Of a DNA stretch of 64,000 nucleotides, positions 1 through 64,000 are shown piece after piece. The first letter of the stretch is position 1. Every line of letters starts with the position of its first letter. The DNA comes from Simmondsia chinensis (Eukaryota > Streptophyta > Magnoliopsida > Caryophyllales > Simmondsiaceae). The stretch is taken from contig JAGTTD010000001.1 of the NCBI GenBank assembly GCA_018398585.1, positions 14,200,501 through 14,264,500 of the forward strand, read 5' to 3'. The position numbers and the translations under genes are program-made. The notes beneath the pieces are model-generated. The model searched no databases. It saw nothing but the letters and a program-made list of their open reading frames with translations, and was not told the DNA's origin.

Positions 1-845
1 GGGGAAGCATTTGTCCCTAATAGGTAGGGGTATAATCGAGTTTAGCCGAATATTTCAATACTCGACTCGAACTCAATTAACTACTCGGGTACTCGAATTT
101 TTTCTCGAACTCGATTCGAGTAATTAATTTTGCTTGAACTAGAATCGATTAACTATTTGAGTACTCGACTCGATTTGAGTAGTCGGTTCATATAAACGTT
201 CAACAACTTAGCTCCATTATAATATTATTTCATACACTTGAAGATAAGTTATACTCAATTTGGATACTTAATTATTGTCTATACTATATTTTAACATATA
301 AAACATAAATCACTGATCTATTAATAGCAAATATGCGTCAAAACCTAAGTTTTAAAAAATACAAGCAAACTAATTAAAAGTTCTTTCACTCCACCATAAA
401 TGTTACATATGATCTTTTATAAGGAATTTAATTGTCCTTTTATTCTACTATTAATATCACAAGCCATCCATTTCGAAAAAAATAATAGACAATAATTACT
501 TCATACGAGTCGAGTATCGAATCGAGTACCAATTCAAGTGTCGAGTCGAGTATTTAATTGAGCATCGAGTTGAATATTTAACCGAATATCGAATTGACTA
601 TTTAATCGAGTATCGAGCCAAATAGTTTACTGCTCGACTTGTACTCGTTTATTAATCGAGTATCTTTTGATATTTGAACTCGAACTCGAACTCGGTTAAT
701 TCGAGTTTGAGTCAAGTTTTATTTGATCTACTCACGAGCTACTCGTGAGCGACTCCGATCATTTATACCCCTACTAGTAGGGTTCGAACTTGGGTAGTTT
801 TTCCAGCTCCCAAAGTTCTCCGCTACTAAGCTATGTTCCCAAGGA
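1..845 (-). repeat. tRNA-like SINE fragment split by a MITE
   Basis: Removing the MITE at 25-773 joins 1-24 to 774-845. Read on the minus strand, the joined piece has an A-box-like stretch (tagcttagtagc, about 826-837) and a B-box-like stretch (agttcgaaccc, about 781-791), spaced as in a tRNA-derived pol III promoter, followed by gggacaaatgcttcccc at the window edge. A similar layout recurs at 10950-11085. The 3' tail lies outside the window. It could also be a decayed tRNA-related sequence of another kind. Confidence 0.4.
25..773. mobile_element. hAT-type MITE (749 bp) with TIRs and 8-bp TSD
   Basis: The termini are TAGGGGTATAA at 25-35 and its exact inverted copy TTATACCCCTA at 763-773. 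They are flanked by ctaatagg (17-24) and ctagtagg (774-781), an 8-bp target duplication with one mismatch. The TAGGGGT end and 8-bp TSD are diagnostic of hAT elements. Both subterminal regions carry many actcgactcgaactcg-type repeats in opposite orientation, likely transposase-binding clusters. The centre (190-480) is AT-rich and non-coding, so the element is non-autonomous. Confidence 0.87.
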
Positions 846-1894
846 ATTTGTAATCTATATACTGTAAGCTTTAAAGACTTGTTTGGCCATTCTGCTTTTT
901 GTAATTACCTCTTCTTTGGGTTTTTGATTTCTAATTTTTTTTTATCACTTTTGAAAACTACAGAAAAAGTCATTTTTAAAAGTTAATTTTAATTTGATTA
1001 GTCTGGAAAATTGAAAATTTAAAGTAGAAAATTACATCCAACAACTCATAGAATTATTGAGTGGGGCACGTGATGCTTGCTTGCTAGTAAAAGGGTGATG
1101 GGGTGTATTTCCCTGGCATTGGCATGAGAGCACGTGATACAGTGCTTGTAGTTGTGGGCTATTTTTGTAGAGGTTTTTCTTTTTCTTTCTTTTTTTTTAA
1201 TAATTTAAATCTATCTATCTATTATATTATTATAAAAGCCCTACTTCCCATAAACTCCCCTAAAATTCTTCATTTTAATAATTATACAATTGTATGCCAT
1301 TTCATTACAAAGTGACTGTTTTAAACAAACAAACAAAAAAAACTAAAGCATCCATTAAGGAAAAGATATATATCTTGATAAAAGAACATATCAATTTAAT
1401 AAATAGGTATGTTTTTTTGATATATTCCTTAATAAATCGACATGTCTTTTAGTAATGAAACATCTCTATTAAAGAAGAGACATGTCTATTAATGAAAAAA
1501 TATGTCTATTAACGAAAAGACTCGACAATTGGTGTTTTAATTGAAGTCACCCCTCTTCTCTATAAATAAGATCCTGATTTTTTGTCTACCACAACATATA
1601 AACCTATGAACAATGAAAGATAATTAAAAAGTGGCTAAGAGGGATAAATCATATTTCTTCGATATCCATACTCAATGGTCAATCAATGATTGCTATTAAT
1701 TAAAGTATGTTCTTAATTTTAATGTGTGACAATCATAAAGTTCAAAATTTATCGGAATTTTTATTGTATGTACTAATGCTTGCGCATAATATTATTGTAA
1801 TGTGATAATATAGAAAATTTAAAAATACAAATACCTCTACGTATTGCACGGGATAAAACTCGTTTTCAGTTATTATAAATATGGAACGACAAAT
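846..1894. other. AT-rich intergenic DNA, no gene seen
   Basis: No ORF here resembles a protein. At 1360-1530 there is a degenerate short repeat around the phrase acatgtctattaatgaaaa, four or so copies. At about 1838-1852 a short GC-richer phrase (gtattgcacggg) may be the relic of a mobile-element end, but no second terminus was found. Confidence 0.5.
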
Positions 1895-2156
1895 ACTTCA
1901 TTATCACGTGGGAGGTTGTCGCTTTGAAGGTTTTAACTTCTGCTAGCAAAATACGGCAGAATAACAATATAGGAATTAATACGTACATTTATTATTTAAT
2001 TATATTCACAAAAAGTTGGTTAAAAATTCGTTAACTTATAAATATAAAAAGTAATTTTAGTCATAATAGAGATAGTAAAAATATAACATATAGTAAATGA
2101 TAAAGTATAATTAATAATCTAACTTAAAATGATTACTTTTGCAAAATATAGAATAT

Positions 2157-2416
2157 AATGACAACAACAACAACAACAACAGACCCAATGCCTCAAGGAC
2201 TCCCGCTTAACCGGGTCTGGGGGTGGATGTAAGCAGCCTTACTCCTTTAGGGTGTAACCCTACCGAGAGGTTGTTTCCGAGGACCCCCAACCTTATAGGG
2301 TTGGCAACACGAGGACTTCCTAGGAGGTCATCCATCCTGGTACTATTCTCATTCAAGCACGCTTAATTTCAGGGTTCTAATGGGATTCGGTGCATCAGTG
2401 CCCGGTAAATGAGCCC
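2157..2416 (-). mobile_element. 5S rRNA-headed SINE (260 bp) with perfect 18-bp TSD
   Basis: The insertion is flanked by identical 18-bp direct repeats ttgcaaaatatagaatat at 2139-2156 and 2417-2434. Read on the minus strand it starts with a full-length 5S rRNA-like head (2416-2304), continues into a body with the paired phrases gacccggttaagcggg and ggttacaccctaaaggagtaag typical of plant SINE 3' domains (the Angio-domain type), and ends in a (TTG)n tail (2180-2161). A long TSD with a simple-repeat tail is the mark of LINE-mobilised retroposition. The internal promoter would be the 5S A and C boxes. It has no coding capacity. Confidence 0.87.
2304..2416 (-). pseudogene. 5S rRNA-derived head of the SINE
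   Basis: Minus-strand reading aligns without gaps to the plant 5S rRNA from about residue 18 to its 3' end. My hand count against the canonical plant sequence is about 14 mismatches in 96 positions, mostly C-to-T and G-to-A transitions as expected for methylated DNA. The A-box core AAGCGTGCTTG and the C-box region GGATGGATGACCTCCT are still recognisable. It is not a functional 5S gene: it lacks a proper 5' end, has no array neighbours, and runs straight into SINE body sequence. Confidence 0.87.
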
Positions 2417-3085
2417 TTGCAAAATATAGAATATGTATGTTAAATTTAGTTGTAAGTATTGATTATTTTCAATTATAACTTATTTATAAATAGGAAAAGT
2501 CCAAGTACATGTTATAATACATGTGTTATACGAATAACATCAATAAAAGCACACTTACCATATTATTAGCAATGATATGTTAACATCTTTTTTAAACGGG
2601 AAAGTACGGATCCATGTTCAAAATGCATATTATAAGAGAATTTTACTAATAGAGGTTTTAACCTCTGTTAGTAATACGTACATGTCTTATGCGGCTATAT
2701 ATACAAAAATGTTGGTCAAAATTTCTGTCTTATAAAAATAAAGAATAATATTAATTATAATAACGGTAGCAAAACATGACACATAGTAAATGATATGATA
2801 TAATCAATAATTTGAGAGTTAAAGTGATAAATTTAGCAAAATATAGAATATAAATATTTAATTTAGTTGTAAGTATTGATTATTTTTAATTATCATTTAT
2901 TTTTGATGGAAAAATACGAACACATGTCATAATAGGTGTATTACATGGATACTATTAAAAAGACATGTCTTTTACCGAATTATTAACAATGATACATAAG
3001 CGTTCTTTTTAAATGAAATATTACATATATGTGTGTAAAATATGCATTAGACGCGACTTTTGCTAAAAGAGGTTTTAACCGCACA

Positions 3086-3827
3086 ATATTTCAAATTATT
3101 CAATTCTTTTGCTTCTATCCCTCTTTTTTTTCAAAACAAATTAGGTCCAATGGTCTCAATAATAAAAGGCCTAGTCTGATGTTATTTTTATTGTACTTTT
3201 TCTAAAAGATAGAAACTCAAAATTGAATAGAAAATTTTCTTAGGGTTATTTATACTAAAGATCCATATACTTTTCTTATTGTATAATCTAGTCCTTCTAC
3301 TTCTAATTATGTTAATTTAGTCCCTCTATAATGTATATTGTGTTAATTTATTCCTTTGTTCAAATTTATTTTTAGTTATTAAATGTAATTTTTAACGGCA
3401 CAATTACAATAGATACTAGTAACCTATTATGAATCCATCCGTTGAGTCAATTTAACCTAACTTATGGCCGAACTATTAAAAGTTTTATTAAGAACTTAAT
3501 ATAAATTTAAATCTTTTTTTTAACAATTAGAGTACAAGTCTACGAGCGCACATAAGTAAGGGCAAGGCCCGAAGGCAAATAACCAAAACACCTAAGATAT
3601 ATATATACAAGAGTCAACTAGATGAAGATATGCAAGTCTTCTTAAAATATTGTTGGTGAAGATTATTGATCTTGAAGAGTTATTATCTTGAATACTATTT
3701 CTATTAAAAACTTGATCTTTAATCTCTTTAAAACAACTAATAAAAATAAAAATAATTACTTAGATGTTCTAACATTTGGTGCTTTGTTACATATATGTCA
3801 TCACATTCTAACGTATATAATGAGATA
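3086..3827. other. Non-coding AT-rich segment
   Basis: Contains a stretch (about 3250-3400) with repeated phrases of the type taatttagtccctctat, which is common in decayed plant LTRs and MITEs, but no boundaries can be fixed. The short open frame at 3688-3918 runs into the LTR of the next element and has no protein-like features. Confidence 0.4.
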
Positions 3828-3832
3828 CCTTG

Positions 3833-4347
3833 TGATGCAGCGAGTGAATGGGATAATAGGGATATGGAAAGGTCTAATGGCTTTTCCTTTGAATTTTATT
3901 AATTTAATAACAAAATAACAAAGAAGGCATATAATTCATTCTATCTCACACTCGAGAATAGAAGAATCAACTGACAATTGAAATTTTTCTAAAATTAAAG
4001 TCTACCTAAACCTAACTAGTCTTCCCCTTTATATAATGGAGAAATTACAAAATTCAAAATTCAAATTCAAAATCAAATAATTTTAAATCAAATCAAATCA
4101 AATCACAAGAAAATTAAATCAAAACTAAAACGGAAAGAAATTTAAAATTAAATCGATAACCAAATCCTGCTGATCATGCCTTGAATCTCACGTATGAACT
4201 CAGCTGTGTCCCGGTGCCGCCAAGCTATGCACCAATGACGAACGCGAGGCCACTTCCCGTCTCACCTTGGCGTCCTAATCCCGCCTTTTCCTGGATCCCC
4301 TGTCTTGACCCGCTTGACCCGCCAAAGGCTATTTGGTGGTTGCATCA
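3833..4347 (-). repeat. 3' LTR of the 3833-6076 element
   Basis: 515 bp, aligned along its length with 5551-6076. The adjoining internal sequence reads on the minus strand as a purine-rich tract (gtcggagagaa) immediately before the LTR start, the expected polypurine tract. Confidence 0.85.
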
Positions 4348-4579
4348 TTCTCTCCGACTTGGTGAGAATTCCTCCTGGAATTCGTTGGGCCATTTGGGCC
4401 AATGCCGCCAAGCCTTGTTCACTTGCGCCTCGAATTCGTCTGGCCAAGCTCCAAGCTGCCGAACTTACCAAATTGTGCTTCATCATCCCGGCTTGCCGAG
4501 ACTACATCAGAAGCTGTCCACTCAGTAAAGCCTTATTGTGAAACTAGTCTTCCCAGTGTTGTTCGCTCGTTGTTGGCAA

Positions 4580-5552
4580 CTAGAAGGACGCCAACCCTCT
4601 TGGACGTGACCCTGTCGGTAGACTCCCTTCCTTATTCGACTCCTCCTTCTTGTTATGAATAGAATCATCAAACATGGGCTCCCCCCTATTGGTGCCAACT
4701 GGTGCAGCTGCCAACTTTGACCTGCCAATTGCGTTAGTGGACATGGGACTATCCTCCTGTTTTGGGTCCTCGGATTTTGAAATACTTAGCGCTTCTTTCT
4801 TAGGCAACAAGATGAACTTCCTTCCCTCGAAGGTGAAGCTATAGGTGTTACGTCGTCCATCGTGGGTGGCGCCACTATCGTACTGCCATGGTCTTCCCAA
4901 TAACAAGTGGCAAGCATCCATAGTCACCGCGTCGCACCATACCACCTCCGGATATCTTGTCCCAATTGAGAAATTGACCAGACAACGTTTAGCTATGATT
5001 ACCTGATCGTCTTCCCCGAGCTATGACACCTTGTAAGGGTTTGGATGATCCTCCATCTTCAACCCTAGCTTTTGAATGGCTTCCTTGGAGATGGCATTCT
5101 CACAACTCCCAGAGTCGATGACTAGGCGGCATACCCTTTGCGCCAATGGTACATGTTGTCTTGAAAATGTTGTGTTGTAGCCAATCATGCCCTTCTGCTT
5201 CTTCAGGTGTGAAGCCAACTCGCCTGACCAATAGCAAGTGACCCTTGTCACCCGCTATCTCCATCTCGCCAAGTGACGTCAAATCATCATGAGTTTCCCC
5301 CACCACTATGGCGTCCTCTTCTTGGATAGCGCTCGGAGCTAATGGGTGTTGGGGTAGGGATCCTGGTGTAAGATCGGGATTTGCCCCAAGTTGAATCAAG
5401 CATCGCTCGATTCGTCGGAATTTGTCCTCCAGTTTCTCTAATCTCCTTTCAGTTTGCTGATGTCGGTCATGGTCAACAATGTCTTCGACGGTGGCATTCC
5501 TTTGACGTCCACGGGCCATCTCAGAAAACATTTTGAGCTCTGATACCAGCAA
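4580..5552 (-). pseudogene. gag fragment plus gypsy aspartic protease, frameshifted
   Basis: A 150-codon frame (5552-5100) encodes a charged, coiled-coil-like gag piece (TERRLEKLEDKFRRIE). A second frame (5251-5021) continues with the protease active site VIDSGSCENAISKEA (catalytic Asp in the DSG motif). A third piece (4945-4580) carries the protease C-terminal block DACHLLLGRPWQYD, known from gypsy polyproteins. The frames must be joined across at least one frameshift near 5110 and a break near 5020. No zinc knuckle is visible. The first frame starts inside the primer binding site, so that start is not meaningful. Sequence continuing to 4348 has no domain I recognise. Confidence 0.78.
5537..5548 (-). 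promoter_or_regulatory. Primer binding site, initiator-Met tRNA type
   Basis: Minus-strand reading is TGGTATCAGAGC, the standard complement to the plant initiator methionine tRNA 3' end, two bases from the 5' LTR. It fixes the element's orientation. Confidence 0.88.
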
Positions 5553-6076
5553 ATCCAGCGCGTGAATGGGATAATAGGGGTACAGGAAGGTTCAACGACC
5601 TTCCCTTTGAATTTTATTAATTTAATAACAAAATAACAAACACGGCATAAAATTCATTATATCTCACACTGCAGAATAGAAGAATCAACTAACAATTGGA
5701 ATTTTTTTGAAATTAAAGTAAAAAATTAAAGTCTACCTAAACCTAACTAGTCTTCACCTTTATATAGAGGAGGAATTACGAAATTTAAAATTCAAATTCA
5801 AAATCAAATAAATTTATATCAAATCAAATCACAAGGAAATCAAATAAAAAACTAAAACAAAAAGAAATTTAAAATTAAATTGGTAACCAAATCCTGCTGA
5901 TCATGCCTTCTCACATATGAACTCAGCCACGTCCAGGTGCCGCCAACCTTCGTGATGCAAAGCTATGCGCCAATTACGAATGAGAGGCCGCTTCCCATCT
6001 AACCTGTGCGTCCTAATCCCGCCTTTTCCTAGATTGCCTGTGTTGACCTGCCAAAGGCTATTTGGTAGCTGCATCA
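5551..6076 (-). repeat. 5' LTR of the 3833-6076 element
   Basis: 526 bp. The outer end is gctgcatca followed by the TSD. The inner end is eroded (aaatccagcg where the other copy has tgatgcagcg). A TATA-like tatata lies at about 5762-5767 in the shared block. Confidence 0.83.
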
Positions 6077-6087
6077 CCTTGGGATCA

Positions 6088-6541
6088 AAAAATTTTAGAC
6101 TTTTTACTAAAAACCACATAAATTTTAGGTCCAGTTTCAAAAAATAACCAATATTTTCTATTTTTTCAACACCACACCTAAACTTTCCGAAATTTTCCAA
6201 TGTCACAAATAAAATTGACGCTATTAATATCTGTTATTTTTTGTTGACAAGACATATTAAAAGAATATTTTTCTAAAATTCATAAATTATTTTTCTATAT
6301 ATTTACAAAATTTCTAGACTTTAAAATATTTTAAATATAAATTCAATTTCTTAAAATTATTTTTTCTTTTTTGTTCAAAATGTCATATTAGCAAAAAGTA
6401 ATGGATGTTAACGGCTTCAAAATTAAGGTGTAATATTGAAACGTTTTAGAAAGTCAAGTGTGACATTGAAAAATTAGAACATATAGGAAACCAAACCTAA
6501 ACTTTAGGTGGTTTTTTGTAAAAAAACCTAAGCATTTTATT
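6088..6541. mobile_element. Foldback MITE-like element, ~150-bp inverted repeats
   Basis: The left arm (aaaaaccacataaattttagg and onward through accacacctaaactttccg, about 6090-6235) pairs with the reverse complement of about 6395-6541 (aaccacctaaagtttagg, then tcacacttgactttc). Pairing continues to the phrase gttaacatccattac near 6404. The unpaired centre is very AT-rich. No clear target duplication is seen, and the left end lies close to the TSD of the neighbouring LTR element. Long TIRs suggest a Mutator-like MITE, but that is inference. Confidence 0.62.
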
Positions 6542-7034
6542 AGTTACGTATCCTTAGTTGGAATGCAGTGGATTGTTTGGGAAATCGCTAGCGTTGAACA
6601 TGTTGCCAACAATATGTAGGTGCTCCCATTGACATTGATCAGTTTTTTTTTTGGAACAATGCTAATGTCACCGGTGACGCATGATTCTACAGCATGTAGT
6701 TACCTTCCATTGGATTCTAATAATTTATTGATAGAATTCAAAGAATTTGGTGAAAATGCTGATTGTTGACATATACACAAGTGTCCGCAAGCTTCAACTC
6801 ATCTTTCATACTGCTCGTTACCACCGTCCTCTAACCTTCCTCTCTGAGTATTGCACCTAAAAAGTTCACCTTGTGCACCACTCAAAATTTTCCAACATTC
6901 TTGGCTCATCAAGAAGCACCCCTAACATATTTTTAAAGCCTTTTCTACGTTTTTAATGAAAAAAAAAAAATGTAATGAAAGATTTCATTGAATTAAATTG
7001 GGTATCACAATACATGGTCCAAAAAAAAAAAAAA
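6542..7034. other. Non-coding segment ending in poly-A
   Basis: No gene or repeat recognised. It closes with poly-A tracts (6958-6970, 7021-7034), the second being the site into which the next element inserted. Confidence 0.5.
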
Positions 7035-7607
7035 TGTGCGGACTCTTAACAAATCTGATATGCTCTGATACCAATTTGTGCGGATAAATCTTGATGCGGA
7101 AGCGTAAACCCTAATCACTTGATTCGATTCAAATAATATGACTCACATAGACGAGAAGTAAACAAATATGTGGAGAAAGAAAGAATAAACACGAACACAC
7201 AATATTTATGTGGAAACCCCTTTACAATCGAGAGGGGAGAAAACCACGGGTGAAGATGGAGATTCTTTGTTGATACTGAATGGAAGAATTACAACGACAC
7301 TTCCTCTAAACTAGATCTATGAAAGAATTATAATCACTTTCTCTTAACTACGGTAGCACTCGAATATCTGAATTGGAGAAATTACAAAATCACCTCTCTC
7401 TCTCAATGGCGGCGCCTCACTCTTAATTTGGATCACAGAAAACCGGAACCCTAGGGCTCTATATATAGCCAGCGTCTGGGAGGTCCCGATCGATCGGCCC
7501 TCTTACGGCCCAAAATCCGGAAAAATCACTTAAATCACCCGATTGATCGGTGACCTCTTGGCAAACCCATAAACTTAAAACAAGTAATTTGAGACATAAT
7601 CCTAACA
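7035..7607 (-). repeat. 3' LTR of the copia element
   Basis: 573 bp, TG..CA ends. The transcript promoter is suggested by ctatatatagcc at about 7460. Positions 7035-7076 form the extension that contains tctgatacca (primer-binding sequence, reverse orientation) followed by a repeat of the LTR end ttTGTGCGG. Confidence 0.88.
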
Positions 7608-7683
7608 AATTTCCACCTTGGCTCAAATTACATACATAAAAGAATTTCCTCCACCTTCTCCACTAAACACCCTACACACGGGG

Positions 7684-8535
7684 TTATCTCAACAAAACAT
7701 AAAACCTAACCGAGTCCGAGCGAAGCTTGAACTTCCTGCTATGTAGCAACTGAGTGAACATATTTGAGAGGTTATCAGCAATGCCAATCTTCTTCTTCTC
7801 TGAATTGGCTCTTGACACATTATATGAAACAGCCGCCTGCTGCTGAACTGTGTTACTCAACTGAACTCCCTCTGGCTTACTAACTTGACCTGAATCACAA
7901 ACAACTGATGACATCTTCTGTGGAGACAATAATGAAGACTCACCAAACGTGACACATCTACTCGTCAGGAATTGCTTGAAGCAAAAACCGTTCTGCTTCC
8001 CATAAAGCCCTTGTTCACATACTACCAGTCCCGTAGACTGACCACACAAAGAGCCCCTCACACTGTACTCAGACAGATCCCTATCACCTGAATGATCCAA
8101 TCTCCAATGACCTGAATTTGTGATCTTTGGTTCTGTCAACAACAAGGATGGTGATGATGCTGCAACAGATCTAACAACTTTGGAACCGACAAGCTCATAC
8201 AGCGTACCTAACCTTTTGCCCTTCATAACTGTTAAAGCACCCTTAACGACCTTCAAAACTCCACCTTCAGCTGTGTACCTGTACCCTTTAGACTTAAGAG
8301 TACCTAAAGAGATGAGATTCTTCTTCAAATTAGGAACATGGTGAACATCGCTCAAAACCCTGATAGTGCCATCGAACATCGTAAAACAAATTGTTCCTAT
8401 ACCTAGAACTTTGCATGGAGTATCATTACCCATCAAAGCAACTCCACCTCGAACTGACTCGTACGTGGAAAACCAATCCCGGTTGGGACAGACATGATAG
8501 GAGCAACCCGAATCCAAAATCCAACTATCTTTCAA
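7684..8535 (-). pseudogene. Chimeric ORF: copia protease joined to integrase and RNase H tails (283 aa)
   Basis: Begins with the copia protease (WILDSGCSYHVCPNR, catalytic Asp in DSG, residues about 5-20; VHHVPNLKKNLISLG at about 65-80) and runs into a GAG-pre-integrase-like block (KRLGTLYELVGS at about 106-117). It then jumps to what looks like the integrase end (SRCVTFGESSLLSPQKM) and finally to a tail resembling the end of the RNase H region (GIADNLSNMFTQLLHSRKFKL). About 900 codons of integrase, reverse transcriptase and RNase H expected in the family are missing, yet the frame stays open throughout. Whether it is translated cannot be told. Confidence 0.8.
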
Positions 8536-8541
8536 ATTGGA

Positions 8542-9371
8542 CTAAGGTTCAGACATAGATAGTAGAAGATCTTCATTCTCACCATCTACAACACTAGCTA
8601 CTATGGATCTCTGGTCAGACCTGTTATCTGCTTCAAGTTTTCTCTTGAGCTTGTAACCGTCTTTCTTAATGTGCCCTTTCTTATGACAGTAGTTACAGGT
8701 TAGGTCTTGATGCTTAGACTTAGACTTGTTTCCACTATGATCATACTCAGTTCTCCCTCTCACAAATAAACCACTACCTCAGTTATAAACAGAATCAGAT
8801 AATTCTCTATCTACTCGTTCTTTACTCAGTAGGTTTCTCTTAACTTCATCAATGGATATGGTTTGTCTACCACCATAAATCATATTTTCAACAAAACCCT
8901 TATATGAAACAGAGAGAGAACATAACAACAATATTGCCTGATCTTCATTCTTAGGAACATCATTCAATTCTTTCAAATCTTGAATAATTGAATTAAATTC
9001 ATTGACGTGATTCTTAAGTGATGTACCTTCTTACATATGAAAGGTGAATAACCGGTGCTTAACTGCGAGTTTGTTGGAGACGGATTTGAAACAGAACATA
9101 TCCTACAATTTCTCCCACAACTCCTTTGTGGTCTTCACTTCCAGAACTTCTTGCAAAGCGTTATCGGTAAGACACATCTGAATTGCAGTGATAGCCTTTT
9201 CGTCTAACTTCTCCCATTATGCTTCTGTCAAATTCTCTGGTTTCTTCTCTTTCCCATCTAAGCTTTCTTCAAGTCACTTTGAGTCAAGAGGCCCTTAACA
9301 CGAACCTGTCATAAACTGAAGTTCCCTTGACTACCAAACTTCTCAACTTTGGATCTAATTGCGGATGTCAT
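8542..9371 (-). pseudogene. copia gag with zinc knuckle, several stops
   Basis: The start is placed at the ATG at 9371 (MTSAIRSKVEKFG), shortly after the primer binding site. Nucleocapsid-type gag packages element RNA in the cytoplasm. Recognisable blocks are the UBN2-like core (8976-8779, with LLCSLSVSYKGFVENMIYG) and a CCHC knuckle region CNYCHKKGHIKKDG at about 8700-8660. In the knuckle the final cysteine is replaced by glycine, so zinc binding is probably lost. The N-terminal third has several in-frame stops. Confidence 0.82.
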
Positions 9372-9430
9372 AGTATCAAATCGAAATAAATAGGGCTCTG
9401 ATACAAATTCCACCCAAGGCTCTGAACCTG

Positions 9431-9442
9431 GCTCTGATACCA
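9431..9442 (-). promoter_or_regulatory. Primer binding site, initiator-Met tRNA type
   Basis: Reads TGGTATCAGAGC on the minus strand, three bases from the 5' LTR. Two weaker copies of the same phrase lie at about 9399-9410 and 9419-9427, so the leader repeats around the site. Confidence 0.87.
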
Positions 9443-9445
9443 CTT

Positions 9446-10038
9446 TGTGCGGAATCTTAACTAATCTGATATGCTCTTATACTAATTTGTGCGGATAAAT
9501 CTTGATGCGGAAGCGTAAACCCTAATCACTTGATTCAATTCAAATAATATGACTCACACAAACGAGAAGTAAACAAATATGTGGAGAAAGAAAGAACAAA
9601 CACAAACACACAATATTTACGTGGAAACCCCTTTACAATTGAGAGGGGAGAAAACCACGGGCGGAGATGGAGATTCTTTATTGATACTGAACGGAAGAAT
9701 TACAACGACACTTCCTCTGAACGAGATTTATGAAAGAATTGCAATCACTTTCTCTTAACTCCAGTAGCACTCGAATATCTGAATTGGAGGAATTAAAAAA
9801 TCACCTCTCTCTCTATATGGCAGCACCTCACTCTTAATTTGAATCACAGAAAACCGGAACCCTCGGGCTCTATATAAAGCCCGCGGCTGGGTGGTCCCGA
9901 TCGATCGGCCCTCTTACGGCCCAAAATCTGGAAAAATCACTTAAATCACCCGATCGATTGGGCTTCCCTCCCGTTCGATCGTTGACCTCTCGGCAACCCA
10001 CAAACTTAAAACTAGTAATTTGAGACATAATCCTAACA
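9446..10038 (-). repeat. 5' LTR of the copia element
   Basis: 593 bp, same ends and same 42-bp extension as 7035-7607. It is a little longer than the other copy because of small indels (for example near 9970). Confidence 0.88.
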
Positions 10039-10911
10039 AAAAAAAAAAAAAAAATCTAATCTTAGAATGCATAAATGATTATGATAAAAAACAAAAAAGC
10101 TTAAATGAAAGGGTGCACATAGATCGGATAATATCCAAGACCCCGCCCAACTCATGATGATGATAAGAGTCATGAATCATGATGCATGCCTTTGAATTTT
10201 TTTTTAATACTATGCGTGTCATTATTTGGTTCATGCCCGAGATGAAACAGTAGTAGATATAGGCTGCAAATGAGGCTATAAATGAGCCAAGTTGGCTCGA
10301 CAAAACCTCAAAATACTCGAATCATTTCAAGGTTGAACTTAGTAAAGATTGAGCTTGTAAGCTTTGCGAGCCAAACTAACTTAAACTCAATACATTTATA
10401 AACCTAAATGAGACTAATTCAGTTAAGTTTGAACCTCAACGAGTCGAGCTTGAATCTTATTAAGCTCAAAAGAGCACAATTCAAGTTTAAGTGAGCCTAA
10501 ATAAGAGGAGCTTATCTTGGAGCTCATGCAAATGAGGCTATATATATGCATGTGTGGGTGTTGATGGATTGAAAATAGAACAATCAATAATGGATTATCA
10601 TTCACATTATAATTGAATAATTAGATTCTCTTTTTGGTTTTGTAATCAATTATTTACATTCAGTCATTGGAATTGGTTAAAATTAAAATTTAGATGAATG
10701 TTTCTTTATGCATTTATATATGACCCGACCAAACATCAGTCTACTCCAAAACTATTATCCTAACTATTTATGTTTTTGAGTTGACTATGGGTTAAATAGT
10801 GAATGGGTCATAATGGTTCTTGATCCAACCTACCCAAACCCAATCCATGCACATCCCTAACAAATGATGTACTCCATTAATGGTAATACCAAATATATGT
10901 TTTCAGGGCCC

Positions 10912-10913
<2 letters not shown>
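10039..10913. other. Non-coding DNA with short repeats
   Basis: No protein-like ORF. Contains the direct-repeat-flanked segment 10265-10542. At about 10730-10858 a stretch of tacccaaacccaatccatgc type ends in gcacatcccta, the form of a hAT-type miniature-element end, without a matching partner. Confidence 0.45.
10265..10542. repeat. Segment flanked by a perfect 16-bp direct repeat
   Basis: tgcaaatgaggctata occurs at 10265-10280 and 10527-10542. The 246 bp between are rich in gagctcg-like phrases in both orientations, as in hAT miniature elements. The 16-bp repeat could be a retroposon target duplication or simply repeated subterminal sequence. Confidence 0.4.

Positions 10914-10942
<29 letters not shown>
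10914..10942. repeat. Run of 29 G
   Basis: An uninterrupted G run preceded by ccccc and followed by two more G-rich clusters. It is a potential G-quadruplex, and also a place where sequencing length is unreliable. Confidence 0.8.
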
Positions 10943-10949
10943 TGGCTGG

Positions 10950-11085
10950 TGGTGGGGGGGTTTGCATATATTATGTGTAGCCCACAATTTTGTTACATTT
11001 GGTAAGGTGGGGATAGGGAAAATGCCTCCAGTGGAGATCAAACCTAGGTGGTACCTTGGAGTTCCCAACTACTTGGCTATGCCGT
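10950..11085 (-). repeat. tRNA-like SINE fragment
   Basis: The minus strand has an A-box-like tagccaagtagttgg (about 11078-11064) and a B-box-like ggtttgatc (about 11048-11036), then gaggcattttccctatcccc, closely parallel to the split copy at the window start. No target duplication could be set. Confidence is limited because both copies are short and diverged. Confidence 0.4.
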
Positions 11086-11400
11086 GGGATATTTGCTGTT
11101 GCAGAGTGGATTAATCCTATTTTTAATGGGGTAGAAATTGAACAAGTTCTTTTCTAATGGTTTGGATGAAAAAAATTAGTTCAGTCAAAATGTGTCACCA
11201 TCAAATGCAAGACTTGGTCAATCCTTGAGGAGTTGGATTTTTTTTTTTTGTTGGTTGAGTGTGATGATCCAACCCAATTTCTATTGAAAATGCAAATTTG
11301 CTTGGGATGGATAGTTTGCTTGGCCAATTCTTAAATTGTTTTTGGTGGGAACCATGTTTGGTTGTTAGGTCTAGATTGGCTCGTTTTCTATTTTCATCTG

Positions 11401-12620
11401 TTTTCGGTTGAACGACCAAAGCCTAAAAAGCTCAAAGAATTTAGAGGATTCCTTGGACTAACAGGTTATTATAGAAAATTCACACTTGGATGTGACATTT
11501 CGGCACGACCTTTAACTGATCTTTTATGTAAGAATGCCTTTCTTTGGACTCTTATGGCAACAGAAGCATTTGAAAGCCTTAAATTGGCACTGACTCATGC
11601 CTCTATGCTTAGTTTACTAGATTTTTTAAAACCTTTTGTTTTAGAAATTGATGCTAGCCATGGTGGTTTACAGGCTATGCTTATGCAAGAGGGCCACCCC
11701 AATGCTTATCTTAGCAAGTATTTTAAGCCCAAGCAAATAGATCTTTCAATTTATAAAAAAGAGCATTTAGCAATTTTGATGGCCATTCAAAGGTGGAGAC
11801 TTTATTTGGAGGGCAATTATATTTTGATAAAAACCAACTATGAAAGCTTAAACACTCGCTTGATCAAAATATTTCAACTCCTTTGCAAAAGAAAGGATTA
11901 ACTGAGCTAATGAAACTCACCTATGGAATTCTATATAGGAAAGGCATGGAAAACAAGGTTGTGGATGCCCTTTCATGCATCCAATCTGATTTGGCTTCGG
12001 TTAATGCCATTGGATTAATGAGATTGTAGAGTTACAAGAATGATGATGAAGTACAAGAGAAAATTAGCTCTTTACTTGTGGATTCTAATGCATTTTCTAG
12101 ATTTTCTTACAACTAGAGAGTTTTATGCTATAAAGGAAACTTTTTATTGGAACTTCCACTGCTTTGTGTCAAAAACTCTTGGAGAATGTTCATACATCAA
12201 CTCTTGGGAGACATTCTGGTGTTGATGCAACCTTTAAAGGAGCAAGCTCAAGGGCTCAGTCAAGGATTTTGTTCGAAATTTTGATGTTTGCTAAATAAAT
12301 AAAGCTGAACATATTGCCTATCCTGGTCTACTTCAGCCACTTCCTATTCCTTCACACCCATGGTCCCATGTTTGTATGCACTTCATAGAGGGACTAACTA
12401 AAAGTAATGGAAAGATCTAATTTGGGTTGTTATTGACAAATTTTCAAAATATGTTCACTTCCTAACCCTCTCGCATATTTTCATAGGTTCCATGGTAGCT
12501 AAGTACTTCATCGAGCATGTCTACAAACTTCATAGAATGCCTACCGGTATTCTTTTAGATTGAGACAAACTATTAACTAGCCTCTTTTGGAAGGAGCTAT
12601 TTAGGCCCTCAAGAACCTCT
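11401..12620 (+). pseudogene. Ty3/gypsy pol fossil: RT end, RNase H, integrase
   Basis: An open stretch to 11901 reads the RT thumb and RNase H start (EFRGFLGLTGYYRKF at about 11429, then PFVLEIDASHGGLQAMLMQ and LSIYKKEHLAILMAIQRWR). Beyond a frameshift come RNase H and tether remnants (KGMENKVVDALS, about 11940) and integrase remnants (WVVIDKFSKYVHFLTL at about 12425; LLTSLFWKELF at about 12570-12600). It is truncated at both ends with no LTRs. The closest relatives in the window are chromoviruses B and C. The opening codons before 11401 are not gypsy-like and are not part of the gene. Confidence 0.82.
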
Positions 12621-13822
12621 TTGGACACCACAAGAAATGTGGTCTTTAATGACAAAATTAATGAATGGATTGTTTTTTGGTTGCTAAAAGTGTATGTTCA
12701 GTGCCTAGTTGTGATGAGATTAAAAAACGGTCATTAGAGGGTGGTATATGATGAGTTTATAACAATAGGAACTAAATAGGGTCGTTTATTCCACCCACTA
12801 ATCGTCCTTAATAGACTCACATAAGTAGTAAAATTTTCAATTAAAAAAATTAAAATTTGTTATTTAATAAAAAGTACATGCTGTTATAGAAATATTAAAT
12901 TAGGTATCAAAATTAGTTACCGGCTTCAAGGCGTATGCCAAACCACTTTCCTTAAGACTTATTTTGTGGATATCGAAATAGTCTCGGGATTCAATGAAAC
13001 CAAAAAACAAAGTGAAAGTAAAAGCATAGAGAGGAAGGATAACAGAGACTAGATAATGAGAAAATGATGTGATTTTTCAAGTCCCTTTTTCTATGTACTT
13101 CAAACTTGATTTCGTAGGCTTTATATAGGAGTTTCGAGTATTTCTTCATAAAGAGACTTGTCTCTTCACATGAAAAGACACACCCTTTCACATAAATATA
13201 TCAAAATTATATTTTACTTATTTTTAAAATACACCAACAATCCCCACCATTTTCAAAATACATACATTATCATAAAAATTTATATCATCTTGGAATAAAA
13301 GGAAGGCTTTATGCATAAATGAAGGTGTCTCCTGATTGAACCCTTATTTAATGAAGACACGTCACAATTAATCCGAATAATATAGTAGATTAAGTTTTGA
13401 ACCATATGATTCCATTTGACTAATTGTACATATCTCCACTCACAAGACTTACTTCCTACATACACCTCATATTCGACTAAAATATTTTAGGTATTGTGTC
13501 CCGTACCCTTCATGAGTGTAATAGAGTCAAACCCATGTCACTAAAACACTTTTTGAAGCGGCCAAACTTAAGACTCACATAGGTAGACCCCATTGTTGAT
13601 ATCCCTGCAATACGACATTCAATTTTTGGGGTCCAGTAAGAGCATACACTCAACCTCCCTTTCCCTTTGTCATAGGTTACCAAGCATTACAACCGGGTTG
13701 CAATTTTGTTTTTAGTGCTTGCAATCACACGAATGATGGAACTCTCTCATTGAGCTCAAGGCCTAGCGTTTTACCAAGTGTTGGGTTGAGGGTCCATCAT
13801 GGGTGATTAAAATTGACAGGTT
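12621..13822. other. Non-coding; possible minus-strand LTR of unknown element
   Basis: On the minus strand a purine tract (aaaatggtggggat) at about 13253-13240 is followed by TGTTGGTG near 13236, and a TATA-like ctatataaag lies at about 13126. This order is expected at a polypurine tract and LTR start, so about 12900-13236 may be an LTR with its element body to the right. The body (to 13822) has no coding similarity. No second LTR was found. Confidence 0.35.
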
Positions 13823-15330
13823 TGTTGGAATCGGGGTCTTAAAAAACCCAATTAGTTAGTCTTTTGAATATTAATTAAATAAAATTATTTTATTTATTTA
13901 TTGTCTGATTATGTTTTACGAGTCAAATGTACGTGTGATTGTTTTCTAAATGTTCCATGAGTTGATGTAGTCCAAGATGACGTGCCAAGTTCGGTTTAAG
14001 TGGTCAATGAGATTGAGCCACAGATAGACTTAAATCAAACTAGTAATATGTTGTCCAAGTAAATGTTCATAGTCAGTGATGTGTTTAGACAACTTGTATG
14101 ATAAGATTAAAATATTATACTTTAGATGACTTGTCTTGGTTATATAGATAAGGATCCAAAACTAATATATGGGTGTTGTCTATGATTGGAACACCAAGCA
14201 AGACCACTTGAATTATTTTTTTCTTTACTGCTATTAGAAATAATTAATTCTATAAAATGATAACTCTAGACCCAGAAAATAGTCTAAACTTGTGTATGGA
14301 TTGTTCGTTACTTTGATATTTTAAAAGGATGAGCCACACCAAATGACTTAAATCTTATAAAAGTTATGTAACGGCATGAAGTATAGCAGGAACAGGTCAA
14401 TTACGTGGAATCTATAGTCTTTTACGAGATAAAGAAGTTCCCTTAGTTGATTCGTAAGCATATGAACAAGTTCGAGAATCTTTGGCCAAAGTATTCATGT
14501 GCTTGACATTAGGAATTAGTCCATGAAATGTTTTCTGTATTATTGAATTGATCGAAGGGCTTGCTGGGAACTACAGTAAAAGAAGTAAGAAACATAACGA
14601 TAGTAGTTAAAGTTATTTTTTCTTGTGAATATCTAATAAAGGGGTTAATTGTGATAATAAAAGTTATTTGGTAATGTTTAATTCTAGATTACCGTAATAT
14701 TTATTTAGTAGAATTAAATATTACTAAATGGTAATCAATGTTATCAAATATTGATAATTAGATTTGATTCAGTTGGAGCTAGAATTAAGTTGTCCATGAG
14801 GTCCCTCTGCAAGCCTCTAGAAGTGCATAATGAATTCATGAGATGAATAAATTTATTTTTGCTAAACACAGTTGATTGGATGAGATATTTATTCACAAAG
14901 ATGAATAAATTTATTTTACCAAATAATATTCGTAAGATGAATTTGTACATGTGGTAATTTAAACAAAGAAAAGGGAAAAATCACATCGCACAGACCTCAA
15001 TTTGCGCCTCTCAATCATGCACAATGTGCACGCGACATGTGTTGCACACACGGTAATATCCTGGTGAAGCGAGATGGACCAATGAGGTGATGCCGTTGTT
15101 TGCTATATTTGTTTGTTATTAAGTGTGATGGGGTCTTTGTAAATGCAAATGCAAACAAACGTGCAAAAGGGATTCACTGCGACTAGGGAGTAAGCCTAAA
15201 TTCAGACTGCACGTCTTTAATGTCAACCACTCACTGTTTTCAGAGAAAACATTGTGATATTTTGGTGTATCTAACTTTAGTTACTCTGAGAGTTTTACTT
15301 ATGCTTCAATTAAGAAAACTTTTTTGATAT
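13823..15330 (+). repeat. copia-type LTR related to the LTR at 50534
   Basis: Starts TGTTGGAATC. Shared phrases in the same order as 50534-51850 include cacagatagacttaaa, cttgtcttggttat, ggaatctatagtct, cttacgagat, gttggagctaga and aattgtcc.tgaggtccct.tgcaagcctcta. No coding is seen. The right edge is estimated where similarity fades. No primer binding site follows, so it is a solo or truncated LTR. Confidence 0.62.
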
Positions 15331-16974
15331 TTTTCTTTTGGATTTTTATATATTGTTTTGATAGAAAATTAAATGATCCTCAATCAAGTGGCAGTTGTAG
15401 TGACCAATCAAGGCCCATAGTCACTTTCCTCGTACACTTAAAAGTTAGAAATTAGGGTGGAGATAAACCGAAGAGCTCAGTAGTTTACTTACAAGCCTGA
15501 ATCAATCAGGTCTTTAAACATGGCACCCTTGATTTATAATAACTCGAATGAGTTTAGGTTTGGCAAGATTTAAATGGAGCAAACCGTATTCGAGTCACTG
15601 GATTAGGACCAACACAATCAAGGTCAAGAATTGGCCGTCAAAGCCCTAAACAATGGCAAAAATCTTAGTTCACCTGACTTATCAAGCAGTAATCAAGGTC
15701 AAGCCTTGGACGTCAAAGCTTTAAACTAAAGCCTTAATTCTTAACTCGTCGAATTTAGGAACATATTAAAACAGAGAGTTCATACCTGAAGCCTGAAGTA
15801 TTGTATCACTGCAAAAGCAAGTATAACAAGATCTATGCTATGTTAGATTAAGTTACTCCTAGGTCAAGGCACAATTGTGCTGTAAAGAAAACTTCAAGAA
15901 GTTTTTTTATGAGCGTATGTACTTATTCTGGACTACAACCGAGTTGCTTATTTAAAGAAAAAACTAAACAACGGCTGGTCCCTATTTCCGCGACATGTTC
16001 TCCCCATGTTAGGCCATCTCCTTTAGCGCATGAATGATCAATGAATGCGCCCTTGATTTGGTACTCAAGCATATTTTTTGAAGCCCATGTTTGTATTTTT
16101 CAACCAACGTCTCCTTTAGATGCTCCATGTCCTCTTGGATTAAGCTTGACGCCCACGCATTTGAGTTTGCACTCCAAGTAACTGTCTCGAGCTTGGAAAC
16201 CACCCGTCTTGTAGCTTTCTTGGCCATTCCTTGAGCTCGAGCGCCCTTTATCCTTCAACCATCTAGAGCTTTGAGTGACTGATACCCTTGTTAGAGTAAT
16301 AAACTTCTTAAAATGCTGGGCTCGAGGCGCCATTATCTTAGTATCTAGAGGTCTAATTTTGCTTGAGGAGAATCTCGCAAGATAAGCACGTGGCACTTTT
16401 CCAAAATGACATCGTCCCATCTCCCTTGAAATTAGGGTGTAAAGAAATGCCTCCCTTTAGCCGTTGGTAATTTCAAATTTACAACGGGTAAAAATTTGCT
16501 TGATTTGACCTTTAGTGGCTGCAGTGAGCTTGGGAGAACAGTGTTTGATGTTTGCTCTTCTTTCCCACATGTCTATAAGTATGACAGTTGGGCTTCAAAT
16601 CTTTCACTTTCTCTGCTCTGTACTCTCTCTTTACTGTAATCAAGAGCTTCGAAAACATTTGCATTTTGTTTTTGAATCTTTGATTGTTATTGCTCTAATA
16701 TGCTCCCTATTCCTTTAAATTAAGCAAAGATGGTTCAAATCTCTTACACCGTCTTTGCTCCCATTCCTTTGGTTGACAACCCTATTAACCAATTAGTGCA
16801 TCTCATTCAATCAGACATGTCAATGATTTCTGATAGGCTTCAGAACCCTATTGATCTTAATGACATCAAGGAGGACCTTTCTTGGACGACAAAGAATGAT
16901 CCTTCCTCAACCTTCGCATCCTCTACCCTAGGGCTCATTTGTGATCCTTCTCACGACGTTCCCGGTTTTGAGGG
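15331..16974. other. Unrecognised segment between LTR-like pieces
   Basis: The longest open frames are 16420-16100 and 16227-16009 (minus) and 16730-16981 (plus, 83 codons starting MVQISYTVFAPIPLVDNP). The plus frame is preceded by a TC-rich stretch resembling a leader. I cannot match any of them to a family. Its position between two related LTR pieces makes it a candidate internal region of a non-autonomous element. Confidence 0.35.
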
Positions 16975-16975
16975 C

Positions 16976-17110
16976 TATTAGGAACAGTGTCTTGAAAATC
17001 CAATTTCATCATGTAAATATTATTTTTATTAGGGAATAAAATTTAATTATTTTTATTATAGCTGTTTAATAACCATTATACTTGTCGATACATTTTGTTT
17101 AAAACCTCGA
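16976..17110 (+). repeat. Fragment of copia-type LTR start
   Basis: The sequence ggaacagtgtcttgaaaatc followed by gtaaatattatttttattag matches the beginning of the LTR at 50534 (ggatcagtgtcctcaaaatc, gtaaatattatttttattag). Similarity is lost after about 17110. Confidence 0.6.
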
Positions 17111-17871
17111 TTGAATTAAAAAGATAATTCAGATTCGAAAAATATGATTTTCAAAAATTGTATTTTAGATATGTATGATATGATTTTAGGTATCTGATAA
17201 GATTAAGATGTCAGATAAGATTATTGATCTAATGAGATTGAAATAAATATTTTTTAAATATAAAAAATAATAATATATATTTGATGCTATATTGACTTGG
17301 AATTTAAAAAAAAAATACATTTTTTCAGACGTGCAGACATCTGTACTGACATATAATAATAATAAAAATTTTTTATTGTATTATTTAAATTAATTTTAGA
17401 ATATAATTCTAATGTAGAATATATGATAATCAAGTTGTACATGCACTTTAAATTAAAACCGCTTGTTTATAAAATTCAAGTGGGAGCGAGGTTCAATAAT
17501 TGAATTCTTACGGTCTCCATTACCAGTTTGTCGGTATAGCAGATTGACATTACTCCTTGAGGAGGGTGTTGGTTTATAGGGTACACGGTAAGATTTCTAA
17601 TAGGATAGACTAAAGTACAAAGAAGCGAGTGTGACCACGTTGCCGTGGAGTATTTCGTAAATTTGTATGGAGGTTTAGGTAATGGTATACACTCGACTTG
17701 AGTGATACATTAGCCTCCCTGAGGAGTTTTATTGTGTTATGTTAGAGACTAAGGAAAAGTGGTGAGTTAATCATATTTAGTAAGAGTTACAATAAAACAT
17801 GTTAATTGAGAATAATTCTCACCTCAACTAATTTTATATGGCCCCGCTGCTGGGAAATAAGGAGTGGTATG
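17111..17871. other. Non-coding; ends in a polypurine-like tract
   Basis: No coding content recognised. The last bases (gggaaataaggagtggtatg) look like the purine tract that precedes a 3' LTR, so this may be the 3' untranslated part of a plus-strand Athila-like element. Confidence 0.35.
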
Positions 17872-19680
17872 TGATAGGTCTAATTTACTATATAATTATT
17901 TTTATCATTTTGATTCATTTTTAACCATTTTACATTAAATTTTTATCGCTTTTGCTCGGTTTCGCTCTTTTTCACTCATATTGCCATTTTCTTGCAAAAA
18001 CACTTATTTTATGCTAAATATTATTAGATTTTATCATCAACATCAATATTTGAATGCAAGATACATCAAACAAAAGCATAAAAATGAGCTAAATCAATCA
18101 AAATACTAGTTTTAGCAAGAAATCACCAAGTTCATGCACAATTCAATTCAACTTGCAAAAATGGGTAGCAAAATACACAAATCAAGAGCAAGGATTGATT
18201 AAACAAAACCTTAACATGTCCAAGTTTATGTAAACTCTGAATTTAGGTGGTGCTAAGCTCAAAAATCTGAAGAAAAATAGCAAGAACAACAATAATGCAG
18301 AGAATGATAACCAACCTGCACAATTCACTTCATCTTGCAATTTTGGGTGGCAAAATGGACGAATCAAGTGAAAGAAACTCTTGTACACTTCAATAACATG
18401 TTCAAGTTGATGTTAAGACTGATTTTGGGAGGCCAAATCTGGAAAAAATTGAAGAAAAACAGCAAAGAGTAGCAAGTTGCAGAAAATGAACACAAGCCTG
18501 CACAATTCACTTCAACTTGCAAATTTGGGTGGCAAAATGGACAAAGAAAATGCAAGGATGACTTAAAAAATTCATTAACATGTCCAAGATAATGTCAAGA
18601 CTGATTTTGGGTGGTGAAAAGCAAGAAAAAACTGAAAAAATCAGCAACTTGTTAAAATCTGCAGAATTGGGTGGCAAGGAGCAGGAAGAAGGTGCAATGA
18701 GGTTTTAGCTTACTATATTTTTTATTTTAAGTAATCTCAACCTCAGATACTATAAATAGAGATTCTTGGGAGGTCTTTTATCGTGATTCAATCTAGAAAA
18801 ATCAAATAAAAAGTAGAGAAATAATGTAGAAATTCGTAGGAAGAAAGAAGGAAGAGAAAAGAAGAAGTTTGGTTTCAAATTTTGGATTTTCAAGTTCTTT
18901 TCTATACTTCTCTTCATTAAGTTCATGAATTTTGTGTTAAATATGTCTTATATTAAGTTTATTATGAACTAATTTTGTTATTCCAAGGCTGCGATGTAGC
19001 CTAAATTGTAATATATGCTCATTTCTAATTCAACGTATTCAACATTTTGTTATTGCGTTGTTGAAGTGTTTATCATTGTTCTTCATGAGTTTTAAATGTT
19101 TGATCCCCATTTAAGGCCTATAATGATTCATAATAAGTCTGAGAGGAGATTTATGATGATTGCTAAGGTGATAAGCACCACAAATTGAGCGAATGCTCCA
19201 GAGAGATTAACAGGATTTGTGTGGTTTTTAAGTGAAAATCATAGAGCCTTAAAAACTCTTTTCTTATTTAAATTCATGTATGAAAGTGATGGGTTAATAT
19301 GTAAAAGAGCATGGTAAATTTTGCTCGAGTGAGAATATTTAGTAAATTAGGGTTATCAACCATCAACATGTAATAACAACTTGAATAACAAGAATAGAAA
19401 GGCGTATTGATGCAACTGGGTGAAATCAGATGCCTTGGATGTTATTAAATCATAAAAATATCATAAAAATCAGTAAGCTTACTTAAAAAAAATTAGTTAA
19501 CACATTTTGTTTATTTTATTTTATAACAAAATCTCAATTTTTCGATCTTTCAAATAGTGTTAAAACTACTAACTTCGGTACTCGCTCAATAACAATCCTC
19601 ACGGGAATAATACTCTACTTATCACTTTATTACTTGATATGACTAGTGCACTTGCTAACGCATATGTCAAGTAAGCATCA
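17872..19680 (+). repeat. Athila-like LTR, plus orientation (1.8 kb)
   Basis: Starts TGATAGGTC and ends GTAAGCATCA. It is followed after six bases by an Asp-type primer binding site and preceded by a purine tract, so it borders element sequence on both sides. Its last 600 bp match the reverse complement of 28556-29150, including the phrase on tgcaactgggtgaaatcagatgcc. A TATA box (actataaatagag) lies at about 18749. Confidence 0.82.
18130..18660. repeat. Three tandem ~180-bp units inside the LTR
   Basis: The phrase gcacaattca followed by cttgcaa.tttgggtggcaaaatgga recurs near 18137, 18317 and 18498, about 180 bp apart. The units lie just upstream of the TATA box, in the U3 part of the LTR. 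The related LTR at 28556 lacks them. Confidence 0.75.
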
Positions 19681-19686
19681 AGTTTT

Positions 19687-19704
19687 TGGCGCCATTGTCG
19701 GGGA
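19687..19704 (+). promoter_or_regulatory. Primer binding site, Asp tRNA type
   Basis: TGGCGCCATTGTCGGGGA differs at one base from the usual Athila primer binding site (complement of the aspartate tRNA 3' end). It marks plus-strand element sequence to its right. Confidence 0.85.
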
Positions 19705-19849
19705 TTGTCTCTGTTTGAATAATATCGATACCAACTAGTTTTGGTGCTAATTTGAAATTGTTAATAATTTATAAATTTTGGTTAAATTTGAAATATAAAT
19801 CTCTTTTCATTCATTTATTTTATTTGTAAAGATAATTCTTAATAATTAA

Positions 19850-19880
<31 letters not shown>

Positions 19881-19971
19881 ATTCGTATATACCCCCCCAA
19901 AAAAAATTTGTTAGTTTTGTGTTATTTTGTTAGTTTTTTTTTTTTCCCTTATTTTTGTCTTTATTTTCATT
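19705..19971 (+). other. Athila leader fragment with (AAAT)n
   Basis: Parallels the reverse complement of 28270-28531 (tagttttggtgctaatttgaaa, then aatttataaatttt) and contains an (aaat)n run at 19843-19882. It stops abruptly at the join with the minus-strand LTR. Confidence 0.6.
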
Positions 19972-20366
19972 TTTATCATCAATATTTTGTGTACTTTTTC
20001 TGCTCAAGCACCGCCCAAACCTACAAAGATGAGTTAGGATATGTTAAAGTATGTATATACAATGAATTTAGGTAGTAAAATATGTCTAAAGTTGCCGCCC
20101 ATTGCAACTTGTTTGCAAAATGTGTAATTTTTTGTAGGTTCATGTATGAACCGTGTGTTTTGGGGTATTTGATGGATCTTGCTTCTACTTGTTGATATTG
20201 ATGATAAAACCTAGCAAGATTTAGCATGAAATAAGTGTTTTTGCAAAAAAATAGTAATATAGTCAAAAACGAGCAAAACCGAGCAAAAATGATAGAAGTT
20301 TGATAAAAATTGGTTAAACATGAATAAAAATGATATAAATAATTATATACTAAATTAGACTTATCA
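19972..20366 (-). repeat. Truncated 3' LTR of element J
   Basis: Matches 29578-30017 (tttatcatcaatatttt, then ctgctcaagcaccgcccaaa, to ttagactt.tca). The rest of the LTR is missing and replaced by the plus-strand leader at its left, forming a head-to-head junction near 19972. Confidence 0.82.
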
Positions 20367-22153
20367 AAATACCTCCAAACTTAAATCTTGTTCGTCCTCG
20401 AGCAAGGCTAAATCTTGAAGCACTGGATCTCATGCTTTTTAAGAATTCTTCCACAATTCAAAGCAAGTCTATTCTTATTAGAAAAGAATGACCAAAGCTC
20501 AAAGTTTTTAATGTTCTAAAGGCAAAACCATCTTTTCTAAGGAAAAACCTGTTAATTACCTAGGTAATCGAATTCAAAAGTTAGCTAAGCAAATTAAGTT
20601 TATCCGTTCATTCTAATCTTAAGAAATTCAAACCGAATAGAGGACAAAAATCATACCACTCATAACAAGACTTATCAAGTATGCCCAAAAGTAAATATTT
20701 TTGCCCCCTTTTTTTTTCTTCTTTAGAGGAATTTATTTACTCAAGTCAATTTCGGCTGATGAGTATATCTGCAGTGAGAATCAAGCCCCAACTCCTAGGT
20801 GATGACCCATAAGTAAGAGAAGCCACTATTGAGACACCCCAATATTTTCCTGTGAGTACATCTTCAGCGAGAATCAAGCTCCGACTCTTGGGCGATGACC
20901 CATAAGTAAAAGAAGCCACCACTGAGATGCCTTCATTATGACTTCCCAAGTCTATCTTCCGTGAGAATCAAGCTCCGACTCCTGGGCGATGACCCATAAG
21001 TGAGAGAAGCCACCACTGAGATGTCCTCATAATGGGTAGCACATATCTGAAAATGTTTATAAATGGGATAGCAGTGCTAGAGATGATTTCCTCTCTCTCT
21101 CTCTTTTTCCTTTTTTTTTTTTTGGGTGCTTGGTTTCTTGTTAGCTTTCTCAGTACCCCTTTTAGAGAGCTTTCAGTGCGGCAACTCCCATTCTAGTTGG
21201 CCCAGGGTACCAGGTGTTGAAACACCCCTACGGATCTACTTGCTCGAGGTACCAAGTCATAAAACCATCACACCGTAGCACATATCCAAATGATAGACGT
21301 TTTAACAGGATAGCAGTACTTAGTGATTTTCTCCCTCTATTTTTATTATATTTTTCTTTTATTTAGACTTAGGCATAACTCTTCAAAATCTATTCTGTAA
21401 ATGATAATCTTAATGCAATCTATTTAAATTTGATCATTTTTAATCAGAAAGAAAAGTAAAACAACCATGCTAACTAGTAAAGTTAAATACCATGGTTTTA
21501 TCAATATAGTGCCTTAGACTAGATCGTGTTTTTCAATTAGAATACAAAAACAATTGATTATCCGGTTTTTCAAATCTAATTAAAGTGAATGAGCTAAAAA
21601 GAGTAGAAAAATTACCTAAAAAGCATGATGATAAGGTTTTTTTTTAAATTTTAAAAAGACTAATGATCAAAACTATAAAAAATAGACAATCTTTTTGTTG
21701 GCCGACACTATCTACATCCCCATACAAAGGCTTAGAACTCTGGGAGGCACTAAAGCCGACTCTAAAAGAGAAACAGGAAAATTGTTTGGAAAAAAAAAAA
21801 TAATTTGTTTAAAATTTTTAAAAATTGTCTCTCCCACACTTAAACTTAGAGTTAACATTGTTCTTAATGTTAAAAGAACTAAAAAGATTAAGTGGGCGAG
21901 AGATACTTCCTAGGTTTGAGGATTGCCCGTTGATTGTGTATGTTGACATCTTGCTAACCCCAAACTTTTTGTAAAATACCTGTTTAAACAAAAATATACA
22001 TAAACATGAGACAATTAAAAATAACGAAAGGAGAAATAAGATAAACAACGATTGAAACACTTGGGTTGACTCCCAAGAAGCGCCTTTGGTTATTGTCGTT
22101 AGCTCAACTTTCAGAGTGGATTATTCGACGTTGTTGAGTTGAATGGAAGTTTT
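20367..22153 (-). other. 3' untranslated region of Athila element J
   Basis: Mostly non-coding, starting (on the plus strand) with a polypurine-tract complement and a pyrimidine-rich start. A short frame at 22060-21818 encodes a hydrophobic, membrane-like stretch (SLFILFLLSLFLIVSCLCIF). Athila elements often carry an env-like or extra ORF here, but this piece is too short to assign. The same region is preserved in element K (30018-31500). Confidence 0.5.
20755..21035. repeat. Three tandem ~93-bp units in the 3' region of J
   Basis: The unit gagaatcaagctccgactc, then gggcgatgacccataagt, then agaagccaccactgagat begins at 20776, 20869 and 20963. The same three-unit array is found in element K at 30415-30690, so the array is a family trait rather than a local slip. 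Confidence 0.82.
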
Positions 22154-25100
22154 CTATGGCTCGAGCTCTCCATCAATGTAAGGTTTCATTCTTTGACCAT
22201 TGACTTTGAAAGTACCCTTTTTCTCATCTTGAATCTCAACCGTGCCATATGGAAAAACACGGGTTACAATAAAGGGTCCTGACCATCGAGAGTGCAGCTT
22301 TCCTGGGAAAAGTAGTAAGCGGGAGTTAAACAGTAGAACTTTTTGTCCCACTACTAACTCTTTGTTCACAATGTGCTTGTCGTGCCATCTTTTGGTTTGA
22401 TCTTTGTAACTTCGAGCATTTTCATAACCCTCATTTCTGCACTCATCCATCTCGTTGATTTGTAACAACCCCTTTTCGCCTGTAGTTGCTAATTGAAGTT
22501 TAAGGTTATAAATGACATGCCTTGCCATAAACCAGTTGATATGGAGACATTCCAATAGGTGTTTTGAATGCTGTCCTATATGCCCAAAATGCATCATCTA
22601 ACTTGTTCGACCAATCCTTTCTAGAGGCACTAACTGTTTTTTCAAGAATAACTTTCAATTCTCGGTTTGAAATTTCCGCTTGTCCACTTGTTTGAGGATG
22701 GTATGGAGCACCCACATAGTGTGTAACTCCATACTTACTCAATAAACCTTTAAGTTGGCGGTCACGAAAATGTTTTCCGCCATCACTTATAATTGCTCTA
22801 GGAGTTCCAAACAGAGAAAATTTGTTTTGTCTAACAAAGTTTACTACAACTCTAGCATCACTGGTCGGAAAAGCAACTGCTTCGACTCATTTTGACACAT
22901 AATCTACAGCAACCAAAATAAATCTGTTAGAAAATAATGAAGAGAAAGGACCCATGAAATCAATCCCCCAAACGTCAAATAATTCAACAACCAAAATGTT
23001 GTTTAGGGGTATTTCATGTTTCTTGGAGATGTTACCTGTCCTTTGACATCTATCACATTTACTAACAAATTTAAAAGCATCTTTAAAGAGTGTAGGCCAA
23101 TAAAACCCAGATTGTAAAACCTTAGTTGCAGTTTTTGTCCCACCATGATGGCCACTAGTTTCAAGAGAGTGACAGTGGCGAAGAATATTTTCCATTTCTT
23201 CCTCAAGTACACATCTTCTAATAATCTGGTCTGCACAATGCTTATATAAGAATGGTTCTTCCCAAAAATAATGCTGTAAGTCGGCGAAGAACTTCTTTTT
23301 CTGTTGATAAGTCATGTCTTCTAGCACTTCCTGTGCAACCAGATAGTTAACAATGTCAATGTACCATGGACAATCAAGATTCTCACTTACCATCATAAGA
23401 CTTTCATCCAAGAATTTTTCGATGATAGAGGGACCTTTATCCTCTTGTTCGAGACGTGACAGATGATCTGCCACAACATTTTCTGTACCCTTTTTATCCC
23501 AGATTTCTAAATCAAATTCCTAAAGCAAGAGAATCCATCTAATCAGTCTCGATTTTGCATCCTGTTTTGCAAAAAAGTATTTCAGAGCACAATGGTTAGT
23601 GCAAACAATTACCTTTGAATTGAGTAGGTAGGAACGAAATTTATCAAATGCAAACATTACAGCTAGTAATTCGTTTTCAGTAGTAGCATAGTTAATCTGT
23701 GCATCTGTCAAAGTTTTGCTAGCATAGTAAATTACATGAAAATTTTTGTTCCTTCTTTGTCCTAGCATAGCCCCTAGAGCATAATTACTAGCGTTGCACA
23801 TAAGTGCAAAGTGTAAGGTCCAGTCAGGTGCTACGATTATAGGTGCTGACACTAATTTTTTCTTTAGGGTCTCAAAAGCATGCATGCAGTTACTATCAAA
23901 GTTAAAAGGGACAACTTTCATCAGCAAATTGCAGAGAGGCTTAGCGATCTTAGAGAAGTTCTTAATAAATCTTATGTAGAAACTTGCATGTCCTGAAAAA
24001 CCCCAAATACCCTTAACATTGGTAGGGGTTGGTAATCGTTCTATCACTTCAGTTTCGCTCTATCAACCTCAATTCCTTTTTTTGAAATCATATGTCCTAA
24101 CACAATTCCTTCTTGTACCATAAAATAACATTTCTTCTAATTCAAGACAAGTTTAGTGTCAGTGCATCTTTGCAAAACCGTGGAGAGGTTAGCTAAACAA
24201 TCATCAAATGAGGCTCCAAAGACTGAAAAATGATCTATAAACACCTCTATGAAATTTTCCACCATATCACTAAAAATTGCCATCATACATCTTTAAAAAG
24301 TCACAGGAGCATTGCATAACCCAAAAGGAATTCTCCTATAGGAAAAGGCACCATAAGGACAAGTGAAAGTGGTCTTTTTGTCATCTTCCGGGGCTATGGC
24401 AATTTGATTGTACCCTAAATATCCATCAAGAAAACAGTAATACGAATGACCCGCTAGTTTTTCTAACATTTGATCAATGAATGGTAAGGGGAAGTGGTCC
24501 TTTCAGGTGGCATCATTAAGTTTTCGATAATCTATGCAAACCCTCCACCGGATGACAGTCCTAGTAGGGATGAGCTCATTGTTCTCATTTTCTACCACAG
24601 TTATCCCCCCCTTTTTTGGAACAACTTGCACTGGGCTAACCCATGGGCTATCAGATATGGGATAAATGATTCCGGCATCTAATAGTTTGACAACTTCTTT
24701 TCTTACCACCTCTTTCATGGCAGGGTTTAACCGCCGTTGAGGTTGCACGATAGGTTTAAAGCTATCCTTCATGAGAATCTTGTGCATGCATATGGAAGGG
24801 CTAATTCCCTTGATATCTGAAAGGGTCCATCCGATTGTTGATTTATGCTCTCTGAGAACCCTAAGAAACCTTTCTTATTCAATATTACTCAATGAGGCAT
24901 TAATAATAACAGGATTAGTGTTAGAATTACCAAGATAGGCATATTTGAGATGTGGTGGCAATGGCTTGAGCTCTAGATTCGGCGGCTCTTCTTCTTCCGT
25001 TTTCTGCTGAATTTCAATTGCTTGAATGTCTTCCACTCCTGTTTCACGGTGCGAATAGAAAGGTTCGCAGCTTTCCAGGTATTGGGCACATTCCCTTATC

Positions 25101-25703
25101 AACTCATTCTCTGTGTCTAAAGTCCCTGACTTTGTTAGACACGCTTCAAGGGGTAATTTAGGGAATGTGTCCATGAATGTCTTGGTGACCAACCCATCTA
25201 CTATATCAACCTCAAAAAAAGAATCCATGTGAGATGGAAATTGTATGGCATTAAAGACATTGAAGGTTACCTGTTCATCTTATACCCTTAGGATAAGTTT
25301 TCCTTATTGCACGTCTATCAGGGTTCTTCCTGTAACAAGGAAGAGTCGGCCTAGAATAAGAGGTATCTCACAATCCTCTTCCATGTCAAGCACTATGAAG
25401 TTAATCGGGAAGATGAATTTATCGACCTTCAGAAGGACGTCTTCAATTACACCTCTTGGATACTTGATTGATCTGTTCGCCAGTTGGAGAGATACAGTGG
25501 TAGGCTTCACTTCTCCTAACCCGACTTTCCTGAAAGCGGAGAGTGGCATTAAATTTATACTTGCACCTAAATCACATGAAACTTTATTAAAACTAATAGA
25601 GCCAATGGTGCAAGATATAGTGAAACTCCCTGGATCTTTTAGCTTGGGAGGCAACTTCTTTTTCAGTATGGCACTGCATTCTTCAGTAAGTGCTACCGTT
25701 TAG
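22154..25703 (-). pseudogene. Athila pol: protease, RT, RNase H, integrase
   Basis: The protease (25654-25304) has CDLGASINLMPLSAF. The RT start (24787-24503) has DSPWVSPVQVVPKKGG and WRVCIDYRKLNDAT. The RT palm follows across stops, with the catalytic box reading FIDHFS where FxDDFS is expected, so the second catalytic aspartate is lost. RT end and RNase H (24047-23520) include APDWTLHFALMCNASNYALG and the conserved TENELLAVMFAFDKFR. Integrase (23474-22154) has an HHCC finger (HCHSLETSGHHGG and CDRCQRTG), the DDE residues in WGIDFMGP, IISDGG and [10 protein letters not shown], and the C-terminal [16 protein letters not shown] block. There are several stops and frameshifts, including one near 24500 and one in integrase near 22890. 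Confidence 0.9.
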
Positions 25704-25899
25704 AACTCTCCCAACTTTCTTTTGTTAGACAGAATTTCTTTCATGAATTTTGCATATTTGGGCATCTATTCTAAATGTCAGCAAAAGGGACATTAATGTG
25801 TAACTTTTTGATAATTCCAAAAATTTAGCAAATTGTTCGTCCGCTTTTGTCTTTCTCAGGCGTTGGGAGAACGGGACCTTTGTTTTGTAGGGTTGAGGT

Positions 25900-27846
25900 T
25901 CAACCCTTTTTAGTTCATTTTCTTATTGTATTTTTGTCCATTCCTCATTTTCCAATTCCTGATTTGCATCAGTGGATAGGTTAATTATGGGTTGTTCAAT
26001 TGGCATGGTTTTGTGTACCCGAGTTGGTTCTGTCATAATTTTTGCACTTCGTAATTCTATTGCTTTTACCTGCTCTCGTGGGTTAGTGATAGTGTTACTG
26101 GGTCAGGAACCTTGAGACCTTTCAGAAAGGTGGTTTGAAATTTGTCCAATTTGTGTCTCAAGGTTTCCAATGGTCGCTTCTTGATTTCGAAGATTTGTTT
26201 CAGTGTTTTACATGAAACTTCTAGTGTCTTGCATAGACTTATTGAACAATTCCTCGAGATCAGCTTTTCTTTTGGGGGGCTGAAAAGGTTGTTTATGCAT
26301 TCCTTAATTCCATGAAAAATTTGTATGATTTCTGCACCTGGGATTATATGTGTTGGAATAGGGATTATTTTGTTGTCTTTGAAAATTTGAAACAAAATTG
26401 GCTTGTTCATGGGTTGATGCGGCAAAGGGATTCCCTGTTTGGCACTTTGTGCTTGGATAATTCCCTGCACAAAATTCAATCGTTAGCATAGGAGAATTTA
26501 TGGCATTCACGTTCATGTTACCTATCTGTTTTTGAAGCATTGAAACCTGGGCAGTTAACTTTGTTATTGCATCCAGCTCGTACATTCCCACATGTTTCTT
26601 TTGTTCAGTTTCCCTTGCATAGTTATTGCTAGACATTACTTCTAGCAATTCATACATTTATCTGGGGTTTTGTGATTTAGGGATCCTCCTGCAGCTGCAT
26701 CTACCATCGTTCAAGTATTAGGTGCCAATAGGGATGGCAATGGGGCGGGTAAAATCCGTTACCCGTGGGTATACGCCCCGTTTGGGGCGGGTATGGGAAT
26801 AGATGATGTGGGTAATGGATACGGGTAGGGTACACATTTCAATACCTGTCACCGGTATGGGGCGGGTACGGGTATAGGCTTGTACCCGCCCCGTCCCGCC
26901 CCGACCCGACCCGCACCCGCATGTATCCGCCCCGCTCTTCCCCGTACCCGCATATCCCCGTTGTGTTATTTTATATAAAATAAATTTCTCAGGCAATTTA
27001 TAATTATGAAGTCATGGTTATTATTGAAGGGAAAAAGAAAAGAATTTTATGTGTAGTAAGTTGGACAATGGATAGGTAACAAGGTGGGTACGACGAGCGG
27101 GTACGGGGTGGGTATGGGCGGGTACGGGGCGGGTTGGGGCGAGTAATGGGTATGGGTTTGTACCGGCCGGGGCGGGTACGGGTACCCACTTCATACCCGT
27201 GATAGGTACGGGTATAGAATTTGTGTGGCAGGTACGGGTATGGAGGAGGCGCCCCCCGTACCCGCCCCGCCCCATTGCCATCCCTAGGTGCCAACCCATT
27301 GTAAAAAGTTTGGACTTGTATACAAACTGGCAAACCATGATGTGGGCACGTTCTCAAAAATTCTTTGTAACATTCCCACGCCTCATACAAAGATTCTGTA
27401 TTGTATTATACAAATGAAGTAATGTCATTCCTCATCTTAGCTAATTTGGCTGGTGAAAAATATTTAGCAAGAAATTTTTGAGCCAAATCATCCCAAGTGG
27501 TGATAGTTCCTGATGGTAATGACATTAACCATGCTTTGGCTTTATCTCTCAGTGAGATGGGAAATAGGCTTAAGCGAATGGCATCATCGCTGACACCATT
27601 ATGCTTAAATATATCGCATATCTCTAAGAAGTTAGCGATATGCATGTTTGGGTCTTCACTAGGTAGACCGCCAAATTGGATGGTTTGTTGAATCATTTGT
27701 ATAAGAGCAGGTTTAATTTCGAAATTGTTTGCTTGTATTGGTGGATGTCGAATGCTAGAAGTGCACCATCCAATAGTAGGTATAGCATAATCTTTTAGAG
27801 TCCTTTCATCATCATTTCTGGTGTTATTAGCCATGGTAGTAGTCAT
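25900..27846 (-). pseudogene. Athila gag, interrupted by a MITE
   Basis: Starts at the ATG at 27846 (MTTTMANNTRNDDERTLKDY). The core has FEIKPALIQMIQQ, then SEDPNMHIANFLEICD, and the retrotransposon-gag helix region DKAKAWLMSLP and TTWDDLAQKFLAKYF. After the MITE at 26729-27286 the frame continues with the knuckle-like CAGNYPSTKC and PYSNTYNPRCRNHTNFSW, typical of Athila gag C-termini. There is a stop immediately left of the MITE, and the C-terminal part is in a different frame. Gag would assemble cytoplasmic particles; this copy cannot. Confidence 0.88.
26729..27286. mobile_element. GC-rich hAT MITE (558 bp) with perfect 8-bp TSD
   Basis: Ends are TAGGGATGGCAATGGGGCGG and its exact inverted copy at 27267-27286. 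The flanks are ggtgccaa at 26721-26728 and 27287-27294, a perfect 8-bp duplication. The interior carries dense gggtacgggta-type repeats in opposite orientation at the two sides around an AT-rich centre. It is non-coding; the open frames across it are a by-product of GC-rich repeats. It inserted into Athila gag after that element had arrived. Confidence 0.93.
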
Positions 27847-28531
27847 TTTTGTTTTCTTGATTAGTCGAAGAGTTCTTTCGATTTCAGGGTCAAAGGAGTT
27901 ATTTCTTTTTCAATTAAATTTTGCATACAAAGTATAAATAAACTACTATAAAGTTAAAGGCAAGGATAGCAATAAAGAGAAACCTTTAAAAGTTACAAAA
28001 GTATAATACAAATTTTAACAAAGCCAAATTTTAAGGGGAAAATAGGTACTAATAAAAGTTTTGAAAAACTTAGAGATAATAAATTTAATTTTAAAAAACC
28101 TATTTGGATGATAAAATAAAATTAAAATAAAGTTAAAATTGATTAGAAAGCCTAAAATTACAACAATTTAAAATAAAAGTTAAGAAAACACAAATTTTTA
28201 AAGAAAAAGAGGAAGGTAGTAACCCTAATGTTTTTGAAAAACTTTAAAATAACAAATTTAACTTTTAAAACCCTAACAAAGTGAACTTCTAATCAAAATA
28301 AAAATGAAAATAAAGACAAAATATAAGAAAAATAACAAAATAACACAAACCTAACAACTTTTTTTTTTTTTAGGGGGGTATATACGAATTTATTTAATTT
28401 ATTTTTAAGAATTATCTTTGCAAATAAATTAAATGAAAAATTTCTTAAACTTAAATAAAATTTATAAATTATTAATAATTTCAAATTAGCACCAAAACTA
28501 GTTGGTATCTATATCGCTCAAATATAGACAA
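27847..28531 (-). other. Leader of Athila element J
   Basis: Untranslated sequence between primer binding site and gag. It contains two related blocks around tagtaaccctaatgttttt and aactttaaaa, and matches the end of element K at 32690-32960. Confidence 0.65.
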
Positions 28532-28549
28532 TCCCCGACAACGGCGTCA
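28532..28549 (-). promoter_or_regulatory. Primer binding site, Asp tRNA type
   Basis: The minus strand reads TGACGCCGTTGTCGGGGA, one base from the usual Athila site, six bases from the LTR. It proves that J is on the minus strand. Confidence 0.87.
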
Positions 28550-28555
28550 AAAACT

Positions 28556-30017
28556 TGATGTGTACTTTGCGTATGCATGGCAAGTGCATATGTTGTATCA
28601 AATAATAAAGTAGTAAGTAGAGTATCATTCCCATGAGGATTGTTACTGAGTGAGTACCGAAATTGATAGCTTTAGCACTATTTGAAATACTGAAAATTAA
28701 AGTTTTTGATATGAAATAAAATAAAATAAAAAGAAACAAAATGTGTTACTAATTTTTAACTAAAGTTTTATGATTTGTATGAAGTTTTTATGATTTAATA
28801 ATATCCATGGCATCTGATTTCACCCAGTTGCATCAATACACCTTTCTATTCTCAATATTCAAGTTGTTATTAAATGTTGATGGTTGAAAATCCTAATTTA
28901 CTAAACATTCTCTCTCGAGCAACATTTAGCATGCTCTTTTACATATTAACCCATCACTCTCATGCATGAATTTAAATAAAAAAAGTGTTTTTAAGGCACT
29001 ATGAGTTTCACTTAAAAACCACACAAATCGCGTTAATCTCTCTCAAGCAATTGCTCAATTTGTGGTGCTTATCACCTTAGTAATCATCGTAAATCTCCTC
29101 TTGGACTCATTATGAATCATTATAGGCCTTAAATGGTGATCAAGCATTTAAAACTCATGAAGAACAATGATAAATACTTCAACAATGCAATAACAAAACA
29201 TTGAATATGTTGAATTAGAAATGAGCGTATATTACAACTTAGGCTACATCATAGCCTTGGAATAACAAAATTAGTTCATGATAAACTTAATATAAAATAT
29301 TATTAACATGAAAGTCATGAACTTAGGAAAGAAAAAGGATAGAAAGAACTAAAACTACAAAATTACAAACCAAATTTTCTTCCTTCCTTTCCTTCCTTCT
29401 TCCTCTCGGTTTCACTCTCTTTTCTCACTACTTCTTATGAATTTTTTGTTTGAAAAACTGATTCCTAAACACTCCACAACCATTCTATATTTATAGTAGT
29501 AGAGATGGGATAAAAAAATAAAGAAAAATATCAAAACTTGCTTCTCATTTGCTGGTTGCTGCGGCCGCTGCTAAAGTTATTTTATCATCAATATTTTATG
29601 TAATTTTTCTGCTCAAGCACCGCCCAAACCTTCAAAGATGAGTTAGAATATGTTAAAGTATTTATATACAATGAATTTAGATAGTAAAATATGTTTAAAG
29701 TTGCCGCCCATTGCAACTTGTTTGCAAAATGTGTAATTTTTTTGTAGGTTCATGTATGAACCGTGTGTTTTGGGGTGATTTTGTTATTATTATTAAATTT
29801 TTTATTTCTTTTATTTGATGTATCTTGCTTCTACTTGTTGATGTTGATGTTGATGATAAAACCTAGCAAGATTTAGCATGAAATTAGTATTTTTGCAAGA
29901 AAATAACAATATAGTCAAAAAAGAGCAAAACCGAGCAAAAAGATAGAAGTTTGACAAAAATTGGTTAAACATGAATAAAAATGATATAAATAATTATATA
30001 CTAAATTAGACTTGTTA
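28556..30017 (-). repeat. Athila LTR shared by elements J and K
   Basis: 1,462 bp, beginning TGATGTGTAC and ending ttagacttgtta. It is the 5' LTR of J (primer binding site on its left) and also stands directly left of the polypurine side of K, so it serves both, as after recombination between tandem elements. A (TTG ATG)n-like run lies at about 29836-29860. Confidence 0.83.
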
Positions 30018-30414
30018 AAATACCACCAAACTTAAATCTTGCTCGTCCTCGAGCGAGGCTAAATCTTGAAGCACAGGATCTCATGCCTATTTGGAATTTT
30101 TCCACAATTTAAACCAGGTGCACTTCAAATTAGAGAAGAACAACTGAGGCTCAAAGTTCAAGGTTCTAAAGGCAAAACCATCTTTCCAAGGAAAAATCTA
30201 TCAATTACCTAGGTAACTGAATTCAAATGTTAGCTAAGCAAATTAAATTTATCCGCCATTTCTAATCTCAAGGTAATCAAACCGAATAGAGGACTAAAAT
30301 CATACCACTCATAACAATACTTCAAATATGCCCAAAAGTAAGTATTTACGCCATTATTTTCTCTCCTTTTTTTTTCCGGAGGAATTTATTTGCTCAAGTC
30401 AATTTTGGCTCATG

Positions 30415-30690
30415 AGTATATCTTCAGCGAGAATCAAGCTCTGACTCCTGGGCAATGACCTATAAGTAAGAGAAGCCACCACTGAGATACACCCAATATT
30501 ACTATGTGAGTATATCGTTAGCGAGAATTAAGCTCCGACTCTTGGGCGATGACCAATAAGTAAGACAAGCAGCCACTGAGATGCCTTCATTATGACTTCC
30601 CAAGTATATCTTCAGTGAGAATCAAGCTCCGACTCCTGGGCGATGACCCATAAGTAAGAGAAGCCACCACTGAGACGTCCTCTTAATGGG
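30415..30690. repeat. Three tandem ~94-bp units in element K
   Basis: Units begin at 30429, 30523 and 30617, with the same sequence as the array at 20755-21035. Confidence 0.82.
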
Positions 30691-31513
30691 TAGCACATAT
30701 CTTAAAAGTGTTTATGTGGGATAGTGGTGCTAGAGATGCTTTTATCTTTTTTTTTTTTCATATTTTTTCCTAGATTTAGGCATAACTTTTCAAAGTCTAT
30801 TATGTAAATGATAATATTAATGTAATCCATTCAAATTTGAGCGTTTTTTAATTAGAAAGAAAAGTAAATAAGCCATGCTAACTAGTGAAGTCAAATACCA
30901 TGGTTTTATAAAAATAGTGCCTTAAATTAGATCATGTTTTGCAGTTAGAACACAAAAACAATTGATTATCAGGTTATTCAATCTAATTAAAGTAAACGAG
31001 CTAAAAAGAGTAGAGAAATTACCTAAAAAGTATGATAATAAGTGCTTACTCTCTCTTTTTTTTTCAATGAAATTTTTAAAAGACTAATGATTAAAACTGT
31101 AGAAAATAGACAATCTTTTTATTGACCATATATCCCCATACAAAGGCTCCGAACTCTGCGAGGCACTAAAGCCGACTCTAAAACATAAAACAGGGAAACT
31201 TTTCAAAAAAATTTTGTTTCAAAAGTTTAAAAATTTGTCTCTCCCACCCCCAAAATTAAAGTTAACATTGTCCTCAATGTTAAAAGAAATATGAGGAACG
31301 AAGCAGTAGGTGATGATTGTTCATTTGATGGCGAATGTTGTGATCCGGTTACCCCTAAACTTGTTTCAAAATGTCTGTTTGAACAAAAATGTATAGAAAC
31401 ATGAGAAAATAGCAAAAATAAAAGGACACTAAAATAAAAGAAGTAAGGAAAAGAGCACTTGGGTTGCCTCCCAAGAAGCGCTTTTGGTCGTTAGCTCAAC
31501 TCTTTGAGTGGAT

Positions 31514-31870
31514 CTATCCCGTGTCTTGAAGGAGAATAGAGTTTCCACCATCCACCCACAATGAACATTTTCTTCCATGGATCTTCCTTGTTCGCTTCTT
31601 TACACGTCCACCTCCGCCTTCTCTAATTTTGAGATCCTTGAGCCTAATTTGCCACAACCTAGATTTTCTTTTCAGATGTTTTCTAGAATTCCTCTCCGAG
31701 GCATCCATAGTTTCGAAAATCTTTGACCATGTCAAATAAGCTTGACATTCTATTTCAATGACTAGTGGTGGTGGGTCAGTAAAGATAGGTTTGGTCCTTG
31801 GTGGCGATGAGTCGATTAAGGGAATTATGTCACATTGAGGTGGTTCTTTTAATGTGTCTTTATCCCTCAA
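31514..31870 (-). CDS. Unrecognised 118-codon ORF in element K
   Basis: Rich in proline near the start (LIDSSPPRTKPIFTDPPPLV) and strongly basic toward the end (RKHLKRKSRLWQIRLKDL and GGGGRVKKRTRKIHGRK). I know no matching family. It lies where J has its 3' untranslated part and the end of pol, so it may be a decayed piece of either or an extra ORF. Stops surround it. Confidence 0.25.
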   Translation of the reverse strand: MRDKDTLKEPPQCDIIPLIDSSPPRTKPIFTDPPPLVIEIECQAYLTWSKIFETMDASERNSRKHLKRKSRLWQIRLKDLKIREGGGGRVKKRTRKIHGRKCSLWVDGGNSILLQDTG

Positions 31871-31942
31871 TGCTATGGCGCTAGTTTTCCCCCCTAGAAT
31901 GGTGACGATATTGCTAGGCAGGGATTTTTCAGACGTCTTCGA

Positions 31943-32576
31943 CTATTCCTCTATTGCAGTCCCTACTTGAAGTTTAGGATTTTGGATGGAGGTTCTTTGG
32001 CTTTTTAGGTCACTCACTGTTTCCATGAATTCCTTAAATGTCTCTTCTAAGCCACTGTTCTTTTCTTGAGAATGATAAGTGGGTGACCAAGATGCTTCGT
32101 GATGATTCCAAGAATTTGACATAAGTGCTAGAGTAGGGATTGTACTGTGGTTGGTAAAAATTTGACATGTAATTACCTTGTTCAAAACCCCATGAGGAAA
32201 AGCTATTACCTAATTGACATTCTATACTAGTATGGTTATCTGCCCAAAATTCACATCTAGGAGTACTAGCAGCAGTAATGTCATTTAATTGTTCTTGAAT
32301 TTGTGAAAGTTGGGCAGATAATGCAGTAATTTCATGAATGCTCTATTTTTTTCTCGGTACAGCTTGATATTGAGGTCTCATAAAGTTATATTGCTCAAAA
32401 ACTAATAAAGAAAAGCTATTACCCATATGACATTCCATACTAGCATGGTTATCTACACAAAATTCACTTCTAGGAATACTAGCAGTAATCATGTCTTCAA
32501 TTAGTGAAAGTTGAGTAGGTAATGCATTAAATACAGCTTGGTATTGAGGTCTTATAAAGTTGTAGCAAGCCGTCAC
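31943..32576 (-). pseudogene. Athila gag C-terminal remnant, partly duplicated
   Basis: Two frames: 32576-32343 has CHMGNSFSLLVFEQYNF, parallel to the gag knuckle end of J. 32185-31943 has FKEFMETVSDLKSQRTSIQN and KLQVGTAIEE, the coiled-coil end of Athila gag. The phrase ttaccta(t)..gacattc.atactag.atggttatct occurs twice (about 32207-32241 and 32418-32452), a ~210-bp internal duplication. Confidence 0.68.
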
Positions 32577-33043
32577 TTTTAGCGCTTTTTTTTTATGAAT
32601 AAATAATTAAAAAAAGTAAATAAATAAATAAATAAACTTAAATGTTACAAGAAAAAAAAATAAAATTAGTGAGAAATATTAAGACAACAACAACCCTTGA
32701 AAACCGAGTTTTAAGAAAGGGGTATTAGTAACCCTAAAGGTTTTGAAAAACTTTAGGATACAAACCTAACTTTGAAAAACCTATCTACATGACTAAAAAA
32801 GATTAAAATAAAGTTAAAATTAATCCAAAAATCTAAAAATACAACAATCTAAAGTAAAATTTAAGAAAACACAAATTTTAAAAAAAAGGGGGGAGGGGAT
32901 AGTAACCCTAATGTTTTCAAAAACTTTAAAAATATCAAATTTAACTTTTAAAACCCTAACAGTATGTTTAGGTCATCATTGCATTCATGATAGTTTAGTT
33001 TTGTGGATTCCTGATTTATTTTGTTTGCTAAACTTAAAATAAT

Positions 33044-33055
33044 AGGTATCACATC
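33044..33055 (+). promoter_or_regulatory. Decayed primer binding site of element E
   Basis: taggtatcacat resembles the Met-type TGGTATCAGAGC at 8 of 12 bases and lies about 50 bp before the gag start, where the site is expected. Confidence 0.45.
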
Positions 33056-33106
33056 ATTTTGCATAGCTCAAGTTTAGTTACACAAATGTTTACATTTACA
33101 AGGATA

Positions 33107-33800
33107 ATGGCAACGACTGGTGCTCTTCATTCAATTCTTAAGCATAATGTACTCAGTGGACCAAATTATTTTACCTAAAAAAGCCATTTGGACATAATTC
33201 TAGTTCATAAGGGTCACAAGTTTTTTCTTACTAATGCTCGTCCACTAGTGCCTACTACTAATTTTGCAGCTGCTGTTAAAGAGCGTCACGAATGCTGGCA
33301 AAAGGCTAATAAATCAGCCAAATGCTACATATTGGCCCCCGTGTTAAATGTTCTCAAGCATTAGATGCTGGAGAATCAAACAACACCTGAGATGATGAAA
33401 CATTTTGAAGAACAGTATAGAGCAGTAAGGCAAGAACTGATAAGGATGTTGCTTAACATGTGGATGTCCGAAGGAATACCAATTGAGGAACACATATGAA
33501 TTTGATGGCGTGTTTTTCTAAATTGGAAATGCTTGGAGCTAAGTTCGACAGTCAAACTAAGCAAGATATCATCCTCAGTTCTCTGTCCAGCTGATTCACT
33601 CAGTTCCAGCTGAATTTTTCTATGAATAAAAAGGACCATTCATTGCCCGAGCTCATGAAAGAGCTGCAAGTAACAGAGGACTTGATGAGGGTCAAAGGAA
33701 GTGTCCACTTGACCTAGGCATCGAGGACAAGTGAGAGTAAGCAAGCCAAGGGATAGTATTTCCTCCACAAAAAAATGGGCCACTAGAAGAGGAACTGCAC
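33107..33800 (+). pseudogene. copia gag of element E
   Basis: Starts MATTGALHSILKHNVLSGPN, the usual copia gag opening (SGPNY, then a block with LVHKGHKFFLT). It continues with ERHECWQKANKSAKCYILA and, near 33500, MACFSKLEMLGAKFDSQT. The zinc-knuckle region at about 33750 reads HKKMGH.KRNC with both leading cysteines lost. Multiple stops. Confidence 0.83.
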
Positions 33801-34339
33801 TAAGCACTTAGCTACCCTTCCTTACTAAGACTAGCAAACCATCTGGTGAAGGTATGATGATATCTTATTTAATTGAGTCATGTATAGTTGAGAGTCCACC
33901 AGGTTCCGATGTGTGGACTCAGTGTGGACTCAAGTTCAACTGATCATTCCTGTAATATGTTACAGGAACTTAAGCTAACCAGGAGGCTGCTTGATGGATA
34001 AGTGTACCTAATAGTTGGAGATGGTACAAGAGTTCTAGTCCTAGGGGTAGGAGATTTTAGCTTAGTTTTTAGTGGTAGAGTTTTAATTTTGAAAGACTAT
34101 CCATTTGTACATGCATTGCGCAGGAATTTGATTTCTATGTCTCATTAGTTAATAGTGGATATTCAATTAATTTTGGTTCTGAATTTGTCATTGGTCAAAA
34201 TAAATTGTTTATAGGTACTTGTATGGATGGTTTATTTATATTATTTCCTGATCAAAACTCTGTTGATTTTTCATAAGAGTCTAACACAAGCTCACTCGTT
34301 CAACCTTGTAAGAGAAAACACTTTGAAAAGGATAATGCC

Positions 34340-35115
34340 TATATGTGGCACCAACACCTAGGTTGCATTAATTTGAACAGGATCCACAGACTGATAAAAG
34401 ATGGACTGATAGAACCTTTGGTCCTTACTAGTTTGTGAATCCTGCATAGAAGATAAAATGACTAAGTCCGTATTTAAGATTAAAGGTAACATGATTGTTG
34501 ACTTTGCTTGAGTTGGTTCACACAGATGTATGTGGACCAATGAATGTTCAAGCAAGAGGTAGGTACGAGTACTTCATCACTTTCACGCATGATTACTCTA
34601 GGTATGGATATGTATACTTGATGAGACATAAGTCTGACTCTTTTAAAAAGTTCAGAGATTCAAGGCTGAAGTTGAAAAATAGCTAGGTAAACATGTCAAG
34701 GCACTTTGATTGGATTAGGATGGTGAATACCTTTCAAGAGAGTTGTTGGATTTCCTAATTGTAAATGGGATAAGATCTCAGCTTTTTTGCTTTGGGTACT
34801 TCGCAGCAGAATGTTGTTGCAGAAAGAAGAAATAGGACACTGTTGGATATGGTAAGGTCCATGATGAGTCATACCACTTTGCCAATCTCTTTTTGGGGTT
34901 ATGCCTTGGAAGCAGCAGCATATCTCTTTAACTTAGTTCCATCAAAATCAGTTCCTAAAACACCTGTGGAGTTATGGATTGGGGGAAAGCCTAGTTTAAG
35001 ATACCTTCAAATTTGGGGGTGTCCAGCACATGTGTTGAAAAAGAATCCTGATAAATTGAAATCGAGGACGAAGGTGTATATGTTTGTAGTTATCCCATAG
35101 GAACAAGAGATAGTC
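34340..35115 (+). pseudogene. copia integrase of element E
   Basis: 34495-34686 encodes the integrase core start (LLELVHTDVCGPMNVQARG, first catalytic Asp; YEYFITFTHDYSRYGYVYLM). After a gap with stops, 34792-35100 encodes the second half (QQNVVAERRNRTLLDMVRSM with the catalytic Glu; then SFWGYALEAAAYLFNLVPSK). The sequence stops at the insertion of element D and resumes at 45046 with VYFYSPSEEKVFVSAN. Confidence 0.87.
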
Positions 35116-35530
35116 TATTATGATTCAAGATGATTCTTGGATCATAAACTAGAATAGAAGAATTTGAGATGAGAATTAGAAGAATATAGATGAGAAGTAG
35201 AGAGAATTAGAGTTGAGAGAGAGAAATAGAATCAATATCATTTATCAATGAGTTAATTACAATGCAAGACAAGTTACTTACACTCCATTTAGTTACAATG
35301 AAAATATCTAGCAATACACTTCACCTAGACACTTCATCAACCACCAACTAACCTTCTTTCCAATACTAAACCGACAATCCCTCTCTTTCACCTATTGACT
35401 GACGGCTAATATACTTATTAGACTATTCTAATGACTTAAACTACTCTTTTACAATCTTGATAAGTACTCTTTTACAACCTTGATTTATTAGTACTCAATT
35501 CCATGTGCCCCATCTTTTAGAATCATGACA
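35116..35530 (-). repeat. 3' LTR of element D
   Basis: 415 bp, aligned with 44641-45040. On its right the minus strand reads caaagggagggagtat, a polypurine tract, directly before the LTR start. Confidence 0.85.
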
Positions 35531-35832
35531 ATACTCCCTCCCTTTGAAGATGCTTGTCCTCAAGAATCTTAGTAGAGAAGTTATAGTCTTGAAGAGCCCT
35601 TGATGTTGATGTTGTCTCAAGATGTTAAACGCCTGTTGTGGTTGACATTGAAGCTTCAACAATTGATCCTAACTTTGAAACTTGAAGTTGCTTATTGACT
35701 TGTATGTGTACTGCAATAACTTTAGATCAACAACTTTAGATCTCAATTCTACTCCTGTAGCTGCTCCAAAATCCATTTCCAATCAACTTCTGCACACCTA
35801 CAACAGCCTTGCTTTCATTTTCTGCAGCATGA

Positions 35833-36165
35833 TGTTAAGATCGAGATTAAATCTTGATCTTAACCTAAGAATTAAGAGAGTATGGGATGAGAAAGAAGGG
35901 AAGGAGATGAGAAAGTAGAGAGAATTAGATGAGAGAAAGAAGGTATAATCTCAAGAGAACAATTGATATTTTTCATTGAATGCCTCTTACAATCCACAAG
36001 CCACTATTTAAAAGAACAAATTACAAAAGCCACGACACACAAAACACCCGCCAAAAGCATCCGGCACCCTAACCGAACTAACAAAATTTGGCGCCAAAAC
36101 TAATTCAAACAAACAAGCTTACCCGCCTTATTACATTTTGAATTACAACTCGATAGAACATAACA
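35833..36165 (-). repeat. 3' LTR of element C
   Basis: 333 bp, TGTTAAGATC to ACATAACA. To its right atcccctcccctt is the complement of the polypurine tract. Confidence 0.9.
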
Positions 36166-36200
36166 ATCCCCTCCCCTTAGAATTTTCTTGTCCTCAAGAA

Positions 36201-39015
36201 TTAAAAGAAGGAAATTGGCTCAACAAAAAAAATTTTATCTTCCCAAGTGGTGAAAGATTTGTCCAAATTACACCAGCTTACTCGAACTTGCTGTCTGTTG
36301 GGCACATCGGTTCTTGCCTGCTTAACTTCTATCACTGCTGCTAGTTGTAGGATCAAGGAACCACTGGAACCCACCTCTGGAGGTACTGAAGAAGCCCCAT
36401 GTCCTCGTTTAACCTGCTTCTTAAGAAGTGAAACGTGAAAAACAGGGTGAATATATGAATCGGGTGGAAGCTCTAGCTTGTAAGCCACCTTGCCAATCCT
36501 TTCCAACACCTTGTAAGGTCCAAAGAACCTTGCACAAAGCTTGAAATTCTTCCTTACAGCTGTTGTAGATTGCCTATAAGGTTGTAGTTTCAAATATACC
36601 ATATCACCCACTTCAAAATTTCTGTCCTCTCTTGCGGTCTGCGTACCACTTCATCCGGGCCTGGGCCTGACTGAGATTATGATTTAAGAGCTGCATAAGA
36701 TGTTTCCTTTGCTATGACAATTCAGTCACCTCAACCACTTGTGTCTCCACTCCTTACAACAATAATGGATTGGGTGGATCATACCCATACAATGCCTTGA
36801 AAGGTGTTGTGCCTAAAGAAGCATGGAAATGGGTATTATACCAAAATTCCGCCAATGAGAGCCACCTACCCCACACCTTAGGATGGCTAAATACCATACT
36901 TCTAAGGTATTGCTCAATGCATTGATTGACCCTCTTAGTTCGACCGTTCTCGGTTTGAGGATGGTAAGATGAGCTAAGGGCCAAAGTTGTTCCTAAAAGA
37001 CCAAACAACTCCTTCCAAAAGCGACTTGTAAAGAGCTTGTCCCTATCTGAGATTATCAAGGAACACACGAGCCAACTTCTCTGCAGTCACCGGTCGAGCT
37101 AAAGCCATGAAATGACCAAATTTGGTGAACCGATCTACTACTACCCAGATCACCTCTTTCCCTTCTGATTTAGGCAATCCCTCAATGAAATCCATGCTTA
37201 TATGCTGCCATATACCCTCCGGAATAGGTAAGGGTTGGAGGAGACCTTGGTATCTATGATCACCAAGTTTAGTTTGTTGACAAACCTCACAGCCTTGCAC
37301 AAAATCAGACACTTCCCTCTTCATACCGGCCCAATTGAAGTGAATCTTCACCCTTTGATACGTTCCCTCTATGCCTGAATGACCACCCTATGAAGAATCA
37401 TGAGCAGCACTGATAACCTGATGTCTAAGATCAGTAGAGATGCCAATGTACAGCTTTCCCTGGATTCGGATAATTCCTCAAGTAACGGACACACCTGCAC
37501 CAGTACCCAGATTGATCGCCTTGCTCACACTGGCAGCTGCTATACATTCTTGTGCAAAAGTATCATTCTCATAGGACTGATTTACTTCTTCCATCCAAGC
37601 AGGAGAAATCACAGAAATAGTCCCGAGAGAACCCTGCTCATAGTCCTCAAACCAGCGTGACAGTGCATTAGCTGCCATGTTTTCCTTTCCTTTCTTGTAC
37701 TCAATATCATAATCAAGCCCAAGCATCTTCATCAACCCTTTCCTCTCTATCCTTGTGAAAAATTTCTGCTCTAACAAATGCTTGAGACTTTGGTGATCTG
37801 TCTTGATGATAAAATGATGCCCATCCAAGTAGTGCCTCCACTTTTCCACCGCGAGCAAAATTGCAAGTTACTGTTTTTCATATGTGGAAAGTGCTTGATG
37901 TTTTGCACTCAAAGCCTGACTAAGATAAGCTATGGGCCTCCCTCCTTGTGACAAAACTGCCCCAACACCATTTCCATAAGCATCAGTTTCTAACACAAAG
38001 CTTGAAGTAAAATCGGGCATGGCCAAAACAGAAGCTTTGCACATTGCTGCCTTAAGAGCTTCAAAAGCATTCTGGGCTTCCTCCGACCATCTGAAGGCAT
38101 CTTTCTTCAACAAGTCTGTAAGTGCCTTGGCTATAGCTTCATACCCTGCTACAAACTTGCGGTAATACCCTATCAACCCCAAAAAACCCCTTAATTGCTT
38201 TAAGGTTACCGAAACAGGCCAATCTTTCATGGCTTGGACCTTTTAGGGGTCAGTGAAAACCGCATCACAAGAAATCACATGACCAAGGTACTCCAAATGA
38301 GTTTGAGCAAAAGAACATTTGGCCAACTTAGCATACAACTTGTGCTCACGCATGACCAAGAATACTTCCCTCAAATGCTTCAAATGCTCCTTGAATGTAG
38401 CACTGTAAATCAAGATGTCATCAAAGAAGACCAACACAAATTTCCTAAGAAATTGTTTGAAGTCATCATTCATAAGAGCTTGAAATGTTGCCGGTGCGTT
38501 TGTCAAGCCAAATGGCATGACTACAAACTCAAAGTGTCCATGATGAGTCCGGAATGCTGTCTTGTACACATCTTGCTCATCCACTCTAATTTGATGATAG
38601 CTTTGCCGTAGATCCAGCTTGGAAAAGATATGGGCTCCATACAACTCATCTAACAAATCATCTATAACTGGCATAGGAAACTTGTCCTTGACAGTCATAG
38701 CATTAAGCTGTCTATAATCAACACACATTCGAGTCGTGCCATCCTTTTTTTTTTGACAAGAATAACCGGGGAAGCAAAGGGGCTGTGACTAGGCTATATG
38801 AAGTTGGTCTTGATCAAATCATCAACTTGCTTCTCAATTTCCGACCTCTGAGCATGTGGATATCTATATGGCCTAAGCCTCGCAGGTTCTGCATCACCTT
38901 TGAGGGGGATAACATGGTCTAAACTCCTCTTGGGAGGTAGAGACTTGGGTACCTCGAACAGATCCTCAAACTCATTGATCAAAGCCTGCACTTCTAGTTC
39001 AGTAATGCACACCAA
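36201..39015 (-). pseudogene. RT, RNase H, integrase of chromovirus C
   Basis: Open pieces: 39015-38794 (RT N-terminus, KRSLDHVIPLKGDAEPARLR), 38728-38243 (RT palm with [24 protein letters not shown] and an intact FFDDILIY catalytic box), 38230-37868 ([12 protein letters not shown], RNase H start), 37858-37478 (RNase H end; ADALSR-type site reads ANALSRW), 37351-37043 (integrase finger CEVCQQTKLG and core MDFIEGLPKSEG), 37068-36754 (IISDRDKLF; NGRTKRVNQCIEQ, with Lys in place of the catalytic Glu), and 36611-36201 (integrase C-terminus and chromo-like [15 protein letters not shown]). Stops and frameshifts separate the pieces. Confidence 0.88.
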
Positions 39016-39044
39016 TTCAGTAGGAGCTATACCAAATAGCTGAC

Positions 39045-41018
39045 CTACCCATTGGAATGAACATTTCTTGAATCCTTCATCCTGCTCCCTTTCATGACTT
39101 GCAATTGGGCTTGTTTTGCTATACCTTGCAAACTCACTTTTGATCCTTGTATTTCAAAGGAAACCGTGAGGTTAGCAAAATCAAACAACACCGGGTTGTA
39201 AGTTCTCATCCAATCGACCCCAAGCACCATATCACACCCTCCCAAAGGAAGGATTCTAAAGTCATAACTGAACTTGCGGTCCTGCATTACCCAATTGAAC
39301 CCATGGCATTTGTTTTGAGTTATTGCAGATTTCCCATCAGCCACGGTAATAGCGAGGAGATGAGTTTTATTCACTTCATGACCCACTTTCTTAACCACTT
39401 TAGGATCAACAAAACTATGAGTACTACCACTGTCAATAAGGATGATGATAGACTTTTTACCTGCCTTTCCTCTGATTCGGATCGTGCTGTGGGCACCATT
39501 TCCAGTCAAAGCTTTCATTGAAATTTCCACAGCAGCATCATCTAGGCTTTCCTCGAGGTCCTGATCTGATTCAGCCCCATCACCCTCAATTTCCTCGTCA
39601 TCAAAATGTTCTCCAGCACTAACCCCTTCAGTAGACATAAGAAATTTTGGACTACACCTGTGGCCAAACTGAGAAGGTTGATTACAACGGTAACACAACC
39701 TCTGCTGCTGCTTATCATCTGATCTGTTGGCAGAGATCTGGCAGACCCTTGCTGTTGTTTGGAGCCGCTACTGCGAGGTCTGGAAGCATCACTTGAAGAC
39801 AGAATTGTTGATTTATAAAGCTTGGCTTTGGCATAAGCCACAGACAAGGTTGTTGGATCAACGGCTTTAACCAAGTTTTTCACCTTTGGCTTCAAACCAC
39901 TTATAAAAGCCGAAACATAATACAACTCAGAGGCCTGAATTTCAGTTATAATGCTGGGCCTAGAGATTCTCAAACCTGGTCATATAATCTCTCACAGATG
40001 TCTCCTGTTTCACCTTATTAAATTTATCCACAATATCACTATCATCCTCATCACTATACCGATCACAATTCTTTTGCAAATTCAATCCATGTGAGGGAGG
40101 AATTACTCTTCATCAAACTATAAAACCACACTTCATGATCACCAAGAAGGTATACAACCGCGATTTATACCTTTTCTGAATCATCAATATGGTAGAAGTG
40201 GAAGTAACGTTCACACCTCCTCAGCCAAGAATGAGGTTGCTTCCCATCAAAGGCATCAATCTGCACCCGAGGCTGTCTTTGGCCACTAATTCTACTATTG
40301 GTTGTCTCCTCATTACTGCCAGAGCATTGTTGATACCAATCATTAGGTGGTCTATCAATATGATCCACATTCAGTCCCCTAGGCCTGTGTGTATCCTCAA
40401 CTTTAGTAGCTCGCACACTAGGTCTTGCATTACAATTTGAAGGTCGAGACATCACATGCTCACTGTGACCCTGCCTATCAGTCACCTCATTCTCATGGTT
40501 TCGATCTGGAGCTCTCATATCAACACCAGGATTAACCACTGGAGCGGGAACATTCTGTCTTATTTCATCTGGAGACCTAATTTGTTGATTTGTTCAAAGT
40601 GCGCTAGCCGGCAACAAAGGTTCTGGAACAACAGGAGGATTTGGCCTCATAACTTGCTCTCGAATCTCTGTTAACTTCACTTCTAGCAGCTGCCTTTGCT
40701 GATCGAACAGCTGATTGGACCTCTCCTCCAATTCTTGTGATTGTCGCGAGACCTGATCAACAATCTTAGCCTCTACCTGCTGAACGCGCTGATCGATCCT
40801 CACCTCAATTTGCTGAGGTAATGATTCAGTGAGAGCTTGCTTGAATTGAGCAAGCATTGTCACACTAGCTTACTGTCCAATTGAGCATTTGTAACCAAGT
40901 CTCGTCCTGCTGCATCACTACTGCCAACAACCTCAGCATAGGAAGACTTAGCAGCTGCCCTCGCAGCTACTGATTTGGTGGTAACACCACCGATCAAGGC
41001 AATTTCATTTGAATCCAT
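39045..41018 (-). pseudogene. Gag and protease of chromovirus C
   Basis: The start is placed at the ATG at 41018 (MDSNEIALIGGVTTKSVAA); the longer open frame to 41051 would overlap the primer binding site. Next come a coiled-coil stretch (40863-40594, QVEAKIVDQVSRQSQELEER), the gag core (40539-40165, with FDGKQPHSWLRRCERYFHFY), a second gag part (39973-39542), the knuckle CYRCNQPSQFGHRC near 39690, and the protease IIILIDSGSTHSFVD at about 39460-39410. Gag is broken by several frameshifts. The protease part (39698-39045) is open. Confidence 0.87.
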
Positions 41019-41038
41019 TAATTTGAAAGCCAAACGAG

Positions 41039-41050
41039 GCTCTGATACCA
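41039..41050 (-). promoter_or_regulatory. Primer binding site of element C
   Basis: Minus strand TGGTATCAGAGC, exact Met type, two bases from the LTR. Confidence 0.9.
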
Positions 41051-41052
41051 AT

Positions 41053-41385
41053 TGTTAAGATCGAGATTAAATCTTGATCTTAACCTAAGAATTAAGAGAG
41101 TAAGGGATGAGAAAGAAGGGAAGGAGATGAGAAAATAGAGAGAATTGGATGAGAGAAAGAAGGTTTAATCTCAAGAGATTAATTGATATTTTTCTTTGAA
41201 TGCATCTTCCAATCCACAAGCCACTATTTAAACGAACAAATTACAAAAGCCACGACACACAAAACACCTGCCAAAAGCAGCAGGCACCCTAACCGAACTA
41301 ACAGAATTTGGCGCCAAAACTAATTCAAACAAACGAGCTTACCCGCCTTAATACTTTTTGAATTACAACTCGATAGAACATAACA
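41053..41385 (-). repeat. 5' LTR of element C
   Basis: 333 bp. It starts with a 9-bp perfect hairpin stem (GTTAAGATC / GATCTTAAC). Confidence 0.9.
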
Positions 41386-41667
41386 CATGATTTGAGAAAA
41401 GCTTGCAATTCTCCTCCCATTTGAGAGGCTTCACTGCAAATTTCCTACTATTGTTCATCAAGGCGTGAATAAACTTGAGGCTTTGGTGATTTTCACAGGC
41501 TTGCATATCAGTCTCTAACTTCTTCGTCATGTCTTTCCAATTTACTGCAGCAATAACAGAACAACAGATTCTAAAACCAAATAACTTTCAGCACACAATA
41601 GTTCCTCTTCATGTCTTTGCATTCCACATCTCTTACTGTCAGCAAACCACATAACTTCTGATGAAAC

Positions 41668-41670
<3 letters not shown>

Positions 41671-41706
<36 letters not shown>
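41671..41706. repeat. (AT)18 microsatellite
   Basis: An uninterrupted AT dinucleotide run in the 3' part of element D. Confidence 0.9.
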
Positions 41707-41709
<3 letters not shown>

Positions 41710-41865
41710 TCAGGAATGCTCTTAATCTCATAGTTAGCTCTTCATAAATTCAGCTTATTACTTACTGTCGAATTATCTAGTAGCTGTATTCTCCTCACAA
41801 TCTTTTTCAAGGTGATCTTGTTGCTTGCAAAATGAGTTAGATGCTTTACCCAACTTATCTACTTA

Positions 41866-42726
41866 CTATTGGAGAAAAAGCCAAAGGAATTGAGGAGGTC
41901 TTACATTGGCTTGGACCCTTGGAAGATGCCCTTTACCCTTAATTCGTTTCACACTAACACCTAGCTCCTGTTCTAATAGCTCTGGTAGTTCAGTATCCGA
42001 AGCTAACAAAATTAGCTTGCATTGACATTTTAGTCCAAACCTGAACTCTTGATTGCCACTATATACCATCCATTAAGCCTTTCTCTACTTGTTTCTCACT
42101 ATGAAGCCAGCTTTGAGCTCAATTCTTCCACTCCTTGGGCTCTAAGGATGACGTTGATCAACCAAAGTGTTTTCCAACACTACTTCTCTACTGAATTCTT
42201 CCCTATTGAATTTGAGAATTTGCTCCATTATTCGTGGGTCAAGTGGCCAATTGAAAGTGTTCATAGAAGAATAAACACCAGCTCTACTTAATTGAGCTTG
42301 CCATTGGACCTGATCTAGCCCAATTCTCAGCTGAATTAGAGCATCTCCTTGCACTACAATAAGATCAGACCACTTCTCTGTTGAGTTTGCTTGCACTGCT
42401 ACAATATTAGCTTTACCTCTTACTGATTTTGTATCATTACTCATTGAATTCCACCTCTTCCTTGCTAATTTCATTGTCCTTTTGATCCATGAACAAGCCC
42501 CAAGTCTATCAATTGACATAAACACCACTTTGCGCTGCTTCAACTTCATATTCTTGAACATGATAAAATTTTCGAGAATCACTTTATTTGACTTAAGAAG
42601 AAGAAAATCTAGAGGTCTTCCTTTGTAGACCAAGATTGGCTTGATCCATGCTCTTAATTTCTGGCTTGAAATGCACTTCTTGCGACTTAAGTGAAGGACC
42701 AAATGGATCTCAGAACTTTGCTGCAA
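41866..42726 (-). CDS. Unrecognised ORFs in element D
   Basis: A 194-codon frame (42726-42142) and a 67-codon frame (42069-41866) encode basic proteins (KRTMKLARKRWNS; LDPRIMEQILKFNREEFSRE) without any motif I can place. They occupy the position of pol but show no RT, RNase H or integrase signature. They could be decayed coding or captured sequence. Confidence 0.3.
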
Positions 42727-42846
42727 TGTGAGCTTTAATCACAATTTCCCGATGCTCAAAACTTCAATGGACACTTGCACTTTCTCTGCTACAACAATTG
42801 GAAGTTCTACGTTCACCATATGCTATTGATCTTGCCTCCTTAAAGA

Positions 42847-43830
42847 CTAAATCGCTTCCTTGAGCTGAGTTTTCATATCAACTCTTGATTCCACCAATGC
42901 AACATTTGATTGCACCAAAGGATATTTAAGTACAGCAGGTTGAGATATTGCTTGATCAAACTTATCTTGATTTTGCAAGTCTTGCGGCTGAATTGGTATA
43001 AATTCCACTACTATGTCATTCTTCTTTCTTGGATCTTCATTTCTAAACCTTTCACAATTCTCAATCCAAGAATGAGGTTGTTGTTCATCAAAGAGCTCGA
43101 TTTCCTCCCTAAATAGTCTTGTTTTCAAACAATTGACATTGCGCACCACTTTTCCCGGATCATGAGGTCTCAATTGAACCTGATTTGTAAATGTGAAATC
43201 AACCTTGGACCTTATTGTTATATCATTTACTTGTAGCAATGAAGGATCAAGCACATGTTGTACTGCTACTATATCAATATCATCTTGAATTTTCAATTCA
43301 TGTTGCTGCTATGCCAATTCTACCTGATCCACTGAGTGGAATGTTGCATCATTCATCTGATGTGCTGCTGCAGCTTCCAGATTCAAGCTGATTCCACCAT
43401 TACCGATCATGTTTTGCTCAAATTCTTGCCCAATTCTCTGTTGCGAGTGTTGATTAACTCCCCAAGTAACATTAAGTTCCTCCTTAGCTTGACAATTAGT
43501 AGGTCGTATCACCTCAAGCTCTCCTTCCATATCATTACACATCTTGAGGTAGTTTATGTGTAAAACACAACATTCATCATATATGTTTCTCCCGTGTAAT
43601 GAATTGAAGGCTAAGTCGGCACTCCTTCTCGTGTAATAGCTAATGTGAGCTGTAACCTCAAAAATGGAAGATGAGACCACCTTGATACTTTCAAGAGGAC
43701 CATAAGGACAAAAATACTTGATAAAGAATATCTTCAACTATACAGTAAAGAGGTTTCGAGATTTTGATTAAAAGTCTAGCATCATTGGAAGATTTATCTT
43801 GAATCGAAGCTGGATTAAACCAATGTAGCT
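42847..43830 (-). pseudogene. Gag of element D: PTB-type RRM plus truncated gag
   Basis: Read across one frameshift near 43735, the N-terminus gives a full RRM of about 78 residues: LLIKISKPLYCIVEDILYQV, then CPYGPLESIKVVSSS, then VTAHISYYTRRSADLAFNSL and HGRNIYDECCVLHINY. The signature HGRNIYDxCCxLxI matches RRMs of plant polypyrimidine-tract-binding proteins, which bind pyrimidine-rich RNA. After a linker and a stop comes a gag block (FDEQQPHSWIENCERF) related to the gags of B and C, which lack the RRM. There is no zinc knuckle. The RRM may replace nucleocapsid RNA binding; that is inference. Confidence 0.78.
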
Positions 43831-44626
43831 TGTATATTGTGACATTTTGACAACACCTTCTATGTGTAATACTTGAAGTTCACTTCTTCACTTTAAAATC
43901 AGATTTGAACCTTTGAATTCAGTCCTAAACAAAAAAGCTTCCTCGCATTATCCTGAATATGTGCAATTAGTAGTGTTCAATATGTGGCCAGTTGATTTGA
44001 GTGCAATTTCAGTTGGATTGATTTCACTATGTCACAAGGTCATAAAAGAATGTACTAGAATCCAGTGAGATCAAGTCAATTTAACTAACTAATCTAGATA
44101 GCAGCAGTTTAGGACAAGAATAACTACTGAGCTTGATTAGTTTAATTTCGGCAGCTCCAACTGATTCAGCAGCTTGATCAAAGGATGAGCGAATTTAGCT
44201 AACAAGATCTCAAGAGTGCAACTTGATTCTAGATAAATTCAATAGGTTCATTATGTAATCAACTAAATTGAATCCAATTCCAGCTTGATCGATGATTTAA
44301 GTTCATAAGATCACAAGAGTCAGCTATAGCACATAGTAACAACAACCTTTTGAATTGAAATCTTGATCAAACTTAACATGAACATAGAACTTGAAATCAA
44401 TGTAGCACTGACTGAAGAATCTGGACAATTTAGCACAGTATTTTGATCCAACGCAAGCTGAACAATAGAACCTAGATTAAATACAGCATGAACTGAAAGT
44501 CAGAACAATTTAAGCATAATTTTCTTGATCAACACAACCTGATTAAGAATTTGATATCAATTAACTTGATCTAATGCTTTGCAATCAAATTGAACTTAAT
44601 CAACTCAATCGGAAGCAAATTCAAAA

Positions 44627-44638
44627 GCTCTAATACTA
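44627..44638 (-). promoter_or_regulatory. Primer binding site of element D, Met type with 2 changes
   Basis: The plus strand gctctaatacta against the standard gctctgatacca, two bases from the LTR. Confidence 0.75.
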
Positions 44639-44640
44639 AT

Positions 44641-45040
44641 TGTTATGATTCAAGATGATTCTTGGATCATAAACTAGGATAGAAGAATTTGAGAAGAGAA
44701 AGAAGGGAAATCAAGATGAGAATTTGAAGAACATAGATGAGAAGTAGAGAGAATTAGAGTTGAGAGAGAGAAATTGAATCAATATTATTTATCAATGAGT
44801 TGTTACAATGCAAGACAAGCTACTTATACTCCTCTAGACACTTCATCCAGCACTTCATCAGCCACCAACTGACCTTCCTTCCAATACTAAACCGACAATC
44901 CCTCTCTTTCACCTATTGACTAACGGTTAATGTACTTATTAGACTATTCTAATGGCTTAAACTACTCTTTTACAACCTTGATTACAATCTTGACTTATTA
45001 GTACTCAATTCCATGTGACCCATCTTCTACAATCATGACA
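44641..45040 (-). repeat. 5' LTR of element D
   Basis: 400 bp. The first ~33 bases form an imperfect hairpin (TTATGATTCAAGA with TCTTGGATCATAA). Confidence 0.85.
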
Positions 45041-45045
45041 TGGTC

Positions 45046-46196
45046 TATTTTTATAGTCCTTCTGAAGAAAAGGTGTTTGTAAGTGCAAATTCTAGATATT
45101 TGGAAGAGGATTTTGTAATAGACTACAAAAGAAAAAGCAGAGTAATGTTAGAGAAATTGAGAGATATTGAAACTATTCCTCAACAGCTAGAGACATCTCG
45201 AGGCATCATGGATGTATTAGATACACCTACATATAGAACCGAGAATGTTCCAGGTATATAAGAGCCTAGGCGTAGTGGGAGGATTGTTAGGGCACCTGAT
45301 AGATTCATGGCTGGAGCCTTAGTGGTTGACCGTGACATTGAGGATGCTGACCGGTGGGTCTTACTAATGAAATCTGAGATAGAATCCATGTACCCTAATT
45401 AGGTTTGGGAACTTGTAGAGGCGCCGGAGGTATTAAACCTATTGGATATAAATGGGTCTACAAGAGGAAGAGAGGAGTGGACGGGAAGGTAGAGACCTTC
45501 AAATTAGACTGGTTGCTAAGGGTTTTACCCAAAAGGAAGCTATCGATTATGATGAGACCTTCTCACCAGTGGCCATGTTAAAATCCATTAGGACACTCCT
45601 ACCCATTGTAGCTCATTAAGACTACGAGATTTAGCAAATGGATGTCAAAACAGCTTTTTTAAATGGTCGTCTTGGAGAAGAAATTTATATGGCGAAATCA
45701 GACGGTTTCATTAGCAAAAATCAGGGGCATATGGTATGCAAACTGAAGATATCCATTCATGGGCTAAAAAAAGCATCATGCTCATGGAATATTAGATTTA
45801 ACGAAGCAATCAAGTCCTATGGGTTTGAGCAATTGGTTGAAGAACCATGCGTGAATAAGTGAAATCATGAGAAAGTAGTGGTTTTCTTAGTGTTATATGT
45901 GGTTGAAATAGTAATAATTAGGAATGATGTAGGTGTCTTATTAGCTGTAAAGATTTGGCTGTCTGGTCAGTTCAATATGAAGGACCTAGGAGAAGCCAAC
46001 TATATTCTTGGGATTAAGCTTTTGTGAGATCATAAGAGTAGGATATTGGGTTTGTCTCAGGCCACTTATATTGGAAAGATGTTGTCAAGGTATCACATGG
46101 TGGACTCTAAGAAGAGGTTATTACCTTTTTGGCATTGAGTCCCTCTTTATTTACAGCGGTGTCCTAAGACACCTCAAGAGGATGAGCAGATGAGGT
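45046..46196 (+). pseudogene. copia RT of element E, first part
   Basis: 45046-45261 encodes the end of integrase (VYFYSPSEEKVFVSANSRYL). The RT follows with stops: MDVKTAFLNGRLGEEIYMAK at 45638 and HGLKKASCSWNIRFNEAIKS at about 45760. The catalytic box near 45893 reads LYVVEIVII where LYVDDILII is expected, so both aspartates are lost. Then GQFNMKDLGEANYILGIK at about 45970. The frame is cut by element F. Confidence 0.87.
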
Positions 46197-46740
46197 TGTC
46201 ACAATCCTAAGATTCGTGACTTGGTTTTGGATAGGAAATTGAAAGAAAATTTCAGAATTTGAGATGAGAAGAGAATGATTTAGAATTTAGATGAGAAAAG
46301 AAGTTAGAATTGAATGTCCATCATACAACAATAGTCGTAGATGTTTCTTCCATTAAGCCATTTAAGTGCACTCTCCGTGTCTTTTCTTGAATAAAAGGTC
46401 ACAATAGCTTCAACATTCAAGGAAGTTGTTGGAATGATTTCAATTTCATAAATTCGACCATAGGGAGAGAAGAGTTGGTTGAGGAAACTTGTGGTGACAG
46501 GATAGAGAAGATTTGAAATCTTGACAACAAGTGTAGACTCCCAATCTTGTCTTGCAGACATGATGAACCCGATTTTTTTTTTTTTAAATTAATAAGAAAG
46601 TAGCAATTTTTTTTTTTTTTAAATTCGAAAATGAGATCCTCGATCTCAAGAGAACGAAAACGTAAAGGATAGAGCCTTCAACTGGAAGATGGCTCTGATA
46701 CCACTTTGGTTAGGACAAGGTTACGGTCAAGGATCGTAAC
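46197..46740 (-). repeat. LTR of element F, left copy
   Basis: 544 bp, with primer-binding 12-mer at 46691-46702 and the RRM ORF at 46561-46304. The U5-like tail (tttctcatc.. phrases) resembles that of the solo LTR at 60621-61152. Confidence 0.78.
46304..46561 (-). CDS. PTB-type RRM protein, 85 aa, in left LTR of F
   Basis: A complete ORF that is essentially one RNA-recognition motif. The RNP2-like strand is LVVKISNLLYPVTTSFLNQL, followed by FSPYGRIYEIEIIPTTS, the RNP1-like strand VEAIVTFYSRKDTESALKWL and the tail NGRNIYDYCCMMDIQF. YPVT, FSPYG and GRNIYDxCC are hallmarks of RRMs of polypyrimidine-tract-binding proteins, which lack aromatic RNP1 residues and bind pyrimidine-rich RNA. The ATG follows the primer-binding sequence by about 130 nt. 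It differs from the other copy at six residues, and both are open, so decay is recent or constrained. Expression is unproven. Confidence 0.8.
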   Translation of the reverse strand: MSARQDWESTLVVKISNLLYPVTTSFLNQLFSPYGRIYEIEIIPTTSLNVEAIVTFYSRKDTESALKWLNGRNIYDYCCMMDIQF

Positions 46741-47137
46741 AAACCCTTACCCTTGAAAGCATCCTTGTCCTCAAGGATGTCATGTGGTTTGGTCTCCTTG
46801 TGCCAATTCCGGTTCTTGGAAACCGCTCCCATATCCTTGTTTTGACCTTGATCTTTTCTGGCTTGAGTTGCGCAGCCTCTTGCCTTGCATCATAAGGACT
46901 GTCAACAGGTGGTTGCTGTCCACTGGTCACGGTAGTGATAACGTAAGGCTGGGGACTTCCTTTCATCTTCGGTGCTACCAATATTACGTCCACTGTTTCT
47001 TCAATGATATCAATGTCACTGTCCTCATCAATGTCATCGATGTCCTCAAGAGTCATGATGTCAACATCGAGATCATCTTCAGGTTCAAGTGATTCGTATG
47101 CTACAGCTGGACTTGGCTCGGCTATCTCTTCGAACAT
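46727..47137 (-). CDS. Acidic 136-codon ORF in the internal part of F
   Basis: Starts MFEEIAEPSPAVAYESLEPE and has a very acidic core (DIDDIDEDSDIDIIEETVDV), then a basic tail (KIKVKTRIWERFP, TRRPNHMTSLRTRML). It runs through the polypurine tract to the LTR edge. An upstream in-frame stretch (VHILQFYCDFLKGLGKS) may extend it. No family recognised; the last third is probably non-coding DNA read through. Confidence 0.4.
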   Translation of the reverse strand: MFEEIAEPSPAVAYESLEPEDDLDVDIMTLEDIDDIDEDSDIDIIEETVDVILVAPKMKGSPQPYVITTVTSGQQPPVDSPYDARQEAAQLKPEKIKVKTRIWERFPRTGIGTRRPNHMTSLRTRMLSRVRVCYDP

Positions 47138-47243
47138 GGATTTCCCAAGTCCTTTAAGGAAATCGCAATAAAATTGGAGGATGTGGACAAACCGGATGAA
47201 TCAACCATCATAGAGGAAACTGAAGGCAACCTTGATGAGGAAG

Positions 47244-47789
47244 TGGACACAGTCCTAAGATTCGTGACTTGGTTTTGGATAGGACATTGAAAGATAATTT
47301 CAGAATTTGAGATGAGAAGAGAATGATTTAGAATTTAGATGAGAAAAGAAGTTAGAATTGAATGTCCATCATACAACAATAGTCATAGATGTTCCTTTCA
47401 TTTAGCCATTTAAGTGCACTCTCCGCGTCTTTTCTTGAATAAAAGGTCACAATAGCTTCAACATTCAAGGAAGTTGTTGTGATGATTTCAATTTCATAAA
47501 TCCGACCATAGGGAGAGAAGAGTTGGTTGAGGACACTCGTGGTAACAGGATAGAGAAGATTTGAAATCTTGACAACAAGTGTAGACTCCCAATCTTGTCT
47601 TGTAGCCATGTTGAACGGGATTTTTTTTTAAAATCAATAAGAACGCAGCAAAAATTACAAAAAAAAAATCAAAAATGAGATCCTCGATCTCAAGAGATCA
47701 AAAACGTAAAGGATTGATTGAGCCTCCGATTGAAAGATGGCTCTGATACCACTTTGGTTAGTATAAGGTCACGGTCAAGGATCGTGATA
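47244..47789 (-). repeat. LTR of element F, right copy
   Basis: 546 bp, with primer-binding 12-mer at 47743-47754 and the RRM ORF at 47609-47352. Its termini are eroded (tggacac, gtgata). Confidence 0.77.
47352..47609 (-). CDS. PTB-type RRM protein, 85 aa, in right LTR of F
   Basis: Same length and motif order as the copy at 46304-46561. The differences are the second and third residues, F/V after TTS, P/T in EIIx, T/A in RKDx and G/E before RNIYD. The glutamate replaces a glycine that is normally kept in the GRNIYD motif, which may weaken the fold. This is the 5' LTR copy, the one a transcript from the element would carry in full. Confidence 0.8.
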   Translation of the reverse strand: MATRQDWESTLVVKISNLLYPVTTSVLNQLFSPYGRIYEIEIITTTSLNVEAIVTFYSRKDAESALKWLNERNIYDYCCMMDIQF

Positions 47790-48337
47790 GAGGTTATTAA
47801 CTTTTAGGCATGGAGTCCCTCTTTATTTAGAGCAGTGTACCATCTGTTTTGGCTGCGGGAAGCCTCATGTATGCTATGTTGTGCACGAGACCAGATATCT
47901 GCTATGCTGTTGGTATGGTGAGTAGATATCAGTCTAACCTAGGTTCGATGCACTGAGCAGTAGTAAAGCATATTCTCAAGTACTTGAGAAGGACTAAGGA
48001 TAATATGCTAATCTTTCATAGTGACAAACTAGTTCCAGGGGGCTATACTGATTTAGACTTTCAGTTAGATAGGGATACTAGATGTACGACATCTGGGTAT
48101 ATCTCTACCCTTGGCGGTGGAGCCATCAGTTGGAGGACTGTCAAGCAGTCTTGCATTGCTGACTCCACCATGGAGGATGAATATATTGCAGCTTCAGAAG
48201 TTGCAAAGGAGGCTTGTTAGCTTAGAAAGTACCTAAAGGATCTTACGGTTGTTAGAGTTGGTCTTACACCTATCACAGTCTTTTGTGATAACTCTGGTGC
48301 AGTGGCTAACTGTAAAGAACCTATAAGACACAAGACT
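47790..48337 (+). pseudogene. copia RT end and RNase H of element E
   Basis: Resumes with GSLMYAMLCTRPDICYAVGM at about 47860, then ILKYLRRTKDNMLIF. RNase H (47984-48220) has the DEDD-type residues around GGYTDLDFQLDRDTRCTTSG, GAISWRTVKQ and DEYIAASEVAKEAC. It ends VFCDNSGAVANCKEPIRHKT at the insertion of G. The first ~50 bases repeat 46115-46165 of the left flank. Confidence 0.86.
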
Positions 48338-48408
48338 TGTAATATCCTGTCTAATTAAATTGATGATGTAAGTTTCGAGGACGAAGCTTTTATTTAAGGA
48401 GGTATGGA

Positions 48409-48580
48409 TGTAATACCCGGTGTAATTAAATTGGGAGGCATTATAATATGTAAAACCCAATCTAGGTAAATTGGACTAGGTATCATAAAATGTGAAACCC
48501 GAGGTAATTAAATTTGGCTAGACATTATAATATGTGAAAGCCGGTTTAATTAAATTGAGCTCGGTATTATATTATGATTA
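48409..48580 (+). repeat. Four ~42-bp tandem units at the LTR start
   Basis: Units of the form TGTRAAACCC..taattaaattg.gctaggcattataata follow one another from the first base of the LTR, so the terminal sequence itself has been duplicated. Confidence 0.75.
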
Positions 48581-49223
48581 GAATTCACTATTATTTCGAC
48601 TGCGTTATAAATAAAATAACGGGCTAATTTAGAAAGGGCCCATTAATAGTATTAGGGTTATATAATTTTATATATATAAGAGAGAAGAAAGATTTAAACC
48701 CTAGTTTCTCCTCCCCTCTTCCGATCTCCCAATCTCTCTCTCTCTCTCTAGCATCAATTGTCAATCGCGACTACTCTTCCTTGATAAGTTTTCAAAACTA
48801 ATTCATAATAGAAGTTCGGTTATTGAATTGGAAGATATTGAATGTAAGTATACCTCTTCCCCTACTTCTTTATAAAATGTGAAAAATTGCTTTACATAAT
48901 TTGATTTGTAAGATTATATTTTAAATGGTATATTAGCTTGCTAAAATAGGACGATGCATATTTGTTTGATTGATTATGTGATTACTATTCTTACAATTTG
49001 AAATTAATTGATTAATACGTTGATATTATGACGGAATATGTGAATTTTCGAAAGAATTATGTGCTTGATTGATTGTGTGTATGCTACTCTTATGATTTGG
49101 AATTATAGTGATTTATACATCGATTTGATGATGGAGTATGTGAATTGTTGAAAGAATTTGTACTTGTGATAATGCGAATGAAATTATTGTGAACTTGTTG
49201 AAGTTATATCGAATTTAACAAAT

Positions 49224-49700
49224 TTAATGAATTCTAAAAGGACATGTGTGGCCGATTAACTGAATTCCAAAAGAGCCTTTGTGGCCAATGAATTAAATTC
49301 GGGAAGAGCCTATGTGGCCGATGAATATAATGAATTTTAAAAGGGCCCGTGTCACCGACGATTTAAATGTATTCTAAAAGGGCGTGTGTTGCCGACGAAT
49401 TGAATGCATTCTAAAAGGGCGTGTGTCGCCGACGAATTGAATGCATTCTAAAAGGGCGTGTGTCGACGACGAATTGATTGCATTCAAAAAGGGTTTGTGT
49501 CGACGACGAATTGAATGCATTCTAAAAGGGTGTGTGTCGCCGATAAATTGAATGCATTCTAAAAGGGCGTGTATCGCCGGCGAATTGAATGTATTCTAAA
49601 CGGGCATGTGTCGTTGATAAATTGAATGCATTCTAAAAGAGGGTGTCGCTAACGAATTGAAAGCATTGTAAAAAAAAGCATGTCGTTGATGAATTTAAGG
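49224..49700 (+). repeat. ~37-bp minisatellite, about 12 copies, in LTR G
   Basis: Unit gaattgaatgcattctaaaa gggcgtgtgtcgccgac. Central copies (49370-49560) are nearly identical and outer copies progressively diverged, the usual pattern of array growth by unequal exchange. Confidence 0.87.
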
Positions 49701-50336
49701 TGAATTAAGCAAAAGTTGATATATGGCCCTGTAGTGGGTATAATACTGACCAAAAATCTCCGGTTAATTTGTGGGCCAAACCAATGAAATTTTATGGAAC
49801 ATATTATAATATAAAGTGATGTTTTGTAAATTGATCATTGAAAATTGATTGGTTTTACTTGCTTTCGTTGAAGGTTTTCTTTTGTTTTCCCCGTTTTTAA
49901 TAATATGCCTGATCTGGGTAGGGTATATGGAGTACTTGCTCAACATGTTGTTTGCTTACCCCAATTCCTTTACTTTCTAGATTAGTAGCTCATATCAAAT
50001 TGTTGAACGAAGAAAAAGATGGAGCGGTTTTCTATTTAGAGGATTAGTTTTATTTTCATAGTTTAAGTATTAAATAAATTCCGTAGTAGGATATTTTAGA
50101 TTATTTGAGATATTGTAATTTTGACCTTTCACGCTATTAATTTTAAGTCGTTAGTGAAGATGTAATTGGATTCGATTTTCATATATGTTTGGGAACTTTT
50201 ATGGAAATTTGAGGAATTGTGAATCGAAGGTTTTTGGGCTTCGTACTATGATGAGAGGATTCATTATAGTATGGTCATGTAGCGCCCTTATTGACTTAAG
50301 CCAATTTAGTATAACGTTTGGGGGTGTTATAAGACT

Positions 50337-50533
50337 TTTAAGCGCATTGAAAGTTAGTTCCACCTCATTGGAGACTTCGTGGAGAAGTGTGAGATAGCGA
50401 TATTGAAGATTGATACTAGCAATAACCTTGCAGATTCTTTAACAAATACCTTGACTCAGAAGACTCTTGAATCACGCTTAGAAGGGATAGGGATATGGTG
50501 TATGGTTAATTGGATTTAGGACAAGTGGTAGAT
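50337..50533 (+). pseudogene. copia RNase H C-terminal end and purine tract of E
   Basis: Reads HLIGDFVEKCEIAILKIDTS then NNLADSLTNTLTQKTLESRL, the standard copia end (LADxLTKxL). The polypurine-like gacaagtggtagat stands immediately before the 3' LTR. Confidence 0.83.
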
Positions 50534-51858
50534 TGTAAGGATCAGTGTCCTCAAAATCTAATTTTGTCTTGTAAATATTATTTTTATTAGAGAATAAATT
50601 TTAATTATTTTCATTTTTATAATAATTGTATCTGTGACTTCATCATGCATATGATTTTCTTTAAGTAACATATATAAGATGGATGTAGTCCTCAAATTAC
50701 ATTTCAAACATTATTTTAAGTGGGTAATGATATTATGCCACAGATAGACTTAAAACAAATGGAATGACGTGTTATTTGAAAAATTTGTAATCGGTGACAA
50801 GTTTGGACTACTTGTCTACTAAGGCTATAATGTGACACTTTAGATGATCTGTCTTGGTTATGTGGATGGTGATCCAAAAGTGTTGTATTGGTGTTTACAA
50901 TAAGACTGATATACTGAATTGGACCAAGTGAGTTACTTGTATATGGACTATGATCGAAAATGAGTGATTCATAATTTACTATTTGAATGATGACTCTAAA
51001 TCACGAGGGCATTCTAGACCCGTGCATCGAGTGTTAGTTATCTTGGTGTACTTAAAAGTTAGATCTCTAAATGTGATCAAAGTCTCACATACATTGGGTA
51101 ATGGCATGAAGTGTGACAGGGATTAGGTATTCAATATGGAATCTATAGTCTCTTACGAGATACAGATGTCCCTGCGTAGTTGATTCACAAGTGTTTGAAT
51201 TAATTTCGAAACTTTGCCCAAAGTATTCCAAGTGTTTAGCATTTGGAGTTTGTACTATGAATTTGTTTATATATAGATGAATTATTTGAAGAAGGGCGAG
51301 TTGGGAACTAATGGAAAAGTCGCGAGAAAAATAAAGGTAGTAGTTATGATTATTTTTATCACGGATATCTAATAAAGGGATTGTTGTTGTCAATATAGTC
51401 TATTTGGGAATTATAGCATAAATAATTTAATTCTAGAGTGCAGTAGGACTCATTTAGTGAAATTAAGTCCTGTTAAATAGTAATCAAATGTTATTATGAG
51501 ATGACAATTAATTTGACCCATTTGGAGCTAGAGTTGAATTGTCCGTGAGGTCCCTGTGCAAGCCTCTAATTTTATACCATCAGAAAAATGTTGAAAGAAT
51601 TCATGAGATTAATTATTTATTCATATAATGAGTAAATTTAATTTTGTAAACAATATTCATTAGATAAATAAAATAAAAATTTGTGTAATAAAATAATTTT
51701 GTAAAAATGAAATTCATAAAATGAATTTTTATATATGGGAAACAAAAAAAAAAAAAAAAACAATCGCGCGTTAACATGGTCAGCCAATCACGGCATGACA
51801 CGTGTTGTGATTGGGTGGACAAACCGGTGCGCGCTGGGATGCCCACAGGGTCGATCCA

Positions 51859-52280
51859 TGTTAGCTTCCCAAAATTAATTTGAAAATCTAACCTTGTAGA
51901 AGAGAGTTTGAGATGAGAAAAGAAGGGAAGGGGATGAGAAAATAGGGAAAGGAGATGAGAATTAGAGAATTTTCCTTAGGAATAAGATTTCATTTAATTG
52001 GATAATCCAAATACACTTTAATCACTCAATTTTATATAGGAAATCAGATCACAAAAACCTCACTGAAGTTCTCGCCTAATCCCCTGCGGTGTAACTGCAT
52101 TTCCTGCCCAAAACTGTAACTAACTTTGCACAGGACCTCGGTGTGCACTGCTGATACTTGGTGCCTAAAAATCTATTTTAACCGTGCTCTTTTAATTGTT
52201 ATTACATCATATAGACTCTAATTAAAAGTAATACTAAGAAATTAAAATGCATTACAAGTAAAATTTATTAATTCGTAACC
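51859..52280 (-). repeat. 3' LTR of element B
   Basis: 422 bp. The final base is c instead of a beside the polypurine tract. It starts with an imperfect hairpin (GTTAGCTTCC with GAAAATCTAAC). Confidence 0.9.
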
Positions 52281-52309
52281 TTCCCTTCCCCTTGAGACAC
52301 TTCTTGTCC

Positions 52310-53104
52310 TCAAGAAGTGAAGCCCGGAAATTGACTCTTCAAGAAAGTGTAGTCCTCCCAAGTTGTAAAGTCCTCTTTTAAGTTGCTCCAAGTGACCAAC
52401 ACCTCTTGAATTTTCTTGTCATTGAGCTGCAGCGTTCTCTTGGATCTGGTAGAGCTCGGGTACTGCAGTAGCAGCCCATTAGCTTTAGCAATTGGAGGAT
52501 CTTGAACACAATCAGCACCTCTCTTGACCTGTTTTTTAAGTAGGGATACATGAAACACGGGATGAATGTAAGAATGCGAAGGTAAGTCAAGTTTATATGC
52601 GACATTGCCAATTTTCTCTAAGATCTTGTACGGGCCAAAGAAACGAGCACACAACTTGACATTGAGTCTGACAGCCACGTATGATTGTCTATATGGTTGT
52701 AATTTGAGGTAGACCATGTCCCCAACATCATAGTTCTTGTCTACCCTCTTCTTGTCTGCATAATACTTCACTTGAGCCCGAGCTTGTTGGAGATTGTCCC
52801 TAAGCGACTGCGTGATCTGTCTCCTCTGCTGCACCATTTCGGTTGCTGCAGAATCAGCTGCTTTTGGTTGTTGTATCATTATAGGAGAAGGTGGAGAGTA
52901 GCCATATAATGCTTGGAAGGGTGAAGTGCCAATGGTTGTGTGGAAGTGTGTATTGAACCAAAATTCGGCTAAGGAAAGCCAACGGTTCCACTATTTGGGC
53001 CTTGCGAAGACCATACTCCGAAGATATTGCTCTACACATTGGTTGACTCGTTCGGTTTGACCATTCGTTTGAGGATGATAGGAAGAACTAAGAGCCAACG
53101 TCGT
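52310..53104 (-). pseudogene. Integrase C-terminus and chromo-like end of B
   Basis: Continues with YHPQTNGQTERVNQCVEQYL, one stop near 52995, then 52879-52310 open (189 aa): [54 protein letters not shown] and the terminal VTWSNLKEDFTTWEDYTFLK. The last resembles the end of a chromodomain as in chromoviruses, read by family knowledge. Confidence 0.87.
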
Positions 53105-54355
53105 TCACATTAGCTTGAACAATTCTCTCCAAAAAGTGCTTGTGAAGATTTTGTCTCGGTCCGACACAATGGATTGAGGCAACCCATGTAGCTTATAAAT
53201 GTTGTCAAAGAAAAGCCTTGTCAACTTTTCAACAGTAACATGTTGAACAAGGGCAATAAAATGACTATATTTGGTGAAACGATCCACCACGACCCATATG
53301 ACCTCCTTGCCTTCGGACTTCGGTAGTCCCTCGATGAAGTCCATGCTAATATGAACCCAAGCTCCGTCCGGAATAGGGAGAGGTTGAAGAAGTCCTTTGT
53401 ATTGAGGATCTCCCAATTTCGTTTGTTGACATACTTCACAAGACTTCACATAGTCGTTCACATCTTTTTTCATGCTCGGCCAAGTAAAATATGCTTTCAT
53501 TCGTTGATAAGTGCCTTCCACACCCTCGTGACCTCCCAAAGCAGCGTCGTGTGAGGCTTGGATGACCTGTTTTCTCAAGTCAGGAGCAGAACTGACATAA
53601 AGTTTGTCTTGGACCCGCAACAGCCCATTTTGAACTGTCAGCTCTCGGTGTTTTGCAGTAGTTTTTGCGTCGGGTTTGAGCACTGCAACAGCCAGCTTTT
53701 CACGAGCAAATGGATCTTCCTCGTAGGAATTGTGTAGCTCTTCGACCCAAGAAGGAATTACCACTTGAATGGCTGAGCATGAGCTTGAAACAGTGTCCTC
53801 AAAAAGCCTTGACAGTGCATCTGGAGCTGCGTTTTCTTTGCCACTTCTATATTCGAAGTCGTAATCAAGGCCTAACATTTTCATCAAGCCTTTCTTTTGA
53901 ATTTTTGACACTATTTTCTGCTCAAGGAGATATTTTAGGCTTTGGTGATCTGTCCGAATGGTGAATTTGTGACCTTCCAAGTAGTGCCTCCATTTCTCTA
54001 CGGTTAAGAGAATCGCAAGGTACTCCTTCTCATAAGTCGACATTGCCTGATGCTTGGGACTTAGAGCTTGACTTAGATATGCAATAGGCCTTCCTCTTTG
54101 AGAGAGAACAACCCCAATACCAGTACCGCTTGCATCGGTCTCCAAAACGAAGCTTTCGGTGAAGTTCGGCATTGTCAAGACCGGTGCTGCACACATAGCG
54201 GTTTTGAGGGCTTCAAATGCTGCTTGAGACTTCTCGTTCCACCCAAAAGCATCCTTCTTCAAGAGCTCCGTTAAAGGTTTGGCAATGGAACCATAACCTT
54301 TAATGAATTTTTGGTGATATCCGGTCAACCCCAAGAAACCACGCAATTGCTTCAA
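53105..54355 (-). pseudogene. RT end, RNase H and integrase core of chromovirus B (416 aa)
   Basis: [17 protein letters not shown] opens the piece (the real frame runs in from upstream across two stops). RNase H has [38 protein letters not shown] and RTDHQSLKYLLEQ. Integrase has the zinc finger (ASHDAALGGHEG to CEVCQQTKLG) and catalytic Asp residues in ISMDFIEGLPKSEG and IVSDRDKIF. It stops at LFKLM, just before TTLALSSSYHPQTNGQTERV, which holds the catalytic Glu after the stop. Confidence 0.9.
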
Positions 54356-54463
54356 AGTGATCGGGATTTGCCATTCTTACATTGCTCGGATCTTGTTAGG
54401 ATCAGTAGCTACGCCCTCTGATGAGATGATATGGCCCAAATATTCAAACCTCCTTTGAGCAAA

Positions 54464-56563
54464 CTACTTGGACAATTTTGCAAAAAACCAGTGTTGTCGC
54501 ATCAAGATGAACACTTGCCGGAGGGGTGTGAGGTGAGCTTCATATGTGGGACTGTAAATCAGTATGTCATCAAAGAAAACCAGCACTGACATCCTCAGAT
54601 AAGGCTTCAAGACATCATTCATAGCCGCTTGGAAGGTGGCCGGAGCATTTGTTAAACCAAACGGCATAACAACGAACTCGAAATGGCCATGGTGAGTTTG
54701 AAAAGCGGTTTTGTAAAAATCTGATTCGAAGACTTGGATCTGATGATATCCTTGCCTTAAGTCCAACTTGGAAAAGAAACACGCCCCATGAAGCTCGTCA
54801 AGCAAGTCATCTATGACCGGAATCAGAAACTTGTCATTTACGGTCAAAGCATTCAAACGGCGGTAATCGATGCACATACGGCCTGTCCCATCCTTCTTCT
54901 TTACAAGGATCACGGGAGAGGCAAAAGGACTTTGGCTCGGTCTAATGAAGCTTAAATGAAGAAGCTCCTCCACTTGTCTTTCTATTTCGGCCTTTTGGCC
55001 ATGAGGATACCGGTATGGCCTAATTTTGAACGGATCGGCATCTCCTCGTAAGGGTATAGTATGATCCACACTCCTTTGGGGCGGAAGACTCTTTGGCTCA
55101 TCAAAGATGTCCCCAAAGTCATTGATATAAGACCGTACATCAGGAAGTAGGTCCTGCTGCACCGAAACCGACCCAATCATGAACAATTGTCCAATCCATT
55201 GGATCGCCTTCTTTTTAATTCCGCTTTGCACTCCCTTAGCTTCAATCAGTTTGAGCTGAGCTTGCTCGGACATGCCTTGCAAGGATACCTTGACACCACG
55301 AACCTCGAATGCCACGGTCATTTTGTCAAAATCAAATACAACCGGGTTGAAGGTTCTCATCCAATCGACCCCGAGCACCATATCGCAACCACCCAAAGGA
55401 ATAACTCTATAGTCAAAAGTGAATTGATGGTTTTGCATAGACCATGGGAATGCTATGCACTTATTTTGAGTTGTTAAGGAGTTACCATCAGCCACCATTA
55501 CCGCCAAAGGGTGTGTTTTCGTCACTTCGTGCTTGACTTTCTTAATCAAATTCGGGTCAACGAAACTGTGAGTGCTCCCACTATCAACGAGAATAATAAT
55601 GGAATGTTTTCTAGCCCATCCCTTGATTTTGATTGTGTTATGAGCTCCACTTCCGATTAGAGCTTTCATAGAAATCTCGACCTCATCTTCGCTTGAATTT
55701 CCTTGAGAAATGCACTCGGTTTCATCTACTTCTACATCAGAATCGGTACTGCCATTTTCAACAGGGACTCGGACTCCTTTTGCATACATAAGTGCTTGTG
55801 ATTTGCACCTATGTCCGGGCTGATACGGTTGGTTGCAATGAAAACAAAGCCTTGCTGAAATTCTGTCACTGTTTTTACTGCTGAAGCTTTTGTTCTGCTG
55901 CTGTAGCTGTCTCGGTTTGCTGCTGGTGTGCTGCTTCCCTTTGTCATATGAAGGGACTTGAGTTGCTTCTATCAACTTTGCCTTATTGTAAGCGCTTGAC
56001 AAAGTCTTAGGACCAATGGCTTTCACCATATTTTTGATCCTAGGCTTAAGGCCACTCACAAAGCAAGAGACATAGTAGGATTCAGCATCCTCGGGAGCAA
56101 TGGCCAGGACTGACATCAAATTGGCTCTCAAATTCTCAAATCTAAGCATGTATTCTCTCACACTTGATTTTTGGACCAACTTGTTGAAGTTATCCACAAC
56201 ATCCGTTGATTCTCCTTCACCATACCGTTCACACATCTCTTCTACGAAAAGGCCCCAAGAAAGATGTGGTTTGCTTTTCAACAAACTATAGTACCAAACC
56301 TCATGATCACCATGAAGATGGACTGCGGCCAGCTGGAGCTTCTCCTCCTCAGGTACATTGTAATATAAGAAGTATCGATCACACCTCCTAAGCCAAGATT
56401 CCGGTTGTTTTCCATCAAATGGATCGATTTCTACCTTTGGCTGCCTGTAAGAGCCACTCCTACCCCCAATTGTGTTGTCATTGGTCACAGTTCTATGCTG
56501 ATATGGGCAATCAGGTGGTCTATTAAAATGCTCGAACACCTCATTTGTAACATTCTGGTGCAT
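54464..56563 (-). pseudogene. Gag-protease-RT ORF of chromovirus B (699 aa)
   Basis: The longest open frame in the window. Gag core (IDPFDGKQPESWLRRCDRYF at about residues 46-65), knuckle CFHCNQPYQPGHRC (about 245-258), protease SIIILVDSGSTHSFVD (about 322-337) with GGCDMVLGVDWM, RT with [20 protein letters not shown] (about 563-582), [16 protein letters not shown] and an intact catalytic FFDDILIYS. It ends at a premature TAG inside RT (FAKLSK stop), after which 54355-53105 continues in the same reading order. It functions in particle assembly and reverse transcription if the stop is bypassed or was recent. Confidence 0.9.
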
Positions 56564-56724
56564 AACAGAAGCATTCGGCCTGTTGTTTTGTTCTGAATTT
56601 TCAGCATATGTTCGGTAATTAACAAGTCCAGAAGCACGATCTGGATCTTTTACATTAACTTCAGGTCAAATAGATGGATTTGCAGCTGATCTAATGTTAA
56701 TTGATGGTCCTACACCAGGTTGCA

Positions 56725-57090
56725 TTATAGGAGATTTACCTCGGGTGCCAACACTCCGTCAGATCTGTCTGTATTTGCTTGTGGCTGATCTGCACTTGTT
56801 TGCTGCTGATCTATTTCAACTGATTTGTGTATCTGGCTTGCGGGCTTAAGGATGGCTTCAACACTCGATTCACCTTGCTTGTTAACTTGATCTTGCAAGT
56901 GCTCAATTTTTTCCTCAATTTGTTGCAAACGGTCCTGAACTTTTGCATCCTTTGCATCTTTATCCAACAATAATGCCAGAATTTGATCCATCTTGTGATT
57001 AATACCTTGTTGTAACTCGTGAAGGTCTTCCTTAGTTGCATTTTGAGGTCCGGTCGTTGTATTTCCAGTAACCGCAGCTATGAAATCCAT
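56725..57090 (-). pseudogene. Gag N-terminus of chromovirus B
   Basis: The first ATG after the primer binding site (MDFIAAVTGNTTTGPQNATK). Mostly coiled coil (KDAKVQDRLQQIEEKIEHLQ). It ends at a stop; the rest of gag is in another frame (56563 onward, with VNVKDPDRASGLVNYRTYAE recognisable upstream of that start), so one frameshift separates them. Confidence 0.8.
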
Positions 57091-57224
57091 ATTTGAACCG
57101 GTTGCATTGGCTCCACCAGCTCCAGATCAGATCTGGTTCTAACACCATCGACCATGAATTTTTTTGTTGTTTTCTATTTTTTTTTTTTTTGGCTAGCTTA
57201 ATCAATTAAGGGATTGTTAAACCA

Positions 57225-57236
57225 GCTCTGATATCA
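57225..57236 (-). promoter_or_regulatory. Primer binding site of element B
   Basis: Minus strand TGATATCAGAGC, one change from the Met-type site, two bases from the LTR. Confidence 0.85.
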
Positions 57237-57238
57237 AT

Positions 57239-57659
57239 TGTTAGCTTCCTAAAATTAATTTGGAAATCTAACCTTGTAGAAGAGAGTTTGAGATGAGAAA
57301 AGAAGGGAAGGGGATGACAAAATAGAGAAAGGAGATGAGAATTAGAGAATTTTCCTTAGGAATAAGATTTCATTTAATTGGATAATCCAAATACACTTTA
57401 ATCACTCAATTTTATACAAGAAATCAGATCACAAAAACCTCACTGAATTCCCGCCTAATCCCCTGCGGTGTAACTGCATTTCACGCCCAACACTGTAACT
57501 AACTTTGCACAGGACCTCGATGTGGACTGCTGATATTTGGTGCCTAAAAATCTATTTTAACCGTGCTCTTTTAATTGTTATTACATCATATAAACTCTAA
57601 TTAAAAGTAATACTAAGAAATTAAAATGCATTACAAGTAAAATTTATTAATTCGTAACA
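57239..57659 (-). repeat. 5' LTR of element B
   Basis: 421 bp, intact TG..CA ends, same hairpin (GTTAGCTTCC with GGAAATCTAAC). Confidence 0.9.
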
Positions 57660-58249
57660 ATCCACTCCAAACGGTGTGGAGCAACCAGAACTTGCCGCTC
57701 GAGTATTTTAGGTAAAATGACGTTGTTTTGATTGTCTGTTATTCATCATACATCAAAATTCCTGGCATTTTTTTGGTCCAGTAGCTTGTTGTAAATAGAG
57801 GTCCTGGAATTAAGGTTTTGCGTTAATTAAAAATTAAATAATTTTCTGAGAGTGTTGACTTTCAGAGAATTAAAAGAAGAAAGCTTTCCATTGAAATTTT
57901 TTCTCTAGTTCAATATTTTTTGGAGCCTACACTTTGGGTGTTCAAAGGAGATTGCATAGAAGGTCTTGCGGTCCCAGTGATTTCTTGGAGCCACATTGTC
58001 CCCTCCATCTAGGTATTTTTCTTTCTTATCTTTTTCTTTCTTTGTTTCGCTTTTCTATTTGTTTACAGTATATATTATTCTAGTTATTTTTCATGTTATT
58101 ATTATGAATGTATTAGAGTAGAGGCTTGTAGATTTAAAATTAGGAATTTTGAATCGTTCTGCTGCATTAGTTATATTTAATTTAGGGAATATTTTTGAAA
58201 TACACCATAATAAGGGCATGTTCCTAGATACTGACGAATCTCCTTTGCT

Positions 58250-61200
58250 TCGAACAACTTCCATACGTTAATCTTGGGGAGGATGATGCATTTGCAAAGA
58301 AGCGGCTCCCTTCAGAGGATGGACATTCCTGACTAAGCGGTATGCCAAATGGGTAGAGAGAATGATTCTTATACAGGGCTAAATGGAAGAACCTTCGCAT
58401 CTACGAGGCCATCAGGCTTTCTAAGACTGGTCTCAGATATGACTTCCTCATTGTAACAGCAGTCACTTGCTGTTGGAACATCTATTTTAATGCTTTTGTC
58501 CTGCCCAAGGGGCTTCTTGGTATCATTCTAGAGGACATAAAGCCCTCAACAGGTCTTTCTCCAGGAAGAGAGGAGCTGCCTGTTGATTCTTTTATTTCTA
58601 CAGAGGCTAAAGATTTTGTCACTTCTTTCTTTATGACTAACTAGCTTGGTGGTTATCAGTCCTTTGTCAAGACGTTTGTCAAAAGAACACATGACTTTGA
58701 GCAAGGGTCCAAGGAAGAAGAGGCTTGCTTTTACTTGTTTTGGCTGAACAAGTTTTTCTTTACTATGGAAATCAACTTGGCCTTTAGCACTGGTCCATTG
58801 GCCCTGGGACCATTGTTTTGGCCTAAGTATATGGATGCCTCAGGGACATCATGGTTAAGAACCATGTTGTGTATATAAGAGGACCCTTTAGGCTGGTCTA
58901 GCTTTGGGCTCAAGCCTATTTTTTTGAACTCTGCTCCAGAGGCCCTTATGTCCCTATAGGTGAGGGGGTCTTTTGCTATGGAGAGCAGTTTGCTCATTGT
59001 GAGGTCGTTTTACCCCCAGGATGGTCCTTTGACCAATGCTTTGAGAGACTTATGTCTCCTTGAGGTAAGAATGGGACTCAATGGACTCCTTTCAGATAGA
59101 TGAATCTTAGCACTCACTGGTTCAAGAACTGGACCTTCACCATGATGTCTCTATGGACATCAACTCTCAAGCCTAGTAGGCAATTTTGTGCCCTCAAGAT
59201 CTAATCTTTTATCACCAAACTCACTGTGGTGTAGAGACTTACAGGCCCGAGTAGTTTGCTAGGCAGTTTGGAATGGTCCAAGACATCCCTTTTGCAAGTC
59301 TAAGGACCAAAAACCTTTGGTGGGCTAAAAGGATTTCCATTCAGCTCTCCTAATTTTAAGAGCTTTGTGAGTCTAGCTATGAGGTTAAATCACTTTATAG
59401 GTACCCACTTACTTGTAAGTACTTCCCATGTGCCACACCCCATTTTATAGCTTGGTTCCAAGCCTATTGGTCCTCTTTGGAGGCCAGAGGTGCCAAGCAA
59501 CATTTTACACCTTCACTTGAGCTTGCAAGTTCTAGCCTAAGAGGAGGTCAGCCAACCAACATCAGGTAGACTCTACAAAAGGTATTATCAGGTAAACACC
59601 ACCCCTGAAGTATACTTCAGTTTTGTTTCTTGGATGGCTTGATTAAAGATTGATCCTTGTTCCTTTTGTAGCCGTAGCTGTTCAGGAAACTCCTAGGAGT
59701 GCCATAACCAAGAGTTTAACCAGGATGTTTCTAGAGGAGTCCCCTCTAGGAACCTCTCCACTAGGCTTTAAAGTCGGTAGCTCAAACAAAAGGAAGAAAG
59801 AAGAAAGATGTCCCCTTTGCTCTCCTAACCAAATCCATGCAAGCAGCACAGAAAGAAGAAGAAGAAGAAGATAAAATACCCATTTCACAATTAGTGAGAA
59901 AGTGCAGAGCCAGACTCCCTAAACTAGAAGTATTAGCTTTTCTTAGTTGGTGTTTCTTTTGTTTATCTTTTGTCAAAACTGTTCCTAACTTTGTCTTTGT
60001 ACAGCCACATGAGGAAACCGCCCTAGTTATCTAGAGATTCCAAGACTTTCCACCTCAGGTATCTGTGCAAGAGCTCCCTCATGACACTGAATCATTAAGC
60101 TCAAGCACTGAAGAAGGAAGAGACATGGCTACCTCAACTATGGAGCCAATTATAAGCGAACCCCTTGAAGAAGCTTCACTCCCAGTCCTTTTGAACGAGG
60201 GTCTTGTGCAGGCTCCATACCTACTTTTAGGAGCACCCTACGTAACCATTGAAGAGATCTTTGAAGGTATGATCCCATTGTCTGGCCTCGAAATCCGTGA
60301 TGTCCAAACAATTAGTTGGCTTTAACATACAACTATTGCTTTTCAGAAAACCCTCTCGAGGAAGGCATTCCAATGGTTGAAGCACCAGCAGAGGTTCCTC
60401 TTGCCCCTTCAATTAAAGTTTTAGAGGTAAAAATAATCATTTCACACTCTGGTTTAGTTTCAAAGTTAGGAATTCATTTAACTCTTTTTGATGCTACCCT
60501 TTTTAGGTTAAACCACCAAGAGTTATTCCTTCCCCTATCTCAGAGAGGATGTCATCCCCCTTGGAGAAGCTATGAGCAAGTGGGAGATTGGCCTTCTAGC
60601 AATTGCACCAAGTATCTCCATGTTACAAACCGAGAATCCGAGGCTTGAGTTTAAATTGGCACTTGGCAGGAAAATCAGTTAAGGAATTAAAAATCTGTTA
60701 AATCTGTTCAAAGGCCCTTGCTGTTCTATTCTGCTGCTGCTTGCTGCACGTGAGCTACTGCTGCTGGTTTAGTTGCTGTTATTTCTTCTTTTTAGCGCCA
60801 ATAATTAGGATTTAAATGTTAGTTGCATAAATTCTAGATATTTCTAGATGTTTCCTAAGTTGGTTAGCTTGAGTAAGTCTAGATACATTGTCTTGCTTGC
60901 TTAAGCTTGCCTATAAGTAGTAGTTGATGTAATAATCTGAAGGATTCAATGAATATCATACCAATATCTCAATTTTGAGATCAAACCCTCTCTCTCTCAT
61001 CTAACTCTATTGCTCATCTCCTTTCCCTTCTTATCTCATCTAACTCTAAATTCTCTACTTTCTCATCTAATTTCCCTTCTTTCTCATCTCAAATTCTGAA
61101 CCTATCCAAATTAATTTCAGTTTACGTTCGTGGTTTAAGCCCGAGCGTAACACTCTAAGACTGCATAGGTTAAGGGAAATCACACACCTCCTCGTCCTTG

Positions 61201-61730
61201 CTCTAACCAAGAGAGCTACCTACCAAGAAGCCATTTCTCTAGCGAAGGCCTTAAAGAAAGATCCTAAGGTGGCTCCACCCATTGCCAGAGAGCTCAAGGC
61301 TCTGGAGGAGGTGTTTATGAAAGTGAATCATGAGGTCGCAGCACTCCTTCAGAAGAAATGGTGCTTTCAATATGCCATTAGGGACCTGGCGTGTTCAGCT
61401 AGCCTAAGAGGCCTACAACTTTTGTTTTAAGAACTCCAACCAGCCAATAGAGTCCAGAGTCAACAAGCCCAGGACATCAGTGGCTTAGAAGATGAAATCC
61501 ATCACTTGGAGGAGAGACTGAGTCATCTCAAGGGACAACGATCTTCTCTCAGGCAGCAGCATACCTCTTAAGGGTAACTAGTTGGAGAGCTCGAGCAAGC
61601 AGTCGTAGCGGCTCAAAGGAGTAACCAAGATCTTTAGAAAGAGGAACTACCCTTGGATCAAGAGCTAAATGAAATAACCAGTCAGCTGTTAGCTATAGAG
61701 TAATCCTTAATTAGGATTAGGGCTCAACTC
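58250..61730 (+). pseudogene. Plant mobile domain (PMD) ORF, decayed
   Basis: At 58382 a frame reads KWKNLRIYEAIRLSKTG, then CCWNIYFNAFVLPKGLLG, ILEDIKPSTGLSPGREELPV and, after a stop at 58644, EEEACFYLFWLNKFFF with STGPLALGPLFWPKYMD. This is the pattern of plant mobile domains (a tryptophan-rich core with LEDI and TGL). Further pieces (59650-60330) are acidic and low complexity. The last part (61180-61710) is coiled coil (YQEAISLAKALKKDPK; LEDEIHHLEERLSHLKG). It is interrupted by a solo LTR at 60621-61152. The neighbouring Tat pol is on the opposite strand, so this is probably the element's antisense extra ORF. Function unknown. Confidence 0.68.
60621..61152 (+). mobile_element. Solo LTR of a chromovirus-like element (532 bp)
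   Basis: TGTTAC..GTAACA ends. The flanks ctcca (60616-60620) and ctcta (61153-61157) are a 5-bp duplication with one change. Removing the LTR rejoins the host frame as SISRLHRLREI. The U5 part (ctttctcatctaatttcc, tctcatctcaaattctga) resembles the LTRs of C, D and F. It ends in a hairpin (GTTTACGTTCG with CGAGCGTAAC). Confidence 0.82.
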
Positions 61731-61929
61731 TTTTGACCTTTTCCTTATAAAGAAGTTTTTGGCCGTACAAGTTACTTGCTTGTATTATGTTATGTAAGCC
61801 GTGTACTCCTTAAAATTATTAATGAAATACACATATTTTCCAAATATGTCTCTTAGTTTGGTAGTTCCTTTTTCTTTTATTTTCCTACCTTAAGGATCAT
61901 AGAGTTGATCCTCAAGACACTGATGTTCA

Positions 61930-64000
61930 AACTGAGCCCATAATCTAGGGAATCTAACCTTATGAAATTTCTTATTATAATCCCAAATTGATGGGACATA
62001 TTTCTTTAGGAACCTTTCATTGATGGCCCTTGGGTAAGTTCTTCCACCTAGGTCTTACACTAAGTAAGCATTTCCTCCAAATACCTCTATGACTCTGAAT
62101 GAGCCCTCCTAGTTTGGGGACCATTTCTTAAAGACACGATCTTTCTGGGCAATGGGTAGAGTCACTTTCTAGACTAAGTTTCCCAAGTCTAAGGACCTAG
62201 GTTTGACCTTTTTGTTGGAGGCTTTTGCCACCCTATTTTTGTTTATCTAACCTATGAAGGGCGCCAAGCCTAACTTGGTCCAAGTTAGTTAACTCATTCA
62301 TCATAGCTTACTCATACGTAGGTTTAGAATACCTCCCTTGATGAGCCAACCTAATAGAATGAATTGTGACTTCCACTGGGAGTACAACATCATGGCCGTA
62401 GGTAATGGACGGGGGTTATCTCAGTAAGACCTGGCAATCGGGTCGAGTCAGGTCGGATTCAGGTTGAGTTAATGTCAGGTCGGGTCTATCTCGGGCTGGC
62501 TCAAAATCCAGTTCGGCCAGGCTTCGGTCAGGTTATCCTTGGGTTTGGGTTAACCTCGGGTCAGTTCAGTCTCAAGTTGGGTCGATGTAAGGTTGGGACA
62601 AACTCAGGTCTGGTCATCCTTGGTTGGATAGGATTTTAGTTTGATTTATCAGGATGTTTTGATAATATATTTATTCGACCCTGAAAACTATAACTAAAGA
62701 TATGAATTAGATGATTGTAATTAGCCTATTAATAGATTCTATGATAAGTTCGACTTCTATTTGTGTCATTTTGGGTTATAGGACAGATTTAGTTCAGATC
62801 TTGGGTCATTAGGGGTCAGGTCAAACTTGGGTTGGGTCTAATCCATGTTGGTAGTTTCGAGTTTCAGCTCAGCTCGAGTCGGGTCAAGTAAAGGTCGGGT
62901 CAAATTTTGATCGGCTCATTTCCCGGGTTGGGTCCCAATAAATTTAAAATTTATGGGCTACAGTCGGGTCGGGTAGCGGGTTAGATGCTTTTGGTCACAT
63001 ATTACCAGCTGTAGTCCCAGTTGTGTCACGTTTGGACATTCTATAAGATCGAAGGGCATCAATTACTAATTTATGTTACCTTCTGGGATTATCGTCAATC
63101 ATTTCCTCAAATACTGGCTTTTAGAATCTTATTAGAAGACTCTACTTGGCCATTAGCTTGAGCATAGTAAGGGGTTTTGTTCAAGATTTCTATGTTGAAA
63201 CACCATAGCTTGGTTTACAATAATGGTTTCCGGTATTCCAAACCTACATAGAATTTATTCTTTGATGAAATTAATTCGCATGTTGCTGATTGATATTCCT
63301 ATATGGTTTAGCCTCCACCCATTTTATGAAGTAGTATGTGACCACATGAATATAAGAGTGTTGCTTGCTAGAAAGAGGGTTAATCTCCCCTATGATATCC
63401 ATTGCCCATCCTCTAAAGAGCCATGGTTTGATAATAGCATGCATCTCAGGTGTAGAGACTCTTGGTATATAACCATATTTTTGGCATGCTCTGCATCCCT
63501 TGGCATATTTAATGCAGTCATCTGTCATTGACGGCCAATGACATAATGCTAGCTAAATGGGATCAAAAATACATTCATGAGCTCTTACCATCTCTAGCAT
63601 TGCTTTGTCTAACTCACAACACTTGAGTAGAACTCCACTTGCATCCCTTTTATACAACTCTCGAGATTCATCATCTAAATGGAATTTTTGAGCTCTCATT
63701 TTCATTTTTTTTGCCCTTAACAGAGTCTCGAGGGTTCTTAAAATAACCCACTAATGGTTTCCTCTAATCGAGATGTTGACTCGTGATAGTTTGATGTGTC
63801 TTAAATCAATCCAAGTGTTCATTTGGGATGACTTCGCTCTCAAAATTGAAAGACTTAGTGAACTCAATGTCATGGTTCAAAACTTTAGTTTTGATGACTA
63901 CTGTTTCATGACACCTAGGTCTTAGGAGGCTTGTACCCTGAGGCTAACTGAGCCAAATTGTTGGCTGCTTTGTTTGGTTCTCGTGGAATATTTTCAAATT
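61930..64000 (-). pseudogene. Tat/Ogre-like integrase region, runs off the window
   Basis: 63528-63271 encodes the zinc-finger end and core start: CIKYAKGCRACQKYGYIP, then IIKPWLFRGWAMDIIGEI (first catalytic Asp), then HVVTYYFIKWVEAKPYRNI. Further left on the minus strand are PETIIVNQAMVF (the second catalytic Asp changed to Asn) and a decayed NPYY..NGQ.ES-like block, SYRMSKRDTTGTT near 63030, ITYGHDVVLPVEV at about 62400-62360 and a C-terminal RTYPRAI-like piece near 62040. FRGW, SSK and YGHDAVLP are typical of the Tat branch of gypsy elements. Stops and frameshifts are frequent. The GC-rich insert 62416-63008 splits it. Confidence 0.75.
62416..63008. mobile_element. gggtcgggt-rich miniature element in Tat integrase
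   Basis: The integrase reading breaks at 63008 (RDTTGTTAG) and resumes near 62410 (PSITYGHD). The inserted DNA has gggtcgagtcaggtcgg-type repeats at its left end and cgggtcgggtagcgggtt at its right end around an AT-rich centre, as in hAT MITEs. The left ctggcaat and inverted right ctggtaat may be the termini, but no clean TSD was found. Confidence 0.6.

Follow-up and report, generated by a model that had tools for sequence, protein, structure and literature searches.

A PTB-type RNA-recognition motif in a family of non-autonomous LTR retrotransposons of Simmondsia chinensis

Captured host domains in mobile elements

The usual view is that an LTR element chooses its own RNA through the zinc knuckle of gag or a like domain, and that non-autonomous elements depend on cis signals only. 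An RNA-recognition motif (RRM) is reportedly present in ORF1 of BNR-type plant LINEs, and some Jockey ORF1s are also said to hold RRMs. These are likewise retroelements with an RRM in the first protein, but they are non-LTR elements, whereas the family described here consists of LTR elements without pol and has a domain resembling RRM2 of polypyrimidine-tract-binding (PTB) proteins. TR-GAG elements are said to be small non-autonomous plant LTR elements whose one protein is gag and which have no pol. The RRM family is like them in size, in its one protein and in the lack of pol; however, no gag domain was found in any of ten ORFs tested, and membership of TR-GAG was therefore rejected.

In Caenorhabditis elegans, the terminal repeats of Turmoil-1 hold an RRM from the host gene rsp-2, according to excerpts of its description (PMC2572040). 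This resembles element F, described below, in which a host-derived RRM also lies within terminal repeats. According to the same excerpts, a Turmoil-1 element combines two fragments of host origin and its terminal repeats are inverted, whereas the RRM family consists of LTR retrotransposons with many copies, several subfamilies and a protein that appears to be under selection. Excerpts of a review on additional ORFs of LTR elements in plants (PMC7264820) report that host gene sequence is carried in sense by maize Bs1 and others, and that transduced genes are present in one or few copies; in the RRM family, by contrast, one capture seems to have led to many copies and subfamilies in which the domain is conserved. 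Bdelloid rotifer LTR elements have captured ORF3s, encoding enzymes and env-like proteins, together with gag and pol (excerpts of PMC5408684). As far as these excerpts go, they are like the RRM family in that a captured functional domain is common to many elements, and differ in having their own gag and pol. The preliminary description of this DNA knew of no plant LTR family of this kind, in agreement with which none was found in the open-licence full texts searched, nor any counterpart in the excerpts of PMC7264820.

Elements of the window and the genome-wide family

The window, the 64-kb stretch that was analysed, contains the elements B, C, D and F (Table 1). A PTB-type RRM had been noted in both D and F, and this is borne out by Pfam RRM_8 matches in both; the two RRM ORFs of F, F1 and F2, score far above the curated cut-off. 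The best PDB sequence match for the F RRM is PTBP1 (3zzy, RRM2; E 1.6e-9). An AlphaFold2 model of F1 (pLDDT 79, with only 3 sequences in the input) matches mostly RRM folds; by TM to the query, PTB RRM2 (0.66, 0.65) and hnRNP L (0.65, 0.64) come at the top, but by E-value these matches hold ranks 2, 5, 21 and 42. Of the codon changes between F1 and F2, 7 are synonymous and 6 non-synonymous, and the repeat copies that contain them (46189-46737 and 47237-47785) are 89.5% identical. Because both ORFs sit in two copies of one repeat, the RRM of F lies inside the terminal repeats, not between them.

Table 1. Features of elements B, C, D and F in the window (TSD, target duplication)
Feature	Positions	Strand	Observation
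Element F, rearranged	46197..47789	-	TSD ACCTC at 46192-46196 and 47790-47794 (5/5 bp)
F RRM ORF, 5' terminal repeat	47355..47627	-	RRM_8 3.3e-23
F RRM ORF, 3' terminal repeat	46307..46588	-	RRM_8 2.5e-21
F internal part: DNA of the family protein's C-terminal tail (type I)	46715..47142	-	81-84% identical to L026/L032/L035
Inverted tail piece inside F	47139..47249	+	Opposite-strand match to L012 in two pieces (87-91%)
Element D, whole span	35116..45040	-	Interrupted by element C (35833-41385); ~4.4 kb without C
D 5' LTR with CU-rich R-U5 tract	44641..45040	-	LTR pair
D degenerate primer-binding site	44627..44640	-	ATTAGTATTAGAGC; family form TGGTATCAGAGC
D RRM N-terminal half, different frame	43694..43879	-	E 1.2e-8 against family RRM profile
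D RRM C-terminal half and tail start	43312..43737	-	RRM_8 5e-8
Gag-like stretch, 22 aa, in D tail	43045..43110	-	Sequence similarity to gag of C and B
D tail (type II)	42145..42738	-	136-aa match to element L089, 65% identity
D 3' cis stretch with polypurine tract, AGGACAAG...AAAGGGAGGGAG	35531..35560	-	Present in B and C as well
D 3' LTR	35116..35530	-	LTR pair
Element C, nested in D	35833..41385	-	Ty3-type by Pfam; pol and gag broken; TSD TCATG
Element B	51859..57668	-	Pfam: gag, protease, RT, RNase H, integrase

The LTRs of D are 81% identical and its target duplication, GACCA/GACTA, matches at 4/5 bp; the primer site is of a degenerate Met type, and a polypurine tract is also present. The C-terminal half of the D RRM is over the curated Pfam cut-off for RRM_8 and matches a profile of family RRMs at 1.4e-29, and the N-terminal half has no Pfam match by itself. 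The two halves are in different frames: a frame change has split the D RRM, which the preliminary description does not mention. The gag fragment related to B and C that had been claimed for D is reduced to one 22-aa stretch, whose identity is 55% with C gag (52% over 25 aa in another alignment) and 50% with B gag over 20 aa; it recurs at 7 of the 29 other D loci, at one of these in part. No gag domain was found by Pfam in the D pieces, and the long D-type tail was rejected as a gag, having no similarity to B/C gag profiles (hhalign probability near 0). Retrotrans_gag and Ty3_capsid were found by Pfam in B; neither was found in the broken gag pieces of C. The name "chromovirus" for B and C comes from the preliminary description, and the Pfam basis here is Ty3-type.

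The phenomenon extends far beyond the window. A count of genomic copies gave 340 sites in the host genome that encode GRNIYDxCC exactly (reversed-pattern control, 0). F-type matches number at least 150, with 150/150 scored at E<=1e-20 and both window copies among them; D-type matches number 156, with E<=1.3e-29 among the matches listed, including the window copy. The anatomy was studied at 79 RRM loci (F-type, D-type and a third set). A script called a direct-repeat pair around the RRM at 37 of these; the remaining 42 were F of the window, 8 F-type loci, 28/29 D-type loci, 4/20 loci of the third set and L089, whose pair was missed by the script and found separately. Many of the D elements probably extend beyond the 3.2-kb stretch examined. 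Elsewhere in the genome, the best 40 of 2086 DNA matches to the D-type LTR gave three full-length pairs, 3.99, 4.34 and 10.2 kb apart from start to start, and one array on contig C2.

At many separate insertion sites the RRM ORF follows an LTR and a primer site. Among the 37 paired loci, 25 have a tRNA-Met primer site no more than 30 bp from the end of the 5' repeat, and 10, with a length of 2.1-3.1 kb, combine the Met primer site with an exact 5-bp target duplication and TG..CA ends. Many of the 37 have a purine run such as AAGGGGAAG ahead of the 3' repeat, and 24 have an LEDK-coding stretch of the CTTGAGGACAAG type before this repeat, as do B, C, D and F. This shared 3' cis stretch and the gag stretch of 20-25 aa suggest a Ty3 affiliation of the family. 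Identity within LTR pairs reaches 98.9% and is >=95% in 11/37, and such near-identical pairs imply recent movement. A DNA search with a family LTR returned 10 LTR pairs or arrays, one of them a pair 7.3 kb apart (C31:32792556/32799866). Three of the ten coincide with an RRM protein match and 7 with none among the matches listed, so that the RRM may be dispensable.

The RRM is located near the N-terminus of the element ORF and is followed by a fast-changing tail, of which different types occur across the family; by eye, the F-type tail is coiled-coil-like and acidic. The ten family ORFs tested are 180-722 aa long, and open frames in the family reach 745 aa. All ten score over the curated RRM_8 cut-off with one RRM stretch per ORF. 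Plant PTBs contain several RRMs, so the ORFs do not encode a full PTB protein. No gag (Retrotrans_gag, Ty3_capsid), zinc-knuckle or pol family was found by Pfam in these ten ORFs, and the RRM elements that were read gave no RT either. As had been stated for the elements of the window, pol is absent from the copies read, and as far as these go the family consists of non-autonomous LTR retrotransposons.

Origin and selection of the RRM

The host PTB3-like gene, locus L090 (PTB3 being the plant name), has an RRM2-type domain with GRNIYDxCC, as in the elements. In the host, however, two introns interrupt RRM2, as judged from exons read by eye, whereas the element RRMs run on unbroken; the host domain also lacks an insertion of one residue between SPYG and FQAL. 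At this alignment column the extra residue occurs in 77/77 element rows; protein P0002 has it too, but host PTB, P0001 and human PTB do not, and 3/77 rows are shorter again elsewhere in the loop. In the tree, 43 genomic RRMs and a Nepenthes gracilis protein form one clade with the host PTB gene outside (support 100/94). This single clade, together with the insertion and the lack of introns, fits one capture from spliced mRNA better than two. Of the earlier proposal that the association is old or arose twice, the first part therefore stands and the second is disfavored. Nor is each RRM a separate recent fragment of a host PTB gene, an alternative also raised at that time, as the element RRMs are 36-58% identical to host RRM2 and form families among themselves. 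A protein database search with A1 returned two proteins; no match was obtained with F2 alone, or in a search of viral contigs.

By rising dS, dN/dS is 0.59, 0.36 and 0.23 for the F-type, 0.67, 0.38, 0.30 and 0.38 for the D-type, and 0.39, 0.52, 0.34 and 0.25 for the third set. These estimates use copies collected by protein similarity, and a neutral simulation with like retrieval gave 0.97, 0.81 and 0.65, which suggests that retrieval bias alone does not account for the low values. The median RRM dS is 1.02, with dN/dS 0.335 (104 pairs), and when neutral frames of 264-360 codons were simulated with 0.2 changes per site, a fraction of at most 0.0015 of the runs acquired no stop. The RRM thus appears, from these comparisons of copies, to have been kept by selection during the spread of the elements. 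Close copies, with dN/dS 0.59-0.67, are nearer neutral, and several pairs of the young F-long set have dN at or above dS. The matched stretch is free of stops in 21/28 F copies, 15/20 of the third set and 6/29 D copies; with stops in most of its copies, the D lineage may be dead.

A possible role in RNA selection

We favor, with moderate confidence, the reading that these are non-autonomous Ty3-type elements in which a once-captured PTB RRM2 protein selects element RNA for the particles of a partner. It would have begun with a single capture of RRM2 from spliced mRNA of the host PTB3-like gene. Element RNA would be translated to the RRM protein, the RRM would bind a CU-rich tract at the 5' end of element RNA (in R-U5, just before the primer site), and the tail may self-associate or contact Gag of an autonomous Ty3 partner. 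The partner may be B/C-like, with the same 3' cis stretch and a CU-rich U5. The RNP would be packaged and then copied by the partner's enzymes, the RRM taking over the RNA selection done by the zinc knuckle in ordinary gag; an RRM in place of a zinc knuckle is plausible. If a captured host RRM has been kept under selection, a parasite of this kind is able to supply an RNA-binding protein itself, and the lineage would be a natural test of which gag function is replaceable.

A CU-rich tract in the sense strand, with z 4.1-12.5 relative to mononucleotide shuffles, was present in 26/26 RRM elements tested; the set comprised D and those 25 of the 37 paired loci whose primer site lies at the LTR end. 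The tract is just as strong (z 4.9) in the RRM-less elements B and C; a signal specific to the RRM was therefore rejected, and the tract is compatible with an RNA-binding role but is no proof of it. B has both this CU-rich U5 and the 3' cis stretch in common with the RRM elements. More tentatively, the family may represent an independent origin of an RRM-based nucleocapsid, in which the PTB-derived protein of a parasitic lineage, acting in cis or in trans, selects CU-marked RNA for autonomous Ty3 particles and may also steer packaging of the autonomous element's own RNA.

PTB proteins act in splicing and translation. As a PTB mimic, the RRM could accordingly change how element RNA is spliced, exported or translated or how stable it is, or it could compete with host PTB for element or defence transcripts. 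Selection on the RRM fits any protein role, and a tract in R-U5 would fall in the 5' leader, a site of translation factors. On the other hand, such mimicry leaves the differing tail types unexplained, and B and C share the tract without an RRM; we regard it as rather unlikely. It is improbable that the RRM is a passenger without function, copied along after an early non-autonomous element gained PTB mRNA sequence by template switching, in the manner of many transduced plant genes. In its favor, plant LTR elements are known to transduce genes (Bs1 and others; excerpts of PMC7264820), some LTR relatives have no RRM match among the matches listed, D copies are mostly broken and close pairs are near neutral. 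Yet frames of up to 745 aa are open across deep divergence, dN/dS is below the neutral control, and openness through several subfamilies is not expected of passenger genes.

Quite improbable, too, is that the RRM elements are wrecks of an unseen autonomous RRM-gag-pol family: the LTR pair 7.3 kb apart, the D-type pair of 10.2 kb and the gag-like stretch in the D tail would agree with it, but the ten elements with exact ends measure 2.1-3.1 kb and no pol family was found in 10 ORFs. The stretches read were short, and longer relatives may exist. That the RRMs are host pseudogenes, scattered processed PTB copies in or beside which LTR elements inserted by chance, is hardly credible. These RRMs are intronless like a processed copy, but many separate insertions show the order LTR, primer site, RRM ORF, and an exact target duplication of its own flanks each of ten of them; the copies also form one clade with its own insertion, so that LTR context and tree both contradict it.

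Returning to captured RRMs in elements, their proteins can pass as PTB-like gene models in plant annotation, an example being Nepgr_024832 of Nepenthes gracilis, which falls inside the element clade on a long branch.

RRM elements of the window

Both ORFs of element F (F1 and F2) encode an RNA-recognition motif (RRM) of the PTB/hnRNP L type, and PTBP1 is the top PDB sequence match of the F RRM (E 1.6e-9), in agreement with the PTB-type assignment of the preliminary description. The two repeat copies that hold these ORFs are 89.5% identical, and each comprises the LTR start, primer site, leader, RRM and an LTR-end-like stretch. The C-terminal tail, with one piece inverted, occupies the middle of F, which is rearranged in comparison with the layout of its relatives. 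The codon changes between F1 and F2, 7 of them synonymous and 6 non-synonymous, are near neutral, matching the expectation for two copies within one insertion. A decayed copia pol (RVT_2; 45019-48220, plus strand) encloses F, and ~41-47 bp of copia sequence near the ends of F is, by eye, found on both sides beyond the 5-bp target duplication (TSD).

Element F and its RRM ORFs in the window
Feature	Position	Strand	Remark
F RRM ORF	46307-46588	minus	PTB/hnRNP L-type RRM
F RRM ORF	47355-47627	minus	PTB/hnRNP L-type RRM
Element F	46197-47789		ends read from sequence; ACCTC flanking both sides

Element D is an LTR element (LTR identity 81%, target duplication 4/5 bp, polypurine tract present) interrupted by element C. 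It had been described as carrying an RRM ahead of a gag fragment; the RRM and a gag-like stretch are present, but the full domain is split over two frames and the gag-like part is a single stretch of 20-25 aa; among the 29 other D loci, seven have this stretch as well, one of them partially. Elements B and C, previously called chromoviruses, are Ty3-type according to Pfam. The window also holds a tandem array of an imperfect 37-bp unit (49218-49683) and two large related regions (18838-22121 and 28298-31513; 77.6-84.9% identity, partly inverted) with inner repeats of ~93 bp.

Copies in the host genome

The host assembly (831 Mb, 35 contigs) contains 340 exact matches to a degenerate GRNIYDxCC-coding pattern, compared with none for the reversed control. 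Two such places inspected, among the first ~100 listed, are an exon of a host PTB gene (L090) and an element-like RRM (L091). With the F RRM as query, all of the best 150 of 2311 first-look candidates were at E<=1e-20; the D RRM gave 156 matches from the best 150 of 2379 candidates, and the best 150 of 2238 candidates for P0001, a plant PTB-like protein, include further subfamilies. These three lists may overlap. A tandem array on contig C8 (G000:C8:11638848-11646665) has five RRM units at ~1.71 kb spacing with frames of 354-448 aa and no stops listed, and further RRM clusters lie at C9:11.97-11.99M and C2:8.76M.

Among 79 loci examined (78 of ~3.2 kb and L089 of 6 kb; F of the window included), a direct-repeat pair surrounds the RRM in 37: 20/28 F-type, 16/20 of the third set and 1/29 D-type loci, some F-type pairs being short or belonging to tandem arrays. 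L089 also has a repeat pair, outside the script's count of 37. Identity within pairs is 74.7-98.9% (median 92.2; >=95% in 11/37), and ten loci, 2.1-3.1 kb long, combine an exact 5-bp TSD, TG..CA and a Met primer site. In five loci (L026, L028, L032, L033, L036) paired TGGTATCAGAGC primer-site copies are spaced by exactly 42 bp. For D-type LTRs, DNA search found three full-length pairs, 3.99, 4.34 and 10.2 kb apart, and an array on C2; partial matches stand 2.9 kb from each other on C9 and 12.9 kb on C7.

The RRM begins within ~35 residues of the first Met in 36/37 ORFs with an upstream Met in the script's list, in which some ORFs are short or truncated. The reading frame of L089 starts inside its LTR, and a single 745-aa frame spans most of the interior. 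Pfam identified RRM_8, the PTB-type RRM, in 10/10 RRM ORFs tested; none of these ten matches a gag, zinc-knuckle or pol family. Two tail types are seen, short (F and kin) versus long (D and kin); part of the short type looks, by eye, coiled-coil-like and acidic.

When one family LTR was used as a DNA query and the best 40 of 1017 candidates were scored, 10 LTR pairs or arrays were counted by eye. An RRM protein match, among the matches listed, coincides with three of them and with none of the other seven. An F-family LTR pair 7.3 kb apart (G000:C31:32792556-32800444) is a candidate longer or nested element.

No description of RRM-bearing LTR elements was found in full-text searches of open-licence papers or in passages from a review on the extra ORFs that plant LTR elements carry (PMC7264820), which accords with the earlier view that such a plant LTR family is not known to have been described. 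The single "RRM" match in a Beta chromovirus paper (PMC3605345) is the title of a cited LINE paper.

Origin and evolution of the RRM

In a host PTB gene (C4:28537900-28538899), RRM2 is spread, by eye, over three exons. Since the element RRMs run continuously through both intron places, a spliced mRNA is their likely source, as judged from sequence. The element RRMs are on average 48% (F; range 40-54), 40% (D; 36-46) and 52% (third set; 44-58) identical to host RRM2; host and human RRM2 are 45% identical.

The RRM tree was built from 80 columns and 47 rows, chosen from the 81 that were left when three gappy rows of 84 had been dropped. It places 43 genomic element RRMs together with P0002, a Nepenthes gracilis protein, on one side of a branch with support 100/94, where one host PTB paralogue was included and P0002 and human PTB are on long branches. 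The D and F groups have support of 100/100 and 100/99. This single element group does not favour the suggestion that the association in D and F may have arisen twice. An extra residue is present in 77/77 element rows and P0002 at one column that is gapped in host PTB, P0001 and human PTB; the surrounding loop has 14 residues in 74/77 element rows versus 13, and the three remaining rows have 13 or 12 owing to other gaps. The match of P0002 to locus L075 extends past the RRM (41% over 127 aa), and this one protein is the breadth seen beyond the host genome. P0001 (source code lgn), a 145-aa single-frame PTB RRM2-like protein, groups with host PTB, away from the elements.

With rising dS, RRM dN/dS is 0.59, 0.36 and 0.23 in F; 0.67, 0.38, 0.30 and 0.38 in D; and 0.39, 0.52, 0.34 and 0.25 in the third set. 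Simulated neutral evolution on one simple tree shape, with copies picked by their protein identity, gave 0.97, 0.81 and 0.65. Across subfamilies dN/dS is 0.335 (104 pairs, dS>0.5), and in D the median is 0.62 for the tail and 0.35 for the RRM. In a young F-long set, RRM dN/dS is scattered, and dN equals or exceeds dS in several pairs with few changes.

A candidate source of enzymes

A LEDK-coding CTTGAGGACAAG-type stretch ahead of the 3' repeat is common to B, C, D, F and 24/37 RRM loci, and a CU-rich sense-strand tract in R-U5 is present in 26/26 RRM elements tested as well as in B and C. Because B and C share both features, a B/C-like Ty3 element probably supplies enzymes to the RRM elements, and the CU tract would be a pre-existing feature that a PTB-like protein could exploit. 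LTRs of the RRM loci have short similarities to B in 5/37 and to C in 0/37. The CU-rich tract is not clearly present in the copies at 9442 and 7073 (z 1.9 and 1.8). These positions are the primer sites of a short element-like pair at 7035-10040, whose repeats are 2.4 kb apart and ~90% identical.
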